A stretch of 64,000 nucleotides of DNA. Origin: Hemileia vastatrix. Lineage: Eukaryota; Basidiomycota; Pucciniomycetes; Pucciniales; Zaghouaniaceae. This document shows positions 1 through 64,000 of the stretch, one piece after another. The DNA lies in NCBI GenBank assembly GCA_030280995.1, contig JASXTE010000004.1, positions 16,457,501 through 16,521,500 of the forward strand, written 5' to 3'. The notes under the pieces are model-generated. The model saw nothing but the letters and a program-made list of their open reading frames with translations. It ran no database searches and was not told the origin of the DNA. The first letter of the stretch is position 1, and every line of letters starts with the position of its first letter. Both the position numbers and the translations under genes were made by a program.

Positions 1-390
1 ATAGTAAAACCCCGTTTACTGTAATGTATTCAATCACCTAATAGACATACTAATGTTAGTTTTAATAAACAAAGTAGCAGTGTAACACTTTTACCTGTCC
101 CCAGTGATTAAAAGGTTTAAACGGGTTTCAACACAAATATCAATATAATAAGTTAAAGATAAGAAGAATATAAAAAATGATCAATCAGTTTTTGTTAATG
201 GAAAAATATAAGATTGGATAGAGAAATTGAGAGAACAGCATTCACTATATATAATCTCATATTATCATTATACACCCTAACTAACTGATCACATCTTAAA
301 TCAATACTCAGTATATATATCAATCATTGTGTTAAGCACATGTAGAATACCCAACAACATTAGTGCCTAAAAACCAGTCTCCTTCAACAA
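1..390. other. unassigned AT-rich sequence bordering element A
   Basis: No gene is visible here. On the minus strand, similarity of element A to element B stops right after the residues CHDDI (about position 391), and unrelated sequence follows. About 40 bases further on the minus strand reads TGTTGGGTATTCTACATG, which could be the start of a copia-type LTR running off the window edge, but its other end is not present, so this is only a possibility. Confidence 0.3.
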
Positions 391-2849
391 ATATGTCATC
401 ATGACAAATTTTCAAGATGATTTCTTTCATAGAAGGAGGAATAACAATGACATTACTCAACTTTCTTCTATAATATAGATATCCTTCATCAATTGAAAAT
501 TTACCTTTCTCCAAAGCCTTTTGGTACTTTAGTGGGAGGGTTTTAATTAATGCTTGCATTGAAGCTTTCTTTGAATCATTTAATATGGTACATAACTTTT
601 TTAAGTCAGTGTACTTATCATATGAATCCAGGATAATCTGTAATAGCTCTTCCTCCATATCAACCACATATATCCCATGAATATGAATAATTTTATCCTC
701 AGGATCATAAGCAGGATTAGAGTCATCATTTGGTAAAGGTAACCTTGATAACATATCCACATTTGAGTGAAAAATACCAGCCCTATGAGTAATTGTCATT
801 CTCCCTCTGTATTCTTGAACAGATAACTGTCATCTAAACATATGTCTGTTAGGTGTTTTCAAGTTTAAAAGGGATTTAACTGCACTGCAGTCAGTGACAA
901 GTTCAAATTTCTGGTCATCTAGGTAATAATGTAACTTTTCTAAAGCCCACAATATGGCTAAACATTCAAGCTGAGTGGCACCATATTTCAATTCACCATT
1001 TCTCAAGGTTCATGAAATATAACAAATTACTACTTCTGATACTTTTTCATTCATCACTTGTTTTTGATGGAGGGCAGAACCAAGACCAATAAAACTGGCA
1101 TCAGTGTACAAAAAAAATGGTTGATTAAAGTCAGGTAAAGCAAAAATTGGTGCTGACATCAAACAGTGTTTCATAGTGTCAAAGGCTCTCTGTCTTTCAC
1201 TATTCCAGACAAAAGAAACATTCTTTCTAGTCAGATGGGTAAGGGGTAATGCTATAACTTGGTAATTTTTAATATACTGTCTATAGTATCCACACATTCC
1301 CAAAAAACTCTGTAGCTCTCTAACTGTGGTAGGAGCCTTCACCTGTTGTATGGCTGCCACTTTGTTTTGGTCAACACATATCTGTAACCCTGAAACAACA
1401 TGACCAAGTACTTTTAAAGAATGAAAAGCAAATTTACATTTCTTCAAAGCAAGTGTCATATTTATTTCATCCATTTTGTGGAACACTTTACACAGGTGTT
1501 TAAGATGGTCCTCAAATGTTTTTGAGAATAAAATGATATCATCAATATAAAACATCAGCCATCCTTCAATTATCTACTGATGGAATGTGTTATCCATAAC
1601 TTTTTGAAAAACTGAAGGGGAATTTTTAGGGCCAAATGGCATCCTAAATACTTATAAATACCCATATGAGTAGAAATCATCAGAAAATTCTGGGAATTCT
1701 TCTCAACAGGTACCTGGTGATATCCCTTGTTACAATCCAAACAGCTTATATATTTAGCACCTTTTAATTTAGCATGTATAGAGCTAATTCTAGGTAAAGA
1801 ATAGATATCATCAACAGTATAAGTATTCAATTCTCTATAATCACCACATAACCTGGATTTATCTTTCTCATAAGAAATTAGGACAGGTGAGATAAAACAA
1901 TATTTAGGTGTCTCAACTACCTTTTCAATAATATTCATTTTTAAAAGGGTAGAGATATTATCCCCAATATCTTTTCTCTTTGTGGTAGAAGTAGGATAAG
2001 GCTTCTTCTTCAAACTAGGTGGTATGTCAGTTAATGGAGAAGATAAAGAAAGTTTCATTTCTTCTTTAACTAATCCTAGTTCATGTGACCCATGAGCAAA
2101 GGCCATAGGAAAAGACTTTATCAATTTAATGATGGAATCTTTATCCTCACCAGAAAGTTGTTCTCCAAAAGAAGAATTGTCAATTTCAGACATAAGGGCA
2201 TGCATTTCTTTTGTAGATCTTCCTTTATATTGAACCACAGAATTACATGTGTTCAATTCTGGTTTTAATAATTTTTTGGGGGAGGAAATCTTAAATTTTC
2301 TCTTCCCATTCATCCCCATTGTGAAACATTGCTTTGAAGGATCCAATTTTATTCCATACTTGGTTAAAATATCATTTCCTATAATAAACCAACTGCTTAA
2401 ATTATCATTTTTCATGACAACAAAATCACATACAGCTCTTACAAAAACATGGTTATATTTAAAAAACACTGTGGCTTTGTATTTACCAATGGGGGACAAA
2501 ACAGAGCCACAACCTCTCCAATTTTCAGAAATGATAGGCATAAGTTCTGATTTATAGTCTTGATCCACTGAAGCAAGTGATTTTTCAGATACTACACTTC
2601 CTCCAGCTCAAGAATCCAGAACAACTTCAATGCTGGTTCCATTGATCAAGACTGGTGCTTTGAGAGGGGCAATAACAATTGAGCTATCCTCAAATTTCCT
2701 TATGATCTCAGCATCCTCAACCGTAGATAAATCATTATTATAAATATCAATAGTATTTAAATAATGAATATCCTCTACCAGCATCAAGATTTCTTTTTGA
2801 GATTCATATGATATATTGCTGGCACAATCACTTGAAGTATTATCCAGTG
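391..2849 (-). pseudogene. element A pol remnant (protease, RT, RNase H; no integrase)
   Basis: The polyprotein would have cut Gag-Pol and copied element RNA. The protease motif reads V-V-L-D-S-stop-A-G-G: a TGA at 2608-2610 sits right after the active-site D-S, where element B has D-T-G. RT follows at 2568-1570, then shifts frame by one base near 1650 (before the position matching MPFGPKNAPS in B), and resumes with the catalytic F-Y-I-D-D at about 1555. RNase H shows Y-T-D-A-S-F-I-G-L-G near 1110. A TGA at about 1010 replaces the Arg codon after C-Y-I-S. The integrase HHCC region is cut off after C-H-D-D-I. It is therefore dead. Family assignment is firm by direct comparison with B. Confidence 0.85.
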
Positions 2850-5140
2850 CTATTGTGTCATCAGCATGCTCCTCAGTTTTTCAACAAGATTTATTTTCCT
2901 TTCACAAACATGGCCTTTCTTCCAAGGCTTGTTGCAATTGAAGCAAGTGCTTGTTGCATACCTTTTAGGTGCAACAGGGGCAGAAGGTTTACCAACCTTT
3001 TCCAGAGGTTTCTGTTGGTAAGTGGAGGGTTTCTCCAAAGAGGTTCTAGGAATGAATCTTCTGGCGTCATACTTTTTTTTAGAAGTATCTAATTACAAGT
3101 ATTAATGAAGGAAGAAGGTTCTCTGGAGAACTCAGTCCTAGCCACTATTAAGTCTCTCAAAGACATTGGTAATTTATAAAGGATCCTGTCCTTCCATAAC
3201 TCAAACTCCATATTTGGGTCCATTGCCCTCAAGAGTTTTACAAGTTTCATTAAGAATTCAATAGTTTTATCAGTAGAAGAATTATATCTAGTTTCCTCAT
3301 ACTGCCTTTGTTGAGCCATCCTAAATATGGAGCCACCAAATTGTGCTTTAATCAATTTCTTCCATTCTTCCCATGAGTAGTCATTCTTATCCAAGAGAAC
3401 AGATTCATACCACATTAGGGCTACATTGGTAAATAAAGAAATTAACTTAGACACAATTTCCTCATCTGGGAGTTTGTAAGAATTTTTCAAGTTATCGATT
3501 CTGAAAATGAATTTCTGCCAATCAGAAAAAGAATCACCATCAAATGTTGGATACTGGTCAAGTTTTGGCCAATTCTTTTGATTTGAAAGAGTATCCTTAT
3601 TATTAGCTTGTTTCTGAGTAAGAAGCAGCTGTAACTTCTCTAATTGTGCAGTAATCTCATTTGTTAATCTTTCTGGTGAAGATCCTGGTGCATCATCAAT
3701 GTTTGATGGAAACTCAGTGGTATCAACAGGCATTTCTGAATCTAATTTTACTTTAGATGAACTAGCAACAGGTAAACTTGGAGCATCCTGTACCATATGT
3801 TCCTTCAAAGAAATTTCAGAATATTTTTGATCATTAAACAATGAATTCAATTTTTCTTCAATGGTTGTTAGTCTGGTTTTCACCCTTGGAAGACTAGATA
3901 AACTCTCATTGATTGTTTCAAAAGATAACTGGGTTTTATTATGAAAAGATGAATAATGATCTCTCAATCTTTTCAGGTTAATCTTATCTATCTCTAGCTC
4001 CTGGAAACATGCAGACACAGTATCCTGTAGTTTAGACAAATCATTTTTGATATTTTACCATAAAGCAACTTTCTTTTCATGAGTTGCTTTGTAATGAAAC
4101 AAATCATCAGAAACTCTCTGTAACTCACTCCTTAATGCTTTATAACCCTGTTCAGTTAACAAACTATTATATTTCTGAGTTAATTGCATGTTTTTCATGA
4201 TATGATTTTTTTTAGCAATAATATCTCTCAAATATTCATCATTAATTTTTGCTACATCTGGAGTATTTCTCAATAAAGAAACAGAGTAACTTTCCAGATT
4301 CTCATAAAACTCAGGCTCAAGTGTTTCATCAATAATAGCCATATCAGGATTTATAATTGAAGTAGCAATTAAAACTAAAGGATCAGATACATTAGAATAT
4401 TTAGTGATTTGTCTACTCTTATCAACCTCTACTGGTCTCATAGTTTCATCCCCTCTGCCAGAATTACCTGAAGGAACTGGATCAGTAACAAGAAATGGTA
4501 CTTGAGATTCAATAGAGGGACTTAAAAAGGCTTGGGCAAGATCTGAATATTGTCGTTTCTTTTTCTGCCTCCTTGATAAGGGTGAGGATTTTCTGGGTTG
4601 AATTGACTGGGTCTTTACGGACCTGCCTGAGGCATTTGAGGCTTCTGCTGTTGAGACAGATAATCCCACTGGGTGTTTAACCAATACCACTGCCACTTTG
4701 AAACTTCCACCTTTTCTTGTTGTTGGGGAGCCAATTGTGGAAGATCCCTGGGGGGAGGAGGTTTCCTCTTCTCTTAAAGAAAGGCATCTATTTTTCTTAC
4801 CTTTTCTTCTAGTGAGTCTATTCTTGCTCTCAGTCTTATGTTCTCTGTCCTCAGTTCCTTTATGTGGGTGGAGAGATTCTTTATTTGCTGAGGTAAAGGA
4901 ATTTTTTTTATTTTGAAGCCTTTGGGAAGTCCTTCTAGGGGGTTGATGGAAGGCTTTTGTTCCTGAGCATTTGTCTCCACTAGTATTTCCACTTCCTCCA
5001 TTTCCACATCCTGATTGGTTCAATAATTGATTAATGTGAGCCAATTTTGTAGTCAAGGGAGAACTTACAGAAGTATCTTCATCATAATCAATCAGATCCA
5101 ATCCCTCTTCACGGGTAGCAGAAACACCTTGATCAGTCAT
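2850..5140 (-). pseudogene. element A gag remnant
   Basis: Gag would form the particle coat. From an ATG at 5140 a 361-codon frame runs to 4055, stops, and resumes at 4039-3089 with a helical region containing W-P-K-L-D-Q-Y-P-T-F-D-G, matched in element B by W-P-K-I-D-Q-Y-P-T-Y-D-G. A further frame, 3038-2850, holds the knuckle C-F-N-C-N-K-P-W-K-K-G-H-V-C (CX2CX7HXC), as in B. The start is chosen because the 5140 ATG lies just after the leader and the same N-terminal layout is seen in B. At least two breaks (about 4050 and 3040-3090) disable it. A second, overlapping frame is listed separately. Confidence 0.75.
4774..5001 (-). CDS. overlapping +1-frame ORF inside element A gag
   Basis: In the +1 frame relative to gag, an ATG at 5001 opens 76 codons. 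They encode a Gln/Glu/Lys-rich, probably coiled-coil peptide with F-K-I-K-K-I-P-L-P-Q-Q-I followed by regular Leu/Ile spacing. Element B has an ORF in the same place and the same +1 frame, with I-K-K-T-S-P-P-L-Q-D-Q-L and a comparable heptad-like stretch. Both reading frames staying open in two diverged elements is the reason to list it. Function unknown: it could be a separate small protein or the original Gag N-terminus reached by frameshifting. It may also be chance. Confidence 0.4.
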   Translation of the reverse strand: MEEVEILVETNAQEQKPSINPLEGLPKGFKIKKIPLPQQIKNLSTHIKELRTENIRLRARIDSLEEKVRKIDAFL

Positions 5141-5199
5141 TTTTAAAATTTAACTTGAATTGAGGGAAGGAAATATTAAATGTATTAGTTTTTTTTTAA

Positions 5200-5770
5200 A
5201 AATAAAAATAAGGAAAAAAAAATTTAAAAAAAATCATCAGGACAAAAATCCACTGAAATAATAATCACAATTTTTATTAACTCAAAATAAATTTATAACC
5301 AGGATTAAAAGAAATCAACTGAAGAAACAAAATTTATTTTTTCACCAATAAATTGAATTTTGATAATTATCAGGATTAAAATCAACTGAGATAATAATCA
5401 CAATTTTTATTAATTTAAAATAATTTTATAACCAGGATTAAAGGAAATCAACTGAAGAAACAAAATTTATTTTTTAGCCAATAAATTAAATTTTGATAAT
5501 TATCAGAATTAAAATCAACTGAAGGATATTTAATTACCAGGACTTGATGTCAACTGAAATAATTTTAATATAATTTGATTTTATTAATTTTAATATTTTT
5601 ATTGTGAGGACAATTTTTCAACTGGAACAACAATATTATTTTAATTTATCAGGACAAAGTCAACTGAAAAAAATAATATAATATTTTATATTACTTCTAG
5701 GACTAAGAACACTATAGTTCTATCTTTGTCAACTAGGAAAAAAATAAAAAATTTCAAATTACCAGACACC
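5200..5770 (-). repeat. element A leader: interspersed CAGTTGA...TCCTG repeats, including a ~133-bp tandem duplication
   Basis: Upstream of the A gag start, read on the minus strand, a motif close to CAGTTGATTTTAATCCTG recurs eight or nine times. Two neighbouring blocks of about 133 bp (around 5251-5382 and 5383-5513) are near-duplicates. Most copies are preceded by pyrimidines (TTTCTTCAG, TTATCTCAG), so each looks like a 3' splice acceptor. A purine tract followed by TGTCTGG (minus strand, about 5780-5764) resembles a polypurine tract plus LTR start, but no partner was found. Confidence 0.6.
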
Positions 5771-6277
5771 TCCCCCTGTAAAATGAGCAAATTAATGCCA
5801 CTTACAGAGTGCTGAGTAAAAGGAAATATGTAGAGTATGAAAAGTGAAAAGTGACCCACGAATAGTAATCAATATAATTACCACAAATATATGTGACTAT
5901 AGTAAATATATGAACCTAAGTTTTGGAGCACAATTCAATTCCCGGTCGCAGCAAAAAGTAAGTCACATGGCTGATGACGTTTGTTGTCTTTGTTGTATAC
6001 TTGTCCTATTGGCACCTTGTCATTGATGGTCCCTCGGTTTCCCACTTTAAGATATCAATGCGCCGTCGACTATTCGGAAAGGGCCTCAGTTGTCAAGGGG
6101 TCTTTCAAGTCTAGAAGATTTTTCAAGGTGGTCCAATAGCGGTAAAAATAGAATTTATGGAGTTCAAACTTGGGTACGTATTTCTTTATCTTATAGAATA
6201 TTTACTCAATAGAAAAGTGGTAAAATTTTAAATTATTATTATAATTAATGGTTTTAGAATTATGTGAATGTAAATAC
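5771..6277. other. unassigned spacer left of element D
   Basis: No supported gene. A 60-codon open stretch at 5844-6026 has no recognisable motif. The TAAAG at 6278-6282 is the left target-site duplication of element D. Confidence 0.5.
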
Positions 6278-6282
6278 TAAAG

Positions 6283-7084
6283 TGTCACACGCCACTAAAA
6301 CTCGAGGCAAAAGTAGCTCATTAAATCAATACTAAAGGGTTCAAATCCATACTCAAAGCACAGAAAGCAACTCTCCATAGCAACTGCGACTTTCCTTTGT
6401 GTACTCGCTATTCAATCGCGCTAGCCTAAAACTCTAAATCTAAATTAGTCAATCTCTCAATAGTGTGTCTTAGTCTTTTTCCCAATAAGCAACGCACAGC
6501 GCAATAGTTAATATAATAGTACATTAAAAGGTTTATGAAATGTCTGTGGGTTATTAAGGGGTAGTGAGCATGGACGGAATGGTTAGTGAAGGATTAAGGG
6601 GTTAATGGATAATAGTGAGGAGGGTCCAGGTGTAACGGATATATTTTAAATGGTTTGTGGTGTGCGGAATAGTGGATGAGTATGAGGTCAATGTGAGGAG
6701 GAGTAAAGGATATAAAAGGGGCTGGGTTTTTTGTTCGACATTCCTTAGAATTAAATTATAAAACGTATTTATAGTTAATAGTGATAAAACTCTAAGTGAA
6801 AATCATTATTATTGTATCTTTCTTTATTTTCTCAATAGTCATATCTAAATCCTAAATCTTTGATTGTTGAGTTTCCAACCCTTTGTGAGATCTTAAGAAT
6901 TTTAATATTACCGTTCAATTATATTAGAATCCTTATCAAACATAACTCGAAGCAGTAGTTCTTCCTTCGAGTCATCTTCAAATCACTTCCTCGAACTATC
7001 CCTCTGTACTTTGAAGAAGTATCTGAACCTTTTATCTCACTTGCAGGAACATCCTTGACCTTGTGCGTAGGTCGTCCGGTGACA
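6283..7084 (+). repeat. element D 5' LTR
   Basis: An 802-bp LTR beginning TGTCA and ending TGACA. It matches the 3' LTR at 43553-44355 with only about four substitutions outside the first 25 bases, where the two differ more (TGTCACACGCC versus TGTCATGCGTC). It contains a TATA box and the self-primer described separately. Confidence 0.95.
6711..6760 (+). promoter_or_regulatory. element D promoter TATA box and mRNA 5' self-primer
   Basis: TATAAAAGG lies at 6711-6719. The 14-mer AGAATTAAATTATA at 6747-6760 begins 36 nt after the start of the TATA box, where transcription would be expected to start. It is the exact reverse complement of 7086-7099 just outside the LTR. The same two elements at the same spacing occur in the LTRs of E (TATA at 47845, 14-mer at 47881-47894). 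The transcription start is inferred, not measured. Confidence 0.75.
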
Positions 7085-7085
7085 G

Positions 7086-7099
7086 TATAATTTAATTCT
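7086..7099 (+). other. element D primer-binding site (self-priming type)
   Basis: The sequence TATAATTTAATTCT starts one base after the LTR end. It lacks the TGG expected for a tRNA primer, and it pairs over 14 bp with the predicted mRNA 5' end. This is the arrangement known from Tf1 of fission yeast, where the folded-back RNA 5' end is cleaved and primes minus-strand synthesis. Element E keeps the identical site (48226-48239). Confidence 0.75.
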
Positions 7100-7161
7100 C
7101 CGTAGTTCTCATTCTTTGCACTACTACATCCCTTTTCAGGTGTTTTCTCTAAATTCTTAAA

Positions 7162-8349
7162 ATGGCACCTGTTCAACGCACTCCTCCTACAGGCGCTACT
7201 ACTAGAGCTCGCGCCAGAGGCAGGCCAACAGCCACTAGGCCTGTTTCCCGCACTCACTCCTTGGAGCCACTTGACCTTAGGGAACGGCAACATTCAGTCC
7301 AATCGGTAGAAGACATCCCACAAGATTTCGATGATTCTAGTGATGATGAAGAAGGAGAGGATACAATGCAAAAGGCACCATCCGCCCCTGATAACCACCC
7401 TTCTGGTCAACCTTCAGAACCTGGACCATCCAATTCTCTGGAAGATTTCATGAGACTTTTCATGAAGACCCTTTCAAATTCAACATCTTCAGAGGGATCT
7501 AAATTCAAAACTCCTTCTATGAAATCTCCCGATAAATTCGATGGAGAACATCCAGACATATTGCGACCCTTCTTGCAAACCTGAAAGCTCCTGTTCCATA
7601 ATGACCCTCCAACCTTTAATAACGACCAATCGAAAGTTGTTTATGCTTCTTCATTCCTGGCCGGAAAAGCAGCAAGATGGTTAGAACCTTATCTTCTCAT
7701 GCTCTCTTCAACTGAAACCCACTTACTTATTAATAACTGGGAAAAGTTTGAAGACCAACTTTTCATGTTGTTTGGTGACCCTAATGAAACTGACAACACA
7801 GAAATTGAACTTGATTTCCTTCGCATGAGTGATAATGGGAAAGCCTCTGAATATATCTCAAACTTCAGAGCGCTTCAAAATCGAGTAGGTTGGAATGATG
7901 CTGCCCTTTAGTATCATTTCAAAAAAGGACTTCCTTTGAGGATTCTGGATCAGTTAAATCTTCACGGTCAGAAGATAACTACTTTAACAGATTTAATGGA
8001 TCAAACCCTCGAACTTGACGGCGTTTACCAAGGATGACTTCAACATCGTTGATACGCCAACAAATCTCAAGGCTTAAATTTCAAATTGGGACCTTCTTCA
8101 CACCCACGAACAACTCAATCCTCCTTGAATCAATCCAAACCTATTAAGGGAAAAGACAAACCTTGACTGAAAAGCTCGACCCCAGGTGATATCAGTAAAG
8201 TACTGGATCCTAAAGGGGAACTTAAAGAAGCTGAGAGGAAGAGGTGAACAGATAATGGGTTATGTATGTATTGTGGGGGTAAGCACAAGCTGGAAGATTG
8301 TGTAAAGTTGAAGGAAAGAGAAGGTACTAGTTCGAAGTCAAAAAACTAG
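7162..8349 (+). pseudogene. element D gag pseudogene
   Basis: The ATG at 7162 begins M-A-P-V-Q-R-T-P, the same as in E. An acidic region (S-S-D-D-E-E-G-E-D) precedes the helical Gag core (about 7500-8050). A zinc-knuckle-like C-M-Y-C-G-G-K-H-K-L-E-D-C lies near 8265-8305, one residue shorter than the classical CX2CX4HX4C. Stops break it: TGA at 7582 (TGC in E), TAG near 7909 (AAG in E), TGA at about 8036 and in K-R-stop near 8245 (both CGA in E). The frame ends with K-N-stop at 8349, the same end as in E. It would have encoded the particle protein. Confidence 0.85.
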
Positions 8350-8363
8350 TAGATAGTTTACTT

Positions 8364-9735
8364 GTGTGCAAAGCAAACTATCTTATATCTCCCAGTGCAC
8401 AGAACCTCCATGTCTTAAGGACTGGAGTTGCCTTAAACCACTTGAGATTCATTCTTTTTAAGGAGGATATCCCCTTCAGTTGTCTTATAGACTCTGGAGC
8501 TTCAATTTCTTTTGTCAGTTTATCTTTTTCCGAGAAGTTACAGCTGACATTTACAGATATCAATCGAACTCCAATTTACTTGGTCGAATCAGAGGAACCC
8601 AAATATTGGGTCAGTAAGAAAGTTTTATGGGTTTTCAACTTTCCAAATTTTCCCCCCTTCGAGTGGGAACTAACAGTCTTGGACCCCCCAAGGATGGACG
8701 ATACCATTCTTGGCCATGACTTTTTAACGCATTGGAATCCTGAAATTGATTGGACACGGGGATTGATCACCCCACAGACTAAGTATATTTCTGATTCTTC
8801 AATGCATGTCAATTGGGAATTAAACAACCCGCCTGACAATTTCCTGCTAGTGGACAAACCTCTGCCAGATGACTTGCAAGCATCTGATCTTTCTTTAAAT
8901 GAGCAATTGGCTAACCCTTCTAGCTTGATGACTTCACTCTAAGAGGATTTAAATTGCCTCGAAGTAATCGAATTATGCTCTCTCAATTCTGGTCTTCCCT
9001 CAACAGATTCTCTCGAAGATGATGAGGACGCCCAAATAGACATTGAAGCCATTAAATCGAATCTACCAGAAGTCTATCATGATTTCCTCAATGTTTTTTC
9101 AATCCGCAAGGCTGATAAGTTACCACCTCATCAACCCTACGACCATCAGATAGAGTTAATAGGTCCAGTACCTCCAGCAGGTCCTGTCTATTCTTTGTCG
9201 AAGGACAGATCTCAAGTTCTTCGAGACTACATTGCAGAGAATGTAGCCAAAGGTTTCATCAAAGCCAGTAAATCTCCAACCAGCTCCCCTGTTCTCTTTT
9301 TAAAAAAGAAGGATGGTAGTCTTAAGTTGTGTGTTGACTATAGAAAGCTCAACACAGTCACTAAGAAGAATGCATATCCTGTTCCTCCTATGTCATTGCT
9401 TCTTACCCTTTTTAATGGTGCTAATTTCTTTTCTAAAATTGATCTTAGAGGCGCTTACAATCTTATTTGCATTGCGGAAGGTCATGAACCACTGACTGCA
9501 ATGCGCACTAGATTTGGTAGTTTTGAATATTTAGTTGTGCCTTTTGGATTGTGTAACGCACCATCTACTTTTCAAACTTTTGTCAATGAAATCTTTCAAG
9601 ATGTTGTTGTCTATTTAGATGATATTTTAATTTTCTTGAAGACACTGGATGAACATATTCATCATGTTTGACAGGTTTTAAATTGACTTCGAGATCATGG
9701 ACTCTACGCCAAGCATAATAAATGCGAATTCCATC
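8364..9735 (+). pseudogene. element D pol, first part (protease and RT), interrupted by CACTA element F
   Basis: Pol is in a different frame from gag. Protease: C-L-I-D-S-G-A-S-I-S-F near 8490. RT: the L-C-V-D-Y-R-K-L-N block near 9330, the P-F-G-L-C-N-A-P block near 9545, and Y-L-D-D-I-L-I-F near 9620. Compared with E, five residues just before Y-L-D-D (K-Q-F-V-V in E) are missing through a 15-nt deletion. Stops occur at about 8940 and 9669. Pol is cut at 9735, a few dozen residues past the catalytic motif, and resumes at 16858. Confidence 0.85.
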
Positions 9736-9738
9736 TTA

Positions 9739-9912
9739 CACTACAGGGAAAGACCTGTCCTTTCATCATGTTACGACGACGGTCGCAACATTTGGAAATG
9801 CATTATATATGAATTGTCGCTCCAAAATTTGGAAGCGACATGTGAGTACCATGTGATTGTAGTGACACAACAAGTGATAATCATGTGTTTGTAATGAAGC
9901 GACAACTACCCA
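9739..9912 (+). repeat. element F left terminus with subterminal repeats
   Basis: After the 14-bp terminal inverted repeat come scattered copies of a GTCGC/GCGAC motif: GGTCGCAAC near 9780, TTGTCGCTCC near 9813, GAAGCGACATG near 9831 and AAGCGACAAC near 9897. CACTA elements typically carry such short subterminal motifs as transposase-binding sites. Confidence 0.7.
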
Positions 9913-10299
9913 GTTGGCACCATTTTTGCATCTTGTATTGCTCATTTTCCCTCATTTTGATCATATCTCATTGCACCCAGTTGAAGACTATTCGCTTTAG
10001 TATCTCTCTCTCCTCTTCATATCAATAAAACTATCTCAGAATGAGATTTTGTCAATGCTCCGAATGTATCCAGCAATTGTGCTTAAATCACGAAGGCCAA
10101 CACCAATATGGAAAATACGTTTCTCCTCGCACTTTCGAAAGGCATCATCTAAATGATATGGAAAAAAATAAGTTTATGGATTTCCGTGGAGATTCGGACA
10201 GCTCACCTGACGAGTCATCTTCTCTTAATGCATCTATTCCACTTAGCGAACCATCAGAAGATGGAGAAAGATATCCTGATGATAGTAGTGATGTAACTG

Positions 10300-10369
10300 G
10301 TAAGTTGTTTTATCAGTGACACTTCTCAAACTTTTCAACTGAACTTTTATCTGAGTTAATTTAAAAAAG
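10300..10369 (+). other. intron 1 of the element F transposase gene
   Basis: The donor is GTAAGT and the acceptor AAAAAAG. Exon 1 is 259 nt (86 codons plus 1). Removing these 70 nt joins it to the long downstream frame exactly in phase. Size and donor fit fungal introns. Confidence 0.75.
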
Positions 10370-11710
10370 GATCTTTGAGGATGATAAACAATTGGCTTTA
10401 CGTTGGCTGTAATCTGAGCAGGGAAAAATGTATCAGCACTACGAAAATGATTGTAAATATTATTAAAGATTCTCAGAACTCCTCGATTCCTATCTCATCG
10501 CTTGATAAATTTCCACTTGATCCTCAAACTAATCTGAAGCGGTCTGACTTGATTGTCAATTTCTTGAATATGACATGTTGCCCAAAGTGTTTTCATATAT
10601 ATCCACAGGATGATAGTTGTCCAGCTCTTTGTACTTATAAAGTGTTTCGTACTTCAAATCCATGTAATGAGCCACTATTCTATTTCAAAAATGGACTTCG
10701 TGCAATTAAAGATCCTCGACAACCCACAAAAAACCGTGCAGCATCAAATAGTTTCCCCAAAGAGATTTGTGTTCCTTATCTGGTATTTGTGGTTCAGAAA
10801 ATATTAAATTGGATTCAATGGATTCTAGGCAGGTCAGATGTTGAAGAGGCGATAGAAAACTGGGCAAAAGAAGTCAATGAAAACAATAGCTTCTTCTCTG
10901 ACGTGCAGCATGGTACTGCATTTAAGAACATGGAATGGAATAAGCATCCTGATTCTTTGAACTTGGCTATCTCTATATTTATTGATTGGTTCAACCCCAA
11001 AGGAAATAAAATAGCTGGCAAGGTAAAATCAATGGGAATAATATCTTTCAGCTGTCTCAACCTCCCACCTGGACTCCGTAACAAGATTGGCCAGATTTGT
11101 ATTGCTGGAATAACACCTGGACCTAATGCTCAAGATACCGAAACTATTAATCATATATTGAAACCATTTGTTGATGAGCTGATAACTCTTGAGAATGGAG
11201 TTGTAATTCCAACGTTTCTGAAACCTGAAGGGCGTATGGTGCAAGTGAGACTTCTCTCATTAGTTGGTGATCTACCTGCAACAAAAAAGGCTGCTGGATT
11301 TGCATCACACTCGGCAACTCAGTTTTGCACATGGTGTATGGCCAAATGTGATCAAATATCATTCTTAAAATGTGGAGAAAAAAGGCTTAAAAGTGAAGTT
11401 ATCAAAATTTCAAAAAAGTCACGAGATGCAAGAGCTCAAAGTACTAGAGAATTTTTGCTTAAGGAAAGTGGTGTACGGTGGTCTGAACTCAACCGGCTAA
11501 ATTACTGGGATCCGACACAACATGTAGTGCTAGGTGTGATTCACAATTGGTTTAAAGGTGTTCTTAGTGATCATTTTCAACACCGTTGGAGATTCAGGAG
11601 TGTTCCGGCATATATAACTAGGAGACGAAGTCTACCACAAAGCCTCAGTCAAGCTATGAAACGTGTACAACTTGATAGCAATATAGAAGTAACCATCATT
11701 GATTCCAGCT

Positions 11711-11781
11711 CTGATGATGATGATGATGATGATGATGAGGAGGAGGAGGAGGAGGAGGAGGAGGAGGAGGAGGAGGAGGAT
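11711..11781 (+). repeat. GAT/GAG trinucleotide run inside the transposase
   Basis: About ten GAT repeats pass into about fourteen GAG repeats, encoding poly-Asp then poly-Glu. It keeps the reading frame. Microsatellite slippage will make its length variable between copies. Confidence 0.9.
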
Positions 11782-12398
11782 GACTTGGAGCTGGAAAATG
11801 GACGGGACGGGCAGTTCTTTTCTCAGAGTCTCATTGAAAAATTTCAATCCATCATGAAAGGTGTGGTTCTACCAAGTGGTTTAGCTAAAATTCCTCAAAA
11901 TCTTGGTGAAGACAGACATGGATGGCTCACTGCATATCAATGGTACACGCTATTTTCCTACGTAATACCTCTAGTTATCTTGGAGCTTTTTATAAACAAT
12001 GTCAAGAAGCTGCGACCAGGGTCAAACCGATTACAATTTCTTTAAAATACAGGTCATTTGGTTATGTGTACACATATTTTATGTTCAAGAAGTCTTGATA
12101 TAGATTTAATCAACAGATTTGAAATCCAATATGAAAAGTATAGCATTTCAGTAAAAAAGCTCTTCCCTGACTGTAAAGTAAAGCCCAATCACCATTTTTC
12201 ACTTCACCTGCCTGAGCAAATGAAAACTTGAGGGCCTTTAACTGTGATTTCTGAGTTTCCAGGTGAGAGGCTTATTGGTTTTTTTTCAAAAAATCAACAC
12301 TAACAACAAAGCAGGTGAGAACTATAAACACAATTTGAGTTTTTTTATTAACTATTGATCAAAGTGGTATTTGTGAAATAGATAAGATAAACATTACA

Positions 12399-13043
12399 AT
12401 GATGAGGCGAGGTTGTGAACTACAAAGGCTGATGGTGAAAAAGGAATATCAGGATATGAAAAATGGGAAAAAGAAAATTGGTCAAAATAGAAAAGCTAGA
12501 GAAATCAACTTACCTGATGATGTTTACAACATTTTGTGGGACTTTATCAAAAAGGAAGATAAAAATGTTCAACACCGACACAAAATTCCTCTTCCTGTGG
12601 ACTCAAAAGTGTTCTTAGGATTTGCATCACCAATCCAAAATTTATCCTATGGCGATCTCTTCCTATCTGTCACAAAACCCAACAACTGCATATTTTGGAA
12701 AGATGAATTGTGTAACGTTCAGTATGGTTTGATTGAAAAAATTTATGAATTCAGAGATCATTTGAAGAATTTACAAAAAGTCCTATTTGTTTTTCCAATC
12801 ACAAATATATACCCAAAAAAATTAAATGTCCCATCCTCAGCATTTCGATACCTCTTATACCTTCACAAAGTAGTTGTAGGGCAAATAAATTATAAAAAGA
12901 AGGTAATTGTCAAGCCTTCCAATGTGACATGTGTAGCAGCATATAAGTTTTTGCAAAAAAAAACCTTTTCTATTTCTCTTAATGGAATCATCCTCATGCC
13001 CCACAATCATTCTCATCTCCTTGATATCTCTAATATTGATTGA
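12399..13043 (+). CDS. element F transposase C-terminal exon or separate ORF
   Basis: A 214-codon frame follows directly after the G-E-R-L-I-G-F-F block, separated by a short AT-rich stretch (about 12300-12390) that could be an intron (GTGAGAAC at 12315). It is Lys-rich at the start and then moderately hydrophobic, with no motif I recognise. Position and strand suggest it is the 3' exon of the transposase. Fungal CACTA transposases do extend beyond this block, which supports that reading. An independent gene is less likely. Confidence 0.5.
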   Translation: MMRRGCELQRLMVKKEYQDMKNGKKKIGQNRKAREINLPDDVYNILWDFIKKEDKNVQHRHKIPLPVDSKVFLGFASPIQNLSYGDLFLSVTKPNNCIFWKDELCNVQYGLIEKIYEFRDHLKNLQKVLFVFPITNIYPKKLNVPSSAFRYLLYLHKVVVGQINYKKKVIVKPSNVTCVAAYKFLQKKTFSISLNGIILMPHNHSHLLDISNID

Positions 13044-13651
13044 TTATATCTTAATCTCTTTTCAAGATATTTTTGTTTTTCTTTTTCACTATCTTACTTA
13101 CTTATCAATGTTTTCACATATCTTCACTTGTTAATTTTCATGTAATTGCTGTGCTAAAAGTCAAATAGTATGTTTTCTCAAGTGTTGTAATTAAGTAATT
13201 TTATTAAAAATTTATTAAATAGTATGAAAATGCAGAATATATATGAAATAATGCTTGCACAGTTCATTTGTTATCAGCTGTTTGTGGCAAAAATGTTTGT
13301 ATTCTTCAAAAGCAAACTGGAAATGATTTATTAGTGTCACCCGAATCAAGTGAGTGGTGGAAGGTTTTGTCACAAAAGGCATGATACTTGATGTTATGCA
13401 TGTAATTTTACCTGGACATCTCACAAAACACTCGAGGTTCTATATTTTCACCTGAATTTTGTGAAACAATGGTCCAATATTTATTGTCTATATAACTCAT
13501 ATGCTTTTCTAAGCCATTGTATAAATAATTTTGATCTCTAGAGAAAAAAACAATAAAATTATCATTTCACCATCAATAAATCAATAAATCTCATTATCAA
13601 AGAGTAAAATGTGCAATAAATATGAAAAATTTCACATCATTAGCATTAGCA
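13044..13651. other. non-coding space between the two convergent element F genes
   Basis: AT-rich with no supported gene. It holds the 3' ends of both genes; an AATAAA-like signal on the plus strand (AATAAATC near 13575) may serve for polyadenylation. Confidence 0.5.
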
Positions 13652-15661
13652 TCAAAAGTTTCCCTGCTCGACTCCTTCCATTTTATCATCATCACCTTCG
13701 ATTTCCTCTTCCTCCTCCTCTTCATAATCCCCTTCTTCCCCTTGCCCATCTACATAATCAGGATCATTAGCCTCTTTGTCTTCCTCCTCCTCCTCAAGTG
13801 CACTCCTCTTTTTAGCATTCTGGCCAAAATGCTGATCATTTTTGGTAGGTTTTTTCTGAGTAACATATACGTAACTTTCATCGTCATATAACTTTCCAGC
13901 GTCCCCTTCTTCAAAGGCATCATCAGATTCATCTTTTTCTCGTTCTTCAGTATGTATAGGATGACACTCCTCTTGTTCATCTGAAGAATCTTCCTGTTCT
14001 GAGTCACTTAATAATCCGTATGCACCAGCATGGAAATGCCAGAACTTTGATGTGAATTTTGATTCGCAGTCTTTTTCATCAGGGTGAGTTTGGCCTTTAG
14101 GCAAAAGTGAGTCATTGGCATTTGGAAGAAATGAAACTTTACCAGTGTCGACAATTGTTTGTTGTTGAGCTGGGGTAAGTTTCAAAAACCATTGGGGGTC
14201 ATAAAAATCAAATGGAAGTCGCTTTGGGGCCACTTTAAAAGTTGATTCAATCGTGTTCTTAGGTAATTGACGAATCCTTTGACGAGAGGTTGGGTCTTGC
14301 TCACTAGCTTGAATCATTTTTATATCTAAACGGCGAATGAAACGACTAGCATTTTTGGAGCAATAGGGCAATGTTTTGATAAGAAAATACCCTTTTTCTT
14401 CAATGAATTCATCATCACTATGGGCTGTGACTTGATCTAGTATTTTCATGTATTGTTTCGGAAATTTATTTTGCTTTCCAAACTCAACTGTAAAGATTAT
14501 ATTAATTTCAAAATTAAAAAATGAGTATACTGAGACACTTACTCGCTCTCTGTTCTTCTGAATTCTTCGCCTATATGAATCTTTCACATTTTTCCCTGCC
14601 TCCTTCTTCTCCTTCTTGAATCTGATAAGCATTAAATAATGCACAAAGTGATTGTATGCTTGAATTAGCAATGGCATGTTTTCAAGATATTTTGGATTAA
14701 TGTTGAGAAACATGTAAGCTTTTGAAGCAGCAATCTCGCGAAAGGTCGTTATTTCAGATATTCGACAAGCAGCATTGTACAATGATGAAGGGTCCTCTTC
14801 AAGGTTTGGACACCAAATTCGTATACCTAAGCGCGTTAAGAGTCCTTTGGCATATTTGACAAAGTTATCATATACATATACTAAGGAGCGGCCAATTTTC
14901 ACACTACCAGACTTCACATGATCAAGTGTCGTAACTTCTTTTATGGGAACGAGGGCAGGTGATGAGTTTAGCTTTACGACCTGTTTAATTTGATCTTCAT
15001 CTGAGAATTGAGAATAAAAAAATTCCAGTTCAGCTGGTTGGGGTGCTGTAGGGACAGAATCTTGCTTCAATAGCCCCCAAAGGATCTTGATATGTATGAA
15101 CATTGCATTCTGAAAAAAAAAGAGTTAAATTACTGTACATATACAAAATATTTCAAAAAATAGCACCTTAGTCGTAGCAAAATCTGGCAGGAAGTCACCG
15201 GTTTGTTGTTGGGCAGGGTTACGTTGGGGGGATGGGATGGGAGGAGCTTCAGAGATTTTTTTGACTTGCTTTACTGGCTTTTCCGGGCTTCTTGAACTTT
15301 CATAGCCAGTTGGAGGTGGTGCAGATGCAGCACAAACATTCCTTGTAGCTGAAACTGACGGTTTTGATGAGCTGGAGGGTGTGGGACCATCATTTGCTTT
15401 TTTTGCAGGTGGATTGCCGACTGAACTATTAGCATGTGCTTTTTTCTTTGATGGGAGAGAATTTTGAGCTGAATCACTTCTGTCCATTGATTCAAGGGAA
15501 TGCAACTTGTCAGCTAATTTGCCAATGATGCTGTCATACTTTGATTCTTGTTGATGAGCGAAATCCTTGAGAAAAGCTTGAAATTGTGCTGCTTGTGCAG
15601 CTAAAGCTTGTGAAACTTCATGTGCAGGATTAGCACCTTCAACATCCCTGCTCATGTCCAT
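13652..15661 (-). CDS. element F accessory protein, spliced, acidic C-terminus, function unknown
   Basis: The ATG at 15661 opens exon 1 (to 15167, 165 codons, Ser/Pro/Lys-rich and disordered-looking). A 57-nt intron (15166-15110; GT donor, T-run, CAG acceptor) joins in frame to exon 2 (15109-13652), which reads N-A-M-F-I-H-I-K-I-L-W-G. The middle is mixed alpha/beta-like. The C-terminus is extremely acidic (long Asp/Glu runs near 13690-13800 and 13900-14000). A second intron-like segment (14542-14488, GTAAGT...TTTACAG) is 55 nt, so removing it would break the frame: it is either retained or accompanied by an indel. The gene converges on the transposase, as the second gene does in many two-gene CACTA elements. 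I do not recognise a domain; a DNA-binding helper is only a guess. Confidence 0.65.
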
Positions 15662-16689
15662 TTACCATAAAACAATCAAAAATAAGCAAAAGAATAACAT
15701 ATACAATATTTAGCATTCACAAAGCAAGCAGACTAAAAAAATTAATAAATGCAATGACAAAAAAATCAAATGAAAGCTCACGAATAACAAGATTCAAAGA
15801 GATTTTCTGGACAGGGAAGAGTGGTGCCTCAAAAAAGAATGGCAAAGTATTTAAAGAAAATCAGTATAGAAAAAATGATAATGGTATAAAATTACGTACC
15901 AAAAGAGCTGTTGAATACTAAATTTTCCACATGTCTATGATATGTATTATAATCAATTCATTCCAAGGCAAGAAAAAAAGGATCGATCAGTTTCATACTT
16001 TTAATTGTAAGAAAAGAATAGAGAAAGAAAGAAAGAACGAATGAATGAAAGGAATAAAAGGAAGTCAAAAAAGAAGAAGTTTTGTCTGAGAAAAAATAAA
16101 ATGAAAAGAGCAAAAGGGAAACATGAAAGATATAAAGAGAGAGAAAGAGAAATAGAAGAAACTAGAAATTAGAAAATAAAGAAAGATGAGGAAGAAATGC
16201 ATGAGGAAGTACAAAAAAAAACATGAATACAGCAAAGTCAAAAAAGTTTGCGGAAATTTTGATGAAAAAATCTAAGTTTCTTTCAAAAAAAAAGGATTTG
16301 CCTATTCAAAAGGGTTGGAGATTAGTTGGGGGTACTGCCTTTGGAATAGACCAAACATTTTCTGGTGAGAGCAACTTTGATTTTTTTGTTAAAATTTCCG
16401 CAAGCATATGTGACTTGGCTGTATAATTGAATAATGAGAAGAAACAAGATATACAAAAGATGATGGGAAAAAATAGAGTGAACAAACGTGTCTTCAGATG
16501 ACAAGAAATGAGGAAGATAGAGGAATTCTAAGCAAAATGGAAAATAAAGGAATGAAAGGAACATTATCAGTTACTAGGACACGTGCCTGAAATAATCACA
16601 ACCAGCAAGTTAATTAGCTGCTTCTGATTTAATTCAGCTTTGTTTCTCAACTCAAGTAACGTTAAGGAAGGGGTTCAGCTTGATATTTC
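15662..16689. other. element F non-coding right arm
   Basis: Purine-rich on the plus strand (AAGAAAGAAAGAACGAATG-like runs at 16020-16200). No supported gene; the 67-codon frame at 16223-16426 has no known motif. Probably the promoter side of the minus-strand accessory gene plus subterminal DNA. Confidence 0.5.
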
Positions 16690-16854
16690 AGGATAGTCTA
16701 TAACCAATTGTCGCATACATCCTGTAAGTTGTTGCAGAGTCCCTGACAATTGTCGCATCTGTGAATGGTGCCATCTATGCATGAGCTGTCGGAAATCTGC
16801 AAGTTACGACTGGACATAGCACACAGTGTATAAGACAGATGCTTCCCTGTTGTG
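16690..16854 (-). repeat. element F right terminus with subterminal repeats
   Basis: This mirrors the left end. ATTGTCGCAT occurs twice (about 16708 and 16747), with GCTGTCGG and TTACGACTGG further in, then the inverted terminal repeat CTTCCCTGTTGTG ending at 16854. These are inferred transposase-binding repeats. Confidence 0.7.
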
Positions 16855-16857
16855 TTA

Positions 16858-18211
16858 AATCTATTGATTTTTTTGATTTTACATTATCCACTGATGGTTT
16901 AGTCATGGACGACAAAAAAGTTCAAAAGGTCCTGGAATGGCCTGAGCCCAAATCCATTAAATCCCTCCAAGGATTTTTGGGTTTTGCAAATTTCTATAGA
17001 AGATTTATTAAAGATTACTCTAAAACTATTTCCAATCTTACTTCTCTTCTTAGAAAAGATATTCCTTTTGTTTTTACTTCTACAGCACAAAAGGAATTCG
17101 AAGCATTGAAGACGGCGTTCACCACAGCTCCAATTCTTCAACACTTTGATCCTACTGCTTCAACAATAGTCGAGACAGATGCAAGCAATTATGCTATCGC
17201 AGGGATCATTTCTCAATTGAATCCGGAAACAAAACTGTTTCATCCTGTTGCTTTTGAGTCACGCAAACTCATTGCAGCAGAGTTTAATTATGAAATTCAT
17301 GACAAAGAGCTTTTAGCTATTATTCACTGTCTTAAAAAATGGTGTTCTTTTCTTCTCAGCCTAGATTGTCCTTTTCAAATTTTAACAGACCATAATGCTT
17401 TGAAATACTTTATTTCTTCCAAAGTGTTAACCAGGCGTCAAGCCAGGTGGGCTGAATTTCTGTCTGAATTTCCCTTTTCTATTTCCTATCGCCCAGGTAA
17501 GAACTGCATTGTCCCAGATATCTTGTCACGTTGGGACAACGTTTACCCACAGCGGGGGGACGCATTTTCTGACAAAAATCCAGCAAATGTGAAATCAATC
17601 TTCAACCAATCAATGTTAACGACTCATCAACTTAATTCAATGACATTTCAATCGTTTCAAAATCCACTATCCAACATCCTTGAAGCTCAGTCGAAGGACG
17701 ATTATTGTTTAGGGTTAAAAGGCAAAATACTCTCGAAGCAAGGGGCCAAAAGATTTAGTATTGAATCAGGTCTATTAGACTTCGAAGGTAGAGTAGTCAT
17801 ACCCGACAACAATGAGATAAAATTATGGATTTTCAACAGTCGACATGATTCTCCATTAGCTGGTCATTTTGGTGTTGATAAAACCTACCAGTTAATAGCG
17901 AGGGATTTTTTCTGGCCAGGTATGACCAGGGAAATCAAGGCCTATATAAAAGCTTGTTACGAATGTAATAGGAATAAGGCTCCCCGTCACCGGAAGTATG
18001 AGTTGCTTCAACCACTTCCTATTCCCTCTAAACCTTGGGAATCTTTATCGATGGATTTTATTTCTCAACTTCCTCTTTCCAATAATTTTTATGCTATATT
18101 AGTAATAGTAGATAGATTCTCAAAAATGTCTATTTTCATTAAAACCACTACTACTGCTACAGCAGAAGATCTGTCAAAATTGTTTCTAGAATATGTATTT
18201 TCCAAACACGG
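16858..18211 (+). pseudogene. element D pol, second part (RNase H and integrase N-terminal half)
   Basis: This resumes D pol after element F. It is open from 16858 and contains the connection region, RNase H (T-D-A-S-N-Y-A-I-A-G near 17175; T-D-H-N-A-L-K-Y near 17390), the integrase HHCC zinc site (H-D-S-P-L-A-G-H-F then C-Y-E-C-N near 17845-17970) and the first catalytic Asp in M-D-F-I-S-Q-L near 18050. It ends where element C is inserted (18211), between the first and second catalytic Asp codons, and continues at 40464. The segment carries no stop itself but cannot be expressed intact. Confidence 0.9.
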
Positions 18212-19304
18212 TGTGGTCTTCCAACATTGGCAGGGGCCTTTGTTGTGTGATTTGGCGCTGTTTGTGCATGTCTTAATTGACATCTGTTAAGGAATTTGGT
18301 ATTTTTCTGGTTTTATCCCGTGGATATTGGGTCTGCGGGTATGCGGGTACTATCATTGGATAGCCCTGGTTTTTCTCTATATTTTATGTCTTGAAGACAT
18401 TTTTCATATTCTGAGTTTTAAGGGGTCATTTCCTCATTTTTCATTTATAAAAGATTGCTGTTTAATTTTGTTTTTTGTGTTTTACAGGCTAACCTTAAGT
18501 CTTAGGGTTAAGTGCTTAGTACCATTGGATAGAGCTAATTTTTCTCTATATTTCATGTCTCAATGTTGTTATAGTGAAATTCCGTGTTTTAAAGGTTTTA
18601 GTAGTTGTAGCTAATTTTTCTAAGTAGATTAGTGGTTTTTATTGGTTTTCTGGCTTCAGTGAGGCCGGGCCGCTTCAGGCGGCATCTCCGACGTTGGGCG
18701 GCCCGCCCGCCTCTGTTTTAGGAGGTTGGGGAGAGCTCCAGGAGGGTTTTTTATGCAATTTGGCAGGTACAGGCACCAGATTGGTGGGTGCGCATGGGCT
18801 CTTAGTTAGTGGTCTGTGTGTACATAGTGAATAAGACAGTTTGGGGCAACCTTAATCATCATACAACCATCCGGAGATGATCTCATTGTTCCTCACTCAG
18901 TTTTCACTGTTTTCTGGCCACAATTGGCTGTGTTTGTTGCAAGTGAGTTCTTCATTTAACTTAACTTTGGAAACTGTTTTCTCTGTTATAGTCTTGCAAG
19001 CTAGAGCAAGTATTCTTGCTGTCTCTGGTGTGGATTTGAAGCCTACATCAAGTATCTTTGCTGTCTCTGGTGTGGACTTTGTTCTAAATTTCAGTTCTTT
19101 GGTCTGGTAGTCTATCTGGGGACTACTTTCTTGGCTCATCAAGCAGTCAAGTGTGTTAAAAAGGGGCTTTAGCAAAACAGGAACCAACTTACTTTAGCAA
19201 GTAAATCTCACTCTATTTTTCTAAAGGGACAGGGGATTTTCTCTCTGGTTTTTCTCTAACTCCCTTGGTCAAGGCCGATAGCTAGTACTATAGGATTGTC
19301 TACA
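18212..19304 (+). repeat. element C 5' LTR
   Basis: 1,093 bp, starting TGTGGTC and ending GTCTACA. It matches 39371-40463 without indels but with about 30 substitutions counted by eye (near 2.5-3 percent). A GC-rich patch (about 18660-18715, GGCCGGGCCGC...GCGGCCCGCCCGCC) contrasts with the AT-rich rest. Open frames inside it recur in the 3' LTR and are not treated as genes. Confidence 0.95.
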
Positions 19305-19308
19305 TTTC

Positions 19309-19325
19309 TGGCGCCCAACGTGGGG
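19309..19325 (+). other. element C primer-binding site, tRNA-Lys type
   Basis: TGGCGCCCAACGTGGGG lies four bases after the LTR. The leading TGG complements the universal CCA end of tRNA. The whole string equals the tRNA-Lys (1,2) primer site known from foamy viruses. Whether the host tRNA-Lys fits needs the tRNA sequence. Confidence 0.85.
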
Positions 19326-19395
19326 TTGAACTTGCTAGTTCTTTGGAATCTCTTTTTCCTTTGGTTGGCTCCTATTGGTGTTTTGGACTGGAGGA

Positions 19396-21777
19396 ATGAC
19401 TTCTGGTTCTGCTATTCCTGTGGTGACTGTCAGTGGGGGGGATGGTCCTCCTTCTGTGATGGTTAGGGAATGTGTGAGGATTAAAACTTGGGATGGTACC
19501 AAGTTTAATGGGGAGGATGTCAAGTGGTTTCTAGAGAAGTATGAAACTTCTGCTGGAGTTGATGGTGCTTCCTACCTGGACATGGTGAAGCAGATTATCT
19601 TCTTCATTGGTGATAGGTCAGTGGAGAAGGAGATTGTGGCCATGTCTGGCTACAAGAAGAGGGATTGGAAATTGTTGTGTAGGGAGATGGTGGATAGATG
19701 GGGTGTCAGGTTCACTATGGTGGATCTGAACAAGGTTGTCAGTGAATGGAAATCTTATGGTGGTGTTGGTAACTTGCATAGTTACAGGAAGTTTCTGCTA
19801 CAGTTTGATCCTGTGGTGGAATATTTGGTGGAAGTGGAGGAGCTGGCACATGAAAATGCTGCCAAGGATGTTTTTTGGTCTGCCCTGGCTAGAGATGTCA
19901 GGATGGATGTGTTGAAGGAGTTGTCAAGAAAGGAATTGATGAAGACTCTTTCTAATGGGGACCAGAAGTTGCCTGCCTTGGATAAGGTGAAGGAGGCTGT
20001 TGAGGCCCATTTGAAGTTATTGGCTGTGGACACCTATCAGGAGGGGTGTGCCAAGTATGTCAGCAAAGTCAGTGAGGCTTTGGCTGAAGAGGAAGTTAGG
20101 GAGAAGAAGGAGGAAAAAAATTTGGTGCAGGTTCCCAAACAGGAGAGGGACCCAATGGTGGAGCAGTTGGCTGATCTGACAAAACAGCTGCACATTTTTG
20201 TCCAGGAGGCCAAGAGGGTTAATAAGGCACCTTCTCAGCCAAGAGATTTTGAAAGGAGGGCTGGTAGGAGTGATCCTTGGGTTTGCTCTTATTGCAGTAG
20301 GAGGGGGCACAGGTCCAATGATTGTTGGGCACTGAACAGAGATGTGTCTGAAGTAAAAGTGGAGTTTGATGGCAGGGTTTTTAAGCTCCCTGACCATTCT
20401 TTTGTGAAGCCCAGTGAGGGGAAGGCTCCTGTTGATTTGGTCAGGAGAAGGGGTGGTCTCAATCAAAGGAGGCCAAGGTTTGAGGAGATTCCTGATCAGG
20501 GGAAGTCTTCTGTTAAGGTAGATGAGGAAATCAAGGGAAAGGGGAAGGAGGTCAATAAGGTCTCTTTTTCTACTTCCTTTGGTGGTTTGGAGTTGTATTC
20601 TTGTGGTGGACAGTCAAGTGGTGAATGCTTGGCTGGTGTTTATTATGTGGAAGCAGGGAAGGTGGGTAGGCCTAAGAGCAGTTCTCAGACCCAACCAAAG
20701 CCAAATGCTTCAAAGGGTGATCCTAAGCTGAGTGCAGCTAGGAAAAGGTACAGCAAAGAGGAGCTGTACAAGATGCAGAAGGGTATGGCTGACATAGGCC
20801 CCCCTAGTTTTGGTGCATTGGACCTGAATGGTGAGCCAATGCCAATGGAGGTGGATTCTGACTCTGAGGAGGATGTCCCTTTGGCTTCATTGCCAAAGCC
20901 TGTTGGAGTCAGAGGTTCTGGTGAGGGATCTGGTTTGGTTTTTGTTAATGGTAAATCTGTTGGTGGTGCTGGTCCTCAAGAATCTTCTAGGACCAAGGTG
21001 GTGAAGCAAAGAGCTCACTTTGAGAGGCCAGTAGTGTCTGGTCAAGTTAATGTTATGGACTCTGTCCTGGAAAGGATGAACCAGGGTCAGGTTTCCCTAT
21101 CTTATGGGGAATTTTATGCTATCAGTCCAGGGTTGGCTGATAGGCAGAAGAAGTTGTTGACCAGAAGAAGGGTTTCTTCTGGTGAGGTAGAATATATTTG
21201 TGATTCTGCTGAAAAGTTTGGTGAGGGGTTGGAAACTCATTTTTCTGCTCCTCTGGGATATGTCAATGTCACTCTGAATGGCAGGGAGGCAAGGGCATTG
21301 GTGGATTCAGGTTCTCAGATAAACCTGATTTCTTTGTTTGAGGCAACTCATATGGGCCTCCCCATAAAAACTGGTATTGGTGGGAATTTGAGAGGGATCG
21401 GTGGCCATGTCACTGAATTGGTTGGAACTTCAGAGTTTGTGAAGTTAGATGTTGGAGGAGCCTCAGGGAAGATTCATTTTTACATTGCTAAAGGTAATGT
21501 AAAAGCAGTTTTGGGTGGGCCATTCTTGATGGATTTTCAGGGAAGAATAGGTTATCAATTTGATTTGGGAATCAGTTTGGAGTTGACTGGTGAAGACGAA
21601 AGGAGGCTTCACATGAGGTTATCATCCCCTGGAGAGGATGGTTGGGAGACTAGGCCTGGTTTATCTTCAATGTGCCAGTGCATTGACTGCTGCAGGAGAA
21701 GGAAGGAAGTGGGTGCTGCCTCTGGTTTTCTGGAGTGCGGTTCAGGCTCTATTGAGAGTCTGTCTTTTTTAGAGTAA
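19396..21777 (+). CDS. element C Gag-protease polyprotein (793 codons)
   Basis: The first ATG in frame is at 19396 (M-T-S-G-S-A-I-P). An N-terminal helical Gag region (about residues 20-280) is followed by a classical zinc knuckle C-S-Y-C-S-R-R-G-H-R-S-N-D-C (C297, C300, H305, C310; CX2CX4HX4C), a long disordered linker, and an aspartic protease with A-L-V-D-S-G-S-Q-I-N-L (D637) and a later flap-like G-G-P-F-L-M-D-F. A Cys cluster C-Q-C-I-D-C-C lies near the C-terminus. The frame is fully open, unlike pol. Pol lies in the +1 frame about 200 bases on, so it probably needs frameshifting or a separate route. The protein would form particles and cleave itself. Confidence 0.85.
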   Translation: MTSGSAIPVVTVSGGDGPPSVMVRECVRIKTWDGTKFNGEDVKWFLEKYETSAGVDGASYLDMVKQIIFFIGDRSVEKEIVAMSGYKKRDWKLLCREMVDRWGVRFTMVDLNKVVSEWKSYGGVGNLHSYRKFLLQFDPVVEYLVEVEELAHENAAKDVFWSALARDVRMDVLKELSRKELMKTLSNGDQKLPALDKVKEAVEAHLKLLAVDTYQEGCAKYVSKVSEALAEEEVREKKEEKNLVQVPKQERDPMVEQLADLTKQLHIFVQEAKRVNKAPSQPRDFERRAGRSDPWVCSYCSRRGHRSNDCWALNRDVSEVKVEFDGRVFKLPDHSFVKPSEGKAPVDLVRRRGGLNQRRPRFEEIPDQGKSSVKVDEEIKGKGKEVNKVSFSTSFGGLELYSCGGQSSGECLAGVYYVEAGKVGRPKSSSQTQPKPNASKGDPKLSAARKRYSKEELYKMQKGMADIGPPSFGALDLNGEPMPMEVDSDSEEDVPLASLPKPVGVRGSGEGSGLVFVNGKSVGGAGPQESSRTKVVKQRAHFERPVVSGQVNVMDSVLERMNQGQVSLSYGEFYAISPGLADRQKKLLTRRRVSSGEVEYICDSAEKFGEGLETHFSAPLGYVNVTLNGREARALVDSGSQINLISLFEATHMGLPIKTGIGGNLRGIGGHVTELVGTSEFVKLDVGGASGKIHFYIAKGNVKAVLGGPFLMDFQGRIGYQFDLGISLELTGEDERRLHMRLSSPGEDGWETRPGLSSMCQCIDCCRRRKEVGAASGFLECGSGSIESLSFLE

Positions 21778-22006
21778 TGAGGGATGATCACCTAGTGCTA
21801 CAACCTCTCCCCAAGATGAGGAAATCCCAGGTTGTAGTAGGTCAGCTCCCTTGGAGATATACCAAGTGGATTTTCAACTTTCTCTTTTTAATGTTTCTCT
21901 TCTCTGCAAGTATTCATCAAGTTTTTTATCAAGTCTCTGTTCTATCTAAAGATTCTTAATTATTTTTAATTCAAGTTCAAAGAAGAAGATTGGTTATATA
22001 TCTTTA

Positions 22007-24762
22007 TTGAAAGATATGCGGAAAAGTTTTGGGGCGGTGAGATTGGGGTCTAAAAGTAAGTCCTCCCAATTGTGCACTGCTAGGGTTTCTTCTACACCTT
22101 TCAAAAACATTACCTGGGCCACACCTGTGAGCATTGGGGGAACCCCTGGTTATTTTTGTAGGAAAGAAGAAAACTCAAGAAAAGAAGATAAAAATTTCAA
22201 GATAATTCAAGAAAATCAAGAAAAAAATCTGAAGATAATGAAGAAAGAAGATGCAAAATATTTTTGTGAAGATCGTCAAGATCTATTTTTGAGCCTCCAG
22301 CATGAGGTTAAACTGCAGAAAATTTTGAAGAGAGAAGATCATCAAGATCGATTTTTGGACCTCCAGCATGAGGATAAACTGCACAATTTTAGAAGATGTG
22401 ATTCAGAAGATGAATCATGATTTGAAGATTTGGAAGTTGGAAGTGAGGATGAAGATGTGGAATTGCAGAAAAGTTTTGGAGTGGTGAGATTGGGGTGTAA
22501 AAGTAAGTCCTCCCAATTGTGCACCGCTAGGGTTTCTTCTACACCTTTCAAAAACATTACCTTGGCCACACATGTGAGCAATGGGGAAACCCTTGGTTTT
22601 TGTTCCAGGTCTGGTGGTGAAGATTTCCTGAAGATCCCTCAAGTTGAAGGTGGAGTGGAAAAGTATAAGAAGGTAGCGCAGAAGATTAGGCCCGTCAATG
22701 AGCCTATGCCTGTGGGTTTGAATCCGCCTTTGAAGAGACCTCCTTTGTCAAGAGATCCGTACTGTACTCCTTTGGTGAAGAATCCTCCAGAATTTGTAGA
22801 GACGGCTATGGTGACCGTGGAAATATTGAAAGTTGTTAATTTTGGTCCTGATGGGTGGTTGTCTGAGGAAGAAAAGAAGTTGTTGTTGCACGTTATTTTG
22901 CTAAGGGAAAAAGCGGTGGCATTTGTTGAGGAGGAAAGGGGTGTATTGAAGCACTCTTATGGGGAACCTTACTTGATTCCTGTTGTTTGTCATGAACCTT
23001 GGCAAATCAAACCTATTCCAATTCCAGCCGCTATTCAAGAGGATTTTGTAGAGATTGTTAGGGAAAGAGTCAGGACTGGGTTATATGAACAATCAACATC
23101 AAGGTACTCAAGTCCGGTGTTCTGTGTAAAGAAGCAGAATGGAAAGTTGAGGGTGGTTCATGATCTAAGAGCCTTGAATAGAGTTACTATCAAGGACGCT
23201 GGTATGCTGCCAAGTGCAGATGATTTTGTTGAAGCTTTTGCTGGAAGGGTGTGTTATGGTTTGGGTGATATTATGGGTGGTTATGATGAGAGGTAACTAC
23301 ATACGGATTCAAGGCCTCTCACAACTTTTGAGACTCCTTTGGGAAGATTTCAGCTCACTAGGTTGCCTCAAGGAGCAACTAATTCGGTGGCAGTTTATCA
23401 AGCACAGATGGCTTGGATTTTGCAAGATGAGGTTCCTACTCATTCTGGTATTTTTAATGATGATGGTGGAATTAAAGGACCATCCACTGATTATGGTAAT
23501 GAGGTGTTATCGGAGAACCCTGGCATAAGGAGGTTTGTGTGGGAATATGCAATAACTCTAGAGAGAGTGTTGTTCAGGATTGAAGTGGCTGGTTTGACCC
23601 TTTCAGAGTAAAAATTCTGTTGTTGTGTTCCTGCTTTGGAAATTCTGGGTCATGTGGTATGTAAAGAGGGAAGGATTATGGCGAAGAAGAAGATTAATAA
23701 AATTCAGTCATGGCCAAGGCCTAAAAATACTACTGAAGTCAGAGGATTTTTGGGTGTATGTGTATATGTCAGGATTTTCATTAAGGATTTTTCTTTGTTG
23801 GCTTCACCTTTAAGGAGGTTGACCAGAAAAGATGCAGATTGGGAATGGACTGACAAGTGTGAAGAGGCTTTTCAGAAGCTGAAAAAGGTTGTTGGTGAAG
23901 ATATAATTCTTCACAAGTTGGATTATGGTGTTGGTGCTGGAAAGATTTATCTGGCAGTGGACTCAAGTTATATTGCTGCTGGTGCTGTTTTGTCTCAGGA
24001 GGATAAGACTGGGAGGGTCAGGCCAGTAAGGTATGAGTCTGTGGTGTTTAATGAGGTGGAATCTAGGTATTCTCAACCTAAGTTGGAATTGTGTGGCGTA
24101 GCTAAAATTTTAAAGTAGCTACAGACAGTTTTGTGGGGGCAGCATTTTGAGCTGCAGGTGTATGCAAAATCTTTGGTTCAGATGATCAATACACCTAGTC
24201 TTCCAAATGCTCCAATGACTAGGTGGGTGGTATTTATTCAACATTTTTCTTTTGACCTGGTACACAAACCAGGTAAAACTTTTACTATGCCTGATGGATT
24301 ATCAAGGAGGCCACCTACAGATGAGGATTCTGATTCTGAAGAGTTTGACAAAGATGCTCCAGTGATTAGGGCCAGCACAAAGGGTGCTGAGGATTTTTCT
24401 TTCCTCCCCCATGAAGCTAAACTGGAAGATTGTTCTGACCTCCCCCAAGAGGCTAAACTGGCTGGATCTGATCTTGATTCTGGTGATCAGGATGTTTTTG
24501 TTGATGAAGATGGAGTTGTTGTTTGGGACAGCTCAAAATTGGAAAAGGGTGTTTTTGTTAGTGAACTGGATTCTCACAAGGTTCAGTGGAAAGAGAAGGA
24601 CGTGCCAAAATTTAAGGATTGGTGTCCTGGTTGGGCTGCTCAATTGGCTCATGTTCACACTGGTGATTTTGATGACAGAGTTGTACCCTTGGATGTTGTT
24701 TTGTTGGATTTTGAAGATGAGACCTGGGGTCAGTCTGGGTTTTCTTTTATCCTGGTGGAATA
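22007..24762 (+). pseudogene. element C pol, first part (RT and RNase H) with nonsense codons
   Basis: The frame is +1 to gag, opening after stops near 21958. RT blocks: Y-S-S-P-V-F-C-V-K-K near 23100, H-D-L-R-A-L-N near 23160, L-P-Q-G-A-T-N-S near 23365, and the catalytic region reading I-F-N-D-D-G-G-I-K-G-P near 23450. The usual residue before N-D-D would make F/Y-x-D-D, and here x is Asn. RNase H shows L-A-V-D-S-S-Y-I-A-A-G-A near 23955. Stops: TGA at about 22418, TAA at 23294, TAA at about 23609 and TAG at about 24116, all within otherwise collinear coding. A chromoviral-style H-K-P-G-K...M-P-D-G-L-S-R-R end follows near 24265-24310. The MITE at 24763 interrupts the spacer before integrase. 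Confidence 0.85.
22021..22598 (+). repeat. in-frame duplication in the element C protease-RT linker
   Basis: A block of about 131 bp (22021-22151) is repeated at 22468-22598, offset 447 nt (149 codons), so the frame is kept. Between them a 66-bp unit occurs twice (from about 22271 and 22337), giving L-Q-H-E-V-K-L and L-Q-H-E-D-K-L. Related L-P-H-E-A-K-L and L-P-Q-E-A-K-L occur at about 24405-24465. Confidence 0.85.
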
Positions 24763-25011
24763 CACCGCGCAATACGGGGGGCGGACTTGTTAGCAAGTCC
24801 GCAACCTTGGACTCAAATTCACCACAGATTGAACACACATTGAGCTATTGACAAAGGAACCATACAATCAGGGATGAACACCACTCAGCATAACAGTTTT
24901 TGTGGGTCTTCAAGTAGAGTTCAGTATGAGTTCAGTATGAGTTCCATCTGAGTTCAGTCTGAGTTCAGGTTGGGGACTTGCTAGCAAGTCCACCCCCTAT
25001 ATTGCGTAGTG
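24763..25011. mobile_element. CACTA-like MITE (copy 1) inside element C pol
   Basis: A 249-bp non-coding element. It starts CACCGCGCAATACGGGGGG and ends, as reverse complement, CACTACGCAATATAGGGGG, with ATA duplicated on each side (24760-24762 and 25012-25014). CAC...GTG ends and a 3-bp TSD fit a CACTA derivative. Each end is followed by a palindrome around TTGCTAGCAA or TTGTTAGCAA. The interior has a short tandem run of GAGTTCAGTAT-like units. A sister copy lies at 42634-42894. Confidence 0.88.
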
Positions 25012-25014
25012 ATA

Positions 25015-26248
25015 TCTGTTGACCTTGGAGAGGCCAGATAGTTGTGATGATGATACTTGGTTGGCAATAAAGAAGAAGAGTCCTGGATTTTATGTGTCAA
25101 GAAGGTGGTTGATGAGAAGGAGACATCCTAATCCTCAAGTGGTGGTGACTCAGAAGAAGGGTCAAGAATTGGTTTTGAAGTCTTTGCATGAAGACCTTGG
25201 TCATAGAGGCTTTGGGGAGACTTATAGAAGAGTAGCAGACAGATTTTGGTGGCCAGGTATGAAGTTGGCTCTGCAGGGTTGGGTTCAATCTTGTGAGGAA
25301 TGTCAAAGAAGAAGTCATTTGAAACCTAAAGAGGTGGGTTGTGCTACTGGTGATTCAACTGTTTTTGGAAGGGTCAGTCTGGATGCTGTCCATATTAAAG
25401 AGGGCAGGTATAGATACTTGATTGTTGCTAGGGATGATTTGTCTGGTTGGGTTGAGGCAGTGCCTCTGGTTAATTTGACTGCCAAGAATGTGGCAGAGTT
25501 TTTGAAGAAGGAGTGGATTTATAGGTATGGGTTGATGAAGTTGGTCACTGTTGATGGTGGGCCAGAGTTTGGTGCCGAATTTAAAGAAGCTGTGGCTAGT
25601 GTTGGTTCTAGGGTTAGAGTGGCTACACCGTATTATCCTGAAGCTGAAGGCATGGTTGAAAGAGGCCATCAAGTTATCAAGAATGCTTTGGTGAAGATGT
25701 GCGGAGATAGTTCCGAAAAGTGGAGGCATTATTTACCCTTTGTTTTATTTGCTGATAGGGTCACTGTGAAGAGGACAACTGGATATTCTCCTTATGAGTT
25801 AATATTTGGTCAAAAAGCCGTTCTACCAGTGGACTTGGAAGCTGTCTCTTATCTTGGAATTGATTGGGATGACGTGCACTCAACAGAAGATTTGCTCTGT
25901 GCCAGGATGCAACAGTTGGAATGTAGAAAGGAATGTCAAAAGAAGGCATACTCTAGAATGATGAAGATTAGGAATCAATCAGTCAGATACTGGGACAAGA
26001 AGTTGGCTCATAGACTCAGGAATCCCTTGAAACCTGGTTGTTTGGTTTTGGTGTATAATAGAAGTTTGGAGAGTCAGTGGGGAAAAATGTTTGCTGACAG
26101 AAGGAATGGACCTTACAGAGTCAGATCTCAGGCGTCTGGAGATTCTTATGTTTTGGAAGAGTTGGATGGTGCAGTCTTGAAAAAGAGGGTGGCTGCAGAC
26201 CAAGTGAAGAGGTTTTATCCCAGGGGCACTAGGCATGAAGAAGATTGA
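25015..26248 (+). CDS. element C pol, second part (integrase)
   Basis: The open frame continues after the MITE. Integrase HHCC zinc site: H-E-D-L-G-H-R-G-F then C-E-E-C-Q (about 25185-25305). The catalytic core has L-D-A-V-H near 25380, V-D-G-G-P-E-F near 25553, and Y-Y-P-E-A-E-G-M-V-E-R near 25630, the D,D,E triad. The C-terminal region G-P-Y-R-V...Q-V-K-R-F-Y-P ends at 26248. There is no obvious chromodomain. It would insert the cDNA. It is now cut off from RT by the MITE and by stops upstream. Confidence 0.85.
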
Positions 26249-26332
26249 CTCCGCAATGACGATAAACTACGGACCATTCTTTAATTTTGGTTTTTTTTTG
26301 TGGTGATGCTATGCATCTGTTTGTTGGAAACT

Positions 26333-26790
26333 TTTGTTAGAGGGTACCCATGGGTGGAGTCTCTAGATTTTGTCTTGGCAAGTGTAGGGGTAACTGATGG
26401 GCTGGCTGCTCTAACAACAGTTACCCCAGATTGTCTGTTTCCAACCCTTTTTCTTAATTTGGTTGAACCCTAGTATTGGTTTCTTTTCACAGGTTTTAGT
26501 CCTCTATGACTTTAAACTGGAATTTCCTCTGGTTTTCATGTGCTGGTCTCTTCACTCTTATTGGTTTTGGTTTTTTTTGTGTTGGATGTTGTGTTTTTGT
26601 TAGAAGGTACCCAGGGGGGGCTTCTAGATTTTATTTTGGCAAGTGTGGGGGTAACTGATGAGCTGGCTGCTCTGTAGAACAGTTACCCCAGAATGTCTGT
26701 CTCAAGTCTTTTGTTTTTCCTAGTTGAATTCTAGTTCTGTTGTTTATTATTCAGGTTTCTAGTCCGCTATAATTTTAAACTGGTTTGGGA
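26333..26790 (+). repeat. element C 3' region: ~260-bp tandem units with a conserved hairpin (H1 copies 1 and 2)
   Basis: Two units about 264 bp apart start TTTGTTAGAGGGTACCC (26333) and TTTGTTAGAAGGTACCC (26597). Each contains the hairpin GGGGTAACTG / CAGTTACCCC (26387-26427 and 26648-26689), with a loop holding GGCTGGCTGCTCT or nearly so. Each ends with a degenerate copy of the AGTCC...TTTAAACTGG motif (about 26501 and 26760). A third unit lies at 38385-38640 beyond element B. A role in RNA packaging, RNA stability or antisense promotion is possible but unproven. Confidence 0.8.
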
Positions 26791-27054
26791 CTAGCTTCTT
26801 TATCTTTGGTTCTTTCAGATTGGTGGTGGATCACTGGTGGTCTCCCGTCATTTTTACTTATTGGAGGGAGCCCACCCAGTGATCATTTCTATGGATCGGA
26901 CTTTCCCTTATTGCACAATTTATGGAGCTGGACTTTCTTTGATTTTGCAGTTATGTTTTTGCTAGATAGCAGTTTTAGATTATTTTCTTTTTTCTCTTTT
27001 TTTTTTAAATTTTTTTATGGCGGTTGTTTAAAATTATAAAATCAAAAATATAGG

Positions 27055-27330
27055 GTGTTACCACATCAGGGTCACCTGGATGTGGGCAAGCATTGGTGGG
27101 GAAAGGCTCATCAATTGGCCGGGCAATGCTATTTTATTTTTATTTATTATTTATTTCATGTGTTTCTGTGTTTCATTATTTTTATTATCTTCTGAATTTC
27201 TAAATTTTTTGAATTTTGATTTCTGTTAATCATTTAAAAGATTTAATTGTGTATCCACATCAAGGTGCACTTGGATGTGGGTAAGGTATCAGGGGATCAG
27301 CTCATCAATTGGCTGGGGGATACCATTTGT
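27055..27330 (+). repeat. element C 3' region: paired double-hairpin repeat (H2, two copies)
   Basis: Two copies, at 27061-27130 and 27255-27324. Each has stem a CCACATC / GATGTGG, then stem b around a loop containing GCTCATCAATTGGC. Stem b is AGCATTG / CAATGCT in copy 1 and GGTATC / GATACC in copy 2, so pairing is kept while the bases differ. AT-rich sequence surrounds them, and a poly-A run lies at about 27438-27459. Confidence 0.7.
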
Positions 27331-27503
27331 ATTATTTTTTATATTTTATTTTATTTCATTTATTTCATTTCATTTATTTCATTTCATTTTATTTTAGTTA
27401 TTAATTTTTAATTTTAGTATATTAGTAAATACAAAGCAAAAAAAAAAAAAAAAAAAATTTCTGAAATTATTTTTATTAATTGTTTTATATTATTATTATG
27501 TTT

Positions 27504-28095
27504 CTAATCTTTTTGCAGGAGCTCATTGTCTGGATGATGAAGCTTCTGGAGGCTGGTCCGGATTGTGATGACGTTTTTGTTTTTTGTTGGGATTGTGGGA
27601 AGCACTGTGTTCTTTGAAGTGCATCCTGCTGGAGAGATTATAGGGATTGGATTAGAGGGAAGTTCAGAGGAGGAAGAAGAAGAGGCAGGAATGGAGTGCT
27701 GGAAGGTGTGTTTAATGATCCTAGACATTTTCCAGTGGTCGTCCAGTAGGCGCTTTCTCAGGGATTTTTCAAAGTCATTCAAGGGTCCATGGAGGGCAAA
27801 GGCTTTTAGCATGTTGGAACACATGGTGCTTAGGTGTTTCTTCATATCTCCATAATCCAGGGTCAAAGAAGTTTCAAGAGTTTGTCCAACTCCAATAATA
27901 GATTCAGGAGGAGGGGTGCCAACTAGACAAGAAGAATTGGATCAGTAATTATTTTTGTTGAAGAAATGGAATAATTAATTTGGTACTTACAGATTGGAAG
28001 CTCATCAAATCTGTAAGCAGCTGGGATTTGGATCTCTGACAATTTTGTAATGGTCATAGTGGGTGGATCAACTAGGGAAAGATATGGATTCTCAT
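27504..28095 (-). CDS. element C antisense gene 1, 3' exons (gene split by element B)
   Basis: Read on the minus strand from 28095: an exon to 27991, a 68-nt intron (27990-27923; GTAAGT donor, TACTGAT branch-like site, CTAG acceptor), and an exon from 27922 to the stop at 27504. The phase is consistent across the splice (1 nt + 2 nt). The exon upstream continues in the same frame across the element B insertion point into 36931-37177. The product segment is hydrophilic, with L-D-Y-G-D-M-K-K-H-L and a helical Lys/Arg/Leu region. No known domain. Confidence 0.6.
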
Positions 28096-29272
28096 TGTCA
28101 GCCTAAATATCCTTAGGACTGAGTATTTCTTATGCTTAAAATAAGATAACCTTAATTAGATTAAGCTTATATCTTAAAAATAAGGTTAAAATAATAATAT
28201 ATATTATTTTATTATATATATATATAATTATTATTCTATTATATAATTTATAATAGTTTAAATAGCTTATCCATGGCCTAATAATACTTATTAAGGTGTT
28301 AATGGAGTCATAATATACTTATCTTAAGTGATATGAAGTAATTATTGACATACATAAGCTTATATGTATACATAAATCTCATATTCAGTGAAATATGCAG
28401 TATATTATGTATATTTAGGTATATAAGTGGGTTTTAGCCCCTTAATAGCCTATAACCTTTGTTTTTCTGCTTATTTTAGGTCATATGGACGAAATCAGTG
28501 GATCCACAGCGCCTACAGAAGCATAGACACCTATATCAGGCACATACACCCAGTTTGGACAACTAAAAATACTTCCTTGGATGGTTATTCACGGATTTAT
28601 GGGTTGGAAATATGTTTTTGGGTTAATGTGGATGCTTGGGGATGTTATTGGGGGCTTGGACATTTTATTTGTTTCCTTTATATACTTTTAGTTTCATTAA
28701 ATCTCTTTTTGATCATTTATTTTACCTGTTTCTTTATGGTATCCGCTTTTATCTGGGATTTCTATTTATGGTATGACTCTGTGTTATTATTAATAGTGAT
28801 GGAGGGTCCTTACTGGAGGTCTGGGTGTTGAAACTGCTTGAAGTGGACGCCATGGGGAGGTGATGGGCCCTCACAGTGCTGTAATTGCCGGGGATAGCAG
28901 TGACATCATCTGGATTGAAGGTCTGTGCACTCCAGTGGATTTGGGTATAAGTAAGGAGGGATTTTGACGGTTTATTATAATCATTCAATTACTACACTTC
29001 AAACAAACACTACACTACAATTATTAACATTCAGAAATATATTATAAAGCCCTTATAAATTGATATTATCTTTATAATAGCTCTAACTATATTTTATTCT
29101 TCTATTTTCCACCACTAGCACGCATTTAAATCCAAGTATTGTGAGTTTAATTTGAGTATAACTATTCTATTAGTCTTCCCCTGAGGTTTAATCACTAAAT
29201 CATTTATTAATAAGTAGTAGGACCATAAAATAACACTATTATATCATACTTATATACTAGACTGTACTGACA
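28096..29272 (+). repeat. element B 5' LTR
   Basis: 1,177 bp, TGTCAG...TGACA. It is identical to the 3' LTR except for TG/AG in CTTCCCCTGAGG near 29190 and an extra 18 bp near 28990-29010 that lies between direct repeats of ACTACAC, so the 3' LTR probably lost it by slippage. Confidence 0.96.
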
Positions 29273-29274
29273 AT

Positions 29275-29287
29275 TGGGGGTCTTTCC
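29275..29287 (+). other. element B candidate primer-binding site
   Basis: TGGGGGTCTTTCC begins two bases after the LTR. TGG complements a tRNA CCA end. Which tRNA is meant cannot be told from this window. Confidence 0.55.
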
Positions 29288-29783
29288 TTATATTTTACTT
29301 ATTATTTAGTATAAGCCTTGGGACGTGATTTTTACCTTAGTACAACTCAAAATTAACCAAATATTTGGGTCTGCGGCATATTAGTGGGTCATCATAACTC
29401 ATTGATTGCGGAAAAGAACCCTTATAATAATTGTACTAATTTTTTATCATAAAAATTAGATATTTACAGTAGTAACTGTACCCAATATAAACCCAATTTC
29501 ACTTGGTATTTGGACACCAATATAACACCCAATAAAATTGGTATTTGGCTAAAGCTTGGGAAGCTAATTATTCACCCTTATAGAGGTCTAGTTAAACTTA
29601 TTATTATATTTTTAACAGATTTTTTCGAATTTTTCTTATATTTTATTTAAATAAATAAAGATATAAATTCAGGGTAAGCTCCATTGCTTTTTTATTAGTA
29701 ATATAATTACTAATATCTTTTGTCTACTAATTCCACAGAGTTTTTTCCTTTTGTAGACGTAAAATATTGTTATTCTGAACAAT
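29288..29783 (+). other. element B 5' leader
   Basis: About 500 bp of AT-rich sequence between the primer site and the gag-pol ATG. No ORF of note. It presumably holds the packaging and dimer signals. Confidence 0.5.
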
Positions 29784-32700
29784 ATGAGTGCTCCTCAGGA
29801 TAGTGTAAGTGAACAGCCTGCTTATAATACCAGGTCTAAAGCTAATAAAAACTTTCCAGGACATCACCATGGAGGGACAACAGTACCCCCAACCAGAAAG
29901 CATGAGTATAGAGGAAAAGGACGCCCTCTTAAAAAAGATAACTATCAAAAAGACGTCTCCTCCTCTTCAGGATCAACTGTCCCACCTGGCCAAACAGGTT
30001 CTGAAGCTAGAGGAATCAAAATCTCTCATGTTCAAAGAAGTAGAGCAGTTGCAAAACAATTGCAAGGTAGGATTTCAGCAGATGAATCAGGCAATGGCAG
30101 AATTAAAGGGAGGCCAGCCCAGTCAATCAAATCAGCAACCCCCTACCCAAGGAGGGTCCACTCACTCCCAGGAGAAAATCCTGGTAGACAAATGGAAATG
30201 GGACTGGTTTCACCAACAGTGGACAAGCCACAGTTGCAACAGGGATCCACCCCCTCATCTGACTTCCTCAGCTCACCCTTACAAGGGAAAAAAGCGCCAA
30301 AAATCAGGACTGGCAACCATCCCTTGGTAAGTAACTTACCCTCTCAGATTAGACATAATACTGATAATTACAATATAGGTAATTCTATTGATGTTAAATC
30401 TGTACAAAAAATAGAGGAGGATTTAAGAAATTTAGGTTTTAGAGTAGATACACCTGACTTGTCTTTTGTCCATAATAACAGTACTATATACAATGATAAT
30501 ACAGCTAATCCTCAGTTGCAACCACCTACTAGTGAGATGAGAAGTTCACAGGAGAGTGAGAGAATTGAAAAGGAGGACATGGAATATTTTAACAATAATC
30601 CAACTGTCCATAGAATTGTTTCAGCATTGTGGAATAGAATGACTGATTGTGAGGAACAGACAGTTAAGCTCACTAGTGATACAATTTCATCCTTAACATT
30701 GAACATTTCTCAATTAGCAACACGTAATAAAGAATTAGAGAAAGAACATTTGTCTCTAACTCTTAAATATGATTCATTAAGTAATAAATATAATGACCTT
30801 TCAAACAAATTTTGTGAGTTAGAAAAATTATATGAAACACACTTATTAAAGACTGAATCAAGAACAAAGTTATCTTTTGCACAGACAAATCAAAGTGTCT
30901 CTGAGTTGCTACAAAGATTAACTAAAGTTGAGATTGAAACTGCCAATCTACTAATGAACCAGGATAATCATAAGTATAATCAATATAATAATAATCCTTT
31001 CATTGGCAAAAGTGAATCTCATTCCTTCCCTATACCACCACAATTGAAACCATCTGGTGGTAGTGTCAAATCTGAAAATGTAAGTCACAAATCCGTGCAG
31101 GAAGAAATACAAGACCATTTATCAAAAGTAAATGAGTTGTTGAATTTACCTAAGATTAGTGAGATAAAATCCAATCAGAAGAACTGGCCTAAAATAGATC
31201 AGTACCCAACTTATGATGGGGAAGCCAGCTCTGATTGGCAACATTTTATTCAAAGAATTGACAACTTGAAATTCTCATATAAGTTACCAGATGAAGAGAT
31301 AACATCAAAATTAATTTCTTTATTTAAGGATGTTGCTTTATTATGGTTTGAAGCTGTCTTAAGTGAGGGTAGAGACTACTCTTGGGCTGAATGGAAACAA
31401 CTTATTGAAAAACAATTTGGAGGTTCTAAATTCAGGCTTACTCAGCAGAGACTGTATGAGAAGACTAGGTATAATCCGTTGAATGGTGACAAACCTATGG
31501 TATTTTTAATGAATTTAAACAAAATATTAAAAGCCATTGAGCCTCATATGGATTTTAACTTATGGAAAGATAAGATAATATACAAATTACCTATATCTGT
31601 CAGAGACATTGTTGTAGCTAGAACATTAAATGTTACTGAATATTCTGACTTTATTAATATTTGCAATGAAATATTATTAAACCATAAGTATGAATCAAGG
31701 TATTCCACTTATAAACAAAATGTTGAACCTGTAAAAACTCAGAATTCAAAAACACTTCAGGAGAAGCAGAAAAAACCTACTGCACCTGTAGTACCTAAAA
31801 AGTATGAAACAAATACTTGTTATAAGTGTAACAAACCTTGGGTAAAAGGTCACAAATGTGAGAAAAACATAAATATTGTTGAAAATCAACGTGAATCTGA
31901 AACTGAAACTGAAAAAAGTAAAGAATCAAGTGATTATGACAGCAATATCTCATATAGTGATGAAAATGAAGTCTGTATGTTGGAAGATGATTTGTCCATC
32001 TTTGAAAATCCAATATTAAATATGGACTCAAATGAATCTTTAATGAATTTTGAGGATGCTGAAATCATTAAGGATATACAAGCTGATAACTTTAGAATGA
32101 CACCTATCACGGTTCCAGCTATCATTTCTGGTGAAAATGTTAATATAGTATTGGACACAGGAGCTGCTGGTTCAGTTGTTTCCACTAATACATTACAGAA
32201 AATTGATAGTGAATATAAGTTTAAGCTTGAACCACTTCAGAATAAAAATTGGAGAGGTTTTGGATCAGTACTACACCCCATTGGTAAATACAAAGCTGCT
32301 GTTTTCTTTAAACACCAACATGGTTATGTAAGGGTAACTTGTGACTTTGTAGTAATGGATAATACAAATTGTAGTAACTGTTTTATCATTGGAAATGATA
32401 TTCTGACTAAATTTGGTGTAAACTTAGACCCTGCTAATAACAATTTTACAATTGGCATGAATGGTAAAAGGAAATTTAAAATAAATTCTTTTAACACAGT
32501 CTTACACATTGAGTCAGTAACAAATTCCCCGTCTAAAGGAAGAGAATCCAATGAGTTGGAACTTCTGGAAACAGAAATTTCAAAAGCATCATTTGGCACT
32601 CAGATAAGTGAAACTGAGAAAAATAATATTTTGGAATTAATTAAAGCTTTTCCAATGGCTTTTGCACATGGTACAAATGAACTTGGCCTTGTAAAAGATC

Positions 32701-35651
32701 ATGAAATGAAAATTAGTTTAACCTGTGACATGGATAATATTCCTGCTAGTCTTAAAAAGAAACCATATCCTGCTTCACCAATGAAGAGGAAAGACATAGA
32801 GAATAATATTAAGATGTTATTAAAGATGAACATTCTTGAGAAGGTTGAAACTACACCAAAATATTGTGTAATATCACCAGTGCTGATTTCTTATGAACAA
32901 GATAAAGCAAGACTGTGCGGTGATTATAGAGCATTAAATACATTTACAGTAGATGATATTTATCCCTTGCCAAGAATTGCCTCTATACATGCTACCCTTA
33001 AAGGTGCTAAATATATAAGTTGCCTAGATGGAAATAAAGGGTACCATCAAATTCCTGTTGAAAAGAATTCACAGAACTTTTTGTTGATAACAACACACAT
33101 GGGAATTTATAAGTATGTCAGAATGCCATTTGGACCAAAGAATGCTCCATCAGTATTTCAAAAGTTAATGGATACAACATTCCATAATGAAATGATTGAG
33201 GGATGGTTAATGGTATACATTGATGACATCATAGTGTTCTCTAAAAATTTTGATGAACACTTAATCCATTTAAGGAAAGTATTTCAGAAAATGGATGAAA
33301 TAAAAATGACCCTTGCATTGAAAAAATGTAAATTTGGGTTTGAATCTTTAAAAGTGCTTGGTCATATTGTATCTGGCTTACAAATATGTGTAGACCAAAA
33401 TAAAGTGGCTGCAATAAAGAATATTGGCATTCCCCAAAATGTGAAGGATGTACAATCTTTTCTTGGAATGTGTGGTTATTATAGACAATATATAAAAAAC
33501 TACCAATCAATTGCTGCACCACTGACCACACTGATAAAGAAATCAGAAGCTTTCATTTGGAATAATGAAAGACAACAAGCTTTTAATAAGTTGAAAGAAT
33601 GTTTAATGACAGCTCCTATCTTGGGATTACCAGATTTCCAATTACCTTTTGTATTATATACAGATGCAAGTTTTATTGGACTGGGTGCTGCTTTGCATCA
33701 AAAACAACTTATTGAAGGTAAAATGTCAGAAGTAGTAATCTGCTATATTTCACGTACTCTGAGAAGTGGTGAATTGAAATATGGTGCTACTCAACTTGAA
33801 TGTTTGGCAGTAGTATGGGCTCTTGAAAAGCTACATTATTACCTTGAAGACCAAAAATTTGAGTTAATAACTGACTGTAGTGCAGTTAAGTCACTCTTAA
33901 ACATGAAAACTCCTAATAGACACATGTTTAGATGGCAATTAGCTGTACAAGAATACAGAGGACGGATGACTATAACACATAGAGCAGGAACCTTGCACTC
34001 TAATGTAGATCTGTTATCTAGAGTACCTCTGCCTAATAATGATGATAATCCTGCTTATGTTCCTGAGTCAGAGATTATTAACATTTATGGCATTTATATT
34101 GTAGATCTTGAGGATGAATTTATGCAATCAATTCTTGATAATTATAATTCAGATCCTGACTTAAGTAAATTAACTACAATATTAAATGATCCATCTAATG
34201 CTTCAATGAATGTTTTAATAAAAACATTACCAGATAAGTATAAAGAGGCATTAGAAAAAGGAAAATTTTCCATTGAGGATGGTTTTATATATTACAGGAA
34301 AAAATTAAGTAATGTAATTATAATTCCCCCTTCAATGAAGGAGTTAATGTTAAGTATATGTCATGATGATATATTAGCAGGTCATTTTGACTACCATAAA
34401 ACATTAACCAGAGTAAAAAACACAGCTTGGTGGATCAACATGTCTGAGGATGTTCAGAAATATGTTGAAACATGTGATTCTTGTCAAAAATCTAAAAGAT
34501 TAACAGGAAAAAGAGCTGGTTTATTACAACAAATTGAGCAACCAAAAGCTCCATGGGAAATCATTAACATGGACTTTGTAACAGGTTTGCCAATAGCAGG
34601 GCATAAGAGTTATAACTCCTGCTGGGTAATTGTAGATAGATTTACAAAGATGTGTAAATTTATTCCAACCCACAAAGAGGTTTCTGCAAAGGACTTAGCT
34701 TTTTTATGGTGGACACAAATGTTAAATACAGCAGGTTTCCCCAAAGCAATAGTTTCTGACAGAGATCCTAAATTTACTTCTGAGTTCTGGACATCACTTA
34801 TGGATGTTTCAGGGTGTCAATTAAAACTTTCTACAGCACACCATCCACAAACTGATGGGCTAGCAGAAAGAATGATACAAACCTTAGAAGATATGATAAG
34901 AAGATACTGTGCTTTTGGTCTTAATTTTAAAGACAATGACAAATTCACGCATGATTGGGTAACCCTTATCCCAGGTTTAGAATTTGCATATAATAGTACA
35001 GTACATTCTGTCACTGGCAAAAAGCCATTTGAGTTATGGTTGGGTTATGTACCTAATACCCCTGCTAAAACTCTTAATAAGTTACCTAGATTAAATATTC
35101 ATCCAGGTACTAAATATTTTCTTCAGATGCAGGAATTATGCAGAAAACATGCTCAAGAATGTATAAATAAGGCTTTTGAGTATGAAAAGAAAAGATGGGA
35201 TAAAGCCCATAAAGAACAAATGTTCAAAGAGGGTGATGAAGTCCTTATTTCAACGCTACATTTCAATTTAAATGGTAATGTTAAATTGAAGGATCCATTC
35301 ATTGGACCATTTGTAGTTAAAAAGATGGTTGGTAATAATGCTGTTGAGGTTATTCTATATGCACCTTATGATAGAAAACATCCAGTATTTCCTATTTCTC
35401 TTATAAAACCATACCATTCTAATGATACTGCTCTCTTTCCAAGAAGATCAGGAAGGCATAAACAGCAACCTGAAGAAATAGTGGAAAAAGCAGAAATTGA
35501 AAAGATACTTAAAAAGAGACACCTTACAAAAGAAAAGGGAGTTGAGTATCTATTAAGATTTAAAAATAAGTCAAGTGAATATGACCAGTGCATTCCAGAA
35601 AATGAAATCTCTGATCTTAAAAATCTCTTGAAAAAATTTAAATCTAAATAA
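29784..35651 (+). CDS. element B Gag-Pol polyprotein, 1,955 residues, intact
   Basis: One frame encodes all functions. Gag occupies about residues 1-640 (N-T-R-S-K near the start, coiled-coil at 290-390, helical core from about 470). The zinc knuckle is C679, C682, H690, C692 (CX2CX7HXC). The protease has L-D-T-G-A-A-G-S with D791. RT has the catalytic Y1145-I-D1147-D1148. RNase H shows L-Y-T-D-A-S-F-I-G near residue 1292. Integrase has HHCC (H-D-D-I-L-A-G-H, C-D-S-C-Q from about 1525) and the triad D1597, D1659, E1695, a DD35E spacing. The C-terminus from about 1895 (E-I-E-K-I-L-K-K-R then Y-L-L-R-F-K) resembles a diverged chromodomain lacking the usual Trp. With no Gag/Pol stop or frameshift, Gag excess would need proteolysis, as in Tf1. 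The ATG follows AAT and is the first in the leader frame. No disabling change seen. Confidence 0.93.
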   Translation: MSAPQDSVSEQPAYNTRSKANKNFPGHHHGGTTVPPTRKHEYRGKGRPLKKDNYQKDVSSSSGSTVPPGQTGSEARGIKISHVQRSRAVAKQLQGRISADESGNGRIKGRPAQSIKSATPYPRRVHSLPGENPGRQMEMGLVSPTVDKPQLQQGSTPSSDFLSSPLQGKKAPKIRTGNHPLVSNLPSQIRHNTDNYNIGNSIDVKSVQKIEEDLRNLGFRVDTPDLSFVHNNSTIYNDNTANPQLQPPTSEMRSSQESERIEKEDMEYFNNNPTVHRIVSALWNRMTDCEEQTVKLTSDTISSLTLNISQLATRNKELEKEHLSLTLKYDSLSNKYNDLSNKFCELEKLYETHLLKTESRTKLSFAQTNQSVSELLQRLTKVEIETANLLMNQDNHKYNQYNNNPFIGKSESHSFPIPPQLKPSGGSVKSENVSHKSVQEEIQDHLSKVNELLNLPKISEIKSNQKNWPKIDQYPTYDGEASSDWQHFIQRIDNLKFSYKLPDEEITSKLISLFKDVALLWFEAVLSEGRDYSWAEWKQLIEKQFGGSKFRLTQQRLYEKTRYNPLNGDKPMVFLMNLNKILKAIEPHMDFNLWKDKIIYKLPISVRDIVVARTLNVTEYSDFINICNEILLNHKYESRYSTYKQNVEPVKTQNSKTLQEKQKKPTAPVVPKKYETNTCYKCNKPWVKGHKCEKNINIVENQRESETETEKSKESSDYDSNISYSDENEVCMLEDDLSIFENPILNMDSNESLMNFEDAEIIKDIQADNFRMTPITVPAIISGENVNIVLDTGAAGSVVSTNTLQKIDSEYKFKLEPLQNKNWRGFGSVLHPIGKYKAAVFFKHQHGYVRVTCDFVVMDNTNCSNCFIIGNDILTKFGVNLDPANNNFTIGMNGKRKFKINSFNTVLHIESVTNSPSKGRESNELELLETEISKASFGTQISETEKNNILELIKAFPMAFAHGTNELGLVKDHEMKISLTCDMDNIPASLKKKPYPASPMKRKDIENNIKMLLKMNILEKVETTPKYCVISPVLISYEQDKARLCGDYRALNTFTVDDIYPLPRIASIHATLKGAKYISCLDGNKGYHQIPVEKNSQNFLLITTHMGIYKYVRMPFGPKNAPSVFQKLMDTTFHNEMIEGWLMVYIDDIIVFSKNFDEHLIHLRKVFQKMDEIKMTLALKKCKFGFESLKVLGHIVSGLQICVDQNKVAAIKNIGIPQNVKDVQSFLGMCGYYRQYIKNYQSIAAPLTTLIKKSEAFIWNNERQQAFNKLKECLMTAPILGLPDFQLPFVLYTDASFIGLGAALHQKQLIEGKMSEVVICYISRTLRSGELKYGATQLECLAVVWALEKLHYYLEDQKFELITDCSAVKSLLNMKTPNRHMFRWQLAVQEYRGRMTITHRAGTLHSNVDLLSRVPLPNNDDNPAYVPESEIINIYGIYIVDLEDEFMQSILDNYNSDPDLSKLTTILNDPSNASMNVLIKTLPDKYKEALEKGKFSIEDGFIYYRKKLSNVIIIPPSMKELMLSICHDDILAGHFDYHKTLTRVKNTAWWINMSEDVQKYVETCDSCQKSKRLTGKRAGLLQQIEQPKAPWEIINMDFVTGLPIAGHKSYNSCWVIVDRFTKMCKFIPTHKEVSAKDLAFLWWTQMLNTAGFPKAIVSDRDPKFTSEFWTSLMDVSGCQLKLSTAHHPQTDGLAERMIQTLEDMIRRYCAFGLNFKDNDKFTHDWVTLIPGLEFAYNSTVHSVTGKKPFELWLGYVPNTPAKTLNKLPRLNIHPGTKYFLQMQELCRKHAQECINKAFEYEKKRWDKAHKEQMFKEGDEVLISTLHFNLNGNVKLKDPFIGPFVVKKMVGNNAVEVILYAPYDRKHPVFPISLIKPYHSNDTALFPRRSGRHKQQPEEIVEKAEIEKILKKRHLTKEKGVEYLLRFKNKSSEYDQCIPENEISDLKNLLKKFKSK
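29869..30330 (+). CDS. overlapping +1-frame ORF in element B gag (153 codons)
   Basis: The ATG at 29869 sits in a strong initiation context (A at -3, G at +4). The frame runs +1 to gag-pol. The product starts M-E-G-Q-Q-Y-P-Q, then has Leu-heptad-like helices (L-S-H-L-A-K-Q-V-L-K-L-E-E) and a Gln/Ser/Pro-rich tail. A comparable ORF lies at the same place and frame in element A (4774-5001, minus). By contrast, the main frame here is low-complexity and basic. Either two proteins are encoded or one frame is relic. Function unknown. Confidence 0.45.
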   Translation: MEGQQYPQPESMSIEEKDALLKKITIKKTSPPLQDQLSHLAKQVLKLEESKSLMFKEVEQLQNNCKVGFQQMNQAMAELKGGQPSQSNQQPPTQGGSTHSQEKILVDKWKWDWFHQQWTSHSCNRDPPPHLTSSAHPYKGKKRQKSGLATIPW

Positions 35652-35754
35652 TACTGTTCATTCAGTATATGTATTATAAAAAATTATTTTTTATTTTTTA
35701 TTTCATTCCTTAAGGTTAATTAAAATGTCTTAACATTTTTTTTATTGTTTTTTT

Positions 35755-35766
35755 GGGGTGAGGGAG
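35755..35766 (+). other. element B polypurine tract
   Basis: GGGGTGAGGGAG directly abuts the 3' LTR, preceded by a T-rich run. It is the expected plus-strand primer, with one T interrupting the purines. Confidence 0.8.
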
Positions 35767-36925
35767 TGTCAGCCTAAATATCCTTAGGACTGAGTATTTC
35801 TTATGCTTAAAATAAGATAACCTTAATTAGATTAAGCTTATATCTTAAAAATAAGGTTAAAATAATAATATATATTATTTTATTATATATATATATAATT
35901 ATTATTCTATTATATAATTTATAATAGTTTAAATAGCTTATCCATGGCCTAATAATACTTATTAAGGTGTTAATGGAGTCATAATATACTTATCTTAAGT
36001 GATATGAAGTAATTATTGACATACATAAGCTTATATGTATACATAAATCTCATATTCAGTGAAATATGCAGTATATTATGTATATTTAGGTATATAAGTG
36101 GGTTTTAGCCCCTTAATAGCCTATAACCTTTGTTTTTCTGCTTATTTTAGGTCATATGGACGAAATCAGTGGATCCACAGCGCCTACAGAAGCATAGACA
36201 CCTATATCAGGCACATACACCCAGTTTGGACAACTAAAAATACTTCCTTGGATGGTTATTCACGGATTTATGGGTTGGAAATATGTTTTTGGGTTAATGT
36301 GGATGCTTGGGGATGTTATTGGGGGCTTGGACATTTTATTTGTTTCCTTTATATACTTTTAGTTTCATTAAATCTCTTTTTGATCATTTATTTTACCTGT
36401 TTCTTTATGGTATCCGCTTTTATCTGGGATTTCTATTTATGGTATGACTCTGTGTTATTATTAATAGTGATGGAGGGTCCTTACTGGAGGTCTGGGTGTT
36501 GAAACTGCTTGAAGTGGACGCCATGGGGAGGTGATGGGCCCTCACAGTGCTGTAATTGCCGGGGATAGCAGTGACATCATCTGGATTGAAGGTCTGTGCA
36601 CTCCAGTGGATTTGGGTATAAGTAAGGAGGGATTTTGACGGTTTATTATAATCATTCAATTACTACACTACAATTATTAACATTCAGAAATATATTATAA
36701 AGCCCTTATAAATTGATATTATCTTTATAATAGCTCTAACTATATTTTATTCTTCTATTTTCCACCACTAGCACGCATTTAAATCCAAGTATTGTGAGTT
36801 TAATTTGAGTATAACTATTCTATTAGTCTTCCCCAGAGGTTTAATCACTAAATCATTTATTAATAAGTAGTAGGACCATAAAATAACACTATTATATCAT
36901 ACTTATATACTAGACTGTACTGACA
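35767..36925 (+). repeat. element B 3' LTR
   Basis: 1,159 bp, the partner of 28096-29272, lacking 18 bp between ACTACAC direct repeats. The 134-codon frame at 36098-36502 is the twin of one in the 5' LTR and is not treated as a gene. Confidence 0.96.
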
Positions 36926-36930
36926 CTCAT

Positions 36931-37893
36931 GGTCTTCCTCTGAAGGATCCTGAGAAGGTGAACTGGGATGCTGAGGTTCCTGGGGCCTAGTTGGAGCAGT
37001 GAGATTGTGGTTGTTGTTGTGGTTGTTATTTCTGTTGGATTCAGCTGGAGGAGGTGCTGGTGATGGAGTACCAGGGTTGTTAAAGGATGGAGCAGGAGAG
37101 GGGGATTTGGAAGCAGACTGCTCTCTTCTGGATGAAGAATTTGAAGAGATGGAACTGTCAGAAGAGTAGTTGGCTGACAGAGGAGAGGTGTATTTTTATT
37201 GTCTTAGTTGGGGACAAAGTTTTTGTTGTGGAGCAGTGTGTGGTGTTCTGGTTTCTTCTTGGGGTTCTCTGGAAGTTCTCTTAGAAATCTGGTAAATTTT
37301 GGTGCTTTTGGACTTTGGAAGGGTGGATTGCATTGCTCTGGGAGAAGTAGGAGGTAGTTGGGTTGAGTTGTTGTTGTTGTCTGGATGAATTTGGCTATTT
37401 TATGGCCGTTTTTGGAGGTTTTGGCCCTGATTTTCACTGTTTGGTGAGGCGGGCGGGCCGCCTGGACGCGGTCTAGAAGCCTGGGAGTTGATTTTGAAGC
37501 TTTTGGAGCTAATTTGGCGGAGATAAAAGCAGTTTCTTGTGAGGCTAAGGCTGGTCTTTTGGGAAGAGTGCGGGAAGCTGAGCTTCTGGATCTTCTGGAA
37601 GGAGCAGAAGATAGAGAGGAAGTGGAAGGACCAAGCTCTGGGGATCTGGTAGGGGATCTGGAGATGTATTTGTGAGAAGGAGAAGGTGGAGGAATAGGGT
37701 AGTTGGCGTCTCTGTCACATCTTTTCTTTTTGGAATAACAAGAGTCACAAGCCCTGTTGTAGAATTTGGATTCAGGATTTGGAAGAGTGAATGTGCAAGG
37801 TCTGCACATGTGGATGCACTGTTTGAAGGCATAGTCCTTGGGAGCAGTGAAGCAAGGGAGAGTAGCAGGGTTAACATCAGGAGATCCAGCCAT
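36931..37893 (-). CDS. element C antisense gene 1, 5' part: Cys-rich nuclear-factor-like protein
   Basis: The ATG at 37893 opens 229 codons to a stop at 37204. The product begins M-A-G-S-P-D-V-N-P and has C-I-H-M-C-R-P-C then C-D-S-C-Y-S-K-K-K-R-C: the second half matches the CX2CX6C half of a Zn2Cys6 motif with basic residues, while the first half departs from consensus (CX3CX2C, then 15 residues). A Ser/Pro/Arg-rich tail follows. A second open block (about 37177-36931) is one frame off and leads, across element B, into the exons at 28095-27504. An unfound intron or a one-base indel must link the two. A run of short repeats (38047-38620) lies just upstream. Role unknown; DNA binding is inference. 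Confidence 0.55.
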
Positions 37894-38046
37894 GATCTGT
37901 GGTGAGAAAAGATGATGAAAAGGGATAGGAGGAGATTTTTGTCAGTGATGGGTAGATGATGAAGTGAAGGTGGAAGTTCAGCAGGTTGGCTGTAGAGGTG
38001 TGCTGCATGAAATTGGCTGCGTCCATTTTATGCGAAATTCCGTCAG

Positions 38047-38640
38047 TCCGTCAAGACTCTAAACTGAAAAAGCTATATTATCAAGATCAGTCCATCAAGA
38101 CTCTAAACTGAAAAAGCTATGGTATCAAGACAGTCCATCAAGACTTTAAACTAAAATCTGGTTTCTGTTAGTCCTCCAAGACTTTAAACTGGCTGGTTTC
38201 AAGATTTTATCAAGGTAGTCCGTCAAGACTTTAAACTGAACACTGTTGTTAGTCCATCAAGACTTTAAACTGAACACTGTTGTTAGTCCCCCAAGACTTT
38301 AAACTGAGGGTTGTAAGTCCCCCAAGACTATAAACTGAGGAAAAAGTTTTTGTTGTTGGAGTTGGTTTTGAAAGATTGGTGGAGGGTATCCACAGGGGGA
38401 GCCTCCGAATTTAGGAAAGGCAAGTTTGGGGGTAATTGATGGGCTGGCTGCTCTATTTACAATTACCCCAGAATGTTAGTTTTTTCTCTGTGTCTTAATG
38501 TGGTTGATCTCTGGTTCTGGGTTTATGATTTAGATTTTTGAGTCCCCCAAGACTTTAAACTGAGGGTTTTTGAGTCCCCCAAGACTATAAAATGAGGATG
38601 GTCCCCCAAGACTTAAAACTGAGGGTTGTTTGTGGTTACA
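38047..38640 (+). repeat. array of 11 AGTCC(A/C)(T/C)CAAGACTTTAAACTGA motifs with the third H1 hairpin
   Basis: Copies start at about 38047, 38089, 38132, 38170, 38217, 38251, 38285, 38316, 38540, 38569 and 38599. The consensus is near GTCCCCCAAGACTTTAAAC. Between the eighth and ninth lies H1 copy 3 (GGGGTAATTG / CAATTACCCC, 38429-38469). The array lies immediately 5' of antisense gene 1 and 3' of antisense gene 2, so it could be a promoter or leader for the former. Confidence 0.85.
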
Positions 38641-38657
38641 TCCTATAGAGGGTGTGG

Positions 38658-39352
38658 TCAATTTTTCTTTTCTGAATCAAACTCAAGTACTAGTAGAATT
38701 ACAGAGGGAATCAAGAGATGAAATGAAGTGTTCAGAATTAGCCTTGAACTGGTGAATGAGGTGTCTTCAGTTCTCAATGTCCTATGGATCTCTAGCAGGA
38801 GTGGATTGGAAGTAGTGAAGCAGAAGTTGTTTCTGTTGAGATTGTGTTGTTGGAACTTGGCCTTGATAGTGGGAAAGTGCGTTGGTGTTGGTGGTGCGAT
38901 GGATCCTACATTGTTATCATCACTATCAGAAGAGGAAGGAACTGAGAAGTCATCAGTTTTAAAGTTGAAGGAAGGAATGAATGTTCTTTACCATCAGATG
39001 GACCAGGGATGGGGGAACTAGTTGTTTTATGGGTTGTGGCACTCTTCTGGGAAGGGTGGAGCTTTTTGATTAATCTGGGTATCAGGATGGATGGCCTAGA
39101 TCTTTTGGTGCTGGCAGAAGAAGGACCAGGTTGAGGTGGAGGTGAATCTGTTGTGGAAGAAAGTGGACCAGGTCTGTGGCAGGTCTTCTTTCTGGAGTGG
39201 CAGACATTGCAGGACGTTCTGTATGGATGGACAGGTGGTGTCATGGCGCAGATTAAATTATTGTCGATGCAGTATTGGCAGGGGCCCATTTCAGAGGCAG
39301 ATTTGGGAAGGAGGTTAAACATGGTGGTTGGATGAAGAAATAATGTGGACAT
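38658..39352 (-). CDS. element C antisense gene 2: Zn2Cys6-pattern protein, two exons
   Basis: The ATG at 39352 (or M at 39322) opens exon 1 to 38992. It holds C-Q-Y-C-I-D-N-N-L-I-C, then 12 residues, then C-N-V-C-H-S-R-K-K-T-C, i.e. CX2CX6CX12CX2CX6C, the spacing of fungal Zn2Cys6 DNA-binding domains. A Ser/Pro-rich linker follows. A 50-nt intron (38991-38942; GTAAAG donor, AACTGAT branch-like site, CTCAG acceptor) joins in phase to exon 2, which starts with an acidic stretch (S-D-S-D-D-N-N) and runs to TGA at 38658-38660. The start lies within 20 bp of the 3' LTR, so an antisense promoter in or next to the LTR is likely. It may regulate element or host transcription, but this is inference. 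Confidence 0.55.
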
Positions 39353-39360
39353 TCTTAATT

Positions 39361-39370
39361 GGAGGGAGGA
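39361..39370 (+). other. element C polypurine tract
   Basis: GGAGGGAGGA directly abuts the 3' LTR start at 39371, as expected for the plus-strand primer. Confidence 0.85.
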
Positions 39371-40463
39371 TGTGGTCTTCCAACATTGGCAGGGGCATTT
39401 GTTGTGTGATTTGGCGCTGTTTGTGCATGTCTTAATTGACATCTGTTAAGGAATTTGGTATTTTTCTGGTTTCATCCCGTGGATATTGGGTCTGCAGGTA
39501 TGCGGGTTCTATCATTGGATAGCCCTGGTTTTTCTCTATATTCTATGTCTTGTAGACATTTTTCATATTCTGAGTTTTAAGGGGTCATTTCCTCATTTTT
39601 CATTTATAAAAGATTGCTGTTTAATTTTGTTTTTTGTGTTTTACGGGCTAACCTTAAGTCTTAGGGTTAAGTGCTTAGTACCATTGGATAGAGCTAATTT
39701 TTCTTTATATTTCATGTCACAATGTTGTTATAGTGAAATTCCGTGTTTTAAAGGTTTTAGTAGTTGTAGCTAATTTTTCTAAGTAGATTAGTGGTTTTTA
39801 TTGGTTTTCTGGCTTCAGGGAGGCCGGGCCGCTTCAGGCGGGATCTCCGACGTTGGGCGGCCCGCCCACCTCTGTTTTAGGAGGTTGGGGAGCACTCCAG
39901 GAGGGTTTTTTATGCAATTTGGCAGGTACAGGCACCAGATTGGTGGGTGCGCATGGGCTCTTAGTTAGTGGTCTGTGTGTACACAGTGAATAAGACAGTT
40001 TGGGGCAACCTTAATCATCATACAACCATCCAGAGGTGATCTCATTGTTCCTCACTCAGTTTTCACTGTTTTCTGGCCACAATTGGCTGTGTTTGTTGCA
40101 AGTGAGTTCTTCATTTAACTTAACTTTGGCAACTGTTTTCTCTGTTATAGTCTTGCAAGCTATAGCAAGTATTATTGCTGTCTCTGGTGTGGATTCTCAG
40201 CCTACATCAAGTATCTTTGCTTTTTCTGGTGTGGACTTTGTTCTACATTTCAGTTCTTTGGTCTGGTAGTCTATCTGGGGACTACTTTCTTGGCTCATCA
40301 AGCAGTCAAGTGTGTTAAAAAGGGGCTTTAGCAAAACAGGAACCAACTTACTTTAGCAAGTAAATCTCACTCTATTTTTCTAAAGGGACAGGGGATTTTC
40401 TCTCTGGTTTTTCTCCAACTCCCTTGGTCAAGGCCTATAGCTAGTACTATAGGATTGTCTACA
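39371..40463 (+). repeat. element C 3' LTR
   Basis: 1,093 bp, the partner of 18212-19304. The copy of the target site after it reads ACAG. Confidence 0.95.
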
Positions 40464-41356
40464 ACAGCTTACCTAATGATATTATTTCAGATAGAGGCTC
40501 ATTGTTTGTATCCACATTCTGGACTCAACTGTGTCGACAACTCAATATCACGAGGAAGCTCTCCACAGCCTATCATCCCAAAACCAATGGGCAAACAGAA
40601 AGGGTCAACCAAATCCTCGAACAATACCTTCGAATGTATGTCAGTTACCAACAAGACGATTGGACCACATGGCTACCATTGGCCGAATTTGCTTATAATA
40701 ACTCGACTCATTCTTCGACACAACAATCTCCTTTTGAAACTGTTTATGGAAGACATCCTCGATTCAATTCAATCCATGTAGGAACTAATCATCCTTCAGA
40801 ACATTATCTTCGAACCATATCACGACTCCAAGAGGAACTTAAATCAAATCTGGAATTAGCGGTTCGAAGGTACAAGGAACAGGCTGACAAACATCGACAA
40901 ACTGCTCCTCCTTTTAAACCAGGTGACAAAGTATGGCTCGACGCACGGAACATTTGAACGACTCGACCATCAAAGAAACTGGCTGAAAAACGCTTGGGGC
41001 CATTCGAAATCGACTCTGAAGTCTCTAAAACTGCATTTCGACTCAAGCTACCTCCTAAATGGCAGGCTATTCACCCTGTTTTTCACGTATCTCTCCTGGA
41101 ACTGGCTTGAGAAACATACCCGGGCAAGAATCAACCTCCTCCAGAACCGGTGGAAGTAGAAGACCATCTAGAGTGGGAAGTAAGCTGTATCCTTGATTCA
41201 AGAATGCGCAAGGGGAAACTTCAATACCTCGTGGAATGGGAAGGCTTCCTCGATGACTCAGACAAAACATCCTGGGAACCAGCCATCAATGTTTCTAACG
41301 CCCCTGAACTCCTAAAATCCTTTCATCTTAAATACCCTTTAAAACCAAAACCTTAA
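40464..41356 (+). pseudogene. element D pol, third part (integrase C-terminal half and chromodomain)
   Basis: This resumes at G-L-P-N-D-I-I-S-D-R-G after element C. The integrase second Asp (I-S-D-R-G-S) is near 40490 and the Glu in T-N-G-Q-T-E-R-V near 40590. The core is open to a TGA at 40957. A further TGA near 41110 replaces an Arg CGA present in E. The chromodomain follows (about 41150-41300): V-E-D-H-L-E-W-E-V, L-Q-Y-L-V-E-W-E-G, S-W-E-P, with the aromatic cage residues in place. Chromodomains of this kind steer insertion to heterochromatin. The TGA at about 40957 is shared with E (N-I-stop). Confidence 0.88.
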
Positions 41357-42208
41357 AACTCTCTTTTTCTTTTCTCTGTTTTTTTTTCTTTCTTTTAAAA
41401 TCTAAAACACTTTTATTTCTAAAAATTCTTTTGTTTTCTTCTTTATTCTTTCTCTTTTCAAAATGTTTCAATCTTCTTTTAAAAAATAAAATAAAATAAA
41501 AATAAAAATAAAATAAAATAAAATAAAATAAAATAAAAGTAAAAATAAAAATAAAAAAAAGTAAAATAAAATAAAATAAAAACCAAATTAAAATAAAATA
41601 AAAATAAAACAAATAAAAATAAAAAAAAATTTCTTCTCAATTTTCTATATACATTTTTTCTTTAAAATTTTATTTTCCTCGAACCATCAAAATTCTTCAC
41701 GAACATTACACTACCATCTTTCTTGAACTTCACTTTAACTTCTAAATCACTTTTTTAAATTCTTCAAAACAAATTACTTCTTTCTTCAAAATCCTCTTAA
41801 AATTTTTTTTTTGTCTCTTCTTTTCTTTCTTTTCTTTTTTCAAATAACTAAAATCCCTCAAATCTTCAATTAACAAACTTAAAATAACAATTTTTTTCCT
41901 AAATTATCTCAATCAATTATTTCTTTCTTATTTCTTTCTTCTTACTTAATTCTTTTCTTTTTGAACTTTAAAACTAAAACTCCTTCAATCAAATATTCTT
42001 TCTTTTTTTTTCTCATTTAAACTTCTTCTTTCAAAATCTTAAAACAAATTCTATTTAAATCTTTTTTCTGTCTTTTCCTTCTTTCTCTCAAAATCTTATA
42101 TAAAAAATAATAAAAAAAAAAATAAATAAAATTCTAAATAAAATAACAAAGTAAAATAATTAAATACAAATTTTTTTTACATTCTTTTTCTTCTTTTCTC
42201 TTTTTATT
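41357..42208. repeat. element D 3' low-complexity tract
   Basis: Plus strand is T/C-rich (CTTTTCTTTC runs), with a block of AATAAA/AAATA repeats at about 41483-41630. The same position in E (53119-53945) has the same character. No gene is supported; a 94-codon minus-strand frame of Phe/Ile/Lys is compositional. Confidence 0.75.
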
Positions 42209-43447
42209 TTAAATTTTCTCTTTTATCTTCTCCCGAACCAATCCCTTCATCTTCTCCAAAATTTCCCTTATCTCCTTTCTACATTTCTCAAAATTCTCCC
42301 CCTCTCCTACCGGAATCAACTCCTCGGCTACATCGAAGGAAGCGGCATCGATAATGTTATCAATCTTGCCGCTGAAGTCTTCAATATATTTTGCTCGTCG
42401 AACCTGACGAGGTTTCTTCGACCAAACTTGATTGAGGGTCTCTTTGTTTTCCTCCCTCGAGGTAACAGTTGGTAATCTACCCTCCACCGACACTGCCACT
42501 TCCACCGCAGTGGGTCCCACAAGGGTCGCTTCCACATTTGAAGCTTCAGTCGTAGGGACCTTGATGATGACGTCTGAATTCTAAAACAGAATCATCAGTA
42601 ATTAAAATTATGAATTATAAAAAGGTGAACTTACACCACACAATATGGGGGGCGGACTTGCTAGCAAGTCCGCAACCTTGGACCCAAACTCACCATAGAT
42701 TGAACACACATTGAGCTATTGATAAAGGAACCATACAATCAGGGATGAACACCACTCAGTAGAACAGTTTTAGGTGGGTGTTCAAGTAGAGTTCAGTATG
42801 GGTTCAGTATGAGTTCAGTCTGAGTTCCATCTGAGTTCCATCTGAGTTCAGGTTGAGAACTTGCTAGCAAGTCCACCCCCTATATTGCGTAGTGTTACTT
42901 TGAAGACTGGGTCAGGCTCCAAAAATAATCTAGGAGTGACCTTCTCTGCCACCTCCCTTTCCTCTTTGTCATCTTCGATGACCACCCTTCGTTTTTTTGG
43001 GGTTTTCCTCGAGATGGGAATTTCTTCCTCCTCCTTGACCAATTTGTCAACTTCCTCCTTGACGACCCCCCTCTTGTTCGCAGCCCTAGCCACCCAGATG
43101 TTCACATCATCTTCAACTTCTTCCTCATTTTCCCCCACCAATTGATCGTCCCCAATGGACACATCCCAGATGTCCTTGACTACTTCCTTTGTTTTAGGGA
43201 ACACCCAATACTTCGTCTTAGTAAACTGACTCTCAATGTTGGCATTCTTCGCTAAGGCGTCACACACCACTCTTCTCCATCGGCAAAACTTGCACTTCTG
43301 GAGAGGCCCTCTTGTCGCCGTGCTCTCCACGCAGAAATACTCCATCGACTCGCAAGCCGTGCAAGTCTTCGAAAATTGCCGTGTGACAACACCCCCATCT
43401 GCTTTAGGGTGTGGAGGCGTGGGAGTCGGTGTAGGGAAATCCGTCAT
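42209..43447 (-). CDS. element D antisense gene: Zn2Cys6-pattern protein, two exons, MITE in the splice donor
   Basis: Exon 1 runs from ATG 43447 to 42899 (183 codons, phase 0). After P-T-P-T-P-T-P-P-H-P it has C-T-A-C-E-S-M-E-Y-F-C, 12 residues, then C-K-F-C-R-W-R-R-V-V-C: CX2CX6CX12CX2CX6C, the Zn2Cys6 spacing. A central K-Y-W-V-F-P-K-T-K-E-V-V block and acidic stretches follow. Exon 2 runs from 42580 to the stop at 42209 (phase 0), ending in a Lys/Glu-rich helix. Without the MITE the intron would be 54 nt (GTAAGT donor, TTTTAG acceptor). The MITE sits after GTAA, changing the donor to GTAACA, so read-through now adds a short tail and stops at 42848. Element E has an orthologue. Function unknown; a DNA-binding regulator is inference. 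Confidence 0.7.
42634..42894. mobile_element. CACTA-like MITE (copy 2) in the element D antisense gene
   Basis: A 261-bp sister of 24763-25011. The ends are CACCACACAATATGGGGGG and reverse-complement CACTACGCAATATAGGGGG, with TSD TTA (42631-42633 and 42895-42897). The left palindrome CGGACTTGCTAGCAAGTCCG (42653-42672) is perfect. Confidence 0.9.
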
Positions 43448-43534
43448 AATGAATTAAAGTAATAAAATAATAATAAAGTAAATAGGAAGGGAAATTAGTG
43501 TGGGAAATATGTTTTACGCTCAACGGAGCTCGCG

Positions 43535-43542
43535 CTCTTATA
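43535..43542 (-). promoter_or_regulatory. possible TATA box of the element D antisense gene
   Basis: On the minus strand TATAAGAG lies about 90 nt upstream of the ATG at 43447 and 11 bp outside the LTR. At the matching place E has TTTAAAAC. The promoter assignment is inference from position. Confidence 0.35.
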
Positions 43543-43552
43543 CCCGGGCATC

Positions 43553-44355
43553 TGTCATGCGTCACGTGACACTCGAGGCAAAAGTAGCTCATTAAATCAA
43601 TACTAAAGGGTTCAAATCCATACTCGAAGCGCAGAAAGCAACTCTCCATAGCAACTGCGACTTTCCTTTGTGTACTCGCTATTCAATCGCGCTAGCCTAA
43701 AACTCTAAATCTAAATTAGTCAATCTCTCAATAGTGTGTCTTAGTCTTTTTCCCAATAAGCAACGCACAGCGCAATAGTTAATATAATAGTACATTAAAA
43801 GGTTTATGAAATGTCTGTGGGTTATTAAGGGGTAGTGAGCATGGACGGAATGGTTAGTGAAGGATTAAGGGGTTAACGGATAATAGTGAGGAGGGTCCAG
43901 GTGTAACGGATATATTTTAAATGGTTTGTGGTGTGCGGAATAGTGGATGAGTATGAGGTCAATGTGAGGAGGAGTAAAGGATATAAAAGGGGCTGGGTTT
44001 TTTGTTCGACATTCCTTAGAATTAAATTATAAAACGTATTTATAGTTAATAGTGATAAAACTCTAAGTGAAAATCATTATTATTGTATCTTTCTTTATTT
44101 TCTCAATAGTCATATCTAAATCCTAAATCTTTGATTGTTGAGTTTCCAACCCTTTGTGAGATCTTAAGAATTTTAATATTACCGTTCAATTATATTAGAA
44201 TCCTTATCAAACATAACTCGAAGCAGTAGTTCTTCCTTCGAGTCATCTTCAAATCACTTCCTCGAACTATCCCTCTGTACTTTGAAGAAGTATCTGAACC
44301 TTTTATCTCACTTGCAGGAACATCCTCGACCTTGTGCGTAGGTCGTCCGGTGACA
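43553..44355 (+). repeat. element D 3' LTR
   Basis: 803 bp, the partner of 6283-7084, followed by TSD TAAAG. It keeps the TATAAAAGG and self-primer sequences. Confidence 0.95.
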
Positions 44356-44360
44356 TAAAG

Positions 44361-45440
44361 CAATAATAGATAGTAATAAATATGTTAAGTAGTTTTAATA
44401 AATAAATCAGTAATGGAATGATCAAAAACAGCCAAAAGAGAGGCCTTATATAGGCAAAGGAGAGACGAAGCACGGCAATAAAATCCTAAACACAGTAATA
44501 TGAGAGAGAGAAAAGAATATTTCAGAAGAAGTATTTTCAAATAATAAATTTGTTCTAAAAAGAAGGTGTCAGAAAGGTGTATTTACTGTATATGACAGAA
44601 ATAAATTAATGTATTTAAAATTTACTGTAAATGTCAATTTTAAATAAGAAATTTGAATTTTTTGTATATATTTATTTTTATTTGAATATTAAAATTTTAT
44701 TTTAATTTAAAATCTATTTTTTATTATAATTTTTATTTCTTTCAACCTGTTAATGAGCACGGTGTTAGAGAATAAAAATATAAGGGACATTATATATTTA
44801 ATTTTAATTATTCATTAATTTTACCATTCTATAATTAGTAAATTTATTATAGGTAATTTTAATGTAACTAATTTATAATTGAAAAATTAAAATAATAAGG
44901 CATGGCTTCATCCAGTAAAAAATTAATTATTTTACTGGGAAAGTCTAGCAGCCTGGCTGACACTTATCCAGTTATAAATAGAAATCACAAAACAAGAAAT
45001 CAACCTAATTGTTTATATATGTAGATAAATCTTTTCTTCAACCTTTACTTGAATTATTTAATTGAATTCAATAATATTTTTATCTAACCAACATAATTTA
45101 CTATAAAATTTAAAAATAAATACAATAAACTCATAAAATACATAAGTTCAATAGTTTGAAATTTTTTTATATGTTTTGTTCTAGTTTACAACTTTTTGCA
45201 ACAATTTTCCTATTATATTATTTATTTATATCATGTATAGTTATCAGAAGCATTCTGTGAGTTCTTGTGTAAAAAAGAAAAATAGTATTTCATTACCAAT
45301 TATTTTACTATATTACTTTCTTAGTCTTAAAGTGCATTGTAAATCAAAAATATAAAATAAAGACATATAAACTATAGGTTTAAGTTAAAAAATATCAATA
45401 AAAAATAATTATCAATCATTTTCCATGTTGGAAGAATAGA
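44361..45440. other. AT-rich spacer right of element D
   Basis: No gene, RNA or element end could be recognised. Confidence 0.5.
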
Positions 45441-45449
45441 GCTGTAGAT

Positions 45450-47057
45450 TGAGGGGGTTGACTCTGATGTTTGCCCAAAGAAAAAAGTTCACTCTCAATT
45501 TTTCACTACCTCAGTGGACAACCTCTCAATCTCTCCACACAAATTTTTCTGCCTTGAAATTTCTGTTAATTCTATTACCACTCCCCACCCTTTTATTTCC
45601 CTCCTGATACATTTTCTACACCCTTTAAGCTTCAAAATCTAAGGTTAAGCCCTCCTCACCACTCCCCTCCACTCTATTTTCACTTTTAACACAACTCCAA
45701 CCCTTTTGCAACCTCTTGCTCACCTCCATTCCCCTTACTCACCCCAATCACCTCCATTAGCCTTCACCAGCCTTCCTCTCACATTATCAAACTATTACTC
45801 ACCTCCCCAGTCTATTTTACACATCTCTTACCTCCCCTAGCCCTTTCTCACCTTCGCAAGCCCTTTACAGCCCTTCACTCACCTCCCTCAGCCTCCCCCA
45901 GTCCCTTACTTTGGCTGGAGATGTGAGAGAGGTGATTTAAAGACTAAGGAGGGCTGGGAGAAGTGAGTGAGAGGCTTTTATCACATCCCCCAGAATTTTA
46001 AAGCCCCTCGCTCACCTCCCCCCATCTCCCCAGTCCCTTAATTTGGCTGAAGATGTGAGAGAGGTGCTGTAAAGACTAAGTAGGGCTAGGAGTAGTAGGT
46101 AAGAGGCTTTTATAAGCTCTCCTAGCCCTTTGAAGACCGTTGCTCACCTTTTCCAGCCTTCCCAAAGTGGATTAGGGGCTTTTATAACCTCTCCCAGCCC
46201 TGTAAAGCCCCTTTCTCACCTTCTTTAGACTTACCAAGTCCCTCTATTTTTCTGGGTAAGGTGAGAGATGAGATGGGAGAGGTGAAAAAAGTGCTGATGA
46301 GGAATGCAAGGGCTTGGGAAGTAGCCAACTTTTGATAAACCTGAATAATTAATATGTATAAATTAGAAATGACAAGGAATAGAATCTTGAGGAATTATAA
46401 CCCATTCCAAGTGGTAAATAATGTAACTAAATACATATTTCAGAATTTGAGTTGCTTGTTTTTACCAAAAAAATGTGGCCAAGTGTTGAGAAAGGAAGAT
46501 ATTTGTAGGGCAGAAACATGAAAAAAGAAAAAAATACAAAGTAAAATAAAACTTAAATAATGACAGTGGGCTGGGAAAGGTGAGTGAGGCACTGGGGGAG
46601 GTGTGAGAAATAAAGAGAAGAGAAGGGAGAGGGGTGGAAGGAGAGGAGAGTTGTTTTATCACTGTGAAGGGAAGAGATAGGGTAAAAAGGGTAAGTAGAT
46701 GGCAAGGTTAGCAACAAGATAAGGGGGGTAGAATAGGAAGGCAGATTGAAGATAAGGGAGAATTAGGGGAGGGAGGTATGAGATGAAAGTCCCACTTGGA
46801 ATTCTACCAGGAATTATTTCAGGAAGCAAAAAAACACTAGAAATCTAGTGCACACTTTTTTCCTGCTGTGAATATTTTTTGAACTATTAATCAACTGTGG
46901 TTAAATGAAGGTAAATCAGTTTCAAGCTGTTTTCAAAGTAAATTCAATATTTCTTCATGATTGTTTCATCACCACCTCAATGTGTGCTGAAAAAGATATG
47001 AATTAGGGTTCAAGGCTGCAGACTTATTAGCAAGTCTTCCCCCCATATTGCATGGTG
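45450..47057. repeat. strand-asymmetric minisatellite-like tract ending in a CACTA-MITE-type terminus
   Basis: Plus strand is C/T-rich from about 45480 to 46250 and A/G-rich from about 46560 to 46780. Units of about 132 bp sharing CAGTCCCTTA and GGCTGAAGATGTGAGAGAGG start near 45898 and 46031, with a weaker relative near 46237. At the right edge, AGACTTATTAGCAAGTCT (47020-47037) and CCCCCCATATTGCATGGTG (ending 47057) match the right end of the MITEs at 24763 and 42634. A left partner was not found. It may be one larger non-autonomous element. Confidence 0.55.
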
Positions 47058-47409
47058 TTTCCTTCAGGTAAGTTAAAAATATCCCATAAATTTTTTATAT
47101 AAGGTTTTCTATTTCAATTCACAAGCATCATTCCATTTCAATGCATTGCTTGCCTTCATTTCCTGTTTAAATTTACATGGTGCAGATAATTCTTCTTCCT
47201 TACACTCATTATGTATTTTTTTGGTTAATGTGTTTTGGTTATCAATGATGTTGTCTAAAATGAAATCACAAAGTTTCAAATAATTGAGTATGAAAGGTAG
47301 TGTGGTTTTATTTTCTGGTGTGGCTGTTTTGTCTGATTTGTTGTTATAGCCTTATGAGGGGAATACAGCTGTTGCTGATTGAAGAACACATCTCCTTTAT
47401 TTATCCCAA
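47058..47409 (-). pseudogene. Ty1/copia pol remnant, left piece (integrase end to start of RT)
   Basis: On the minus strand, joining across element E, the sense runs from C-K-V-I-G-F-L-E-G-G-K-G-C-L-F-W-D-K (right piece) into V-L-Q-S-A-T-A-V-F-P and later F-K-Q-E-M-K-A-S-N-A-L-K, the conserved strip before copia RT. Several TAA/TGA stops are present. It is cut at 47057 by the MITE-type end, so RT is lost. Confidence 0.6.
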
Positions 47410-47414
47410 AAAAG

Positions 47415-48224
47415 TGTCACACGCCACGTGACACTCAAGGCAAAAGCAGCTCATTAAATCAATAATACAGAGGTCTAAATCCATACTCAAAGCGCAGAAA
47501 ACAATTCTACATAGCAACTGCAACTTTCCTTTGTGTACTCACTATTCAACCGCACTAATCTAAACTTTAAATCTAAATTAGTAAATCTCTCAATAGTGTG
47601 TTTAGTCTTTTCTTTGATAATTGACGCACAGCGCAATAGTTAATGTAATATTCCTCAAAAGTTTTATTAAGTATCTGTGGGTTATTAACAGGGATAGTGA
47701 GCATGGACGTGATGGTTAGTGGAGGATTAAAGGGCAAACAGATGTTAGTGAGGAGGGTCCAGGTGTAACGGGGTTTATTTTTGATGGTCTGTGGTGTGCG
47801 GAATGATGGATGGATATGAGGTCAATGCGAGGAGGAGTAATGGATATAAAAGGGGTTGGATTTTGGTTCAATATTTCTTTAGAATTAAATTATAAAACGT
47901 ATATATAGTTAATAGTGGCAATGCTTCAGGTTAAATCATTATTATTGTACATTTCCTTATTTTTCTCAGTAATCATTTCTAAATCTTGAATCTTTGATTA
48001 TTGAGTTTCCAACCCTTTGTGAGATCTTAATAATATTAATATTACCTTTAAATTATATTAGAATTCTTATCAAACATATCTTGAAGCAGTAGCTCTTCCT
48101 TTGAGTCATCTTTGAATCACTTCCGCAAACATTTCCTCTGTGCTTCAAAGAAGTTTCTGAACTCCTCCCTCCATCTCACTTTCCAGGAACACCCTCAACC
48201 TTGTGTGTAGGCTGTCTGGTGACA
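47415..48224 (+). repeat. element E 5' LTR
   Basis: 810 bp, TGTCACACGCCACGTGACA at the start and TGACA at the end. TATAAAAGG at 47845-47853 and self-primer AGAATTAAATTATA at 47881-47894 are kept. Confidence 0.95.
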
Positions 48225-48225
48225 G

Positions 48226-48239
48226 TATAATTTAATTCT
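48226..48239 (+). other. element E self-priming primer-binding site
   Basis: TATAATTTAATTCT, one base after the LTR, exactly complementary to 47881-47894, as in D. Confidence 0.75.
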
Positions 48240-48300
48240 CCGTAGTTCTCATTCTTTGGCACTACTATGTCCTTTTTTTCAGGTGTTTTAAATTCTTTAA

Positions 48301-49473
48301 ATGGCACCTGTTCAACGCACTCCTCCTATGGGCGCTACTACTAGGGCTTGCACCAGAGGCTGGCCAACAGCCACACGGCCTGTTTCCTGCACTCACTCCC
48401 TAGAAACTCTCGACCTTAGGGAACGGGGACACTCAATCCAATCTGTAGAAGACATACCCCAGTATTTTGATGATTCTAGCGAGGAAGAAAAAGGAGAGGA
48501 TACAATGCATGAGGCACCATCTGCCCCTGCTACTCATCCTTCTGGTAAACCTTTGAAACCTGGACCATCTAATTCTCTGGAAGACTTCATGAGACTTTTG
48601 TTGAAAACCCTTTCAAATCCAACGTCTTTGGAGGGATAAAAATTCAAAACTCCTTCCATGAAATCTCCTGATAAATTTGATGGAGAACATCCAGACAGAT
48701 TGCGCCCCTTCTTGCAAACCTGCAAGCTCCTGTTCCATAACAACCCTTGAACCTTCAATAACAACCAATCAAAGGTTGTTTACGCTTCTTCATTTCTAGC
48801 CAGCAAAGCAGCAAGTTTTTTTGAACCTTATCTTCTCATGCTCTCTTCGACAGAAACCCACTTACTCATTAATAACTGGGATAAGTTCAAAGACCAACAC
48901 TTTATGTTGTTCTGTGACCCTAATGAAACTGAAAACCCAGAAATTGAACTGGATTTCCTCCGCATGAGTGATAATGGTAAAGCCTCTGAATATATTTCGA
49001 ACTTCAGAGCAATTCAAACTTGAGTAGGTTTGAATGATGCTGCCCTCAAGTATCATTTCAAAAAGGGACTTTTTTTGAGGATTCTGGATCAATTAAATCT
49101 TCATGGTCAGAAGATGACTACTTTAACCGATTTAATTGATTGAACCCTTGAAATCAACAGCGTTTACCAAGGACGACTACAAAATTGTTGATACACCAAC
49201 AAATCTCAAGCCCTAAATTTTAAATTGGGACCTTCTTCACACCCACAGACAACTCAATCCAAACCCAATAAGGGAAAGGACAAACCTCAACCAAAAAGCT
49301 CAACCCCAGGAAATATCAGTCAGGTACTGGATCCAAAAGGGGAACTTAAAGAAGCTGAGAGGAAGAGACGAGCAGATAATGGGTTATTTATGTATTGTGG
49401 GGGTAAGCTCAAGCTAGAAGATTGTGTAAAGTTGAAGGAAAGAGGAGGTACTAGTTCAAGGTCAAAAAACTAG
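48301..49473 (+). pseudogene. element E gag pseudogene
   Basis: Same M-A-P-V-Q-R-T-P-P start as D. Stops: TAA near 48636 (S in D), TGA near 48748, TGA near 49021 (CGA in D), TGA near 49141. The knuckle has decayed to F-M-Y-C-G-G-K-L-K-L-E-D-C, losing the first Cys and the His. Ends K-N-stop at 49473. Confidence 0.85.
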
Positions 49474-49487
49474 TAGATAGCTTACTT

Positions 49488-52400
49488 GTGTGCAACGCAA
49501 ACTATCTTATTTCTCCCAGTGGACAGAACCTCCATGTCTTAAGGACTGGAGTTGCCTTAAACCACTTGAGATTCATACTTTTAAAGGAAGATACCCCCTT
49601 CAGTTGTCTTATAGACTCTGGAGCTTCAATTTCTTTTTTCTGTTTATCTTTTTCCGAGAATTTAAAGCTGATATTCACAGATATCGATCAAACTCCAATT
49701 TATTTGGTTGAATCAGAGGAACCCAAATATTGGGTAAGTAAGAAAGTTTTATGGGTTTTCAACTTTCCAAATTTTCCCCCCTTGGAGTGGGAATTATCAG
49801 TCTTGGAAGCCCCAATAATGGACAATACCATCCTTGGCCATGACTTTTTAACGCATTGCAATCCTGAAATTGATTGGTCACGGGGATTGATCACCCCACG
49901 CACTAAGTATATTTCTGATTCTTCAATGCAGGTCAATAGGGAGTTAAACAACCCGCCTGACAATGTCCTGCTAGAGGACAAATCTCTGCTAGATGACTTT
50001 CAAGCATCTGATCTTTCTCTAAATGAGAAATTGGCTAACCCTTCTAGCTCGATGACTTCAATCAAAGAGGATTTAAATTTCCTCAAAGTAATCGAATTAT
50101 GCTCTCTCAATTCTGGTCTTCCCTCGACAGATTCTCTCAAAGATGATGAGGACAACCAAATCAATGTTGAAGCCATTAAATCGACTCTACTGGAAATCTA
50201 TCATGATTTCCTCAATGTTTTCTCAATCCGCAAGGCCAATAAGTTACCACCTCATCAACCCTACAACCATCAGATAGAGTTAATAGGTCCAGTACCTCCA
50301 GCAGGTCCTGTCAATTCTTTGTTGAAGGACAAATATCAAGTTCTTCAAGACTACATTGCAGAGAATGTAGCCAAAGGTTTCATCAGAGCCAGTAAATCTC
50401 CAACCGGCTCCCCTGTTCTTTTTGTAAAAAAAAAGATAGTAGCCTTAGGTTGTGTGTTGACTATAGAAAGCTCAACACAGTCACAAATAATAATGCATAT
50501 CATGTTCCTCTTATGTCATTGCTTCTTACTATTTTTAATGGTGCTAATTTCTTTTGTAAAATTGATCTTAGAGATGCTTATAATCTTATTTGCATCGCGG
50601 AAGGTCATGAACCACTGACTGCAATTCACACTAGATTTGGTAGTTTTGAATATTTAGTCATGCCTTTTGGATTATGTAACACACCATCTACTTTTCAAAC
50701 TTTTTTAATGACATCTTTCAAGATGTTGTCAAACAGTTTGTTGTCGTCTACTTAGACAATATTTTAATTTTCTCAAAGACACTAGATGAACATATTCATC
50801 ATGTTTGACAGGTTCTAAATTGCCTTTGAGATCACGGACTCTATGCCAAGCACAATAAATGCAAATTCCATTTTAAATCTATTGATTTTTTGGGGTTTAC
50901 GTTGTCCACTGATGGTTTAGTAATGGATGACAAAAAGGTCTAAAAAGTCCTGGAATGGCCTGAGCCCAAAACCATTAAATCCCTCCAAGGATTTTTGGGT
51001 TTTGCCAATTTCTATAGAAGATTTATTAAATATTACTCTAAAACTATTTCCAATATTACTTCTCTTCTTAGAAAAGATATTCCTTTTTGTTTTTATTTCT
51101 ACAACACAAAAGGAATTCAAAGCATTGAAGACTGCGTTTACCACAGATCCAATTCTTCAACACTTTGATCCTTCTGCTTCGACAATGGTCCAGACAGATG
51201 CTAGCAATTATGCTATCGCAGGGGTCATTTCTCAATTCAATCCTGAAACAAAATTGTTTTATCCTGTTGCTTTTTAGTCACGCAAACTCATTGCGGAAGA
51301 ATTAAATTATGAAATTCATGACAAAGAGCTTCTAGCTATTATTCATTGTCTTAAAAAATGGGGCTCTTTTCTTCTCAACCCAGATAGTCCTTTCCAAATC
51401 CTAACTTACCATAATGCTTTGAAATACTTTATGTCTTCCAAAGTGTTAACCAGGCGTCAAGCCAGGTGGGCTGAATTTCTGTCTGAATTTCTTTTTTTTA
51501 TTTCCTATTGTCCAGGTAAGAACTGTATTGTCCCAGATATCCTGTCACGTCAGGACGACTTTTACCCACAGCGGGGGGACGCATTTGCTGACAAGAACCC
51601 AGCAAATGTGAAAGAAATCTTCAACAAATCAATGTTAACAACTCATCAACTTAATTTGATGACAATTCAATTGTTTCAAAATCCACTATCCAACATCCTT
51701 GAAGCTCAGTCGAAGGACAATTATTGTTTAGGGTTAAAAGACAAAATACTCTCAAAGCAAGGGGCCAAAAGATTTAGTGGTGAATCAGGTCTATTAGTTT
51801 TCAAAGGTAGAGTAGTCATACCCAACAACAATAAAATAAAATTATGGATTTTCAACAATCAACATGATTCTTCATTAGCTGGTCATTTTGGGGTTGATAA
51901 AAACTTCCAGCTAATAGTGAGGGATTTCTTCTGGCCAGGAATGACCAGAGAAATCAAGGCCTATATAAGATCTTTTTACGAATGTAATAGGAATAAGGCT
52001 CCCCCTCACCAGAAGCATGGGTTGCTTCAACCACTTCCTATTCCCTCTAAAACTTGGGAATCTTTATCGATGGATTTTATTTCTCAACTTCCTCTTTCTA
52101 ATAATTTTGATGCTATATTAGTAATAGTAGATAGATTTTCAAAAATGTCTATTTTCATTAAAAACACTACTACTGCTACAGCAGAAGATTTTTCAAAATT
52201 GTTTCTAGAGTATGTATTTTCAAAACATGGCTTACCTAATGATATTATTTCAGATAGAGGCTCATTGTTTGTATCCACACTCTGGACTCAATTGTGTTGA
52301 CAACTCAATATCACAAGGAATCTCTCCATGGCCTATCATCCTGAAACCGATGGGCAAACGGAAAGGGAAAACCAAATCCTTGAACAATACCTTCAAATGT

Positions 52401-53118
52401 ATGTCAGTTACCAACAAGAAAATTTGACCACATGCTTACCATTGGCCAAATTTTCTTATAATAACTCAACTCATTCTTCACACAACAATCTCCCTTCAAG
52501 ACTGTGTATGGAAGACATCCTTGATTCAACTCTATCCATGTAGGAACTAGTCATCCTGCGTAAAATTATCTTTGAACCATATCACGACTCCAAGAAGAAC
52601 TTAAATCAAAATTGGAATTAGCGATTTGAAGGTACAAGGAACAAGCCGACAAACATCAACAATCTGCTCCTTCCTTCAAACCAGGCAACAAAGTATGGCT
52701 CAACGCACAAAACATTTGAATAACTCGACCATCAAAGAAACTAGCCGAAAAATGCTTGGGACCATTCAAAATTGACTCCGAAGTCTCTAAAACTGCATTT
52801 CAACTCAAGCTACCTCCTAAATGGCAGGCTATTCACCCTGTTTTTTACGTATCTCTCCTGGAACTGGCTCGAGAAACATACCCGGGCAAGAACCAACCTC
52901 CTCCGGAACCGGTCGAAGTAGAAGACCATCTAGAGTGGGAAGTAAGACATATCCTTGATTCAAGAATGCACAAGGGAAAACTTCAATACCTCGTGGAGTG
53001 GGAAGGCCTCCTTGATGACTCAGACAAAACATCCTGGGAACCAGCCATCAATGTTTCTAACGCCCCTGAACTCCTAAAATCTTTTCATCTTAAATATCCT
53101 TTAAAACCAAAACCTTAG
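49488..53118 (+). pseudogene. element E pol pseudogene (protease, RT, RNase H, integrase, chromodomain)
   Basis: Protease: C-L-I-D-S-G-A-S near 49610. RT starts in frame, shifts near 50430 at an A-run, and has the active site as Y-L-D-N near 50745 (second Asp lost). RNase H: T-D-A-S-N-Y-A-I-A-G near 51200, with a stop near 51275. Integrase runs 51419-52300 with M-D-F-I-S-Q-L near 52073 and I-S-D-R-G near 52250, then shifts. The chromodomain at about 52916-53066 is intact (L-Q-Y-L-V-E-W-E-G, S-W-E-P). Numerous C-to-T type changes. Non-functional. Confidence 0.88.
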
Positions 53119-53945
53119 AACTCTCTTTTATTCTTATCTTATCTTCTCTTTTTTCTTTTCTTTCTCTTTTCTTTTCTTTTCTTAAAATTCTAAAACTTTT
53201 TCTCTTCTAAAAATCCTTACTCTGTTTTCTCTTTTCAACTTTTTTTTTAAAAAAAAAATGAATAAATAAACTAAATAAAATAAAATAAAATAAACTAAAA
53301 TAAAATTAAAAAGTTAAAATTAAAAAATAAAATAAAATAAAATAAAAAAATAAAGTCTTAAAATTCATTAAAATAAAATATTTAAAAAAAATCAATAATT
53401 CCTTTAATTTTCTTTCTTTTCTCCTTTCCCTTATTTCTTTTTCTTCAAACTATCAAATTTTTTCATGAACTCAATATAGCAATCTTTCTCAAACTTCACT
53501 TCAACCTTTAAATCTCTCTTTTAAAATTTTTCAAACAAATTACTTCCTTCTTTCAAATTCTTTTTTCAAAACTATTTTTTTTCATTCTTTTCAAATAACC
53601 AAAATTCCTCAAAACTAAGATAAATAAACTTTCACAAATAAAAAATTTTTCTCTCATTAAATTTTCATTTAAAACAAAATTTTTTCAATCAACTATATTT
53701 TTTTTTCCCTTTCAAAACTTAAACTAAAATTTTCTCAGTTAAATATTTTTTCTTTTCTTCTTTCAAAATTTAAAACAAAAAATTTATTCAAATATTTTTT
53801 TTATTTCTTTTTCTTTTCTTTTTAAAATCTTATAAAATATATATTAAAATTTCAATTAAAACAACAAAATAAAATAAATAAAATAAATACACAAATTTCT
53901 TTCTATTTTTTCTTTTTTCCTTCCTTTCTTTTTTCTCTTTCCATT
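53119..53945. repeat. element E 3' low-complexity tract
   Basis: T/C-rich plus AAATAAAATAAA runs (about 53250-53350), the counterpart of 41357-42208. No gene supported. Confidence 0.7.
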
Positions 53946-54885
53946 TCAAATTTTCTCCTGTATTTTCTCCCAAACCAATTTCTTCATTTTTTCCAATACC
54001 ACCTTTTTTTCCTTCCTGCATTTTTCAAACACCTCCTCCTCTCTTACCGGAACCACTTCTCCAATATCCAGTAATTCTTCTGCCACATTGAAGGAGGCGG
54101 CATCAACAATCTTGTAGATCTCATCACTTAAATTATCCATGAATCGAGCTCGTCAACCCTACCTGGTCAAGGGTTTCCTTGTTATCCTCTCTCAAATAAA
54201 CGGCCAGTTGACTTGCCTCAATTGGCAGTGATGACACAGCTTCCACAATTGGAGCTTCAGCGATGACATCTGAATTCTAAAAAACATACATTCATCAGTT
54301 ACAGAATCTTGAAACAAGAAAAGGCAGACTTACTTCAAAAACTAGGTCAGGCTCTTAGAATAGCCTCGGGGTGACCTCTACTGTCACTTCCTTCTCCTCT
54401 TCATCATCTTTGATGATCATCTTCCACTTCTTTGGAGTCTGGTTTGAGATGGGAACTTCATCCTCATCGTCTTCAACCAGTTCATCCACCTCCTCTTCCA
54501 CCCCTTGTTTTCTACCTGTGGCCTGGGTTACCCAAGTCGCCATGGTATCCTTGACCTCTTCCTCAACTTCTTCTACCAAAAAATTGTCCCCTACTGACAC
54601 GTCCCAAATGTCTTTGACCACCTCTTTGGTCTTTGGGATTACCCAGTACTTAGTCTTGGTAAATCTTTGCTCGATGTCCTCATTTTTTGAGAGAGCATCA
54701 CATGTCACCCGTCTCCAGCAGCAAAACTCGCATTTCTGGCAAGGACCTCGTGTGGCCGTTCTTTTGACGCAAAAATACTCCATCAATTCACAGGCTGTGC
54801 ATTCTTGGGAATATTGCCATGTAACGATTCCACCATCTGCTTTGGGGTGTGGAGGCGTGGGAGTTGGAGTAGGGCAGTTTGACAT
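53946..54885 (-). pseudogene. element E antisense gene (orthologue of 42209-43447), broken
   Basis: Exon 1 runs from ATG 54885 to 54334 and carries C-T-A-C-E-L-M-E-Y-F-C, 12 residues, C-E-F-C-C-W-R-R-V-T-C, again the Zn2Cys6 spacing, followed by K-Y-W-V-I-P-K-T-K-E-V-V. A TAA at 54353-54355 replaces the Leu codon of D just before the splice. The intron 54333-54277 (57 nt, GTAAGT donor, TTTTTTAG acceptor) is undisturbed, unlike in D. Exon 2 starts at 54276 but loses frame before 54140 through an indel; the rest, to 53946, keeps the F-E-K-C-R-K-E sequence. The protein sequence outside these breaks is well kept. Confidence 0.7.
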
Positions 54886-54989
54886 AATACAAGAAAAAAT
54901 AATAATTAATAAATGAAGGAGTCAGAGAAAGTAGTGTGGGAAGAATACGTCTCACACTCAACAAGGCTTGCGTTTTAAACCCGGGAATC

Positions 54990-55798
54990 TGTCATGCGCC
55001 ACGTGACACTCGAGGCAAAAGCAGCTCATTAAATCAATAATACAGAGGTCTAAATCCATACTTGAAGCGCAGAAAACGATTCTACATAGCAACTGGGACT
55101 TTCCTTTGTGTACTCACTATTCAACCGCACTAATCTAAACTTTAAATCTAAATTAGTCAATCTCTCAATGGTGTGTTTAGTCTTTTCTTCTATAAGTGAC
55201 GCACAGCGCAATAGCTAATGTAATATTCCTCAAAAGGTTAATTAAGTATCTGTGGGTTATTAACAGGGATAGTGAGCATGGACAGGATGGTTAGTGGAGG
55301 ATTAAAGGGTTAATAGATGTTAGTGAGGAGGGTCCAGGTGTAACAGGTGTATTTTTGATCTTCTGTGGTGTGTGGAATGATGGATGGATATGAGGTCAAT
55401 GCGAGGAGGAGTAATGGATATAAAAGGGGTTGGATATTGGTTCAATATTTCTTTAGAATTAAATTATAAAATGTATATATAGTTAATAGTGGTAAAGCTT
55501 CAGGTTAAATTATTATTATTGTACATTTCCTTATTTTTCTCAGTAATCATTTCTAAATCTTAAATCTTTGATTATTGAGTTTCCAACCCTTTGTGAGATC
55601 TTAGTAACATTAATAATACCTTTAATTTATATTAGAATTCTTATCGAACATATCTTGAAGCAGTAGATCTTCCTTTGAGTCATCTTCGAATCACTTCCAT
55701 GAACATTTCCTCTGTGCTTCAAAGAAGTTTATAAACTCCTCCCTCCATCTCACTTTCCAGGAACACCCTTGACCTTGTGCGTAGGTTGTCCGGTGACA
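54990..55798 (+). repeat. element E 3' LTR
   Basis: 809 bp, the partner of 47415-48224; same TATA and self-primer region. Confidence 0.95.
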
Positions 55799-55803
55799 AA
55801 AAG

Positions 55804-57506
55804 ACAACCTTTACCCCCTTCTAAAAAACCAATTACTTTACATTTGAAAGCTCTTTGATCAAGTTTTGATTGTGCTTCTTTGTGTATATGCACAAAAGAA
55901 AATTTGCCAAAAAATATGTATCATGCTCAGATTGCAGTTTTTTCCAAAGAGAGATTGAAAAGGTGTAATTGTATTGTTCATTTTGTTAGGTAATTAATAA
56001 TTAAGGTAAACAGCCCATAGAAATGCAGCACCCCAGAAATTTTTTTTGAGTTTTCTGTCAAACAGTATTTTACATTCTATATCTTCAATATTTCTATTCA
56101 AATGTTCAGTCGTTTCATTCTGTTGATGATGATATGGCATAGCATGTTCCTATTTTATTCCAGATTTAGTCAAATAATTTTGTATTTTATGATTTACATA
56201 CTCTTTCCTGTTATCTGAGCACAATATTTTCATTTTTTTACCTGTTAAACATTCCATTTTCACTTGATATATGACAAATGTGTAAGCTACTTGTGATGTA
56301 GATGAAAGCAGCTTGCATACATTTTAAGAGGTGGCTACATCTCTAAAAGAAACAAAACACAGTCCATCATCAAAGGTTTTGTTTCAAATGGTCCCATCAC
56401 ATTGTAGACAATGATTTCTGTTGGTTCTGGAGCCCTTTCAGTACTTTTCAGTGTTGAGGAATTTACACTTTTTGAAATTCTGCATTTGTAACATTGCACA
56501 TCCCCAGGTGGAAGTTTTTCTGGTAAGCCATCTGCTGCTTTATGATTAAAAAGAAAATGTATAACTTGCATGCTAACATGTCCTAATAATCTGTGCCAAT
56601 GAATAAAAACAGGATTGTTCCTAGAAATTTTCCCAGAATTAGGACCTATAGGCATGTCAAGAGAAATGGGTACTTGTGCGGTGGGCACTGATTGGTAAGG
56701 TGGGACAATAGATATTGCATTACATGACACATCACTATCAATTGTAACTACATAAAATTTCCAAGAGCTTTTATTTGTAAATAATCCATTAAAAAGAAAC
56801 TTTTTCTTATTTAAGATTTCAATATTTTGTTGTGTATCAAATTGAGATATCATGCCTTGCCAAATAAGTGATGCTACTGATATTAGTGTTCCTGTTGTGT
56901 TAGGACAAAAAAAACTCATAGAATTAAAAAATTATCATCTATTCCATGTATGAAAATTGCACATATTCCTGTCAAGTAGTTACTTTCAGAACATTTAGTT
57001 GAAACAAGAAGAGGTATAGGGAATGTCAGTTCTGTTAACCAAACATAAAGACTCCAGTTTCTGCCTACATGTTTGGAAGCTCCAGTATCAAGTAAGGCAG
57101 TTGCACCATCCAATGTCCATTGAGTAGTGCCAAATTTCATTGCTCTTGGGAGAGGACTTGTATTGGAAATGTTGGTATCAATAATTTCAACAAAATGTGA
57201 TTTTCCTTTTTGTTTTGGATAGATAGGTTGGTGACTATCCATAGGTGACTTATTATGAGGTTTTGTTGAAGAAACACAATTTCTTAGTGAGTTAAAATAG
57301 AGGTTGATATATGATACGCCTTGTGTTTGAAGTTTTGATGGGTTTTTTAATATTGGTCATTGTGATTGCCAGTGTCCTTTTTTGCTGCAATTAAAAAATC
57401 CAGCCCCTTTGTAGTTGGAAAAATCTGCATTAAGTGAAAACATTTTGTTCAGTGTCAGGTAAGGGATTTTTTCATCATAATCTAAAGTTGTGGATTCCAT
57501 AGCAGT
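55804..57506 (-). pseudogene. Ty1/copia remnant, right piece (knuckle, protease, integrase)
   Basis: Minus strand from about 57400: a decayed zinc knuckle (F-F-N-C-S-K-K-G-H-W), then protease L-L-D-T-G-A-S-K-H-V near 57090, then the pre-integrase zinc strip H-R-L-L-G-H-V-S...C-Y-K-C (56610-56480), then integrase, including P-Y-H-H-Q-Q-N-E-T-T-E-H near 56130, matching the copia signature around the catalytic Glu. Frameshifts and stops occur (near 56916, 56335 and below). The order protease-integrase before RT identifies Ty1/copia. Element E splits it at 55803. Confidence 0.8.
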
Positions 57507-57560
57507 CACCACAGAAAAAATGGGGGGGTATTGCTAGCAATACCCCTTGCTTGAACTCCG
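57507..57560 (+). repeat. unpaired MITE-type left terminus with a 22-bp perfect palindrome
   Basis: CACCACAGAAAAAATGGGGG (57507 on) parallels the MITE left end CACCACACAATATGGGGGG, and the following 57525-57546 is a perfect palindrome around TTGCTAGCAA. No matching right end was found before the window ends. Confidence 0.5.
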
Positions 57561-59451
57561 TTGAGCCACAAATCTATGCTTGAATTATGCACACATCATC
57601 ACCATGTAGGAAATTGTTTGGCCTTACATTTAGTCAGAGATTTGTCACAAATTGAGCTCAAGATGAACCTACATTGATCACCATTTGATCTTGTAAAATC
57701 CTAATTTGATCATCAGTTGAACTCCCTTTGATCTCACTTTGATCTAACATAAGCTTTTGCATATCCAATATGTCAACTATTCACTTTAAAAAAGATTCGT
57801 AATGAATTTCACATGGAATATTAGAAACGAAACCAGTAATTTTGAGTAAATGGCTCATCAAAATGATTAATCTACAACAAAATACCATCAAAATTCAATC
57901 TGATTACTGAAAACTTTTGGTAAAATGACTAATAGATATTTAAATTGGGAAATAATATTCCATTTCTCAATTTCAAATTCAAAATATAAATCCTCGTTTG
58001 AAATGTGAATTTTGTAGATTCCTTGCCTTCCTATATTATGAGTAATATTTGAGGTATTTTACACCTTTGTAAATATGGTGTTGTGCTGCTAGAAATTATC
58101 TCTGTTTCAATTCAACTTTATTGAAGCTTGATTCCAGAATGATACATATTTTATAACTATTTTGAGAAAAAAGTCACTAGTAATGAATTTAGCCTTTTAT
58201 CTGTCCTTTATTAAACCTCACTTAATCCTACTTAAATCCAAATTGACCCACAAAAACCTTATTTGGGATATTTTTTAGCCCAGGATGATTCAAGATTGGA
58301 GCAAAATATTATTTTAAATATCCAATATGCCTATTGATTAAATTTCTTCAAGCTTACTTTAAATTCACATTAACATTAACTTTCACAGGAAATATTAAAC
58401 ACAAATCTTGAAAATATAGTATTTAAAATCATAATAAATATAATATAATATGCTTACAACAAAATTTTCTTTCTGGATTAATTGAAACAAAAAATTGTTC
58501 ATTTGTGAAAATAGAAAAAATACTATCCATCCTGAATTTAGAATTCATTTTTAAAAATTTAATGCCCCCTCACTTTCAAGTTTATCATGTATTTCGAAAA
58601 TTATATTTTTAATAATTTTGTGAATAGTACACCTGAGATATAAACTTGGGGATATCAAAAACTAAAACATCAGCAAATTGAAATGTTTTTTATTGTTATG
58701 AATGGAAATAATGATTGAAAAACACCATTAGAGCAAGTTTGATTTTGAATAATAGGCATACTTTCTCATGTAAATTTCAATAAAAATAATTTTTATTCTT
58801 ACTTAAGTTGCGGTGGATACATTTGAGCTCAAAAAGAATTAAAATTGATAAAATAAGACTTCTATAGTTCATATTCAAAAATGAAATCACCCTTCATTAT
58901 CTACCTGTAAACTATTTTAAATTGAATAATTTCAAAGTCAGTATATACTGATGTTATTTTTTCTTCTAAAAAATTTATTATATAGATTAATAGTCATAAA
59001 CAGTTGACATAGATGTTAAATTTATATAAGCAATCTTTAATTCATAAAATGATAAAACTATCTTTTATGTAAAAAGTGATGAAGGAAAAAAATATTATTA
59101 AATTTTTGATGCACTATCAATAAAATTGAAGATAGAGCATATCAAAAGTTTAAACTTAATTTCAATTTTGATATCATCATTTTATTTTATTTTACTTGAG
59201 TAGAAAACAGATTTTAAATCTCAATATAATTTTAAATCCCATTAGTTTGTAGATTTCAACATTTGAAACTATGAAATAAATATTTATGAAAGAATTTTAC
59301 AATATTTGCCCTTCTAAAAACTCATAAATCCAACTTCAAATCTTCTAACCTTCACAAGTAACCACAATGCATTCTGAAAATACTCTATATTTAAATAATT
59401 AAAGGTAAATAAAATTATGTTTTTATTCTTTATTTCAATTTTTTATAAATA

Positions 59452-59482
<31 letters not shown>

Positions 59483-61191
59483 ATTTCTTAAAAAGTCTAA
59501 GAGGGAACTTAATAGTGGTTTTGGCATTAGATATATAGATTCAACTTTCAAAAAATTTGTTTGGAATAAATTACAAAGACAAAAAGGATATATTTTGATG
59601 AAAGAATACTGATTTAGGTTCTCTTAAAATATTATTAACCATTTTTATGGAATATTAATCCATGGTTATCATTCTTTATGATATTATCATAGAATTTTTT
59701 CCTTTTTTAATATAATGATTTTCTATTGTGTGGTATGTAGGCTAAGATAAGTTTAAAAGATTTATTGAAGATATATATACCAGAAACAGTATAATCTGTA
59801 GATTTATAACTATAACTTACTTTTCTGATGTTTTACATCATTGATAAGTAGCTCATGCATTACACAAGTAAATAATTATAGTCTCTGGAAATAATTCCTT
59901 GTGAATTTCAAATTTTTTGTTATTCTTAAAATCATTACTCAAATAAACTAAAAATTTCTTCAAATATTGATTGAAAGAAGGAGTTACAAAATCTTATTTT
60001 GTAGTTATAAAAGTTTGAGTTATTTTTCATATTATCAAGTATAATGAACATTTGTAAATTTTAACTTGAAAACTAGTGATCATAGCAAAGTAATACTGGA
60101 AGAATCAGAAAAAAAGGGTGGAATAAAGTCATAGCACAACAGGAAATGATACAAAATTGTTGATTTTTATCTCATAAAATTCAACTTATTTTTAACATAT
60201 TTTACCACCTTTAGATAATGTTTAGTGGATTTTAACATTATTATAACAAGCAAACTTAACAATGTTTTGATTTTTTTAACAAAAATAAATATTTTTAGAT
60301 CATTTTTTTAAAAAATATGACTTATTTTTATGCTTTATCTACAATAGTTAGTAGTTTTTTTTGCAGAAATTACTTGTTTTGATATTCTATTTTTGAATTT
60401 TTTAAGAGACTTCATTGCATTAAAGTTTTGTAATAATTTTTCATTAAAGCATCATATTTTAAATCTAGAGAATTGGTTTTGAAATAATATATATTTTCAT
60501 GTTAATTGACTCATTATTTTTGGATTGATAAATTATGTTAAAATTGGGATTGCTTATTTCTAGTGAGTGTACATCATAGTTTGTTTTCAAATCAAAGATT
60601 AATAAATGGTGGAATTTGGTAAAATTCTAAATATCTTTTAAACCTTTTTGATTTAAATAATGTTTAATGTTATGTAATCATTCTATAAGTAGAACACAGT
60701 TAAAATCTGATAATGGTACATTGCTTTCAATTTCTAATACTAAAATTCTATTCTACTTGAAGTAATGTAAACTAAAGCTTGGTATCTCATAAGAAACTCA
60801 CAATTTTCAAAAATCATATTTCCAACTTTTTAAACATGATACACATTAAAATATATTTTTAGAATAATTTCCTAATTAGTTTCAAATACTAGAAAATAAT
60901 GACCTCAATTTATTTTAATACTTAAACCATTCTGATGAGTGAATTTCACAATCCTCTAAGTAACATATGGTTACCATTTATACACATATGCATGATTTCT
61001 CCTTTTGTTTAATTTTAGCTGAATCTAAAAAGTAAAATCACATGTTGAATATCATCTATAGATAAACTTCTTATATTAGAAGCTAATATTTCATATGAGA
61101 AATTTGTTATTGAGTTTGGGAAACATTAATAAGTGTTGGGTATTATAATTGAGCCATTTATTCAAGTAAATAAAAAAGGATGACGTTCTAA

Positions 61192-61228
<37 letters not shown>

Positions 61229-63573
61229 AAAATTAATTATATAGTAGCATTTAACCATGTTTTTATACTAATGTCATATAAAAAAAGGGATTGAACTAAA
61301 ACTTTCAGTAAAGAAAATAAAAATAAGATAAGTTAATATTCTTGTTTATATTCTCATATTTTTGAAATGGCTTACTTAAGGGAGAAAATTATTTGGTTTT
61401 AGAGTACAAGAATTTCTAGATAAAAATCTTCACAATATATTTTGACCCTCTCAAAAAGAAAATTCCTCAAATTTTACTATCACATTTTATATATTTGTTA
61501 AGTAATAGAAAATGGAGTTGTGTCTTTGACAATGAAGCTTTAGAAAATGAAATAAATGACTTAAATTTATAATATAATTTTTGAAACAATAAATCATGTA
61601 TTCAAAAAAAATTATATATCTTACATACAAGATAACAGTATTAATTAAGCAACTCTAACAACTTTGGAAAGAAAACAAGAAAAAAATAATTAGTAAAATG
61701 CATAAGTTATTTTTAGAATTTAAGGAAACTTAATAGCTCTACCTGTAAACTAGCCTTAAAGCAGGTTTGGATTTAACATGTGGAAATTCATACATAGTAC
61801 CCTTCCATCATTAGAGCAGAATAAAATTTATGTAGTTTTATTTTTTTAATTTATAATAGTATTTTTATTTTTGGCTTTTTCATTAGTATAACTATATATT
61901 TTTTAACTTTTTTGTTTTTCATAACATAAGTTCAAAGCTGCACATCACTACTTCAAGATGAAACTCCATATAATGTAATCAATGAATGATATATTATAAT
62001 GAATTTTACTAGAGACTTTTCAAAAATGGTGATTAAGAATACTTATTATAATTTTTTAAATTTTTATTATTATTCTATCTCTTGAAAGGAGATGGCCATA
62101 TCTCAATTTAATTAGTTTTTCCTCAGAAAAATTTATTCTTGATCTAAATAAAATTGCATCACTATTAACTAGATGTTATTATACAATTTTAACAATTTTT
62201 TTATCTGAACATAGTTGAAAGTATGTATAAATTAAAGTGTTTCAACATAGTCTTACTATTATCCCACCATTATTTTCACATTTAGATTTCATTATAACTG
62301 TAAAATAAGTTTTTCAATAATTTTAATAATACCTTAATATTTAATAATTTAGTTACATAGTAGATTTTTTATCCTTTTTTTATATGAGGCTTATTATATA
62401 AACACTACTTTTAGATTTTATCCATTTTGATGTCTGATAATTTAAATTTTCATTTAACTACCCAAATTATATCAAAAAAAATTCAAAAGTATATTTTTTA
62501 GTGTACTCTTTTTGATAAACTTATCATTTCTTATAGGTTATTCTTCAACTATTTATTGTAATTAATTACCCACTCATTTATGGTCTGTTATTGTTGTTCA
62601 TTACATACAGACAAAATAAGGATACTCTCATATTATATTGGACTTTTAAATTAAAAAGTAAATACTAGTGGCTGGTATTAAATATGAAGTTGTTATAACT
62701 AAGTTGAACATTAATTAATTATTAAATGGCATTTTATATTACAAATTTTATTGAATGTATATAAAAATAACACTCAAGAAATATATATAAGATATATATA
62801 TAACCATTGTATATCAAAAATGAAGTACTTATCAACATGGTCTTTTTAAATGATTTTCAAATTTACTTAAAGAGACATTAATATTACCAATTCAAATTTT
62901 ATATCAAATAAAACAATATTATTATTTCATTTTTAATTATTTTACAAAAAATTTGAGTTTCAAAGTAATTTAATTCAGTATTTAATGAATGTTTTTGAAA
63001 AATATTTTTAAAAATAGAAATAACCCCTCACAAAAAAAAATATAATTTTTTTTACTTACAATTTGCAACATATTTCTACCCTTAAAATATTTGTATTCTT
63101 CTAACAAAAATATTTTTTAAATAAATTTAAAATTTTTTTCATTATTCAATTACAAAATGTCAAATTTATAATTTATTTTACCTTACTAAAAAATTTAGTT
63201 GAAAATTTAATTTTGTATTTCCAAAAAATAAACTTAAATGTCAAAAATTAAAAAAACAAAATTATAAATATAATTATGAGAAAGAGGTAGATTAAATTTA
63301 TAATATTCATATAAAAAAAATTCATATATTTTATGGTGTTTGAATTTTAAATTTAATGTATTAAAAAATAATTATTAAATAACCAAGCCAAATGAAATTG
63401 GCTTGGATTTTTGGTATCACTAGAACTTATTTTTTTTCTTATACTCACATTTTAATTTTTAATTTTTTTTTTCTACATTTCTCATTTTTTTTTATGATTT
63501 TTAATGTTTTTAAGACTGAAGTTGCTTTCAAACAACTTTGGTCTAACATTTCTCTCACTTTCCCACCAGATTG
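57561..63573. other. gene-free AT-rich region
   Basis: About 6 kb of A/T-rich sequence with no convincing ORF, RNA or element. TA dinucleotide runs lie at about 59452-59481 and 61198-61224. It could be the interior of a large non-autonomous element starting at 57507, or decayed repeats. Confidence 0.6.
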
Positions 63574-64000
63574 CACCTGGTAGGGAAAGTCGCTTCCATT
63601 TTAGAGACCAAAGTCCCTTGCAGGGACTTTGGTTTCTCTGTGTGCATTGCACAGCCAGAAAAAAACTGGCTGTGCAATGCACTGCATGCAGCACATGCAA
63701 CACGCATCGCTGCTGCAAGTAATGCGCATTGCTGCTGCATGCAACGCGTGTTTCTGCTGCATGCAGCGCGCATTGCACATGCTGCACATATCTCATGCAG
63801 ATGACTTGATATCAGCTGCATGAAATATGGTAGCAATTGTGCAACGCGCGTTACTTGCAGCAGCAACGCGCGTTGCACACTGCTTTGGCCACCTCCCAGC
63901 CTAGTAAATTAGCTGGGAGGGTGGCAAACATTACAGCAAGCAATCGAAGTCGCTTTTAGCGACTTCAATTTCTTGAAAGAGACACTTCCAGCCAGGGGAA
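63574..64000 (+). mobile_element. hairpin-rich left terminus of a probable CACTA-type element, truncated by the window edge
   Basis: CACCTGGTAGGGAAAGTCGC starts like element F (CACTACAGGGAAAG). GC content jumps. Within about 430 bp there are at least five stem-loops: 63603-63640; 63642-63682 (perfect 17-bp stem, A7 loop); 63839-63878 (perfect 14-bp stem GTGCAACGCGCGTT); 63888-63926; 63946-63966 (GAAGTCGC/GCGACTTC). Words such as GCAACGCG and GCATTGC recur between them, like subterminal repeats. The many short open frames on both strands come from these GCA/TGC repeats. Confidence 0.5.

What the first reader, a model, noticed from the sequence alone, without database searches (positions are those of the whole stretch)
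42209..43447. Spliced antisense Zn2Cys6-type gene carried by a chromodomain gypsy family
Elements D and E both hold, between pol and the 3' LTR on the opposite strand, a two-exon gene whose product has CX2CX6CX12CX2CX6C, the spacing of fungal Zn2Cys6 transcription factors. Exon phases fit GT-AG introns of 54-57 nt, and the protein is conserved between D and E although the elements are old. An accessory antisense regulator in a Ty3/gypsy element would be a new kind of fungal retroelement gene, possibly a Tat-, Rex- or host-control-like factor.
Basis: partly seen in the sequence, partly recalled or inferred. Interest (0 to 1): 0.9.

Follow-up and report, generated by a model that had tools for sequence, protein, structure and literature searches.

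The report
Antisense cysteine-rich gene in fungal retrotransposons
Jumping genes in what looks like a rust fungus carry an extra gene written backwards near their right end; two diverged copies show clear signs that evolution has preserved its protein, and another, very different jumping gene nested beside them carries similar backward reading frames, but what the protein does is unknown.

Summary
The antisense gene is real as a coding sequence. In D two exons join into an open 306-codon frame. Between D and E, exon 1 differences by codon position are 47/27/95 of 183 each, dN is about 0.2 and dS about 2, and the one indel is 3 nt, against 12 indels in the neighbouring spacer. E's copy is decayed; D's intron is 318 nt because a MITE sits on the donor. 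New: F, a very different LTR element (INT 21% identical to E's), has two antisense Cys-rich ORFs at the same place, one with the same CX2CX6CX12CX2CX6C spacing. Fourfold sites differ at 32/52 in the antisense exon but 5/129 to 28/138 in gag-pol: the cassette has an older, separate history. Not supported: Zn2Cys6 membership. Scores are below cut-off and 3 of 10 Cys-fixed shuffles also match, one better than the real segments. Antisense accessory genes are known in plant Retand/Grande and fungal Boty (brtn), so this is a new variant of that kind. Expression, splicing and function are untested.

The parts
42899..43447 (-). D antisense gene, exon 1 (183 codons, ATG at 43447; Cys motif 43262-43363)
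42581..42898 (-). D predicted intron, 318 nt, GT..AG, with branch-like ACTGAT near the acceptor; contains a MITE; splicing not shown
42634..42894 (.). CACTA-ended MITE inserted on the donor site; TAA duplicated (42895-42897 / 42631-42633)
   Evidence: BLAST core 42640-42893; exact ends read by eye
42209..42580 (-). D antisense gene, exon 2 (ends TAA)
43537..43542 (-). [quoted passage not shown]
   Evidence: candidate promoter by inspection only
54334..54885 (-). E antisense gene, exon 1 (one in-frame stop near its end; Cys motif 54700-54801)
54277..54333 (-). E intron, 57 nt, GTAAGT..AACTGAT..TTTTAG; splicing not shown
53946..54276 (-). E antisense gene, exon 2 (frameshifted, decayed)
6283..7084 (+). 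D 5' LTR (target duplication TAAAG at 6278-6282)
43553..44355 (+). D 3' LTR (target duplication TAAAG at 44356-44360)
47415..55798 (+). Element E, full length, target duplication AAAAG; LTRs 47415-48224 and 54990-55798
52720..53118 (+). E pol end: SH3_Tf2-1 and chromodomain; D-E identity drops just after this stop
18212..40463 (+). Element F, another LTR element of Ty3/gypsy domain order, nested in D; LTRs 18212-19304 and 39371-40463, 97.4% identical
38984..39322 (-). F antisense ORF 1 (CX2CX6CX12CX2CX6C at 39179-39280), next to the F 3' LTR; frame breaks further on
37204..37893 (-). F antisense ORF 2 (CX3CX2CX15CX2CX6C, basic second triad)
27923..27990 (-). Probable intron of F antisense gene 2 (68 nt, GTAAGT..ACTGAT..TAG), beyond nested element G
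   Evidence: link to ORF 2 is inferred
27504..27922 (-). Probable last exon of F antisense gene 2
   Evidence: link to ORF 2 is inferred

Best explanation
D and E carry an accessory protein gene on the strand opposite gag-pol, between the pol stop and the 3' LTR. Shown by sequence comparison: it is a protein-coding frame that was under purifying selection, and it belongs to a stretch whose history differs from the rest of the element. Inferred: one intron; transcription backwards from a promoter at the edge of the 3' LTR; and a nuclear protein with an N-terminal six-cysteine metal-binding module, an acidic middle and a charged C-terminal helix (the last features judged by eye). The most likely role is regulatory, binding nucleic acid or chromatin to tune the element's transcription or silencing, as proposed for the antisense genes of plant Retand and Grande. 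That coding and selection are right: about 0.93. That it is a nuclear regulator of the element: about 0.45. The score given is for the statement as a whole.
For: Codon-position bias of differences 47/27/95, with position 2 the most conserved in the antisense frame, as expected of coding DNA. Exon 1: LWL85 dN 0.192 and dS 2.25, ML dN 0.228 and dS 2.02. Each of the other five frames carries stops in both copies. One 3-nt indel in 552 columns of exon 1 against 12 indels in 899 columns of the adjacent spacer. All six Cys conserved at 67% protein identity. Same strand, same place and same exact Cys spacing in F. Fourfold-site divergence 32/52 against gag 28/138, PR-RT 5/129, RH-INT 8/98 and SH3-chromodomain 9/61, with identity falling from 0.96 to 0.58 right after the pol stop: a separable cassette. 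TATA-like box about 90-95 nt before the ATG in both.
Against: Only two copies of the D/E gene are available, one of them decayed; no transcript data. The sense frame whose third positions coincide with the antisense ones also gives a low ratio (NG86 dN 0.227, dS 1.27), so position bias alone does not choose the strand; that frame has 2 stops in D and 1 in E within exon 1, yet it holds E's 185-aa sense ORF. No homologue in 5.8 billion proteins at E up to 10, although gag-pol relatives are there (1479 hits). D's KKRR patch reads KKWK in E, so a nuclear signal there is not conserved. AlphaFold models are uninformative (mean pLDDT 34 and 55). No CGG/CCG pairs of the classical zinc-cluster kind in the D/E LTRs. 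D's donor site is disturbed by a MITE, so splicing in D is unproven. Element G (LTRs 98.4% identical) has no room for such a gene, so not every element needs it.
Confidence: 0.5

Rival explanations
1. A protein-coding accessory gene whose product does something other than regulate transcription: for example a nucleic-acid chaperone, integration-targeting or particle factor, or an antagonist of host silencing.
For: All the coding evidence applies equally; six-Cys modules also occur in other nucleic-acid- or protein-binding domains (general knowledge); no DNA-binding family is recognised above cut-off.
Against: The plant antisense products with some known property are nuclear (Grande) or predicted to bind DNA (Retand).
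Confidence: 0.35
2. A genuine Zn2Cys6 transcription factor captured from the host, possibly with its two triads in swapped order.
For: Exact CX2CX6CX12CX2CX6C in D, E and F ORF 1; sub-threshold Zn_clus matches of the excised segments, 13.0 bits (D), 19.2 (F1) and 17.1 (F2); the second triad of D and F2 and the first triad of F1 align to the opposite half of the profile.
Against: All below the 21-bit cut-off; 3 of 10 Cys-fixed shuffles also match Zn_clus, one at 20.9 bits; no hit for the E segment; the residue after the second Cys is Glu in D and E, where canonical members have a basic one (recalled).
Confidence: 0.12
3. The antisense transcript itself matters (double-stranded RNA, silencing control) and the open frame is incidental.
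For: Antisense RNA can feed small-RNA silencing, as PMC7264820 discusses.
Against: Codon-position bias, dN much below dS and the frame-preserving indel point to selection on a protein.
Confidence: 0.03

Closest known systems
brtn, the antisense gene of Boty-like chromodomain Ty3/gypsy elements (Botrytis, Sclerotinia)
   Same: Fungal gypsy element with an extra antisense gene between pol and 3' LTR (PMC7264820); a Boty-like element with gag, RT, IN and CHROMO domains plus brtn-106 (PMC4227169 passage).
   Different: Ascomycete host; no BRTN sequence was at hand, so homology, Cys motif and introns could not be compared. The founding paper (Zhao 2011) was seen only as a title in reference lists.
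Antisense aORFs of plant Retand, Grande and RIRE2 elements (TRP28 domain, GENE23)
   Same: Position, orientation, conservation in copies; [quoted passage not shown] nuclear (Grande) or predicted DNA-binding (Retand) product.
   Different: No TRP28 hit here; instead a six-Cys motif and probable introns; fungal; D/E are chromodomain elements while Retand is a non-chromovirus lineage.
HTLV antisense gene (HBZ)
   Same: Antisense gene expressed from a promoter in the 3' LTR (HTLV antisense promoter mentioned).
   Different: HBZ is a bZIP protein (recalled); no bZIP match here; no transcript evidence here.
Fungal Zn2Cys6 (Zn_clus, PF00172) transcription factors
   Same: Cysteine count and spacing.
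   Different: No profile match above cut-off and no similarity beyond Cys spacing against shuffles.

Membership tests
Zn2Cys6 (PF00172) | Six Cys with CX2CX6CX5-12CX2CX6-8C spacing (spacing rule recalled) | tested here: met
   D, E, F ORF 1 exact; F ORF 2 has a different first triad
Zn2Cys6 (PF00172) | Profile score above the curated cut-off (21 bits) | tested here: not met
   Whole D none; D segment 13.0, E segment none; F1 17.0 whole and 19.2 segment, F2 8.3 whole and 17.1 segment; halves: F1 first 14.8, F2 second 18.1, other six none
Zn2Cys6 (PF00172) | Similarity beyond Cys placement | tested here: not met
   3 of 10 Cys-fixed shuffles match Zn_clus at 11.9, 12.6 and 20.9 bits (10 of the 15 shuffles made were submitted)
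Zn2Cys6 (PF00172) | Binuclear zinc cluster fold | tested here: inconclusive
   AlphaFold2 mean pLDDT 34.4 (D exon 1 with E) and 55.5 (F1 alone)
Antisense accessory ORF class (aORF-3R) of LTR retrotransposons | Conserved ORF antisense to gag-pol, between pol and 3' LTR, inside a full-length element | tested here: met
   2 of 2 D/E copies in the window hold it, one decayed
Antisense accessory ORF class (aORF-3R) of LTR retrotransposons | Antisense transcription from its own or an LTR promoter | not testable with these tools
   no RNA data; TATA-like boxes only
Plant Retand TRP28 antisense proteins | TRP28 domain (PF04195) | tested here: not met
   no PF04195 hit at E up to 10 for D, E exon 1, F1 or F2
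Boty BRTN | Sequence homology to BRTN | not tested
   no BRTN sequence at hand; the protein searches found no relatives of D/E at all
Ty3/gypsy chromodomain elements (the D/E host element) | PR-RT-RH-INT order with a C-terminal chromodomain | tested here: met
   D: RVP_2 2.2e-6, RVT_1 4.3e-19, RNase H, H2C2, rve. E: RNase H, H2C2, rve 9.6e-7, SH3_Tf2-1, Chromo 1.3e-12; its PR match is weak (0.018) and no RT match was found in the piece scanned

The most novel reading that the evidence does not exclude
Rust-fungus Ty3/gypsy elements of deeply different lineages share a swappable antisense cassette that encodes a six-cysteine, probably zinc-binding nuclear regulator. The cassette moves between element lineages by recombination independently of pol: a fungal counterpart of retroviral antisense regulators, with a new protein type.
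Probability: 0.3. Interest if true: 0.8.

Novelty: new variant of a known kind. Interest (0 to 1): 0.6.

Why it matters
What antisense accessory genes in LTR retrotransposons do, and where they come from, is open: PMC7264820 says that their functions, and the origin of most of them, are unknown. Here is a case with measurable selection (dN/dS about 0.1 on one pair), a metal-binding-like motif, probable introns, and signs that the gene travels as a cassette and recurs in a very different element. If confirmed across the genome, it turns 'function unknown' into something that can be tested with strand-specific RNA data.

Tried and rejected
Chance ORF or mirror of a sense ORF: rejected, with a caveat. 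E has a 185-aa sense ORF opposite exon 1. In that frame third positions coincide with the antisense ones, so it also shows a low ratio (NG86 dN 0.227, dS 1.27); but within exon 1 it has 2 stops in D and 1 in E, and its second position would be less conserved (47) than its first (27) (mapping of positions worked out by hand).

Swapped-order Zn2Cys6: attractive from the profile positions, but dropped after the shuffle control.

Zinc-cluster binding sites in the LTRs: none in D/E; each F LTR has 6 overlapping CGG/CCG pairs against about 1.8-2.0 in shuffles, at one G+C-rich spot, not taken as evidence.

Structure prediction gave no usable model, so no fold search was run.

Homologues: protein search with D and with a D+E alignment: none at E up to 10. 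Viral-contig scans with E RH-INT, D+E and F ORF 2: none. PDB by sequence: none.

Literature: searches returned no papers. Searches (12 listed of 12; 15 of 117; 12 of 28; 1 of 1) listed papers, of which none shown had a title or abstract start about antisense genes in basidiomycete elements; I did not read them.

Numbers set aside: the exon 2b line came from an alignment cut out of frame; the value (dN 0.197, dS 2.19, 62 codons) stands instead. The exon 2a value (dN 0.498, dS 1.85, 47 codons) includes about 8 frameshifted codons that the aligner placed wrongly. NG86 dS for exon 1 is saturated and YN00 failed for it, so LWL85 and ML values are quoted.

Full report
WHERE IT LIES. The window is a nest of LTR elements. 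D (6283-44355) and E (47415-55798) are copies of one Ty3/gypsy family; E's pol ends in a chromodomain. Both keep 5-bp target duplications, TAAAG and AAAAG (read). Their LTR pairs are 98.9% and 93.9% identical. D is split by other insertions, among them F (18212-40463; LTRs 97.4% identical over 1093 bp), itself split by G (28096-36925; LTRs 98.4% over 1177 bp). A tnp2-type transposase with a weak Plavaka match lies at 10360-12045.

HOST. A control protein search with E's RH-INT piece gave 1479 hits at E up to 1e-10. Of the 120 listed, nearly all rows that carry an organism name are Austropuccinia psidii, the best at about 50% identity, and one is Puccinia sorghi. I infer a rust fungus (Pucciniales); the species is not identified.

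THE OBSERVATION. On the minus strand of D the exons 43447-42899 and 42580-42209 join in frame to 306 codons. The E counterpart starts at 54885 and has a 57-nt GT-AG intron (54333-54277). E carries an in-frame stop near the end of exon 1 and a frameshifting 20-nt gap in exon 2. D's intron is 318 nt: a MITE with CACTA-type ends and a TAA duplication landed on the donor, so that a GTAA stands on either side of it. Using the inner one would leave stops in the exon.

IT IS CODING. D-E differences in exon 1 fall 47/27/95 on codon positions 1/2/3 (183 each; chi-square p 3.8e-10). Exon 2 shows 24/26/50 of 103-104 each, in an alignment that includes the frameshifted stretch. For exon 1, LWL85 gives dN 0.192 and dS 2.25, and ML gives 0.228 and 2.02. 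For the usable end of exon 2, NG86 gives dN 0.197 and dS 2.19 over 62 codons. Exon 1 has one indel, of 3 nt, in 552 columns; the spacer between gene and pol has 12 indels of 1 to 21 nt in 899 columns and no position bias (72/72/79). The spacer is still alignable (71% identity against 52% for shuffles). ORF lengths beat Markov controls in D and E (0 of 500 each) and less strongly in F (p 0.006). Caveat: the sense frame whose third positions coincide has NG86 dN 0.227 and dS 1.27, with 2 stops in D and 1 in E; what favours the antisense frame is its unbroken state in D, the usual order of positions (second most conserved), the intron-bounded exons in phase, and the Cys motif.

A CASSETTE WITH ITS OWN HISTORY. 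Along E, identity to D is 0.87-0.96 through pol (from 49361), falls to 0.58 in the window that begins 12 nt after the pol stop (53118), stays at 0.58-0.73 through spacer and antisense gene, and returns to 0.81-0.87 in the LTR. Fourfold sites differ at 32/52 in the antisense exon, but 28/138 in gag, 5/129 in PR-RT, 8/98 in RH-INT and 9/61 in the SH3-chromodomain piece. Selection on the proteins does not readily explain this, because the contrast is in silent sites. For comparison, D-E dN/dS is about 0.25 in gag, about 1 in PR-RT (1.0 to 1.1), about 0.5 in RH-INT and 0.2-0.3 in the last piece by LWL85, YN00 and ML. The likely reading is recombination between element lineages that each carried the gene (inference; template switching during reverse transcription would do it). 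The spacer, at 71% identity, looks less diverged than the silent sites; I have no explanation beyond its low complexity.

THE SAME THING IN ANOTHER ELEMENT. A six-frame scan of the whole window for a loose six-Cys pattern gave three hits: D, E, and 39179-39280 in F, all minus strand, all exactly CX2CX6CX12CX2CX6C; 30 Markov-1 random windows gave none. The F ORF 1 start lies 19 or 49 nt from the F 3' LTR edge, depending on which ATG is used (counted by eye). F has a second antisense ORF, 37893-37204, with a similar basic CX2CX6C half. Beyond nested G, 28095-27504 holds a probable 68-nt intron and a last exon; that these belong to ORF 2 is inferred. F's pieces give PR, RNase H, H2C2 and rve matches in Ty3/gypsy order; no RT match was found in the pieces scanned. 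F's integrase is 21% identical to E's over 157 residues and 25% to G's over 360. The 200-residue tail of F's INT ORF has no chromodomain match. G, with a stop-free 1962-codon pol frame, has 115 bp between its stop and its LTR and no such gene. So the feature is neither universal nor confined to one family in this window. Beyond the Cys, F ORF 1 and D are only 14% identical in the alignment, so common descent is not shown. F ORFs have one copy here, so selection on them is untested.

IS IT A ZN2CYS6 PROTEIN? Spacing yes, membership no. Full D: no Zn_clus hit at E up to 10. Excised segments: D 13.0 bits, E none, F1 19.2, F2 17.1, cut-off 21. The alignments put the second triad (D, F2) on the first half of the profile and F1's first triad on the second half, suggesting a swapped order. 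The control did not support that: of 10 peptides with Cys kept and other residues shuffled, 3 matched Zn_clus, one at 20.9 bits. The match is explained by Cys placement. Structure models were too poor to use.

MECHANISM. Shown: a conserved antisense protein frame in a separable stretch. Inferred: transcription from the 3' LTR edge (TATAAG at 43537-43542 in D, TTTAAA at 54974-54979 in E), splicing, nuclear action. D's basic KKRR patch is KKWK in E, which does not help the nuclear reading. Most likely a regulatory protein of the element, mainly by analogy with plant antisense genes; other accessory roles remain open.

WHAT IS KNOWN. [quoted passage not shown] PMC11963269 (passages) reports antisense TRP28 ORFs in 97% of Retand clusters and predicted DNA binding. 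PMC4227169 (passages) describes a Boty-like element with CHROMO domain and brtn. PMC5987419 (passage) reports a Monilinia chromodomain transcript with similarity to Pol and BRTN. [quoted passage not shown] Hence: new variant of a known kind. My literature searches for this arrangement in basidiomycetes showed no report (empty; listings only in 13, 62, 71 and 76); the library lacks most subscription papers.

Noticed in passing
6283-6300, 43553-43570, 47415-47432, 54990-55008: Both outer 5' LTR ends read TGTCACACG and both inner 3' LTR starts read TGTCATGCG, the same two-base difference in two independent insertions; 6 of D's 10 LTR difference columns lie in the first 25. LTR copying should make them identical; unexplained. 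F's two LTR starts agree by eye.
   Followed up: partly
42634-42894, 24768-25010, 46957-47050: A CACTA-ended MITE family; one copy sits on the splice donor of the D antisense gene, one (89% identical) is in F's pol region, and a partial match lies at 46957-47050.
   Followed up: partly
29763-35651: Element G holds a stop-free 1962-codon frame with RVP, RT, RNase H and INT matches and a chromodomain match just under cut-off, between LTRs 98.4% identical, so it may be a fairly recent insertion.
   Followed up: no
[quoted passage not shown]
   Followed up: no
10360-12045: Transposase with tnp2 (Transposase_21) match and a weak Plavaka match inside D.
   Followed up: no
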